Shown: positions 1 through 32,567 of the stretch, piece by piece
How positions within the stretch are numbered: position 1 is the stretch's first letter
Layout of the letters: each line of letters begins with the position of its first letter
Assembly: GCF_011044975.1 (NCBI RefSeq)
Contig: NZ_JAAKZV010000074.1
Location: forward strand, 1-32,567
DNA: 32,567 nt
Source of the DNA: Streptomyces coryli
GTDB taxonomy: Bacteria; Actinomycetota; Actinomycetes; Streptomycetales; Streptomycetaceae
Reading direction: 5' to 3'
Program-made: the position numbers and the translations under genes
The notes under the pieces: generated by a model
What the model was told of the DNA's origin: nothing
The model's database searches: none
Seen by the model: the letters and a program-made list of their open reading frames with translations, nothing else

Positions 1-106
1 CCGTACCGCCGCCCGGCAGCCCAGACCAGCCCGCCTCCCCACTCCTCCCGTAGCCAGCCAACCCAACCGGCACCGGGACGGGCGGAAGACGGCGACGCGG
101 CCGTCA

Positions 107-143
107 CCATCCGATGCCAAGCCATCCGATGCCAACCCATCCG
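107..143. repeat. 15-bp tandem repeat, two copies plus a partial third
   Basis: CCATCCGATGCCAAG (107-121) is followed directly by CCATCCGATGCCAAC (122-136) and a partial copy (137-143). It lies in the 158 bases between the window edge and the stop codon of the CBS-domain gene. No gene was recognised in that stretch. The repeat is probably replication slippage; no function is evident. Confidence 0.7.
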
Positions 144-158
144 CAAGTCCGGCCGCTC

Positions 159-1466
159 TTACTCGTCCTCCGCCACCGCCACCCGCACCGGCTCCACCAA
201 CACCGTCACGATCTTGTTCCGACGCCCCGCAGGCGACTCCGCCGTCAGGCGCAGCGCTCTCAGCTCCGGGTCCGCCCCGTCATGGCTGACGTCCACCTCG
301 CCCGTAGCCCCCGCGATCGGGACCCGCCCAAGGGACTTGGCGAGCAGGCCGCCCACCGTTTCCACGTCCTCGTCGTCCAGCTCCAGGCCGTACAGGTCGC
401 CCAGATCGCCGATGTCCAGGCGCGCCGTCACGCGATAGCGGTCGTCGCCCAGCCGCTCCACCGGCGGCAGCTCGCGGTCGTACTCATCCGTGATCTCGCC
501 GACGATCTCCTCGAGGATGTCCTCGATCGTGACGATCCCCGCCGTGCCGCCGTACTCGTCGATGACGACCGCCACGTGATTGCGCTGCTGCTGCATCTCG
601 CGCAGCATGTCGCCCGCGTTCTTCGTGTCCGGTACGAATGACGCAGGCCGCATCGCCGTCGACACCGGCTCCGTCTCCGAGTCGCGGTTGATGTGCGTCT
701 TGCGGGCGAGGTCCTTGAGGTAGACCATGCCGACCACGTCGTCCTCGTTCTCCCCCGTCACCGGGATCCGGGAGAAGCCCGATCGCAGCGCCAGCGTCAG
801 CGCCTGCCGGATGGTCTTATAGCGCTCGATCGTGACGACATCCGTCCGCGGGACCATGACCTCCCGTACGAGGGTGTCGCCCAGCTCGAAGACCGAGTGC
901 ACCATGCGGCGCTCCTCGTCCTCGATCAGCGACTCCTTCTGCGCGAGGTCGACCATCGCCCGCAGCTCCTGCTCGGAGGCGAACGGGCCGTAGCGGAAGC
1001 CCCGGCCGGGGGTGAGCGCGTTGCCCAGGAGGATCAGCAGCCGCGGGATCGGGCCCATCACCCGCGCCAGCGGCAGCAGCACGTAGGCCGCCGCCGTCGC
1101 CGTGCCCTCCGGGTGCTGGCGGCCGATGGTGCGCGGCGAGACGCCGACGGCCACGTACGACACGAGCACCATCACACCGATCGCGACCGTCAGCGCCTCC
1201 CAGGTGGCGGAGAAGCGCTCCAGGCAGACATACGTGACGACGACGCCCGCCGCCATCTCGCAGGCGACGCGCACCAGCAACGCGACATTCAGATAGCGCA
1301 CCGGGTCGGAGGCGACCGCGAGCAGCTTCGCGCTGCCGCGGCGGCCCGCCCGTACCGCCTCTTCGGCGGTGATCCGGGTCGTACGGGCCAGGCCGGCCTC
1401 CGCGCAGGCGGCCAGCCAGGCGACCACGACCAGCAGGATCGCGATCGTGACGAGCTGCGCGGTCAT
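159..1466 (-). CDS. CNNM/CorC-type membrane protein with CBS pair (hemolysin family)
   Basis: 435 residues. An N-terminal DUF21/CNNM membrane domain (hydrophobic segments near residues 4-24, 60-80, 92-110 and 124-148) is followed by a linker with the family sequence [16 protein letters not shown] (182-197), a CBS pair beginning at [11 protein letters not shown] (200-210) with [12 protein letters not shown] in the second repeat, and a C-terminal CorC/HlyC domain. Proteins of this family are proposed divalent-cation (Mg2+/Co2+) transporters or their regulators, with the CBS pair binding adenine nucleotides. The start codon overlaps the ybeY stop as ATGA (1463-1466), so the gene is translationally coupled behind phoH and ybeY. 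In other actinobacteria the next gene is a cytidine-deaminase-like gene and then era; here the gene ends towards the window edge and those genes lie about 6.4 kb beyond its start, on the other strand. Confidence 0.93.
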
Positions 1467-1960
1467 CGCGTGGTGGGCGCCGGGGACTCGCCCTCAATGC
1501 CTCGCTCGGCCCGCCAGCCGTCGACGATGGCCTTCTGCAGGCCGAACATCTCGGCCTTCTCGGACGGGTCCTCGTGGTCGTAGCCGAGGAGGTGCAGCAC
1601 CCCGTGGACGGTGAGGAGCTGCAGCTCCTCGTCCATGGAGTGCTGCGTCGGGGCCTCGGCGCCCTGCTTCTCCGCGACCTCCGGGCACAGGACGATGTCG
1701 CCGAGCAGGCCCTGCGCGGGGTCGTCGTCGTCCTTGGCGGGCGGGCGCAGCTCGTCCATGGGGAAGGACATGACGTCCGTCGGGCCCGGCTCGTCCATCC
1801 ACTGGATGTGCAGCTGCTCCATCGCCGCGGCGTCCACGACGATCACGCTGAGCTCGGACAGCGGGTGGATGCGCATGCGCGCGAGGGCATAGCGGGCGAT
1901 GTCGAGGACCGCCTGCTCGTCGATGTCCGTGCCGGACTCGTTGTTGACGTCGATGGACAT
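1463..1960 (-). CDS. ybeY: Endoribonuclease YbeY (rRNA maturation/quality control)
   Basis: 165 residues, the usual family length. The signature [12 protein letters not shown] (119-130) supplies the three zinc-binding histidines H119, H123 and H129. The upstream family stretch [10 protein letters not shown] (61-70) is also present. YbeY is a metal-dependent RNase involved in 16S rRNA 3'-end maturation and 70S ribosome quality control. It starts 5 bases after the phoH stop and overlaps the following CBS-protein gene by 4 bases, so phoH-ybeY-CBS is clearly one transcription unit, as in most actinobacteria. Confidence 0.96.
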
Positions 1961-1965
1961 GTGCG

Positions 1966-2961
<996 letters not shown>

Positions 2962-3063
2962 GGGCCGGCGCTGTGGCCTGTTTTCCCACTTCTGCTTCGA
3001 CGACAGGGTCAGTGGCCATGGTAGTCGGGTGGCCGGGGGCTACGGCGACTCCTTTTGCGCCGC

Positions 3064-4161
3064 TCAGGCGCCCCGTACCCCGCCCGCCCGGAATCCGATC
3101 GTCGGCACGGCCCGGCGCAGCGGCCACGGCCGCGCCGTGCACGGCACCAGCGCGTCCAGGAACGCATACCGGCGCAGAGCGACCGGGTCCTGGTCGGGCA
3201 CCTTGCGGACCCGGTCCCACCAGGAGCCGATCTCGGCCCAGCTGGGGGCGGACTGGGAACCGCCGAACTCCTGCACCGACAGGGCCGCCGTCAGTCCTGC
3301 CAGGGCGAGGCGGTCGGCGAGCGGCCAGCCGGCGAGGGTGCCGGTGACGAAGCCGGCCACGAAGACATCGCCGGCGCCGGTCGGGTCCAGCGCCTCGACG
3401 CTGATCGCGGGCACCTCCGCGGTGACCCCGGCGGCGCTGTCCACGGCGTACGCGCCGTCCGCGCCCATCGTGACGACGACCAGCGGGACCCGTTCGGCGA
3501 GCCGGTGGGCGGCGGCCCGCGGGGAGTCGGTGCGGGTGTAGGCCATCGCCTCGGCCGCGTTCGGCAGGAAGGCCTCGCAGTGGGCCAGGTCGGGGAGGTC
3601 GTCGAGGTCCCAGCGCCCTGTCTCGTCCCAGCCGACGTCGCCGAAGATCCGGCTGCCGTGCCTGGCGGCCTGCGCCACCCAGGTCTGCGGGCGGCCGGGG
3701 GCGAGCGAGGCGATGGCGGCGCGGGAGCGGGGCGGGCAGGCCGGGTCGGGCTCCTCGGGGGCGGGCGCCTCATGGCCGTGGGTGACCATGGTGCGCTCCC
3801 CCTCGTACGCCATCGAGACCGTGACCGGCGAGTGCCAGCCGGGGACCGTACGGGACTGGGCGAGGTCGATGCCCTCGCCGAGCTCGAGGGCCTCCCGGCT
3901 GTAGTCCCCGTACATGTCGTCGCCGAAGGCGGCGGACAGGGAGGTGCGCAGGCCGAGGCGGGCGAGGGCGGTGGCCATGTTGGCGACGCCGCCGGGGCTC
4001 ATGCCCATGCCGCGGGCCCAGGACTCCGTGCCACGGACGGGGGCGCTGTCCAGGCCGGTGAAGATGATGTCCAGGAAGACCTGGCCGGTGAGATAGACAT
4101 CGACGGCCGGGTCGTCGGGCCCGCGGGCACCGGCAAGCGGGTCAAGTCCTGCTTTGCTCAT
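3064..4161 (-). CDS. PfkB-family carbohydrate kinase
   Basis: 365 residues from the ATG at 4161, chosen because GGGAGG lies 8-9 bases upstream on the minus strand; a TTG at 4188 would add nine residues. The PfkB/ribokinase C-terminal signature DPTGAGDVFVAGF carries the catalytic Asp and the anion-hole glycines, and the N-terminal region has the glycine-rich PGGVANMATALARLG motif. It should phosphorylate a sugar or nucleoside with ATP in the cytoplasm; the substrate cannot be read from the sequence. It lies upstream of phoH on the same strand with about 100 bases between them, and is separated from the MFS gene by a strong hairpin at 4205-4248. Confidence 0.88.
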   Translation of the reverse strand: MSKAGLDPLAGARGPDDPAVDVYLTGQVFLDIIFTGLDSAPVRGTESWARGMGMSPGGVANMATALARLGLRTSLSAAFGDDMYGDYSREALELGEGIDLAQSRTVPGWHSPVTVSMAYEGERTMVTHGHEAPAPEEPDPACPPRSRAAIASLAPGRPQTWVAQAARHGSRIFGDVGWDETGRWDLDDLPDLAHCEAFLPNAAEAMAYTRTDSPRAAAHRLAERVPLVVVTMGADGAYAVDSAAGVTAEVPAISVEALDPTGAGDVFVAGFVTGTLAGWPLADRLALAGLTAALSVQEFGGSQSAPSWAEIGSWWDRVRKVPDQDPVALRRYAFLDALVPCTARPWPLRRAVPTIGFRAGGVRGA

Positions 4162-4204
4162 GCCTGGCACCTCCCTGGGGCTGTGCAATGAAGTCTGCCT
4201 GAGG

Positions 4205-4248
4205 CCACTGACAAAGCCGCCCGGCGACGCGGGCGGCCCTGTCAGTGG
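4205..4248. terminator. Two-tier hairpin between MFS and kinase genes
   Basis: CCACTGACA (4205-4213) pairs perfectly with TGTCAGTGG (4240-4248). Inside it GCCGCCCG (4216-4223) pairs with CGGGCGGC (4230-4237) across a 6-base loop, with an AA/CC internal mismatch between the tiers. It follows the MFS stop codon and precedes the kinase, so it probably ends the MFS transcript. There is no T-run on either side, which is common for actinobacterial terminators. Confidence 0.65.
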
Positions 4249-4272
4249 TGGGTGAGCTCTCTCAGCCGTGCG

Positions 4273-5700
4273 TCAGCGCCGTACCCGCGGCAGCGCCACC
4301 GCGACCAGCACCGCCGTCGCCGCGAGGACGAGCGCGTCGGCGCCGAGGCCCAGGCGCAGGCCGCTCAGCAGCTCCGTGTTGCTCGCGGCCAGGGCGGAGA
4401 GCAGCGGGATGCCGACGGTCAGGCCGATCTGCTGGGCGCTGGTGACGATGCCGGTGGCCAGCCCCTGCTGCTCGTTCGGCACCCCGGTGGTGACGGTGAT
4501 CTGGTACGCGACGATCGCGAACAGGTGGAAGAAGCACGCCACCGAGCCGGGGACGAGGATCAGCCACACGCCGAGCGCCGAGTCGCCGATGGCGATCAGC
4601 GTCGCGGTGAAGACCGCCTGGCCGATGAGCCCGGCGACCAGCGTGGACTTCGCGCCGAGCCGGGCGAGCACCTTGGGCGCCACCGCGCCGCCCGCGGCCG
4701 CCGCGAGCCCCAGCACGCCGAAGATCAGCCCGGAGGTCATCGGCGACATGCCGCGGATCTCCTGCAGGTACAGCGTGGTGAGGAAGATGACCGAGCTCAT
4801 CATCGAGAACGTGATCAGGCCGCCGGCCGCGCCGAAGGCGACGTTGCGCCGTCGCAGCAGCCGCATCGAGACCAGGGGTTCGGCCGTACGCGACTCGATG
4901 GCGACGAAAGCGGGCAGCAGCACCGCGGCCGCGATCAGGCCGCCGATGACGTCGCCGCGTCCGAAGCCGTGCTCGGCGGCGGTGGACAGGGCGTAGATCA
5001 GGGCGAGCAGGCCGCCGGTGACGGTGACCGCGCCGGGGATGTCGAGCCGCGGCCGGTCGGGGCGGCGGCTCTCGGTGAGCAGGCCGGGGGCGGCGAACAG
5101 CACGGCCAGGGCGGCGCCGCCGAGCAGCCACATCGTCGAGCGCCAGCCGAAGGCCTGCGCCAGTACGCCGCCGAGCACCATGCCCGCGGTGAAGCCGAGG
5201 GCCATGATCGAGCCCATCACGCTCATCGCCTTCGCCCGCTGCGGGCCCTCGGCGAAGCTCGTGGTCAGCAGGGCCATGCCGGCCGGGACGATGACCGCGG
5301 CGGCGATGCCCTGCAGCACCCGGCCGGCGAGGAAGGCCGCCGGGCCCCAGGCGAGCGCGGCCAGCGCGGAGGCGGCGGCGAAGAGGACGAGGCCGGCCAG
5401 GAAGAGCCGGCGCCTGCCGTAGAGGTCCGAGATACGCCCGGCCAGGAGCAGCAGGCCGCCGGACGGCAGCGCGAAGGCGGTGACGGCCCACTGCAGGTTC
5501 GCGGTGGAGAAGCCGAGGTCGGCGCCGAGTTCGGGCAGCGCGACATTGAGGATGGAGAAGTCGAGCCCGACCATGAACTGGGCCGCGCACAGGACCATGA
5601 GGACCAGCCGGGCGCGGCCGGCCAGGGCCGAGGAGGCCGCCGGGGAGGCGGCCGTCGTGGTCCCTTCCGGCGTCGTGGTTGTTGCGGAGTCTGTTGCCAT
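4273..5700 (-). CDS. MFS transporter, DHA2/EmrB-type drug efflux
   Basis: 475 residues from the ATG at 5700; a GTG at 5745 would add 15 residues. The first helix region has D47 followed by FSILNVALPELGADL, typical of DHA2 proton antiporters, and MFS motif A reads GRISDLYGRRR (88-98). Roughly 12-14 hydrophobic segments follow, ending with an Arg-rich tail. The protein should export small toxic compounds using the proton gradient. It is divergent from an XRE/MmyB regulator, an arrangement that usually means local control. The substrate is unknown. Confidence 0.88.
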   Translation of the reverse strand: MATDSATTTTPEGTTTAASPAASSALAGRARLVLMVLCAAQFMVGLDFSILNVALPELGADLGFSTANLQWAVTAFALPSGGLLLLAGRISDLYGRRRLFLAGLVLFAAASALAALAWGPAAFLAGRVLQGIAAAVIVPAGMALLTTSFAEGPQRAKAMSVMGSIMALGFTAGMVLGGVLAQAFGWRSTMWLLGGAALAVLFAAPGLLTESRRPDRPRLDIPGAVTVTGGLLALIYALSTAAEHGFGRGDVIGGLIAAAVLLPAFVAIESRTAEPLVSMRLLRRRNVAFGAAGGLITFSMMSSVIFLTTLYLQEIRGMSPMTSGLIFGVLGLAAAAGGAVAPKVLARLGAKSTLVAGLIGQAVFTATLIAIGDSALGVWLILVPGSVACFFHLFAIVAYQITVTTGVPNEQQGLATGIVTSAQQIGLTVGIPLLSALAASNTELLSGLRLGLGADALVLAATAVLVAVALPRVRR

Positions 5701-5746
5701 GCGGAACAGACTCCGGCCGTCCGCGGTTGGCTGGGGAGCGGGCACT

Positions 5747-5769
5747 TATCCTGGTGGCCGCACCACCAG
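5747..5769. promoter_or_regulatory. Possible operator and -10 of the MFS/regulator divergent promoter
   Basis: A perfect inverted repeat CTGGTGG-CCGCA-CCACCAG (5751-5769) lies in the 91-bp divergent region, 22 bases before the regulator start. A TATCCT hexamer (5747-5752) matching the TANNNT -10 form overlaps its left arm. No convincing -35 was seen. The site is a candidate binding site for the regulator encoded next to it; this is inference from position and symmetry. Confidence 0.35.
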
Positions 5770-5791
5770 CCAGGGGAAGCAGGGGGAGTAG

Positions 5792-6691
5792 ATGCCGAGT
5801 CCGGCCTCGAGCAGCAGCGCCAAGTCGTATCGCCGCCAGGAGCTGCGCGACTTCCTGATGACCCGCCGCGCCCGCGTCAGCCCCACCGAGGCCGGCCTGC
5901 CCGACGGCGGCGCCCGCCGCCGCACGCCCGGGCTGCGCCGCGAGGAGGTCGCGGTGCTCGCGGGGGTCGGGGCGAGCTGGTACCAGTGGCTGGAGCAGGG
6001 CCGCGACATCACCGTCTCGCCGCAGGTGCTGGACGCGGTCGGCCGGGTGCTGAAGCTGAGCGGCGACGAGCGCCGGCATCTGTACGTACTGGCGGGGCTC
6101 AATCCGCCGGCGGCCGAGTCGGCGTACGACCCGGACTATCTGTGCGACGGCCTGAAGCGGCTGATCGACGCGTGGATGCCGCTGCCGGCGCACATCATGG
6201 ATCAGTACTGGAACTGCATCACGTACAACGAGGCGTCCACCCTGGTGCAGGGCTTCCGGCCGGAGAACGACGACAACTGCCTGGTCAACTTCTTCACCGA
6301 CCCGGTCTACCGGGTCCGCGCCAAGCGCTGGGCCGAGGCGGCCCCGGAGATCGTGGCGCAGTACCGGGCGGCGATGTCGGAGCGGCTCGACGACGAGGGC
6401 TTCCACGCGGTGGTGGACAAACTCTCCGGGCTCAGCGAGGAGTTCCGCGAGCTGTGGGAGCGCGGCGACGTCGCCGCGGGCGGCCAGATGATCAAGGAGA
6501 TGGAGCACCCGCAGGTCGGCACGCTCTACCTCGAGGTCACCCAGCTGAAGGTGCCGGCCCGCCCGGACCTGACGATCGCGGTCCACAACGCGGTGCCGGA
6601 GACGGACACGATGGCCAAGCTCCTCCGCCTCACCTCGCCGGAGGGCCGGCGGGAGGCGATGCACGCGGTGGCGGCGCAGGCGGCCTCGTGA
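5792..6691 (+). CDS. XRE-family regulator with MmyB-like ligand domain
   Basis: 299 residues. The start is fixed by AGGGGGAG just upstream of the ATG. The N-terminal helix-turn-helix (about residues 10-85) contains RRTPGLRREEVAVLAGV and SWYQWLEQGRDITVS, hallmarks of the MmyB/PF17765 group. The rest is the MmyB-type ligand-binding domain, believed to bind fatty acids or similar hydrophobic ligands. In streptomycetes such regulators usually sit divergent from the transporter or oxidoreductase they control, here the MFS gene. The stop codon lies inside the first unit of a 21-bp tandem repeat. Confidence 0.9.
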   Translation: MPSPASSSSAKSYRRQELRDFLMTRRARVSPTEAGLPDGGARRRTPGLRREEVAVLAGVGASWYQWLEQGRDITVSPQVLDAVGRVLKLSGDERRHLYVLAGLNPPAAESAYDPDYLCDGLKRLIDAWMPLPAHIMDQYWNCITYNEASTLVQGFRPENDDNCLVNFFTDPVYRVRAKRWAEAAPEIVAQYRAAMSERLDDEGFHAVVDKLSGLSEEFRELWERGDVAAGGQMIKEMEHPQVGTLYLEVTQLKVPARPDLTIAVHNAVPETDTMAKLLRLTSPEGRREAMHAVAAQAAS

Positions 6692-6735
6692 CGGGCGCAG
6701 TCGGCCTCGTGACAGGCGCAGGCCGCCTCGTGACC
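6673..6735 (+). repeat. Three tandem 21-bp repeats that triplicate the stop codon
   Basis: Units are 6673-6693, 6694-6714 and 6715-6735, all of the form GGCGCAGnCnGCCTCGTGACn with two to three differences. Each unit encodes AQ(A/S)AS followed by TGA in the regulator's frame. The first TGA (6689-6691) is the real stop; the other two are in-frame copies downstream. This looks like slippage duplication of the gene end. Confidence 0.85.
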
Positions 6736-6788
6736 AAGGTCCGTACGACCAGGGACTTCCGGCGGGTCCCGGGCTGACCTGAGCCACA

Positions 6789-6794
6789 TAGCGT
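6789..6794 (+). promoter_or_regulatory. Possible -10 of the lipoprotein gene
   Basis: TAGCGT (TANNNT form) lies 38 bases before the lipoprotein start, leaving room for a short leader with the AAGGAAGAG ribosome-binding site. No good -35 was found, so this is tentative. Confidence 0.3.
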
Positions 6795-6832
6795 GCAGGG
6801 CAGATTTCCCCCACACGCTCAAGGAAGAGCCC

Positions 6833-7603
6833 ATGCGCACCGCCCTCCGCCGTACCGCCCCCGCCGTCCTCGCGATCGGCGCCCTCGCTCTGACCGCCGC
6901 CTGCGGCGGCTCCGCCGACGCGGACGACAAGGACGGCGCCAAGGCGACGCCGTCGACCGCCCCGGCGGCCAAGCCGCTGACCCAGGCCCAGGTCGAGAAG
7001 GCCCTGCTGGCCACACAGGACATGCCCGCCGGCTGGAGCTTCGACGAGGAGACGTCCTCGGACAACGCCGGCACCGGCGAGTTCCAGGCCGCCGTCGCCG
7101 ACAAGAAGCAGTGCCAGCCGCTGCTGGACGGCATCGTCGGCTCCGACGAGACGCCCAAGCCCGCCGAGTCCGACGTGGCCGTCTTCGTCAAGGGCGGCGC
7201 CGACACCGCGCCGGCCATCGTGCACGGCGTCACCGCCTTCACCGAGAAGCAGGCCGCGGACCTGATGAAGACCGACATCAGCGAAGTCCCGGCCGGCTGC
7301 CACACGTTCAACGCCAGCGACGAGTCGCTCGGCGACGTGAAGGTCACCGTCTCCGAGCTCGCGGTGCCCGAGCTGGCCGACGGCTCCATGGGCGTACGCG
7401 TCCTCCTCGACCCGGCCGAGGCGGACGTGTACTCGGTGCAGTACGACATGGCCGTGGCCCGCGTCGGCGGCGCGATCGTCAACGTCGCCGAGATCAGCTA
7501 CACGAAGGACGACCAGGCCGCCTTCGAGCAGGCCATCAAGACGGCCGTCGCAAAGGCCGAGAAGGTCACCAAGGCCGCCGCGAAGGCCGGCTCCGCGGCG
7601 TGA
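6833..7603 (+). CDS. Secreted lipoprotein of unknown function
   Basis: 256 residues. The signal peptide MRTALRRTAPAVLAIGALAL ends in the lipobox LTAAC with C24 as the lipidated residue, followed by a Ser/Asp/Lys/Pro-rich tether. The mature part has two cysteines (in QCQPLL and AGCHTF) that could form a disulfide, and a C-terminal Ala/Lys-rich helix. It resembles the sensor-like lipoproteins common in streptomycetes, but I do not recognise a named family. AAGGAAGAG upstream is a good ribosome-binding site. A decayed fragment related to its residues 188-227 follows at 7663-7785. Confidence 0.85.
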   Translation: MRTALRRTAPAVLAIGALALTAACGGSADADDKDGAKATPSTAPAAKPLTQAQVEKALLATQDMPAGWSFDEETSSDNAGTGEFQAAVADKKQCQPLLDGIVGSDETPKPAESDVAVFVKGGADTAPAIVHGVTAFTEKQAADLMKTDISEVPAGCHTFNASDESLGDVKVTVSELAVPELADGSMGVRVLLDPAEADVYSVQYDMAVARVGGAIVNVAEISYTKDDQAAFEQAIKTAVAKAEKVTKAAAKAGSAA

Positions 7604-7619
7604 CCCTCCGCACGCCCGC

Positions 7620-7645
7620 CGGGCAGGGCCGAACGGCCCTGCCCG
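7620..7645 (+). terminator. Perfect 11-bp GC hairpin after the lipoprotein gene
   Basis: CGGGCAGGGCC (7620-7630), loop GAAC, GGCCCTGCCCG (7635-7645). The stem is perfect and starts 17 bases after the lipoprotein stop. It has no T-tract but should act as a factor-independent terminator in a high-GC organism. Confidence 0.7.
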
Positions 7646-7662
7646 TGGCTGATGCACGCCGG

Positions 7663-7785
7663 CTGCGGCTCGAGCTCGACGTCGCGGACGAGGAGTACGT
7701 CACCATGCAGTACGACAACGCCACGGTGCGCGCCGGCGGCACCATCGTCACGGTGTCGATGCTGAGCGCGTATCAGTCCGATCGC
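7663..7785 (+). pseudogene. Remnant of a second copy of the lipoprotein gene (3' part)
   Basis: Translated in frame 1, this stretch includes MQYDNATVRAGGTIVTVS, which aligns without gaps with residues 188-227 of the lipoprotein just upstream (VQYDMAVARVGGAIVNVA); I count about 16 identities over 40 residues. It has no start codon context or signal peptide, and the terminator hairpin separates it from the intact gene. It is best read as the leftover of a paralogue, either a tandem duplicate or part of an older two-gene locus. Confidence 0.6.
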
Positions 7786-7837
7786 GTCGCCGGGCCGCCC
7801 GCGCCACCACCCCGCCGCGCTCTCTATGCTCACAGCC

Positions 7838-8188
7838 ATGACCGACACCACCCTCGACCCCGAGGACCGCAAGATCATCACGCTGGCCCGCAGCACCCGC
7901 GCCCGTAACGGCGTGGCCGAGGGCGCGGCCGTGCGCGACGAGACCGGCCGGACCTACGTCGCCGGCACCGTCGCCCTCCCCTCCCTCCAGCTCTCCGCGC
8001 TGCAGACCGCCGTCGCCATGGCGGTGGCCTCCGGCGCCAAGTCCCTGGAGGCGGCCGCGGTCGTCACCGAGGCGGAGACCGCCGCCGAAGGCGACCTCGC
8101 GGCGGTACGGGACCTGGGCGGGGCCGGCACGCCGGTGCTGCTCGCGGGCCCGGACGGCACGCTGCGTACGACAGTGGACGCGGGCTGA
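7838..8188 (+). CDS. Cytidine-deaminase-like protein, zinc site absent
   Basis: 116 residues from the ATG at 7838. A TATGCT hexamer (7825-7830) sits 7 bases before this ATG and there is no Shine-Dalgarno sequence, so the mRNA is probably leaderless; the ATG at 7826 lies inside that -10 and is unlikely. The fold pattern (GAAVRDETGRTYVAGTV, then a helix, and a closing LLAGPDG strand) is that of cytidine deaminases. The zinc ligands (Cys/His-Ala-Glu and Pro-Cys-x-x-Cys) are missing: the region equivalent to CAE reads LQTAV. It therefore probably has no deaminase activity. Its position directly before era matches M. tuberculosis Rv2365c. Confidence 0.75.
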   Translation: MTDTTLDPEDRKIITLARSTRARNGVAEGAAVRDETGRTYVAGTVALPSLQLSALQTAVAMAVASGAKSLEAAAVVTEAETAAEGDLAAVRDLGGAGTPVLLAGPDGTLRTTVDAG

Positions 8189-8214
8189 CCCCGCCGTCGG
8201 CGAGAATGGCACGC

Positions 8215-9168
8215 ATGACCGCACCTTCCACCGGCCAGGAACACGGCGCACAGCAGCCGCACCGCGCCGGCTTCGCCTGCTTCGTCGGCCGCCCGAACGC
8301 CGGCAAGTCCACCCTCACCAACGCCCTGGTGGGCACGAAGGTGGCGATCACCTCCAACCGCCCGCAGACCACCCGGCACAGCGTCCGCGGCATCGTGCAC
8401 CGGCCCGAGGCCCAGCTCGTCCTGGTGGACACCCCGGGCTATCACCGCCCCCGCACCCTGCTCGGCGAGCGCCTCAACGACGAGGTGCGCGCCACCTGGG
8501 CCGAGGTCGACGTGATCGGCTTCTGCATCCCGGCGAACGAGAAGATCGGTCCCGGCGACCGCTACATCGGCAACGAACTCGCCTCCCTCAAGCGCACCCC
8601 CAAGGTCGCGGTCGTCACCAAGACCGACCTGGTCGACCGCGAGGCGCTGACCGGCCAGCTGATCGCGGTGGACCAGCTCGGCAAGGAGCTCGGCATCGAG
8701 TGGGCCGAGATCGTCCCCGTATCGGCGCAGAAAGGCGAGCAGGTCGAGCTGCTCGCCGACCTCCTCATCCCGATGCTCCCGGAGGGCCCCGAGCTCTACC
8801 CGGGCGGCGAGCTGACGGACGAGCCGGAGCAGGTGATGATCGCCGAGCTGATCCGCGAGGCGGCGCTCGAGGGCGTACGGGACGAACTGCCGCACTCCAT
8901 CGCGGTGGTCGTCGAGGAGATGGAGGCGCGGGAGGACCGGCCGGCGGACAAGCCGCTGACCGACATCCGGGCCAACCTCTTCATCGAGCGGTCGAGCCAG
9001 AAGGGCATCATCATCGGCCCGAAGGGCGCGCGGCTGAAGGAGATCGGGATGAAGTCGCGCAAGCACATCGAGGCGCTGCTGGGGACGCCGGTGTACCTGG
9101 ACATCCACGTCAAGGTCGCCAAGGACTGGCAGCGCGACCCGAAGCAGCTGCGGCGCCTCGGTTTCTGA
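8215..9168 (+). CDS. era: GTPase Era
   Basis: 317 residues from the ATG at 8215. Motifs are G1 GRPNAGKS (25-32), G2 region NRPQTTRHS, G3 DTPGYH and G4 TKTDL. A C-terminal KH domain contains GPKGARLKEIGMKSR. Era is an essential GTPase that binds the 16S rRNA 3' end during 30S assembly. An ATG at 8206 is possible, but GAGAAT (8202-8207) stands 7 bases before 8215, the same spacing seen at other leaderless starts nearby, and overlaps 8206. It follows the cytidine-deaminase-like gene by 26 bases. Confidence 0.96.
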   Translation: MTAPSTGQEHGAQQPHRAGFACFVGRPNAGKSTLTNALVGTKVAITSNRPQTTRHSVRGIVHRPEAQLVLVDTPGYHRPRTLLGERLNDEVRATWAEVDVIGFCIPANEKIGPGDRYIGNELASLKRTPKVAVVTKTDLVDREALTGQLIAVDQLGKELGIEWAEIVPVSAQKGEQVELLADLLIPMLPEGPELYPGGELTDEPEQVMIAELIREAALEGVRDELPHSIAVVVEEMEAREDRPADKPLTDIRANLFIERSSQKGIIIGPKGARLKEIGMKSRKHIEALLGTPVYLDIHVKVAKDWQRDPKQLRRLGF

Positions 9169-9181
9169 CCCGGCGCGGCTC

Positions 9182-9211
9182 TTGCCCCATCTTGTTTACG
9201 TGACCTAAATT
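9182..9211 (+). promoter_or_regulatory. Promoter of the YCII-domain gene
   Basis: TTGCCC (9182-9187) and TAAATT (9206-9211) are separated by 18 bases, each matching 4 of 6 consensus positions. Transcription would start near 9218, giving a short leader with the AGAAGGGAAG ribosome-binding site. The -10 lies exactly between two operator-like elements. Confidence 0.55.
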
Positions 9212-9226
9212 CAGTTCACGCAAACA
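9193..9226. promoter_or_regulatory. Paired operator sites flanking the -10 of the YCII gene
   Basis: TGTTTACGTGACC (9193-9205) and GTTCACGCAAACA (9214-9226) are inverted copies of one another (11 of 13 positions) separated by the 8 bases that hold the -10. The second also matches GTTCATGCGAACA at the tetR start (11 of 13). A repressor bound here would cover the spacer, -10 and transcription start. Confidence 0.55.
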
Positions 9227-9242
9227 GAAGGGAAGCAGCACT

Positions 9243-9620
9243 GTGACGCAGTACTTCCTGACCATCCCGCACGACACGGCCGACGAGCCGACGATGGAGT
9301 CCATGCAGGCGATGGACCCGGCCGAGCTCGAAGCGATGATGGCCGCCGTCGAGCGCTTCAACACCGCGCTCAACGAGGCCGGCGCCTTCGTCACCGCCGG
9401 CGGACTGCACCCGCCGTCGACCGCCGTGACCGTCGACGCGACCGGCGAGAAGCCGAAGCGCACCCCGGGGCCGTTCGTGGACGCGCCCGAGTACGTCGGC
9501 GGCTTCTGGATCATCGAGGCCGGTGACGAGGAGGCCGCACTCACCTGGGCCGAGCAGTGCTCCGCGGCGCTGGGGTCCCGGATCGAGGTCCGCGCCCTGC
9601 AGGAGAACCCGGAGGAGTAG
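9243..9620 (+). CDS. YCII-domain protein
   Basis: 125 residues from a GTG with AGAAGGGAAG upstream. MTQYFLTIPHD, the central GAFVTAGGLHPP and the closing GGFWIIEAGDEEAALTWAEQ stretch are typical of the YCII/DGPF ferredoxin-like fold often linked to ECF sigma factors or small stress regulons. The biochemical role of these proteins is mostly unknown. It has its own promoter and terminator, and the operator-like sites at its promoter match the site at the start of tetR just downstream, suggesting it belongs to that regulon. Confidence 0.85.
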   Translation: MTQYFLTIPHDTADEPTMESMQAMDPAELEAMMAAVERFNTALNEAGAFVTAGGLHPPSTAVTVDATGEKPKRTPGPFVDAPEYVGGFWIIEAGDEEAALTWAEQCSAALGSRIEVRALQENPEE

Positions 9621-9637
9621 TCCTACGACCAGGGGGG

Positions 9638-9670
9638 AAAGGGTTCCGGCGGCATGCCGGAGCCCTTTTT
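9638..9670 (+). terminator. Intrinsic terminator after the YCII gene
   Basis: AAAGGGTTCCGGC (9638-9650), loop GGCAT, GCCGGAGCCCTTT (9656-9668) with one G-T pair, running into TTTTT (9666-9670). A classical stem plus T-tract, 17 bases after the stop codon; it insulates tetR from the upstream gene. Confidence 0.85.
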
Positions 9671-9697
9671 CACGCCCGGGATTTTGCTCACCCATGC

Positions 9698-9719
9698 TAT
9701 TCTTTGTTCATGCGAACAA
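9698..9719 (+). promoter_or_regulatory. tetR leaderless -10 and overlapping operator
   Basis: TATTCT (9698-9703) is a TANNNT -10 followed after 6 bases by the tetR ATG (9710), with no Shine-Dalgarno sequence, so the message is probably leaderless. TTGTTC-ATGC-GAACAA (9704-9719) is a palindrome with 6-bp arms centred on the start codon; TetR bound there would block its own transcription start. Confidence 0.6.
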
Positions 9720-10303
9720 GACAGTCGTTCACCGCTCAGGCCCGACGCACGCAGATCGTCGGCGCGGCGGTACGGGTGATCGCACGTGAAGGACTCTCGA
9801 AGGCATCCTTCGGGCGCATCGCCGCCGAGGCGGGACTGTCGAGCCCCGGCATGATCAGCTACCACTTCGCCGACAAGGACGAGCTGCTGACGGTGCTCAG
9901 CGACACGCTCCTCGACGACCTGGTGGCCGCGATCGAGGAGGCCGTCGACGCGGCCGAGGGCCCCGCGGAAGGACTCGCGGCCTACCTCAAGGCCTTCATC
10001 CGCTGGCAGGACACCCACCGCGACGAAGTGGGCGCGCTGTGGCGGCTCTCGGCCGGCTGGAAGCGCCCCGGCGAGCCGGCCGCCTTCGACGAGGCCCCGC
10101 TGCGCAAGCCCCTGCTGCGGGTGCTGCGCGCGGGCCGGACGACGGGCGTACTGCGCCCGGTGCAGGAGGAATGGGTGGCCCGGACGATCCTCTGCGCGGT
10201 CGAGGGCTACCAGCAGGCGCTGACCGACGATCCGGCGCTCGACGCCGACGCATTCGCCGAGACGCTGACCGACCTCTTCGAGCGAGGGCTGGTGACGCCA
10301 TGA
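9710..10303 (+). CDS. TetR-family transcriptional regulator
   Basis: 197 residues. The N-terminal helix-turn-helix (about 10-60) contains RTQIVGAAVRVIAREGLSKA and the recognition region SSPGMISYHFADKDEL, typical of the BetI/TetR group. The remaining helices form the ligand and dimerisation domain, with an aromatic and hydrophobic content that suggests a small lipophilic effector. The ATG at 9710 is chosen because translation upstream of it would run through the terminator and the promoter. The gene overlaps the following methyltransferase by ATGA. Similar palindromes at its own start and at the YCII promoter suggest autorepression and control of the neighbour. Confidence 0.9.
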   Translation: MRTRQSFTAQARRTQIVGAAVRVIAREGLSKASFGRIAAEAGLSSPGMISYHFADKDELLTVLSDTLLDDLVAAIEEAVDAAEGPAEGLAAYLKAFIRWQDTHRDEVGALWRLSAGWKRPGEPAAFDEAPLRKPLLRVLRAGRTTGVLRPVQEEWVARTILCAVEGYQQALTDDPALDADAFAETLTDLFERGLVTP

Positions 10304-10926
10304 GCACCCTCTCGGACATACCCGCGGCGACGGGTTGGGCGGCCTTCACCGCCGCGCGCACCCGCGCGATCCGCGGTCTGCGCGGCCGGGTCCTGGAGAT
10401 CGGCGCGGGCCGGGGAGCGAACTTCGCCGCCCTGGACCGCGACGTCGAGTGGCTCGGCCTCGAGCCCTCGCCCCGCCGCTGCCGCTTCCTGGCCGAGAAC
10501 GCCCGCCGCCACGGCCACCGCGCGCCGCCCGTCCAGGCCACCGCCGAGTCCATCCCGCTGCCCGCCGCCGCCGTGGACGCGGTCCTGGCCACCACCGTCC
10601 TGTGCAGCGTCCGCGACCAGGCGCAGGTGCTCGCCGAGATCGCCCGGGTCCTCAGACCCGGTGGCCGCCTCGTACTCGCCGAGCACGTCGCCGCCCCGCC
10701 GGGAAGCGTCGCCAGGGCGGCGCAGCGCGTGGCGCGCCCCTGGACGCGGCTCTTCGACCACGGCTGCGACCCGGTGCGCGACACCGCGGCCGCCGTACGA
10801 AACAGCCCGCTCCGCTTCGACGCCGGCACCGGGTTCGCCGTGCCGGTCCTGGGGAGTCTGACCGTTCCGTTCCTGGTCATCGAGGCCACGAACCCGCAAC
10901 ACCACACCACCGGGAGGACACCATGA
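10300..10926 (+). CDS. Class I SAM-dependent methyltransferase
   Basis: 208 residues. Motif I is VLEIGAGRGANFA (31-43), followed by GLEPSPRR for the ribose-binding acidic residue, then VDAVLATTVLCSV and the post-motif ARVLRPGGRLVLAEHV. This is the Methyltransf_11 type, related to UbiE/phospholipid methyltransferase-like proteins; the late segment ARPWTRLFDHGCDPVRDT is common in the latter. The substrate is unknown but a lipid or small hydrophobic molecule is likely. It overlaps both tetR and the next gene by 4 bases, so the three are co-translated. Confidence 0.88.
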   Translation: MSTLSDIPAATGWAAFTAARTRAIRGLRGRVLEIGAGRGANFAALDRDVEWLGLEPSPRRCRFLAENARRHGHRAPPVQATAESIPLPAAAVDAVLATTVLCSVRDQAQVLAEIARVLRPGGRLVLAEHVAAPPGSVARAAQRVARPWTRLFDHGCDPVRDTAAAVRNSPLRFDAGTGFAVPVLGSLTVPFLVIEATNPQHHTTGRTP

Positions 10927-11273
10927 CGATCGGCACGATCATGGAGTTGACCCTGGCGGCGGCCTTCACGGCGATCGGCGCCGCGAAGATCGTCGCCTTC
11001 CCCGCCGTCCGCCGCGAGGCGCAGCACCTGGGCTTCACCGCCGGCAGATACCGGCTCATCGGGGTCGCCGAACTCCTCGCCGCCGCCGGACTGCTGACCG
11101 GCCTGTTCTGGACTCCCGCCGCCATCGCCGCGAGCGTCGGCCTGGTCGTCCTCCTGATCGGCGCCGTCCTGGTCCTGCGCCGGGCCGGCGACCCTCCGGC
11201 CCGCGCCCTGCCCGCCGTGGCCTTCGGCCTCGCGGCCGCGGCCACCGCGACGCTCCTCCTCACCGGCATCTGA
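10923..11273 (+). CDS. DoxX-family small membrane protein
   Basis: 116 residues with four hydrophobic segments (about 5-25, 42-62, 66-86 and 94-114), the pattern of DoxX/DoxX-like proteins. The family includes subunits of quinone-linked oxidoreductases and proteins tied to redox stress; the specific role here is unknown. It is the last gene of the tetR-methyltransferase-DoxX operon, joined by an ATGA overlap, and ends 43 bases before hemW. Confidence 0.8.
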   Translation: MTIGTIMELTLAAAFTAIGAAKIVAFPAVRREAQHLGFTAGRYRLIGVAELLAAAGLLTGLFWTPAAIAASVGLVVLLIGAVLVLRRAGDPPARALPAVAFGLAAAATATLLLTGI

Positions 11274-11316
11274 ACCGGTTACGGGCTCCACCGCCCGATG
11301 CCGGACAATGGAGCCC

Positions 11317-12528
11317 ATGCCCTCCGCACTCCCCGACGGCGAGCCCATGCCCGCCGACGGCGCCCTCCCGCCCACCGCCCTGGCCGGCGACCGCCCGCTC
11401 GGCTTCTACGTGCACGTCCCGTACTGCGCCACCCGCTGCGGCTACTGCGACTTCAACACGTACACGGCGAGCGAGGTCCGCGGGGCCTCCCGGGATACGT
11501 ACGCGGACACCCTGATCGAAGAGGTCCGGCTGGCCCGCAAGGTCCTCGGCGACGACCCACGCCCGGTCGAGACGGTCTTCGTCGGCGGCGGGACCCCCAC
11601 CCTCCTCCCGGCAGCCGACCTGGGCCGGATGCTGGCGGCGATCCGCTCCGAGTTCGGCCTCGCCCCGGACGCCGAGGTGACCACGGAGGCAAACCCGGAG
11701 TCGGTCGACCCGGCCTACCTGACCGAGCTCCGCGCGGCGGGCTTCAACCGCATCTCCTTCGGCATGCAGAGCGCCCGTCAGCACGTCCTGAAGATCCTCG
11801 ACCGCACCCACACGCCTGGCCGTCCCGAGGCCTGCGTCGCGGAGGCGCACGCGGCCGGCTTCGACCATGTGAACCTCGACCTGATCTACGGAACCCCCGG
11901 CGAAACCGACGACGACTGGCGCGCCTCCCTGGACGCGGCCCTCTCCGCCGCCCCCGACCACGTCTCGGCGTACGCGCTGATCGTCGAGGAGGGCACCCAG
12001 CTGGCCCGCCGCATCCGCCGCGGCGAGGTCCCGATGACGGACGACGACGTCCACGCGGACCGCTACCTGATCGCGGAGGAGGCGCTCTCCGCAGCGGGCT
12101 TCTCCTGGTACGAGGTATCCAACTGGGCCACGACGGAGGCCGCCCGCTGCCGCCACAACGAGCTCTACTGGACCGGCGCCGACTGGTGGGGCGCGGGCCC
12201 CGGCGCCCACAGCCACGTGGGCGGCGTGCGCTGGTGGAACGTCAAGCACCCGGCGGCGTACGGCGAAGCCCTGGCGGGCGGCCGGTCCCCGGGCGCGGGC
12301 CGCGAGCTCCTGACGGACGAGGACCGCCGCGTGGAGCGGATCCTGCTGGAGCTGCGCCTCTCCGACGGCTGCCCGCTGACCCTCCTGCACCCGGCAGGCA
12401 AGGCAGCCGCCGACCGCGCGGTAAGGGACGGCCTCCTGGACCCCGCCCCTTACGAGGCCGGCCGCGCCGTCCTCACCCTCCGCGGCCGGCTCCTGGCCGA
12501 CGCCGTGGTCAGGGACCTCGTCGATTAG
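11317..12528 (+). CDS. hemW: Radical SAM heme chaperone HemW
   Basis: 403 residues. The iron-sulfur motif is C37-x3-C41-x2-C44 followed by DF, which is the HemW form (HemN has an additional Cys). RHNELYW and the GAGPGAHSHVGGVRWWN stretch, both HemW features, are present, with the HemN_C domain at the end. HemW inserts heme into respiratory enzymes; older annotations call it oxygen-independent coproporphyrinogen III oxidase, which is not its activity. The ATG at 11317 is preferred to 11308: GACAAT lies 7 bases upstream, consistent with a leaderless start, and the ATG at 11308 overlaps it. Confidence 0.93.
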   Translation: MPSALPDGEPMPADGALPPTALAGDRPLGFYVHVPYCATRCGYCDFNTYTASEVRGASRDTYADTLIEEVRLARKVLGDDPRPVETVFVGGGTPTLLPAADLGRMLAAIRSEFGLAPDAEVTTEANPESVDPAYLTELRAAGFNRISFGMQSARQHVLKILDRTHTPGRPEACVAEAHAAGFDHVNLDLIYGTPGETDDDWRASLDAALSAAPDHVSAYALIVEEGTQLARRIRRGEVPMTDDDVHADRYLIAEEALSAAGFSWYEVSNWATTEAARCRHNELYWTGADWWGAGPGAHSHVGGVRWWNVKHPAAYGEALAGGRSPGAGRELLTDEDRRVERILLELRLSDGCPLTLLHPAGKAAADRAVRDGLLDPAPYEAGRAVLTLRGRLLADAVVRDLVD

Positions 12529-12558
12529 GCGATGCGCTCCCGCCTCAAGACCCCTAAT

Positions 12559-12596
12559 CTCCCCTGAATCGCCCGACGCCGGGCGATTCAGGGGAG
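12559..12596 (+). terminator. 17-bp perfect hairpin covering the next gene's ribosome-binding site
   Basis: CTCCCCTGAATCGCCCG (12559-12575), loop ACGC, CGGGCGATTCAGGGGAG (12580-12596). The stem is perfect. It lies 30 bases after the hemW stop, so it may terminate hemW, but its 3' arm also contains most of the GGGGAGGGG ribosome-binding site of the signal-peptidase-like gene (ATG 12605). If the mRNA starts upstream, translation would be blocked unless the hairpin is opened. Confidence 0.8.
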
Positions 12597-12604
12597 GGGT
12601 GTTC

Positions 12605-13255
12605 ATGCGGCAGCGGGAAGCGGGCGCCAGGCTGAGCGTCGCGGCCTGGTTATTGGCGCCATTCGGGCTGGTCATGGTGCTGGGGACCATCGGGTACTTC
12701 TTCACGAACTACCGCGGGGTCACGGTCATGAGCGAGGCGATGGAGCCCACCTACCGGCAGGGCGAGCGGCTGGTCATCGAGCACATCGGGGCGGGCGGGA
12801 TACGCAGGGGGGATGTCGTGCTCATCCATGTGCCCGGTCGCTACGGGGGCAGGCCGGCCCTGCAGCGGGTCATCGGGGCGGGCGGCGATCACGTGGTGTC
12901 AGACGGAGAGCGGATCACGGTGAACGGGAAGCCGGTCGCCGAACCGTACGTCATGCGCGGCGGCGGCAGAGCGACCCCGCCGGCCGGTCCGTACGACGTG
13001 CGGGTGCCCGACGGGCGGTTGTTCCTGCTGGGCGATCACCGGGAGAACTCGAACGACTCGCGGTTCTTCCTCGACGAGCAGTCGGGCAGCGTCGCGGCCT
13101 CCGGGGTGCTCGGCCGCGTGCAGGAGGGCTCCGATGTCCGCGTACTGGTGGCTCTCGGGGTCCTCGGGAGCGCACTGACCCTGGCCGGGGGCGGCGCCTA
13201 CGCGGCGGGGCGGCGCAGCGGACTCCGGCCCGCGCCGCCCTGGCCCGCGGCCTAG
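12605..13255 (+). CDS. Signal peptidase I-like (S26) protein lacking the catalytic dyad; TTA codon
   Basis: 216 residues from the ATG at 12605, after GGGGAGGGG. One membrane segment near the N-terminus (about 12-35) and another near the C-terminus (about 180-203) flank an S26 domain. Box B reads SEAMEPT (43-49), so the catalytic Ser is Ala45. Box D reads LQRVIGAGGD, so the catalytic Lys is Gln87. The structural box GDHRENSNDSR is intact. It should therefore be unable to cleave signal peptides; a decoy, chaperone or partner of active signal peptidases is possible. Leu16 is encoded by TTA, the rare codon read by the bldA tRNA in streptomycetes. Its stop codon shares the palindrome CTAG (13252-13255) with the convergent DUF3097 gene. 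Confidence 0.85.
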   Translation: MRQREAGARLSVAAWLLAPFGLVMVLGTIGYFFTNYRGVTVMSEAMEPTYRQGERLVIEHIGAGGIRRGDVVLIHVPGRYGGRPALQRVIGAGGDHVVSDGERITVNGKPVAEPYVMRGGGRATPPAGPYDVRVPDGRLFLLGDHRENSNDSRFFLDEQSGSVAASGVLGRVQEGSDVRVLVALGVLGSALTLAGGGAYAAGRRSGLRPAPPWPAA

Positions 13256-14076
13256 GAGCCGGGCTGCGTCACGAAGTCGATCAGTTCCTCAACTCGCCCC
13301 AGCAGCGCCGGATCCAGGTCCCGGTAGCTGCTCACCGAGCCCAGAATCCGCTGCCACGCGGCGCCGGTGTTCTCCGGCCAGCCCAGTGCCCGGCACACCC
13401 CTGTCTTCCAGTCCTGCCCCCGCGGCACCCGCGGCCACGCGGCGATCCCCACCGACGACGGCTTCACGGCCTCCCACACGTCGATGTACGGATGCCCCAC
13501 CACCAGCGCGTGCTCGCTGGTGACCTCGGCGGCGATACGGGACTCCTTGGAACCCGGCACCAGGTGGTCGACCAGCACGCCCAGCCGCGCGTCGGGCCCC
13601 GGCCCGAAGTCGGCCACGATCCCCGGCAGATCATCGATGCCTTCCAGATACTCGACGACCACACCCTCGATCCGCAGGTCGTCCCCCCACACCCGCTCGA
13701 CCAACTCGGCGTCGTGCCGCCCCTCGACGTAAATCCGCCCGGCCCGGGCGATCCGGGCCCGCGCCCCGGGCACGGCCACCGAGCCGGATGCGGTACGGGA
13801 GGGGCGCGCGGGCGCGGCCGGGGCGGCGGGGCGTACCAGCGTCACGGTCTTCCCGTCGATCATGAAGCCACGCGGCGCCATGGGGAACACACGATGCTTC
13901 CCGAAGCGGTCCTCCAGCGTGACGGTGAGCCCCTCGGCGGTCTTCTCGGTGCGCACGACGGCCCCGCAGAAACCGGTGGTCACCTCCTCCACCACCAGGT
14001 CCGCCTCGGCCGGCACCTCCGGCACGGCCTTGGGCTTCTTCCACGGAGGGGTGAGATCGACATCGCCGTATCGCAT
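13252..14076 (-). CDS. DUF3097 family protein
   Basis: 274 residues. The start MRYGDVDLTPPWKKPK, the EDRFGKHRVFPMAPRGF block and the ARAGRIYVEGRHDAELVERVWGDDLR block mark the actinobacterial DUF3097 family. The latter resembles a Toprim-like motif (the EGRHD stretch is similar to the conserved Glu and following residues), so a nucleic-acid role is conceivable, but no function is established to my knowledge. A TAATCT hexamer 6 bases before the ATG suggests a leaderless transcript. It ends in a stop codon shared with the convergent signal-peptidase-like gene, and lies 9 bases after the stop of the MBL-fold gene. Confidence 0.88.
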   Translation of the reverse strand: MRYGDVDLTPPWKKPKAVPEVPAEADLVVEEVTTGFCGAVVRTEKTAEGLTVTLEDRFGKHRVFPMAPRGFMIDGKTVTLVRPAAPAAPARPSRTASGSVAVPGARARIARAGRIYVEGRHDAELVERVWGDDLRIEGVVVEYLEGIDDLPGIVADFGPGPDARLGVLVDHLVPGSKESRIAAEVTSEHALVVGHPYIDVWEAVKPSSVGIAAWPRVPRGQDWKTGVCRALGWPENTGAAWQRILGSVSSYRDLDPALLGRVEELIDFVTQPGS

Positions 14077-14085
14077 GCGGCGAGA

Positions 14086-14808
14086 TTATCCGAACCCGGC
14101 GGCCAGCTCGTCCCGTTGACGCCGTACGAACGCCGCGTCGACCACGGCGCCGTGTCCCGGTACGTACACCGCGTCGTCTCCCGCCAGCTCCAGCAGCTGG
14201 TCGAGCACCTCCGGCCAGCGCGCCGGATGGGCGTCCGCGCCCGCCTGCGGCACGCCGGACTCCTCGACGAGGTCGCCGCAGAACACCACCGCCGGGACGG
14301 CGCTGCGCACCACGACCACCATGTCGTGCGACGAGTGCGCGGGGCCCACGTTCGCCATCAGCACCTCGACGCCGCCGCCCAGATCCAGCGTCCACTCCCC
14401 CGCCACCGGATGCTGCGGGGCCACCACCACATCCGCCGCCTCGGCGGCCTCCCGGTGGGCGAGCCCATGGCGCACCGCGTCCGCCCGCAGCTCGTCCTTT
14501 CCCTCCCGCAGCACCTCGTCGATGCCGTGCGGCCCGTACACCTCGACGCCGGCGAAAGCCGCCGTCCCCAGGACATGGTCGAAATGCGGATGAGTGAGCG
14601 CCACATGCGACACGGGCCGCCCGAAGAGCTCCCGGAGCTGCCCCCGCAGCAGGGCCCCCTCGCGCAGCGACGCACCGGAGTCGACGAGCAGCAGCCCCTC
14701 GGAACCACACACGGCCCCAGCCGTCGCATCCCAGTGCGGAAGCCTCCGGCGCACGACACCCGGCGCAAGCTCTTCCCAGCGCCCGCACTCTTCCCTCTCC
14801 GCGTCCAT
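14086..14808 (-). CDS. MBL-fold metallohydrolase
   Basis: 240 residues. The metal-binding motif THPHFDH (HxHxDH) is followed by GPAHSSHD (third His), FCGDLVEES (bridging Asp) and VPGHG (last His), so the dinuclear site is complete. The sequence falls in the glyoxalase II/quinoprotein-relay-like group of cytoplasmic hydrolases; the substrate is not predictable. On the minus strand TAGCGT lies 6 bases before the ATG, suggesting a leaderless start. It is divergent from hrcA and precedes the DUF3097 gene by 9 bases. Confidence 0.87.
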
Positions 14809-14864
14809 AGCGCGACGCTATGCGATGTCACCTCACCCCGCGCCCGGACGACCTCCGGACCGCC

Positions 14865-14895
14865 TTGCCCGGGTGACACCGGACGGCCGTACACT
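14865..14895 (+). promoter_or_regulatory. Possible hrcA promoter
   Basis: TTGCCC (14865-14870) and TACACT (14890-14895) with a 19-base spacer. The predicted transcription start lies just before the CIRCE element, the usual arrangement for HrcA repression. Confidence 0.45.
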
Positions 14896-14909
14896 GGCCG
14901 GGGAAAAGC

Positions 14910-14934
14910 TGGCACTCCGCCCCGCAGAGTGCCA
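14910..14934. promoter_or_regulatory. CIRCE element (HrcA operator)
   Basis: TGGCACTC (14910-14917), nine-base spacer, GAGTGCCA (14927-14934). This matches the CIRCE inverted repeat TTAGCACTC-N9-GAGTGCTAA at its core and lies 41 bases before the hrcA start. HrcA bound here would repress its own operon; heat shock relieves repression. Confidence 0.95.
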
Positions 14935-14974
14935 AGGGGACGACCGACGCGACCAGCGGCTGGAGGTGAGCGGC

Positions 14975-16000
14975 ATGCTCAGCGAACGCAGACTCGAGGT
15001 GCTGCGCGCCATCGTCCAGGACTATGTCGGCACCGAGGAGCCCGTAGGCTCCAAGGCCCTCACCGAGCGGCACCGCCTGGGCGTGAGCCCGGCCACGGTC
15101 CGTAATGACATGGCCGTCCTCGAGGACGAGGGCTATATCGCCCAGCCCCACACCTCCGCGGGCCGCATCCCCACGGACAAGGGCTACCGCCTCTTCGTGG
15201 ACAAGCTCGCCGGCGTCAAGCCGCTCTCGGTCCCCGAGCGCCGCGCGATCCAGAACTTCCTCGACGGCGCCGTCGACCTGGACGATGTCGTGGGCCGTAC
15301 GGTCCGGCTGCTCGCGCAGCTGACCCGGCAGGTCGCGGTCGTGCAGTACCCCTCGCTGACCCGCTCCACGGTCAGGCATGTGGAGCTGCTCCCGCTGGCC
15401 CCCGCCCGCATCATGCTCGTGCTGATCACGGACACCGGCCGGGTCGAGCAGCGCCTGGTCGACTGCCCGGCCCCGTTCGGCGAGGCCAGCGTCGCCGACC
15501 TCCGCGCGCGGCTCAACAGCCGCGTCGTCGGCCGTCGCTTCGCGGACGTCCCGAAGCTGGTGCAGGACCTTCCCGACGCCTTCGAGACGGACGACCGGCC
15601 CACGGTGCAGACCGTCCTGTCCGTCCTCCTCGAGGCGCTCGTCGAGGAGAGCGAAGAGCGCCTGATGATCGGCGGCACCTCCAACCTGACCCGCTTCGAC
15701 CACGACTTCCCGCTCACCATCCGCCCCGTCCTGGAGGCGCTCGAGGAGCACGTGGTGCTGCTCAAGCTGCTCGGCGAGGCGAAGGACCCGGGCGTCACGG
15801 TCCGTATCGGGCATGAGAACCCTCACGAGGGACTCACCTCCGCGTCCGTGGTCTCGGTCGGCTACGGTGCGGGAGGCCCTCAGAACGAGGCCCTTGCCAA
15901 GCTCGGCGTGGTCGGCCCGACCCGCATGGATTACCCCGGAACGATGGGAGCGGTACGCGCAGTGGCACGTTACGTCGGACAGATCCTGGCGGAGTCATAA
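14975..16000 (+). CDS. hrcA: Heat-inducible transcription repressor HrcA
   Basis: 341 residues, the family length, from the ATG at 14975 after GGAGGTGAG. The N-terminal winged helix has [18 protein letters not shown] and [23 protein letters not shown], then [19 protein letters not shown], all classical HrcA. The middle GAF-like domain and the C-terminal GYGAGG.. and [15 protein letters not shown] segments follow. It represses chaperone genes carrying CIRCE and depends on GroEL for activity. The following dnaJ starts 2 bases after its stop, so the two are one operon. Confidence 0.97.
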
Positions 16001-16002
16001 CA

Positions 16003-17136
16003 GTGGCGACGGACTACTACGCGATCCTCGGCGTCCAGCGCGACGCGTCCCAGGATGAGATCAAGAAGGCGTTCCGGCGGCTCGCCCGCGAGCTGCACCC
16101 GGACGTGAACCCGGATCCGAAGACCCAGGAGCGGTTCAAGGAGATCAACGCCGCCTACGAGGTCCTCTCCGACCCGGAGAAGAAGCAGATCTACGACCTC
16201 GGCGGCGACCCGCTGTCGCAGAACGGCGCCGGGGCCGGCGGCTTCGGCCAGGGCGGCTTCGGCAATTTCAGCGACATCATGGACGCCTTCTTCGGTACGG
16301 CGTCCCAGCGCGGCCCGCGCTCGCGCACCCGCCGCGGCCAGGACGCGATGATCCGCCTGGACGTGGAGCTCGACGAGTCCGCCTTCGGCACCACGAAGGA
16401 GATCACGGTCGACACGGCCGTGGTCTGCAATACGTGCAACGGCGAGGGCGCCGCCCCCGGCACCTCCCCGCAGACCTGTGACATGTGCCGCGGCCGCGGC
16501 GAGGTCTCGCAGGTCACCCGGTCCTTCCTGGGCCAGGTCATGACGTCCCGCCCGTGCCCGCAGTGCCAGGGCTTCGGCACCATCGTGCCGAGCCCGTGCC
16601 CGGAGTGCGCGGGCGACGGCCGGATCCGCTCGCGTCGTACGCTCACGGTCAAGATCCCGGCGGGCGTCGACAACGGCACCCGGATCCAGCTCGCGGGCGA
16701 GGGCGAGGTCGGCCCCGGCGGCGGCCCGGCCGGCGACCTGTACGTGGAGATCCACGAGCTGCCGCACCCCACCTTCCAGCGGCGCGGCGACGACCTGCAC
16801 TGCACGGTGACGATCCCGATGACGGCGGCCGCGCTGGGCACGAAGGTGAACCTGGAGACGCTGGACGGCCTCGAGGAGATCGACATCCGCCCCGGCACCC
16901 AGTCAGGACAGTCGGTCCCGCTGCACCAGCGCGGCGTCACGCACCTGCGCGGCGGCGGCCGCGGCGACCTGATCGTGCACGTCGAGGTGATCACGCCGAC
17001 GAAGCTGGACCAGGAGCAGGAGAAGCTGCTCCGCCAGCTCGCCAAGCTGCGCGACGAGGAGCGCCCGACCGGCCAGTTCCAGCCAGGCCAGCAGGGGCTG
17101 TTCTCGCGGCTGAAGGACGCGTTCAACGGAAGGTGA
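16003..17136 (+). CDS. dnaJ: Chaperone DnaJ
   Basis: 377 residues from a GTG start. The J domain carries HPD (32-34) for stimulating DnaK. A Gly/Phe-rich linker ([11 protein letters not shown]) follows, then four zinc-finger repeats: CNTCNGEG (from C142), [16 protein letters not shown] and CPECAGDG, and the two C-terminal substrate-binding beta domains. It is therefore a full-length type I DnaJ, the paralogue usually found behind hrcA in actinobacteria (often named dnaJ2) rather than the one with dnaK and grpE. Confidence 0.96.
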
Positions 17137-17212
17137 CGTGCGGCGGAGCCCGGAGTGATCAGAGCCGGGGGCCCGGAGCGCAGGCGCCGTAATGGCGTGA
17201 CAACATGTGCCC

Positions 17213-18277
17213 ATGCCCAGCGCGCTGAGTGATCTCTCACCGCACCCGATCGTGCAAGCCCCCATGGCCGGCGGTGCCAGCTGCCCCGCGCTGGCGGCAG
17301 CTGTGTGCTCCGCCGGTGCGCTCGGGTTCCTCGCCGCCGGATACAAGACGCCGGAGGCGATGTACGAGGAGATCCGCCAGCTCCGCGCGCTGACCGACCG
17401 CCCTTTCGGCGTGAACGTCTTCATGCCGCACCGGGGCACTCCCGAGGACGGCGCCCTGCTGTCGTACGCCGAGCAGCTCGCCGGCGAGGCGACCTGGCTG
17501 GAAGCCCCGCTGGGCGACCCGCACACCGGCGGCGAGGACGCGTACGACGGCAAGATCGCCGTGCTGCTCGACGATCCGGTGCCGCTGGTCTCGTTCACCT
17601 TCGGCTGCCCCGACCGCGCCGTCCTCGAGGCCTTCGCGCACGCGGGCACCCTCACCGCCGTCACCGTGACCAGCGCCTCCGAGGCGCAGGCCGCGCAGTC
17701 GGCGGGCGCCGACGCCGTCGTGGTGCAGGGCCTGGAGGCCGGCGGCCACCAGGCGGCCTTCCGCAACGATCCGCGCCAGGACTCCGCGGGCCGCGGCCTG
17801 CTCACGCTGCTGACCGAGGTCCGCGAGGCGGTCCCCGAGCTGCCGATGATCGCCGCCGGCGGCCTGATGCGCGGCGCGCAGATCGCCGCCGTCCTCGCTG
17901 CGGGCGCGCAGGCGGCCGCGCTGGGCACGGCGTTCCTGGTCTGCCCGGAGTCCGGGGCGCACGCGCTCCACAAGCAGGCCATCACCGGCAGCCTCTACAC
18001 CCGCACCGAGCTCACCCGCGCCTTCTCGGGCCGCCCGGCCCGCGGCCTGGTCAACCGCTTCCTGCGCGAGCACGGCCCGTACGCCCCGGCCGCCTACCCG
18101 CAGATTCACCACATGACCGCCCCGCTCCGCGCCGCCGCCGCGCAGACCGGCGACCCGCAGGGCATGGCGTTGTGGGCGGGCCAGGGCTTCGGTCTTGCCC
18201 GGGAGCTGCCGGCCGCGGAGCTGGTGGAGCTGCTCGGCGAGGAGCTGACGGCGGCGCTGTCGGGGAGCAAGCTGTGA
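17213..18277 (+). CDS. Nitronate monooxygenase-like flavoprotein
   Basis: 354 residues. The TIM-barrel signature includes the N-terminal PIVQAPMAGGAS, then FGVNVFMP, FTFGCPDR, GADAVVVQGLEAGGHQ and IAAGGLMRG with LGTAFLVCPESG for FMN phosphate binding. The GLEAGGH motif holds the His that acts as the active-site base in class I nitronate monooxygenases. It should oxidise nitronates (such as propionate 3-nitronate) with FMN and oxygen. Gene order hrcA-dnaJ-this-rsmE suggests part of the same operon, although 76 bases precede it. The ATG at 17213 is preferred over GTG 17207; CAACAT 6 bases upstream may be a leaderless -10. Confidence 0.88.
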   Translation: MPSALSDLSPHPIVQAPMAGGASCPALAAAVCSAGALGFLAAGYKTPEAMYEEIRQLRALTDRPFGVNVFMPHRGTPEDGALLSYAEQLAGEATWLEAPLGDPHTGGEDAYDGKIAVLLDDPVPLVSFTFGCPDRAVLEAFAHAGTLTAVTVTSASEAQAAQSAGADAVVVQGLEAGGHQAAFRNDPRQDSAGRGLLTLLTEVREAVPELPMIAAGGLMRGAQIAAVLAAGAQAAALGTAFLVCPESGAHALHKQAITGSLYTRTELTRAFSGRPARGLVNRFLREHGPYAPAAYPQIHHMTAPLRAAAAQTGDPQGMALWAGQGFGLARELPAAELVELLGEELTAALSGSKL

Positions 18278-19014
18278 CGGCGCCGGTGTTCGTGGTCGAG
18301 TCGCTCGCGACGGCGCAGGCCGGTGCGCAGGTCCGCCTCGACGGGCCCGAGGGCCGGCACGCCGTCTCCGTCCGCCGGCTCCGCGTCGGCGAAGAGATCA
18401 TTCTCACGGACGGGGCGGGGACCGGCGTATACGGCGAGGTGGCCGCCGTCGACGGCAAGGACGCGCTGACCGTGGCGGTCGCCGAGGTCCGTGACGAACC
18501 CGAGCCACAGCCCCGTATCACCGTCGTGCAGGCGCTCCCGAAGGGCGACCGCGGCGAGGTCGCCGTCGAGACCATGACCGAGACCGGCGTCGACGTGATC
18601 GTGCCCTGGTCCGCCGCCCGCTGCGTGACGCAGTGGCGCGGCGAGCGGGGCGCCAAGTCGCTGCGCAAGTGGCGGGCGACGGCCCGCGAGGCCGGGAAGC
18701 AGGCCCGTCGGCTGCGCTTCCCCGAGGTGACGGAGCCGCACTCCAGCAAGCAGCTCGCCGAGCTGCTGCAGGGCGCCGCCTTCGCCGCCGTGCTGCACGA
18801 GGAGGGCAGTGAGCCGCTCGCCCGTGCGGAGTTGCCCGCGGAGGGCGACATCGTGCTGGTCGTCGGCCCCGAGGGCGGTGTCTCTCCGGAGGAGCTTGCC
18901 ATCTTCGCCGCGGCCGGCGCAAAGCCGTGCCTGCTCGGCCCCACCGTGCTGCGTACGTCCACGGCGGGCACGGCCGCGGCCGCGGTGCTGCTGGCCAGGA
19001 CCGGGCGCTGGTAA
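18274..19014 (+). CDS. rsmE: 16S rRNA (uracil1498-N3)-methyltransferase RsmE
   Basis: 246 residues from a GTG that overlaps the preceding stop codon as GTGA. The N-terminal PUA-like domain includes GRHAVSVRRLRVGEEI; the SPOUT knot has VVGPEGGVSPEE and LGPTVLRTSTA, the SAM-binding loops of RsmE. The enzyme methylates U1498 of 16S rRNA using SAM. Its place after dnaJ is conserved in actinobacteria, for example in M. tuberculosis. Confidence 0.95.
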   Translation: MTAPVFVVESLATAQAGAQVRLDGPEGRHAVSVRRLRVGEEIILTDGAGTGVYGEVAAVDGKDALTVAVAEVRDEPEPQPRITVVQALPKGDRGEVAVETMTETGVDVIVPWSAARCVTQWRGERGAKSLRKWRATAREAGKQARRLRFPEVTEPHSSKQLAELLQGAAFAAVLHEEGSEPLARAELPAEGDIVLVVGPEGGVSPEELAIFAAAGAKPCLLGPTVLRTSTAGTAAAAVLLARTGRW

Positions 19015-19034
19015 CCGCAATCTGACGGACAGGT

Positions 19035-19076
19035 AGCCGAAACAGGGCGGTGGCACAAGTCACCGGGGGTTCGGCT
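19035..19076 (+). terminator. Possible terminator hairpin after rsmE
   Basis: AGCCGAA (19035-19041) pairs with TTCGGCT (19070-19076); inside, GGTG (19049-19052) pairs with CACC (19061-19064). The structure follows rsmE by 20 bases and lacks a T-run. The rest of the 172-base gap to 19186 shows no recognisable gene or riboswitch. Confidence 0.4.
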
Positions 19077-19186
19077 GAGACCACTGGTGCGGGGTGCCTA
19101 GACTCGCCAGGCATGCGTAACGCGATCCCCCACACCGCGCCATGCATGCCCGGATCCGGCATATCCCGACGCGGGAGCCGTAGATC

Positions 19187-22100
19187 ATGAAGGGCAGACA
19201 TGCCGCACCACGCGAACCGCGCGGCCACTGGCTGCTGCTGCTGACCGTCCTGCCGCTGGTCTTCGCGGCGGTGCTGTTCGAGGGCTGGACCACCCACCAG
19301 GTGGCCAACCCGGGCGGCCGGCAGGCCTGTACCAGCCCGGCGCCCGCGTCCGTCGACGACGGCGGCCCGGTCCGCTCGTACGAGCACGGGCGGCAGGTCT
19401 CCGACAAGGTGCCCGCCGGCACGATGGCGCTGACCGTCGACGGCGGCCCCGACCCGACCTGGACGCCGCGCGTCCTGGACCTGCTGCGGGAGAAGAAGGC
19501 GCACGCCACGTTCTTCGTGAACGGCGCGCAGGCGGCTCAACACCCGTATCTGCTGAAGAAGATCCGCGCGGCCGGGCACGAGATCGGCACCCTCAGCTAC
19601 ACCGGCGCCCCGCTCGGCACCGCCTCCGACCTGCGCCGCTCGATGGAGCTGTCGCTGGACCAGAAGGCGCTGGCGGGCGCCACCGGCTATCACACGAACC
19701 TGCTGCGGCTGCCGAAGAGTTCGGCGGTCGACACGCTGTGCGGCGCCGAGGGGGAGGCGGCGAAGCGGGCCACCGAGGACGGCTACACGGTGGTCGCCGC
19801 CGACAAGTGGTACCGGGACAACAACACCGGTGTGGTGCGGCAGTTCTCGCAGACCGAGACGGGATTCGCGCAGGCGGAGCAGCTGTTGAAGTCGCCCGGC
19901 GTGAAGAAGTTCTCGACGGTGACGAAGGCCACGGGCCGCGATCCGGCGGACGAGCGGGCGTCCAGTGCCGAGATCTGGCAGGGCATGGCGCTGATCGCCA
20001 TCCGCAATGTCAGCCACGCCTTCACCGGCGCGATGGGCTGGCTGCTCGGCATCACCATCGGCCTCGCCGCGCTGCGGCTGGTGCTGCTCTATTTCTGGGC
20101 CCGTACGCACGTCAAGCGGCTCGGCCGGTTCCGCCCCGGCTCGCCCTGGCTGCGCCAGGTCGACGGCCTGGTGACGGTCCTGGTGCCCGCGCACAACGAG
20201 GAGGCGGGCATCCAGTCCACCCTCCGCTCGCTGCTGGCCTCGACGCATCAGCAGCTGCAGATCGTGGTCATCGACGACGGCTCCGAGGACCGTACGTCCG
20301 AACTGGCCGCCGAAATGGGCGATCCCCGGGTCTTGGTGGTCAAACAGCCCAATTCCGGCAAGTCCGCCGCACTCAACACCGGCCTGAGCTATGCCGAGTC
20401 CGACATCGTGGTCATGGTCGACGGCGATACGGTCCTGGAGGCCGACGCCATCGAGCGGCTGATCCAGCCCCTCGCCCACCCCGCCATCGGCGCGGTCAGC
20501 GGCAACACGAAGGTCGGCAACCGCAAGCGGCTGCTGGGGCGCTGGCAGCACCTGGAGTACGTCTGCGGGTTCAACCTCGACCGGCGGATGTTCGACGTGC
20601 TGGAGTGCATCACGACCGTGCCCGGCGCGATCGGCGCCTTCCGGCGTACGGCCCTGGTCGGCGTCGGCGGCGTCAGCGACGACACCCTCGCCGAGGACAC
20701 CGACCTGACGATGGCGCTGTGGCGGGCCGGCTGGCGGGTGGTCTACGAGGAGACCGCCATCGCCTGGACCGAGGTCCCCACGACGCTGCGCCAGTTGTGG
20801 CGCCAGCGCTACCGCTGGTGCTACGGCACGCTGCAGGCGATGGGCAAGCACCGGCACGCGATCCGCGAGGTCGGCCAGGCGGGCCGCTTCGCGCGCCGCG
20901 GCCTGACGTACATCTCGGTCTTCCAGGTCGCGCTGCCGCTGCTCACGCCGCTGCTCGACGTCTTCGCGCTGTACGGGCTGCTGTTCGGCAATCCGATGAA
21001 GGCGGCCGGCGTGTGGATCGCCTTCATGGGCGCGCAGATGGCCGTCGCCGGCTACGCGCTGAAGCTGGACGGCGAACGGCTGCGCACGCTGTGGTCGATG
21101 CCGCTGCAGCTGTTCACGTACCGGCTGCTGATGTACCTGGTGGTGATCCAGTCGATGGTCACCGTGCTGGCGGGCATCCGGCTCAACTGGGGCCGGATGA
21201 AGCGCTCGGGCAGCGCCGCGGAGGAGATCGGCGGCATCGAGGTCACGCAGCCGAAGGAGCGGGAGGCGGTGGCGGTGAGCGGGTCGGTGGCGCTGTCCGG
21301 GGAGAGCGGCTACGAGACCGTGTCCGGGCACCAGCACATAGCCGGGCAGGTGCTCATACCTGGCCAGGGCGTTCCGGCCCCGGCGGGAGCGGCGCATGCA
21401 GCCGTCATGCCGAGACCCGCCGTCGCGACCGGCACGGTGCCGCACTGGCGCGCCAACGCGACCGGCACGGTCATCGTCACCCGTAACGCCCCCGCGACCC
21501 CGCTGTCGCCCGACGACATCGGCGGTAACGGCGGTGACATCGAACCGGACCTCGGCCCTCCGCAGGAGCCGTGGCGCCCCGCGCCGAAGAGCCGTCGCCG
21601 CCCGCGCCGCCTCCGCCGCGCGGTCGTCGTCCTCGCCTGCCTGGCGCTCCTCTCCCCGATCGGCGCCTACAGCTGGGCCGACAACTCCCTCAATCGCGGC
21701 CCGGACCTGGACCGCCTCAACAACCGCCCGCTCCCGGGCGACGGCACCAACTACCTCATCGTCGGCTCCGACAGCCGCTCCGGCCTCTCCAGCAAGGACC
21801 GCAAGAACCTCCACACCGGCGCCCCGGCAGGCCGCCGCACGGACTCGATGATCCTGCTGCACACCGGCAAGCACGGCACCACGATGACCAGCCTCCCGCG
21901 CGACTCCTGGGTGGACATGCCGTCGTTCATCCGGCCGGAGAACGGCAAGCAGTACGGCGCCGAGCACAACAAGCTCAACGCCGCGTTCTCCTACGGTGGC
22001 GCCCCGTTCCTGGTCAAGACCGTGGAGAAGAACACCGGCCTGCGCATCGACCACTACGCGGAGATCGGCTTCGCGGGCTTCGTCGGCATCGTCGATGCCG

Positions 22101-22600
22101 TCGGCGGCGTCGACATGTGCCTGGACAAGCCGATCAAGGACGAGAAGTCCGGCGCCGACCTGAAGAAGGGCTGCCAGACCCTGGACGGCTCCCAGGCGCT
22201 GGCCTTCGTACGGCAGCGGCACCAGGAGGCCGACGGCGACCTGGGCCGGGCCAAGAACCAGCAGAAGTTCCTGAGCGCCCTCGCCAAGCGGGCCGCGTCC
22301 AGGCAGGTCCTGCTGGACCCGGGCAAGATGCGCGACACCACGAAGGCCGGGCTCAAGTCGCTCATCGTGGACCAGGACACCGGCTTGCCCGACCTGGCGA
22401 AGCTGGCGCAGGCGATGCAGAAGGTGTCGCAGGGCAAGGGGAAGCGGGTGGAGCTGCCGATCGCAGACAAGTACCACTGGACCGACAAGGGCAGCAGCGT
22501 GCTGTGGGACAAGAAGCGCGCGAACGCGCTCTTCGAGCGGCTGCGCAAGGACGAGCCGGTGCCCGCCAAGTGGGGAGCCGAAGATCCCGGAAAGCCATAG
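19187..22600 (+). CDS. Pseudo-deacetylase / family-2 glycosyltransferase / LCP ligase fusion
   Basis: 1137 residues in one open frame from an ATG preceded by GGGAG. Residues 15-31 are a membrane anchor. About 75-240 form an extracytoplasmic NodB-type deacetylase fold, but motif 1 is TVDGGPD (Asp85 kept, second Asp now Gly86) and the His pair is Leu136/Gly140, so the metal site is gone. After a membrane segment (~275-302) comes a cytoplasmic GT2 domain with VTVLVPAHNEE (329-339), DDGS (363-366), DGD (412-414), AEDTD (502-506) and QRYRW (540-544), all intact for processive synthesis, followed by several membrane helices. A cytoplasmic-type linker (~680-800), one more helix (~808-826), then an LCP domain with GSDSR (860-864), RTDS (884-887), LPRDS (903-907) and FVRQRH (1007-1012). 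The predicted role is synthesis and export of a polysaccharide and its attachment to peptidoglycan; the polymer is unknown. Confidence 0.85.
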   Translation: MKGRHAAPREPRGHWLLLLTVLPLVFAAVLFEGWTTHQVANPGGRQACTSPAPASVDDGGPVRSYEHGRQVSDKVPAGTMALTVDGGPDPTWTPRVLDLLREKKAHATFFVNGAQAAQHPYLLKKIRAAGHEIGTLSYTGAPLGTASDLRRSMELSLDQKALAGATGYHTNLLRLPKSSAVDTLCGAEGEAAKRATEDGYTVVAADKWYRDNNTGVVRQFSQTETGFAQAEQLLKSPGVKKFSTVTKATGRDPADERASSAEIWQGMALIAIRNVSHAFTGAMGWLLGITIGLAALRLVLLYFWARTHVKRLGRFRPGSPWLRQVDGLVTVLVPAHNEEAGIQSTLRSLLASTHQQLQIVVIDDGSEDRTSELAAEMGDPRVLVVKQPNSGKSAALNTGLSYAESDIVVMVDGDTVLEADAIERLIQPLAHPAIGAVSGNTKVGNRKRLLGRWQHLEYVCGFNLDRRMFDVLECITTVPGAIGAFRRTALVGVGGVSDDTLAEDTDLTMALWRAGWRVVYEETAIAWTEVPTTLRQLWRQRYRWCYGTLQAMGKHRHAIREVGQAGRFARRGLTYISVFQVALPLLTPLLDVFALYGLLFGNPMKAAGVWIAFMGAQMAVAGYALKLDGERLRTLWSMPLQLFTYRLLMYLVVIQSMVTVLAGIRLNWGRMKRSGSAAEEIGGIEVTQPKEREAVAVSGSVALSGESGYETVSGHQHIAGQVLIPGQGVPAPAGAAHAAVMPRPAVATGTVPHWRANATGTVIVTRNAPATPLSPDDIGGNGGDIEPDLGPPQEPWRPAPKSRRRPRRLRRAVVVLACLALLSPIGAYSWADNSLNRGPDLDRLNNRPLPGDGTNYLIVGSDSRSGLSSKDRKNLHTGAPAGRRTDSMILLHTGKHGTTMTSLPRDSWVDMPSFIRPENGKQYGAEHNKLNAAFSYGGAPFLVKTVEKNTGLRIDHYAEIGFAGFVGIVDAVGGVDMCLDKPIKDEKSGADLKKGCQTLDGSQALAFVRQRHQEADGDLGRAKNQQKFLSALAKRAASRQVLLDPGKMRDTTKAGLKSLIVDQDTGLPDLAKLAQAMQKVSQGKGKRVELPIADKYHWTDKGSSVLWDKKRANALFERLRKDEPVPAKWGAEDPGKP

Positions 22601-22630
22601 TGCCTGCCCCGAGGCCCGTGATGGGATGAG

Positions 22631-25600
22631 GTGGTGACGCACCCTGCCTACCTCCGTTACCCGCATCTCCACGACGACCTGGTGACCTTCACCGCCGAGG
22701 ACGACGTCTGGGCGGCCCCGCTGACCGGCGGCGGCCGCGCCTGGCGGGTCAGCGCCGACAACGTGCCCGTGACGCACCCGCGCCTCTCCCCGGACGGCGC
22801 GCACCTCGCGTGGACCTCCACCCGCGACGGCGCCCCCGAGGTCCTGGTGGCGCCGGTCGACGGCGGGCCCGCGACGCGGCTGACCCACTGGGGCAGCAAC
22901 AAGACGTCCGTACGCGGCTGGACCCCGGACGGCCGGGTGCTGGCCATCAGCACGTACGGGCAGGCCTCGCTGCGCCGCAGCTGGGCGTGGGCGGTCCCGG
23001 TGGACGGGAGCCCGGCCGAGTGGCTGCCTTACGGGCCGGTGGGCGATGTCGCGTCCGGGCCCGAGGGGCGGGTCCTGCTGCTGTCGGCGACGATGGGCCG
23101 CGAGGCCGCGTACTGGAAGCGCTACCGGGGCGGCACGGCGGGCAAGTTGTGGCTGGCCCTGCCGGACGGTGACGGCGAGTTCGCCCGTATCCACGCGGAG
23201 CTGAACGGCAACATCGAATGCCCGCTGTGGGTCGGCGACCGGCTCGCCTTCCTCTCCGACCACGAGGGCACGGGCGCGCTGTACTCGTCCCTCCCGGACG
23301 GCTCGGACCTGCGCCGGCACACCCCGCTCGACGGCTTCTACGCCCGGCACGCCGCCACCGACGGCACCCGCGTCGTGTACGCCTCCGCCGGTGAACTCCA
23401 CGTCCTGGACAGCCTCGACGAGGGCGCCGAGCCGCGCCCCCTCCCCGTCCACCTCGGCGGCCAGCGCACCGACCAGCGCCCGCGCCCCGTGGACCCGGCC
23501 GGCTGGCTGGGCGCCGCCCGCCCCGACCACACGGCCCGCGGCAGCGCCGTGCTCGTCCGCGGCTCGCTGCACTGGATCACCCACCGCGAGGGCCCGGCCC
23601 GCGCGCTCGCCGCCGAGCCGGGGGTACGGGCCCGGCTGCCGCGGGTGTTCCGGGTGGCGGCCGAGGAGCACATCGTCTGGGTCACCGACGCCGAGGGCGA
23701 GGACGCCCTGGAGACCGCTCCGGCGACCGGCCTCGCCCCCGGCGCCACCCCGCGCCGGCTGGCGCGCGGCGAACTCGGGCGGGTGGTGGACCTCGCGGTC
23801 TCGCCCGACGGCAGCCGCTTCGCGGTCGCCACGCACGACGGGCGGGTGCTGCTGGTGGACCGTACGAGCGGGGAGTCGCGCGAGGTCGACCGCAGCGCGT
23901 ACGACCGGGCGAGCGGCCTGGTCTTCTCGCCGGACGGCGCCTGGCTGGCCTGGTCCCATCCGGGGCCCGCGGACCTGCGGCAGCTGAAGCTGGCCGCGAC
24001 CGCCGATCTGGCCGTGGCCGAGGCGACGCCGCTGCGCTTCGACGACTTCTCGCCCGCCTTCACGGCGGACGGCAAGCATCTGGCGTTCCTCTCCGAGCGG
24101 GCCTTCGACCCGGTATACGACCGGCACAGCTTCGACCTGTCCTTCCCCAATGCCTGCCGCCCGCACCTGATCACGCTCGCCGCGGACACCCCGTCGCCGT
24201 TCGGGCCGCAGCGGCACGGCCGCCCGTCGGAGAAGCCCAAGGACGACGAGGACTCGGACGCGGTGCCCGCCACCCGCGTCGACCTCGAAGGGCTCGCGGA
24301 CCGGATAGTCCCGTTCCCGGTCGAGGCGTCCCGCTACTCCACCCTCCGGGCCGCCGAGAACGGCGTGCTGTGGCTGAAGCACCCGCTCACCGGCGTCCTC
24401 GGCACCGCCCTCGCCAACCCCGACGACGACGGCCCGTCGACCGCGCTCGAGCGCTACGACCTGGCCCAGCAGCGGCTGGAGGAACTGGCCGACGACGCCG
24501 ACTCGTACGCGGTCAGCGGCGACGGCAAGCGGGTGCTGCTGCGCACGAACGGCAAGCTCAAGGTGGTCCCGGCGGACCGCAAGACCACCCGCCACGACGA
24601 GGACGACGACGGCAACGGCTCCCGTATCACCGTCGACGTCTCCCGGATCCGCCACCTGGTCGACCCGGCCGCGGAATGGCGGCAGATGTACGCCGAGGCG
24701 GGCCGCCTGATGCGGGACAACTTCTGGCGCGCCGACCTGAGCGGCGTCGACTGGGACGGCGTCCTGGACCGCTACCGCCCGGTCCTCGACCGCGTCGCCA
24801 CCCACGACGACCTGGTCGACCTGCTGTGGGAGGTGCAGGGCGAGCTGGGCACCTCGCACGCGTACGTGACGCCGCACGGCGGCTACGACCCGGCGGTGCG
24901 GCAGGGGCTGCTGGGCGCGGACATCTCCCGGGACGCCGAGGGTCTTTGGCGGGTGGACCGGGTGCTGCCGTCGGAGTCCTCCGACCCGCGCGCCCGCTCC
25001 CCGCTGGCCGCCCCTGGCGCGGCCGTGCGCCGGGGCGACGCGATCGTGGCGGTGGACGGCCGACCCGTCGATACGGAGACGGGGCCCGGGCCGCTGCTGA
25101 CGGGCGCCGCGGGCAAGCCGGTCGAGCTCGCCATTTCACCGGCGGGCGGCGGCGAGGTGCGGCACGCGGTGGTCGTCCCCATCGCCGACGAGGAGCCGCT
25201 GCGCTACCACGCCTGGGTCGCCGACCGCCGCGCGTATGTGCACGAGCGCTCCGGCGGCCGCCTCGGCTACCTGCACGTACCCGACATGCAGGCGCCCGGC
25301 TGGGCGCAGATCCACCGCGACCTGGGCGTCGAAGTCGCCCGCGAGGGGCTGGTGGTGGACGTACGGGAGAACCGCGGCGGGCACACCTCGCAGCTGGTGG
25401 TGGAGAAGCTCGCCCGCCGGATCGTCGGCTGGGACCTGCCGCGCGACGGGCAGCCGCAGAGCTATCCGGCCGACGCGCCGCGCGGCCCGGTGGTGGCGGT
25501 GGCGAACGAGTTCTCCGGCTCGGACGGCGACATCGTCAACGCGGCCATCAAGGCGCTCGGCATCGGCCCGGTCGTGGGCGTACGCACCTGGGGCGGCGTC

Positions 25601-25849
25601 ATCGGCATCGACAGCCGCTACCGCCTGGTCGACGGGACCCTTGTCACCCAGCCCAAGTACGCCTTCTGGCTGGAGGGTCCTGGCTGGGGCGTGGAGAACT
25701 ACGGCGTCGACCCGGACGTCGAGGTCGTGCACGCGCCGCAGGACTCGGTCGCGGGCCGCGACCCGCAGCTGGACGAGGCGATCCGGATCGCGCTGGCGGC
25801 GCTGGCGGAGAACCCGGCCAAGACGCCGCCGGAACGGCCGGAGTTGTAA
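22631..25849 (+). CDS. tri1: Tricorn protease homologue (S41 peptidase)
   Basis: 1072 residues from a GTG (a second GTG follows at once at 22634, so the exact start is uncertain). Two beta-propeller regions (about 10-320 and 330-560, with repeats of the SPDG(A/S) type) are followed by a mixed domain, a PDZ domain (~765-860) and the S41 core. The catalytic residues of Thermoplasma tricorn (Ser745, His746, Ser965, Asp966, Glu1023) are matched by GTSHAY (Ser742, His743), EFSGSDGD (Ser964, Asp965) and VENYGVDPD (Glu1022). It should degrade oligopeptides released by the proteasome or other proteases, in the cytoplasm. It starts 30 bases after the fusion gene and converges on the RpiR gene, with 25 bases between stops. 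Confidence 0.93.
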   Translation: MVTHPAYLRYPHLHDDLVTFTAEDDVWAAPLTGGGRAWRVSADNVPVTHPRLSPDGAHLAWTSTRDGAPEVLVAPVDGGPATRLTHWGSNKTSVRGWTPDGRVLAISTYGQASLRRSWAWAVPVDGSPAEWLPYGPVGDVASGPEGRVLLLSATMGREAAYWKRYRGGTAGKLWLALPDGDGEFARIHAELNGNIECPLWVGDRLAFLSDHEGTGALYSSLPDGSDLRRHTPLDGFYARHAATDGTRVVYASAGELHVLDSLDEGAEPRPLPVHLGGQRTDQRPRPVDPAGWLGAARPDHTARGSAVLVRGSLHWITHREGPARALAAEPGVRARLPRVFRVAAEEHIVWVTDAEGEDALETAPATGLAPGATPRRLARGELGRVVDLAVSPDGSRFAVATHDGRVLLVDRTSGESREVDRSAYDRASGLVFSPDGAWLAWSHPGPADLRQLKLAATADLAVAEATPLRFDDFSPAFTADGKHLAFLSERAFDPVYDRHSFDLSFPNACRPHLITLAADTPSPFGPQRHGRPSEKPKDDEDSDAVPATRVDLEGLADRIVPFPVEASRYSTLRAAENGVLWLKHPLTGVLGTALANPDDDGPSTALERYDLAQQRLEELADDADSYAVSGDGKRVLLRTNGKLKVVPADRKTTRHDEDDDGNGSRITVDVSRIRHLVDPAAEWRQMYAEAGRLMRDNFWRADLSGVDWDGVLDRYRPVLDRVATHDDLVDLLWEVQGELGTSHAYVTPHGGYDPAVRQGLLGADISRDAEGLWRVDRVLPSESSDPRARSPLAAPGAAVRRGDAIVAVDGRPVDTETGPGPLLTGAAGKPVELAISPAGGGEVRHAVVVPIADEEPLRYHAWVADRRAYVHERSGGRLGYLHVPDMQAPGWAQIHRDLGVEVAREGLVVDVRENRGGHTSQLVVEKLARRIVGWDLPRDGQPQSYPADAPRGPVVAVANEFSGSDGDIVNAAIKALGIGPVVGVRTWGGVIGIDSRYRLVDGTLVTQPKYAFWLEGPGWGVENYGVDPDVEVVHAPQDSVAGRDPQLDEAIRIALAALAENPAKTPPERPEL

Positions 25850-25874
25850 GCGGCGGCGGGGGTCTCGCGGGCGC

Positions 25875-26768
25875 TTACGCCTTGCGCGACCCCCGCTCCC
25901 GCTGGCCCAGGATCCGCTCGCGCAGCGCCGTCAGCTGATGCGAGGTCTCGACCGCGCGCGGCTCGTCCAGCGCGGCGAGCGCGAGCAGCAGCGCGTCGGC
26001 CACCAGCAGGCCGCCCAGCGACTCGGTGGTGATGCCGGTCGGCGAAGGCGAGGTGGTGAGCGCCGCCTCGACGCGGTCGGCATACGTATCGGCGAGCGTG
26101 TCGGTGACCAGCAGCACCTTCGCGCCGACGGTACGGGCGCGGTCCACCAGCAGCTCTATCTCGGCGAGTTCGCGGCCGGGCTGGAAGAGGACGACCACGT
26201 CGCCGCGGTCCAGGGACAGCAGCGGGTCCGCGAGGGCGAAGCCGGTGGCGCCGACGAAGCGGGCCCGGCGGCCGATCCGGCCCAGCGCGAGCGCGAGATG
26301 GCGGGCGGCGAGCTCGGATGCGGCCACGCCGTAACAGAACACCTCGCGGGCCTCGGCCAGGGCGGCCACCGCGCGCTTGAGGGTGTCGGAGCCGGTGAGC
26401 CGGCGGCCGTGCTCGATGCGCTCCTGTGCCTCGTCGAAGACGTCGTTCCAGACCCCGTCGAGGTCCCGGCCGACGTGGTGGATGCGCTGCTGCAGCCGCA
26501 CCTCCGGGGAGACGGCGGTGGTGAAGTCGGCCGCCAGCTCGCGCTTGAGGGCGGGCAGGCCGCCGTAGCCGAGGCGCTTGAGGGCGCGCACGGCGGTGGC
26601 ATTGCTGGTGCCGCTCGCGGCGCCCAACTCCTGGGCGCTGGCGAAGAGAAGCTGCTCCACCGGCGCACTCACCAGGTAATGCGCCACGGCGCGCTCCGAT
26701 GCCGACAACTCCTCCCAGCTGTCCCGCACGGCGGTGCGGAGCCGGGTCAACCCGTCTGAAACTTCCAT
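25875..26768 (-). CDS. RpiR/MurR-family regulator (HTH + SIS)
   Basis: 297 residues. The N-terminal HTH_6 domain (~1-80) has LSASERAVAHYLV and the recognition part ASGTSNATAVRALKRLGYGG. The SIS sugar-phosphate domain (~120-255) includes REVFCYGVAASELAARHLALAL and GDVVVLFQPGRELAEI. Family members respond to phosphosugars or N-acetylmuramic acid 6-phosphate. The ATG at 26768 has AGAGGAG 12 bases upstream on the minus strand. It is divergent from the C45/peptide-transport operon, which it probably regulates. It is not co-oriented with the tricorn gene. Confidence 0.88.
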   Translation of the reverse strand: MEVSDGLTRLRTAVRDSWEELSASERAVAHYLVSAPVEQLLFASAQELGAASGTSNATAVRALKRLGYGGLPALKRELAADFTTAVSPEVRLQQRIHHVGRDLDGVWNDVFDEAQERIEHGRRLTGSDTLKRAVAALAEAREVFCYGVAASELAARHLALALGRIGRRARFVGATGFALADPLLSLDRGDVVVLFQPGRELAEIELLVDRARTVGAKVLLVTDTLADTYADRVEAALTTSPSPTGITTESLGGLLVADALLLALAALDEPRAVETSHQLTALRERILGQRERGSRKA

Positions 26769-26776
26769 TACAACTA

Positions 26777-26804
26777 TTGACTCCTCTGTGATGCCCGTTA
26801 CTCT
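26777..26804 (+). promoter_or_regulatory. Promoter of the C45/peptide-transport operon
   Basis: TTGACT (26777-26782) and TACTCT (26799-26804) with a 16-base spacer; the -35 matches 5 of 6 positions and the -10 has the TANNNT form. Transcription would start near 26811, leaving a leader of about 70 bases before the ATG at 26882. Confidence 0.6.
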
Positions 26805-26826
26805 ACTGCCGAGCGGACCATTTCAA
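26800..26826 (-). promoter_or_regulatory. Promoter of the rpiR gene, overlapping the C45 promoter
   Basis: On the minus strand TTGAAA (26826-26821) and TAGAGT (26805-26800) are separated by 15 bases. The -10 is the reverse complement of the neighbouring promoter's -10, offset by one base (TACTCTA, 26799-26805), so only one polymerase can occupy the site at a time. Confidence 0.45.
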
Positions 26827-26881
26827 GAACCCCGTGTTCCGTAACCGACATTACAGCAGCGCGGGGACGGCAAGGAGAAGT

Positions 26882-28039
26882 ATGGCGACGCGCACCCTCC
26901 CGGTCATCGAGATCTCCGGCAGCCCGGCCGAGCGCGGGCGGCAGTACGGAGAGGCCGTCCGGCCGCTGCTGCACGCCTCCCTGGCCTATTACGAGGCGGC
27001 CTTCGCCGCGTCCTCCGGGCTGACCTGGGAGGAGGTGACCCGGCGCGCGGCCCGCTGGCTGGATCCGGTGCGGTCGTACGCGCCGCATCTCGTCGAGGAG
27101 ATGGCGGGCATCGCGGAGGGCGCCGGGGTGGAGCTGCTCGACGTGCTCGCGCTCAATGCCCGCGGCGAGGTGCTCTACGACAGCTCCTTCGCCGCTATGG
27201 CGGAGGCGCGCGAGCCGGAGCGCAGCCCGGAGCCCGCTGAGGGCTGCACCTCCTTCGCCCTGTACGGCGAGGCCAGCGGCGACGGGCATGTGTACGCCGG
27301 GCAGAACTGGGACTGGCGCGCCGGCGTAGGCGACACCGTCGTCATGCTGCGCGTCGTCCAGCCGCCGAAGCCCACGCTGATCATGCAGGTCGAGGCCGGC
27401 CAGATCGGCCGCCAGGGCGCCAACTCCGCGGGCCTCGCGCTGAACGCCAATGGTCTCGGCGGCCGCTTCGACGACGCCGTCGGGCTGCCGCAGACCGTGA
27501 TCCGGCGCAGCGTGCTCGACCAGCCGTCGATCACCGACGCGCTCGACGTGCTGTGCTCCACCCGCGCCCACATCGCCAGCAACGCGCTGCTGACCTGCCG
27601 CGAGGGCTACGCCGTGGACCTGGAGACGACCCCCGCGGGCGTCGGCTGGCTGCACCCGAGCGACGGGCTGCTGGTGCACGGCAACCACTACCAGGCGCAC
27701 ATCCCCGCCGAACTCGCCGCCGGCTACCGCCCGATGTCCTCCGACTCGCTGGTGCGCGTCCCGCGCGCCGAGGACGGCCTGAAGGCGCTGCGCGGCGCCA
27801 CCACGCAGACGGAGTCGCTGAAGCTGATCCGCCGCGCGATGTCCGACCACCTCGGCTATCCCGAGTCGCTGTGCACCCACCCCGACACCCGCAGGCCCGA
27901 GCTCGGCCGCTGGGCCACGCTCGTCTCCTCCTGCGCCGACCTCACCACCGGCGACTACTGGATAACTCCCGGCACCCCCTGCGACCGCGAGTACCAGCAC
28001 CTGCCGTGGAACCTCTACGACGGCCCGCACGCCGGCTGA
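26882..28039 (+). CDS. C45-family autoproteolytic acyltransferase/hydrolase
   Basis: 385 residues from the ATG at 26882, which has AAGGAGAAG just upstream; a GTG at 26834 is in frame but lacks this. The family is related to acyl-CoA:6-aminopenicillanate acyltransferase (penicillin biosynthesis) and is an Ntn-hydrolase: autocleavage exposes the Cys in EGCTSF (Cys122) as the N-terminal nucleophile. VYAGQNWDW and HGNHYQ match the family's substrate-pocket blocks. No signal peptide, so cytoplasmic. It is the first gene of a peptide-uptake operon, which suggests hydrolysis or acyl transfer on an imported N-acyl amino acid or peptide. Bacterial members are seldom characterised. Confidence 0.88.
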   Translation: MATRTLPVIEISGSPAERGRQYGEAVRPLLHASLAYYEAAFAASSGLTWEEVTRRAARWLDPVRSYAPHLVEEMAGIAEGAGVELLDVLALNARGEVLYDSSFAAMAEAREPERSPEPAEGCTSFALYGEASGDGHVYAGQNWDWRAGVGDTVVMLRVVQPPKPTLIMQVEAGQIGRQGANSAGLALNANGLGGRFDDAVGLPQTVIRRSVLDQPSITDALDVLCSTRAHIASNALLTCREGYAVDLETTPAGVGWLHPSDGLLVHGNHYQAHIPAELAAGYRPMSSDSLVRVPRAEDGLKALRGATTQTESLKLIRRAMSDHLGYPESLCTHPDTRRPELGRWATLVSSCADLTTGDYWITPGTPCDREYQHLPWNLYDGPHAG

Positions 28040-28068
28040 CCCGCCCGAAGCCCTCAGGGAGCCCCGCC

Positions 28069-29706
28069 ATGAAGCTCACCCATACGCTCACCACGGCCGC
28101 CGCCTGTATGGCCGGTGCGCTCGCCCTCGCCGGCTGCGGCGGCGCACCGGACAACTCCGGCGGCTCCGGCAAGAAGGCCGCCAACCTGAAGCTCACCGCC
28201 ACCACCCCGGCCGCGAACGGCCCGGCCGGCACGGTCAAGTGGCTGCTCGAGGACGAGCCCGACTCCCTCGACCTGGACACCCAGGGCACCAGCGCGGGCC
28301 GCGTCATCCTCAGCAACGTCTGCGAGCGGCTCTACCAGCTGCGGCCCGACATGTCCGTACGGCCGCATCTGGCGGCCAAGGAGAGCCGCCCCGACGACCG
28401 CACCCTCGTCCTCACCCTCCGCGACGACGTCACCTTCCACGACGGCGCGAAGATGACCGCGGACGACGTGCTGTTCAGCCTGAAGCGGCATGCCGCCGAC
28501 GGCATGGAGCAGAGCGACGAGTTCGAGCATGTGAAGTCGATGAAGGCCACCGGCGAGCACGAGATCACGGTCCGCTTCAGCCGCCCCGACGCCATGTTCG
28601 CCAAGGCCCTCGCGGGCGACGCGGGCATCATCTACCAGCGCAAGGCCGTCGAGAAGGCGGGCAAGGAGTTCGGCACCCCCGGCCGGCCCGACGCCTGCAC
28701 CGGGCCGTATGCGCTGCAGAGCTGGAAGTCCGGCGACTCGGTCGCCATCGCGCGCTACGACGACTACTGGGGCAAGAAGCCGCTGACCGGCAAGGTGGTC
28801 TTCACCTGGGCCGCCGACAGCGCGATGGTCAACGCGCTGAAGACCGGCGCCGCCGACGGCGCGTACACCGAGGCCCCCAACACCGCCGCGGCGCTGGACT
28901 CCGCCAAGGGCGTCGACCTGCACTTCGGTCCGTCCACCGCCGTGCTGACGCTGATGCCCACCGAGCGCGGCGGTCTCGCGGACCCCAAGATCCGCCGCGC
29001 CCTGTCGCTGGCCCTCGACCGCACCGGCATCGCCAAGTCCGGCTACGGCGGGCTGGTCGAGCCGTGGAACCTGCCCGCGGGCTCCGGCGCCTGGGGCTAC
29101 GAGAAGGCGGCCTTCGCCGCCGCCCAGAAGTCGACCGGGCACGCCCCCGCCAAGCCGGGCGCGAAGGACCTGGCCCGGGCGAAGGAGCTCGTCAAGGAAG
29201 CGGGCGTACCCAAGGACCCGATCCTCATCGGCACGGACTCCACCCAGGGCCGTACGGTCATGGCCAACGCGGTGCGGGCCGCGCTGGAGCAGATAGGGCT
29301 CCGGGGCGAGATCAAGACCGTGCCGCCGTCGGAGTTTGAAACCTTCTACGGGGACAAGGCCAAGCGGGCCGAGGTCGATCTCTTCGTCGGCGACTGGTAC
29401 ATCTCCAAGAGCGACCCGGTCGGCGTGCTGGACAACGCCCTGTCCGGCAGCGAGAACAACTGGACGGGCTTCAAGGACAAGGCGTACGACGCCGCCGTCA
29501 ACAAGGCGCTGGCCACCATCGACGACGCCGAGCGGGCCCGGCTGACGGTGAAGGCGCAGCGGCTGTTCACGGACGCCAGCGTGTGGATACCGGTCGCGCA
29601 GATCCCGTCCACGCTGATCCTGAGCGGCAAGCTGACCGGTGCGCCGGCGTCCATGGCCTACCTCTACTACCCGTGGGCCGCCGACCTCGGCGCGAAGAAG
29701 GGCTGA
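28069..29706 (+). CDS. Opp/Dpp-type peptide ABC transporter substrate-binding lipoprotein
   Basis: 545 residues. The signal peptide ends with the lipobox LAGC (Cys23), followed by a Gly/Ser tether. The SBP_bac_5 fold is clear: LEDEPDSLDLDTQG, the DDVTFHDGAKMTADDVLFSLKR signature (written here in part) and late FVGDWYISKSDPVGVLDNALSG. It would bind oligopeptides or related ligands outside the membrane and deliver them to the two permeases encoded next. The ATG at 28069 has CAGGGAG upstream and lies 29 bases after the C45 stop. Confidence 0.93.
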   Translation: MKLTHTLTTAAACMAGALALAGCGGAPDNSGGSGKKAANLKLTATTPAANGPAGTVKWLLEDEPDSLDLDTQGTSAGRVILSNVCERLYQLRPDMSVRPHLAAKESRPDDRTLVLTLRDDVTFHDGAKMTADDVLFSLKRHAADGMEQSDEFEHVKSMKATGEHEITVRFSRPDAMFAKALAGDAGIIYQRKAVEKAGKEFGTPGRPDACTGPYALQSWKSGDSVAIARYDDYWGKKPLTGKVVFTWAADSAMVNALKTGAADGAYTEAPNTAAALDSAKGVDLHFGPSTAVLTLMPTERGGLADPKIRRALSLALDRTGIAKSGYGGLVEPWNLPAGSGAWGYEKAAFAAAQKSTGHAPAKPGAKDLARAKELVKEAGVPKDPILIGTDSTQGRTVMANAVRAALEQIGLRGEIKTVPPSEFETFYGDKAKRAEVDLFVGDWYISKSDPVGVLDNALSGSENNWTGFKDKAYDAAVNKALATIDDAERARLTVKAQRLFTDASVWIPVAQIPSTLILSGKLTGAPASMAYLYYPWAADLGAKKG

Positions 29707-29712
29707 TCCGCC

Positions 29713-30684
29713 GTGTCCTCACCGGTCCGCCTGTTCGCCGCCGCCGGGCGGCGCGCCGCGGGGCTGTTCGCGACGCTGCTGGCCGCCTCGTTCGTCATCT
29801 TCGCGGCCGTGTACGTCGCGCCCGGCGACCCCGCGGTGTTCCTCGCCGGCGGCCGCGACAAGCTCACCGCCGAGCGGCTCGCCGAGGTGCGGGCGCAGTA
29901 CCACCTGGACGAGCCGCTGGTCGTCCAGTACGGCCGCTGGCTGTGGGACTGCCTGCACCTCGACCTCGGCCGCTCGTTCAAGTACAACGACCAGGTCGCC
30001 GACCTGCTCACCGGCCGGCTGCCGACCACGCTCGCGCTGGTCGGGTATGCCACGGTGCTGTTCGTCGTGCTCGGCGTCGGCGCCGGGATGCTGGCGGCGA
30101 TACGGCGCGGGACCTGGGTGGACTCGACGGTCGTCGGCGGCACCACGCTCGCCGCGTCGGTGCCCAATTTCGTCGCCGCCATCGCGCTCGTGTCGCTGTT
30201 CGGCGTCCGGCTCGGCTGGTTCCCGGTCACCGGCGGCGGCTCCGGCTTTACGGGCACCCTGCACCATCTCACCCTGCCCGCCTTGTCGATGGCGCTCGGC
30301 GCCCTTGCCGTCATCAGCCGCGTCACCCGCCAGTCCATGGTGGAGGCGGGCGACGCCGACCACGTAGAGGCGGCGCGGGCCGGCGGGCTGCCGGAGCGGC
30401 AGATCGTGCTGCGGCACGTGCTGCGCAACGCCCTCGCCCCGATCGCCACGATGTGCGGCCTGATCATGGCCGGGATGCTGGCCGGGACGGTCGTCATCGA
30501 GACCGCCTTCGGCCTGAGCGGCATCGGCTCGCTGCTGGTGAACGCCATCAACACCCACGACTTCCCGGTCGCCCAGGCGGTGCTGCTGCTCATGGTCACC
30601 GGTTACGTCGTGGTGACGACCGCCGTCGATCTCGCCCATCCGCTGCTGGACCCGCGGGTGAAGGCCGGAAGGAGCGCCGTATGA
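29713..30684 (+). CDS. Peptide ABC transporter permease (DppB/OppB type)
   Basis: 323 residues from a GTG 6 bases after the binding-protein stop. Six hydrophobic segments and the cytoplasmic EAA loop (VEAARAGGLPERQIVLRHVL) that contacts the ATPase are present. The N-terminal FVAPGDPAVFLAGG type sequence (read YVAPGDPAVFLAGG here) is typical of OppB/DppB. It forms the transmembrane channel with the next gene product, whose start codon overlaps its stop by ATGA. Confidence 0.93.
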   Translation: MSSPVRLFAAAGRRAAGLFATLLAASFVIFAAVYVAPGDPAVFLAGGRDKLTAERLAEVRAQYHLDEPLVVQYGRWLWDCLHLDLGRSFKYNDQVADLLTGRLPTTLALVGYATVLFVVLGVGAGMLAAIRRGTWVDSTVVGGTTLAASVPNFVAAIALVSLFGVRLGWFPVTGGGSGFTGTLHHLTLPALSMALGALAVISRVTRQSMVEAGDADHVEAARAGGLPERQIVLRHVLRNALAPIATMCGLIMAGMLAGTVVIETAFGLSGIGSLLVNAINTHDFPVAQAVLLLMVTGYVVVTTAVDLAHPLLDPRVKAGRSAV

Positions 30685-31565
30685 CCACCGCGCCCGCACC
30701 CGCGGCAGCCAGCGCAGCCACCGCTCCCGCGGGGACGCTCTTCCCCTCCCGCCCGCGCGCCCAGCGGCCCTGGGCGGTCATCGCCGCCGGTGCCTTCCTC
30801 GGACTCGTCGTGCTGGCCGCGGTGTTCGCGCCGCTGCTGGCGCCGTACGCGCCCGACGAGGTCGACCTGTCGCAGTCGCTGGCCGGCCAGTCGGGCGCGC
30901 ATCTCCTCGGCACCGACGCCTCCGGGCAGGACCTGCTCTCGCGAGTGCTGCACGGCGCCCGCGGCAGCCTCGTCGCGCCGCTGGCGCTGCTGGCCGTGGC
31001 CGCCGTCCTCGGCGTCACGCTCGGCACGGTCGCGGCCTGGCGCGGCGGCTGGGTGGACACGCTGCTGTCCCGGACGACCGACGTCATGTACGCCTTCCCC
31101 GGGCTGCTGTTCGTGGTCCTGATCATCGCCGTGTTCGGCGCCGGGATGACCACGTCGGTGCTCGCGCTCGGCCTCGCGTACACCCCGACCGTCGCCAAAT
31201 ACACCCGCAGCATCGCGATGTCCGAGCGCGCCAAGCCGTACATCGAGGCGTACCGGGTGCAGGGCATGTCGGGCACCCGGATCTGCGTCGCGCATCTGGT
31301 GCCGAACCTCGGGCGGCTGGTGGTCGGTTATCTGGTGGTGCTCTTCGGTGAGGCGCTGATGAGCCTGGCCACGCTCAGCTATCTCGGCTTCGGCGCCCAG
31401 CCGCCCAGCTCGGACTGGGGGCTGATGGTCCAGGAAGGGCAGGCGGCCGTCGTCCAGGAGGCGCTGCTGCCGGCGCTGGTGCCGGGCGCGGCCATCGCCG
31501 CCGTGGTGGTGTCCTTCAACATCGTCGGCGTCTGGCTCGCCGACCGGCTCGGCAGCAGGAGGTAG
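30681..31565 (+). CDS. Peptide ABC transporter permease (DppC/OppC type)
   Basis: 294 residues from the ATG at 30681 (GGAAGGAG upstream, ATGA overlap with the preceding gene). The N-terminal OppC segment is followed by APYAPDEVDLSQ and HLLGTDASGQDLLSRVLHGAR, which is characteristic of OppC/DppC, then the EAA-like loop YIEAYRVQGMSGTRICVAHL. It pairs with the upstream permease. The N-terminal tail is rich in Ala and Pro. Confidence 0.93.
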   Translation: MTTAPAPAAASAATAPAGTLFPSRPRAQRPWAVIAAGAFLGLVVLAAVFAPLLAPYAPDEVDLSQSLAGQSGAHLLGTDASGQDLLSRVLHGARGSLVAPLALLAVAAVLGVTLGTVAAWRGGWVDTLLSRTTDVMYAFPGLLFVVLIIAVFGAGMTTSVLALGLAYTPTVAKYTRSIAMSERAKPYIEAYRVQGMSGTRICVAHLVPNLGRLVVGYLVVLFGEALMSLATLSYLGFGAQPPSSDWGLMVQEGQAAVVQEALLPALVPGAAIAAVVVSFNIVGVWLADRLGSRR

Positions 31566-31568
31566 CCC

Positions 31569-32567
31569 GTGTCGCTTCTTTCCCTCGAAGGCCTGACGCT
31601 CCGGCTGCCCGGCGGCGCCCGCCCGGTGCTCGCGGACGTATCGCTACGGGTCGCCGCCGGCGAAGTGGTCGGCCTGGTCGGCGAGTCGGGCTCCGGCAAG
31701 TCGACCACGGCCAAGGCGGTGCAGCGGATGCTGCCAGCGGGCGCCGAGACCTCGGGCCGGGTGCTGGTGGACGGCGCCGACGTGCTCGCCCTGTCCGCGG
31801 CGGAGCTGCGCGCGCACCGCGCCCGTACGGTCGCGATGATCCACCAGGACCCGCGCGCCGCCCTCAACCCGGTGCGCCGCATCGGCGACTTCCTCACCGA
31901 GCGGCTGGCCCTGCGCACCCCGGGCCTCGATCGCACCACCGCCCGCGACCGCGCCGTGGCCCTGCTCGAATCGGTCGGGTTGCCGGAGCCGCAGCGCCGC
32001 ATCCGGCAGCGGCCGCACGAACTCTCCGGCGGCATGCTGCAGCGCGTCGTCATCGCGGGCGCGCTGGCCGCCGAGCCGCGGCTGCTGCTCGCCGACGAGG
32101 CCACCAGCGCACTGGACGTCACCACCCAGGCGGAGATCCTCGCCCTGCTGCGCGGCGTGCGCGCGGAGCGGGAGCTCGGCATGCTGTTCATCACCCACGA
32201 CCTGCACCTGGCGGCGGCGTACTGCGACCGCGTGTACGTGATGTACGCGGGCGCGGTCGTCGAAGAGCAGCCCGCGGACGCCCTGTTCGACCGGCCCCGG
32301 CACCCGTACACGAGGGGCCTGCTCGCCTGCTCGCCGGAGCTCGGCGACGACCGGCCGATCCGCCCGATACCGGGCCGCCCGCTGTCACTGGCGGACGGCT
32401 ACACGGGCTGCCCGTTCGCCGCCCGCTGCCCCGAGGCGGAGGACGCCTGCCGGACGTGGACGCCGGAGCCGGTGCCGCTGGCGGGTGGCGGCACGGCGGC
32501 GTGCCGGCTGCTGTCCGCGCCCGCCGGCGCGGCCGCCGCCCCCACCGCCCCTGCCGCGGAAGCCGCC
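31569..32567 (+). CDS. Peptide ABC transporter ATPase (DppD/OppD type), 3' end outside the window
   Basis: At least 333 residues; no stop codon is reached. The GTG at 31569 follows AGGAGG, which overlaps the preceding stop. Walker A is GESGSGKST (38-46), signature LSGGMLQR (from Leu152), Walker B LLLADEATSALD (Asp176, Glu177) and the switch His in ITHD. The C-terminal oligo-HPY region (RPRHPYTRGLL and the cysteines in CPFAARCPEAEDAC) is typical of OppD/DppD. A second ATPase (OppF/DppF) is expected just beyond the window. Confidence 0.93.
   Translation, partial: MSLLSLEGLTLRLPGGARPVLADVSLRVAAGEVVGLVGESGSGKSTTAKAVQRMLPAGAETSGRVLVDGADVLALSAAELRAHRARTVAMIHQDPRAALNPVRRIGDFLTERLALRTPGLDRTTARDRAVALLESVGLPEPQRRIRQRPHELSGGMLQRVVIAGALAAEPRLLLADEATSALDVTTQAEILALLRGVRAERELGMLFITHDLHLAAAYCDRVYVMYAGAVVEEQPADALFDRPRHPYTRGLLACSPELGDDRPIRPIPGRPLSLADGYTGCPFAARCPEAEDACRTWTPEPVPLAGGGTAACRLLSAPAGAAAAPTAPAAEAA

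Follow-up and report, generated by a model that had tools for sequence, protein, structure and literature searches.

Analysis of a 32,567-nucleotide stretch of Streptomyces coryli DNA (the window) revealed an open reading frame of 1137 amino acids (19187..22600, plus strand, ATG to TAG, zero internal stops), in which a CE4-type deacetylase domain, a GT2 synthase and an LCP domain are joined in one polypeptide. We interpret this frame as a portable two-gene streptomycete module that has become fused in one lineage, for which we propose a mechanism leading from glycan synthesis to wall anchoring, and we give this reading about an even chance of being correct. The conserved module itself is a more solid finding than the fusion, which is unusual, a single case so far, and suggests that the two enzymes work together.

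Domain organization of the open reading frame

The features of the frame and its flanks are as follows, with hydrophobic segments taken from hydropathy.

16003-17136, dnaJ, farther upstream
18274-19014, rsmE, upstream flank
19187..22600, +, pseudo-deacetylase, GT2 synthase, linker and LCP domain in a single open reading frame, 1137 amino acids
19223..19279, +, first hydrophobic helix, residues 13-31, N-terminal anchor
19406..19741, +, CE4/NodB-type domain (PF01522) with lost metal-ligand triad (TVDGGP; LSYTG)
20018..20089, +, second hydrophobic helix, residues 278-301
20171..20827, +, GT2 domain with VIDDGS, DGD, EDTD and QRYRW motifs
20900..21052, +, pair of hydrophobic stretches following the GT domain, residues 572-603 and 604-622
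21086..21175, +, third hydrophobic stretch after the GT domain, residues 634-663, interface or transmembrane helix (compare the excerpt of PMC11750622)
21179..21211, +, RLxW....RxG motif, residues 665-675, resembling the gating loop of hyaluronan synthases
21212..21619, +, linker, residues 676-811, connecting the C-terminal tail of the GT with the N-terminal tail of the LCP
21254..21278, +, possible relic of a separate LCP start, a Shine-Dalgarno-like stretch followed by GTGA
21620..21676, +, hydrophobic helix preceding the LCP domain, residues 812-830
21836..22297, +, LCP domain (PF03816; TIGR00350)
22631-25849, tricorn-type protease gene, downstream flank

The initial annotation had described a continuous 1137-codon frame with three domains, and this description holds. 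Besides the open frame itself, Pfam matches above their gathering scores were obtained for PF01522 (residues 74-185; 77.9 bits against a gathering score of 23.1), PF13641/PF00535 (residues 329-547) and PF03816 (residues 884-1037; 160.3 bits against 24.6). TIGR00350 also exceeded its cut-off, and a LytR_C domain was absent among the Pfam matches of the frame. Both enzymes had furthermore been called intact, which comparison with relatives bears out: the processive GT2 motifs DxD, ED and QxxRW occur in 99 of 99 aligned copies, and five of six LCP motifs are kept with small variants in all 37 pairs with full-length halves, the sixth in at least 34 of these. In the window the LCP motifs read GSDSR, RTDS, SLPRD, VRQRH and GDLGR...NQQ, and presumably include the catalytic residues. 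General support for active-site Asp and Arg residues in LCP proteins is given in the excerpt of PMC7831098. A full-length alignment that included the split rows (A1) was dropped, since its LCP rows, aligned at 17-22%, were misplaced.

A conserved pair of GT and LCP genes

A first scan with six seed peptides, two of them from the LCP part, yielded 16 loci, all in Streptomyces, with S. nigrescens HEK616 and S. aurantiacus JA 4570 among the carriers, and further copies were found with the whole frame or its DNA as query. The GT gene was matched in 59 of 372 Streptomyces genomes (E up to 1e-200), with eight of the places matched in this search lacking an LCP. After counting copies with an identical 210-nt C-terminal stretch once, 91 GT copies were of the module type, defined by 56% identity or more to the GT of the window and a match reaching residue 640; 85 of them, the window included, have an LCP gene on the same strand no farther than 2.5 kb downstream. 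The remaining six comprise a decayed copy (L015), two copies at contig ends (L175, L169) and three without LCP across at least 3.6 kb (L181, L184, L185). Below 56% identity none of 13 copies, namely five intermediates (L182, L183, L186-L188) and eight distant ones, has an LCP, and the protein downstream of the LCP-less L186 received no Pfam name. Six of 60 class-wide genomes besides G005 gave GT-type matches at 43-53% identity (blastp), and no LCP gene was found in the stretch retrieved around them. As to irregular copies, L015 consists of a shortened GT joined to the final part of an LCP, and the GT of L116 is split across two frames.

In all 84 other LCP-bearing copies the two enzymes are encoded by separate adjacent genes, the LCP gene lying downstream of and on the same strand as the GT gene, and the window alone has them in one frame. 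LCP homology begins no more than 900 nt past the GT stop in 83 of the 84, the exception being L113, where an IS605-type transposase gene lies between the two. Of 83 pairs, 25 have a four-base overlap between GT stop and LCP start, and the LCP gene uses the same reading frame as the GT gene in 32 of 84 copies and a different one in 52. Pairwise distances of GT and LCP, determined for the 37 full-length pairs, are strongly correlated (Pearson 0.97, Spearman 0.82; 0 of 2000 permutations as high), with shared descent contributing to this correlation. For both halves of the fused frame the closest loci are L022, L018 and L048 (65-67%), and the long branch of the frame in both trees (0.79 and 0.64) leaves its exact place unsure. 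Across 13 loci with longer flanks, in which genes were called by a simple codon score, the pair was present every time, with no other gene family in more than three. The module is portable, and adjacency, co-divergence and stop/start overlap, as read from the sequences, make the partnership of GT2 and LCP proteins that the initial annotation had suggested well supported. Chance joining of unrelated genes is excluded, as the partners are adjacent in every other LCP-bearing copy.

The fusion as a kept architecture, in contrast, did not survive the comparison. No second fused copy was present among the 84 LCP-bearing relatives, and every relative with both parts has two separate genes with the same junction, an outcome that the initial annotation had itself named as grounds for refutation. 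The fusion is consequently either lineage-specific or an error, although an error is not thereby proven. Similar junction DNA was not found in 392 Streptomyces genomes by a search that a diverged fusion would escape, the sole match covering only the first 135 of 701 bases. Together with the count among relatives, this excludes a widespread fused family. The closest DNA match across the full GT part reached about 75%, and a nearer relative of the frame was absent from 249 genomes of the family, 372 of the genus and 296 relatives of G222 (overlapping sets). Viral contigs contained no relative, and 30 plasmid records contained no place covering 80% of the query. Among the matches listed from the open-access literature, with subscription papers mostly outside, neither a GT2-LCP fusion nor such a gene pair is described.

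A degenerate deacetylase domain

The deacetylase initially assigned to the N-terminal part persists as a fold (PF01522) and not as a set of metal ligands. Comparison with solved CE4 chains and a 99-row alignment revealed that all three positions of the Asp-His-His triad are altered in the window. Among the 99 copies with an N-terminus (L084, whose N-terminal part is missing, was omitted), the full triad is present in none of the 82 LCP-paired copies, 76 of which retain no ligand and six one, and in none of eight intermediate LCP-less copies, seven of which retain one ligand and one none. It is complete in all seven distant relatives (43-48% identity), which have no LCP gene in the 1.25-1.5 kb downstream. 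L175 and L169 have lost the triad and were counted neither as paired nor as LCP-less. The deacetylase thus looks catalytically dead, and this protein probably does not deacetylate the product. As the triad is also lost in all eight intermediate LCP-less copies, the loss either preceded the pairing with LCP or is independent of it, and the degenerate domain is, by this sequence comparison, a mark of a larger clade and not of LCP pairing alone. A loss coupled to the LCP partner is ruled out by the same eight copies.

The arrangement of an outside deacetylase-type domain, a helix and an inside GT2 domain is shared with MatB (SCO2962) of S. lividans/coelicolor, according to excerpts of PMC4391728 and PMC5972031; the window differs in its lost CE4 triad and the added LCP part. 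MatB (CE4 + GT2) is required for poly-GlcNAc in S. lividans, as stated in the excerpt of PMC5972031. The seven distant triad-keeping relatives, which show the same domain arrangement, are presumably MatB-like. The MatAB system is characterised by a matA gene next to the CE4-GT2 gene (SCO2962/SCO2963); no third gene is common to all 13 loci, and hence there is none for a PgaD/IcaD-like helper, unlike in PgaC/IcaA systems. The best NCBIfam match of the window is the PgaC/IcaA model TIGR03937, with DxD, ED and QxxRW in common, but its 194.5 bits lie below the equivalog cut-off of 422.3, and the protein is not filed as PgaC.

Membrane topology

Hyaluronan synthases, which are also GT2 enzymes, match the window across the GT core, and the Trp/Arg/Gly motif that follows the helices (RLxW....RxG; W668, R673 and G675 in 99 of 99 copies) resembles their WGTSGRK/R. 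According to the excerpt of PMC11750622, WGTSGRK/R is part of a cytosolic loop located between interface helix 3 and the helices that follow, and chitin and cellulose synthases have a similar motif. In the split relatives, by contrast, the GT protein stops soon after this motif, and the fused frame continues to the helix of the LCP part. Should the motif correspond to the gating loop, the GT C-terminus would lie inside, so that the LCP helix could follow and the LCP domain would be outside. Nine K/R within the 15 residues preceding the LCP helix fit an N-in helix. We regard a working topology of the fused protein as plausible, with the linker being cytoplasmic only if the stretch 634-663 does not span the membrane; if it does, the linker would be outside and the LCP helix misoriented. 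A profile search against solved structures gave no match extending to the GT C-terminus.

The junction: fusion, error or decay

In the LCP-paired copies listed, the GT gene stops 12-29 residues past residue 677-680, except in L051, which has a broken frame, and the frame of the window continues past this point. Close by, an in-frame GTG at 21275 overlaps a next-frame TGA (GTGA), as in many split relatives. This arrangement underlies the competing explanation that the usual two overlapping genes were merged by a sequencing or assembly error, i.e. by a single base gained or lost, or a stop misread, near 21254-21278, because a single frame change at the GTGA, natural or in the reading, converts the usual pair into one frame. 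All 84 other copies being split speaks for such an error, as does the different LCP frame in 52 of them, for which one length error suffices. The stretch 21254-21278 is, in addition, G-rich and repetitive, and has its GTGA and Shine-Dalgarno-like sequence where the GT gene should end. The chance of such an in-frame start site within 20 codons, estimated from the window's own genes, is about 0.035, which makes a relic of the LCP start suggestive only. On the other hand, none of the other genes in the window proved split as far as they were scanned, frame 1 is codon-typical up to about residue 715, and frame 2 is poor in every 30-codon window, although a piece of about ten codons is too short to show up at this window size. 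Throughout residues 641-925 the frame outscores both other forward frames in all 30-codon windows. The coding score reaches a low of -17.8 across residues 716-745, and one reverse frame is higher there (-2.2), but this dip alone is no sign of error, since the LCP tails of relatives, scored with a different training set, dip likewise: six of seven fall below zero, clearly in L022, L050, L003 and L064 (minimum -11 to -13) and slightly in L016 and L021, with L063 the one that does not, and the window's minimum is -5 on that scale. On balance, we consider a reading error unlikely, though a contender to be taken seriously.

A true fusion could also be a useless by-product in a copy that is now decaying. 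The long branch in both trees fits such a fate, and the decayed copies L015 and L116 demonstrate that it occurs; however, both halves have kept their catalytic motifs, the frame differs from three relatives least at codon position 2 and most at position 3, and third-position GC is high (0.82-1.00 per 40-codon block as far as residue 1120, then 0.72 over the final 18 codons). We thus judge ongoing decay very improbable.

Proposed mechanism and significance

Under the preferred reading of a functional fusion, gene 1 of the module would encode a membrane GT2 synthase whose CE4 domain is degenerate, and gene 2 an LCP wall ligase. By kinship with PgaC/IcaA and MatB, the GT would polymerise a UDP-sugar of the GlcNAc type and thread the polymer out through its own helices, and the non-catalytic CE4 domain may bind the emerging acetylated chain. 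An N-acetylated hexosamine polymer would thus be exported, and the tethered outside LCP domain would transfer this chain, either as such or linked to a primer, to peptidoglycan. In staphylococci, partial deacetylation is needed to keep poly-GlcNAc on the cell surface, according to the excerpt of PMC9965654; loss of the deacetylase therefore fits another anchoring mode, and its combination with a paired ligase suggests covalent retention of an acetylated polymer. Covalent anchoring would replace the charge-based retention used for deacetylated poly-GlcNAc. The fusion would set synthase and ligase at one to one, and the internal GTG may still yield some free LCP protein.

Direct hand-over from GT to LCP is put forward as a hypothesis and is the weakest step of this mechanism. 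It is chemically not obvious because, to our knowledge, processive GT2 synthases of this kind do not leave a polyprenyl-pyrophosphate on the chain, and as no further gene is common to the 13 loci, no shared enzyme for a polyprenyl-pyrophosphate primer is encoded there. A bolder version, in which one polypeptide synthesises, exports and covalently anchors a surface glycan without a dedicated polyprenyl-pyrophosphate pathway, the LCP being fed straight from the synthase channel and its helix packing behind the gating-loop motif, at the place taken by additional helices in hyaluronan synthases, is a long shot.

The fusion might instead be real while its LCP part ligates another lipid-linked wall polymer, e.g. 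of the teichoic type, with the GT only placing it or sharing its control. Known LCP donors are polyprenyl-pyrophosphate-linked, unlike known processive GT2 products. LCP proteins are also numerous in streptomycetes, with 11 in S. coelicolor (excerpt of PMC11481543). Against such a division of labour stand the persistence of the pair at a wide range of sites, where no other gene occurs in more than three of 13 loci, and the co-divergence of its members, and we find this reading improbable. LCP proteins join glycopolymers to peptidoglycan (excerpts of PMC7831098 and PMC11481543), and Cps2A is described with bound octaprenyl-pyrophosphate in the former. The window shares PF03816, TIGR00350 and the conserved Arg/Asp motifs with the ligases TagTUV, Cps2A, CglA and PdtA, but differs in that its LCP domain belongs to a GT2 polypeptide and has no LytR_C among the Pfam matches.

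If the bolder, one-polypeptide version is true, it would constitute a further wall-glycopolymer route beside the Wzx/Wzy-type and ABC-type routes. For most streptomycete LCP ligases we know of no assigned polymer. The module names a candidate synthase for one LCP clade, which makes the question of its polymer testable, and suggests that polymers of processive GT2 enzymes, usually thought to be free or charge-held, may be covalently anchored. A real fusion would offer a single protein for studying synthesis and ligation.

Genomic context

The module of the window sits between rsmE and the tricorn-type protease gene. Both neighbours were seen in nine of 14 relatives' loci, where they lie 183-2119 nt apart, a spacing that leaves no room for the module at those nine loci. 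The flanking DNA gave no close relative when compared with 394 genomes of the family (227 scored). Farther upstream, dnaJ is preceded by an hrcA-like frame (assigned by eye only), and the DNA of the hrcA-dnaJ stretch reaches up to 85-87% identity to genomes from the family to which the Streptomyces genome G005 belongs.

Genes near the module in relatives

Among the eight intermediate copies of the GT2 glycosyltransferase (GT) gene that lack a downstream LCP gene, a conserved protein of 466-477 aa is encoded downstream of the GT in four (loci L182, L183, L186 and L188); a Pfam scan of the single one of these proteins scanned, L186:3295-4722, returned no match. In the module copy at locus L113, the GT gene is separated from the LCP gene by an IS605-type OrfB gene (5686-6894) carrying PF01385 and a Cas12f1-like TNB domain. 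In one module copy of genome G282 (L116:6221-8319), the GT gene is broken into two overlapping frames, and a copy in Streptomyces sp. MZ04 (L015:7995-9743) is decayed, with a shortened GT frame that continues into the last part of an LCP domain.

Other genes in the window

Within 26882-32567 of the window, an AAT-type acyltransferase gene (PF03417) adjoins a family 5 solute-binding protein gene. A regulator gene at lower coordinates lies on the other strand:

25875-26768, strand opposite to the acyltransferase and solute-binding genes of 26882-32567, RpiR/SIS-type regulator

Judged by eye, further frames next to the acyltransferase gene in 26882-32567 resemble permease and ATPase genes.
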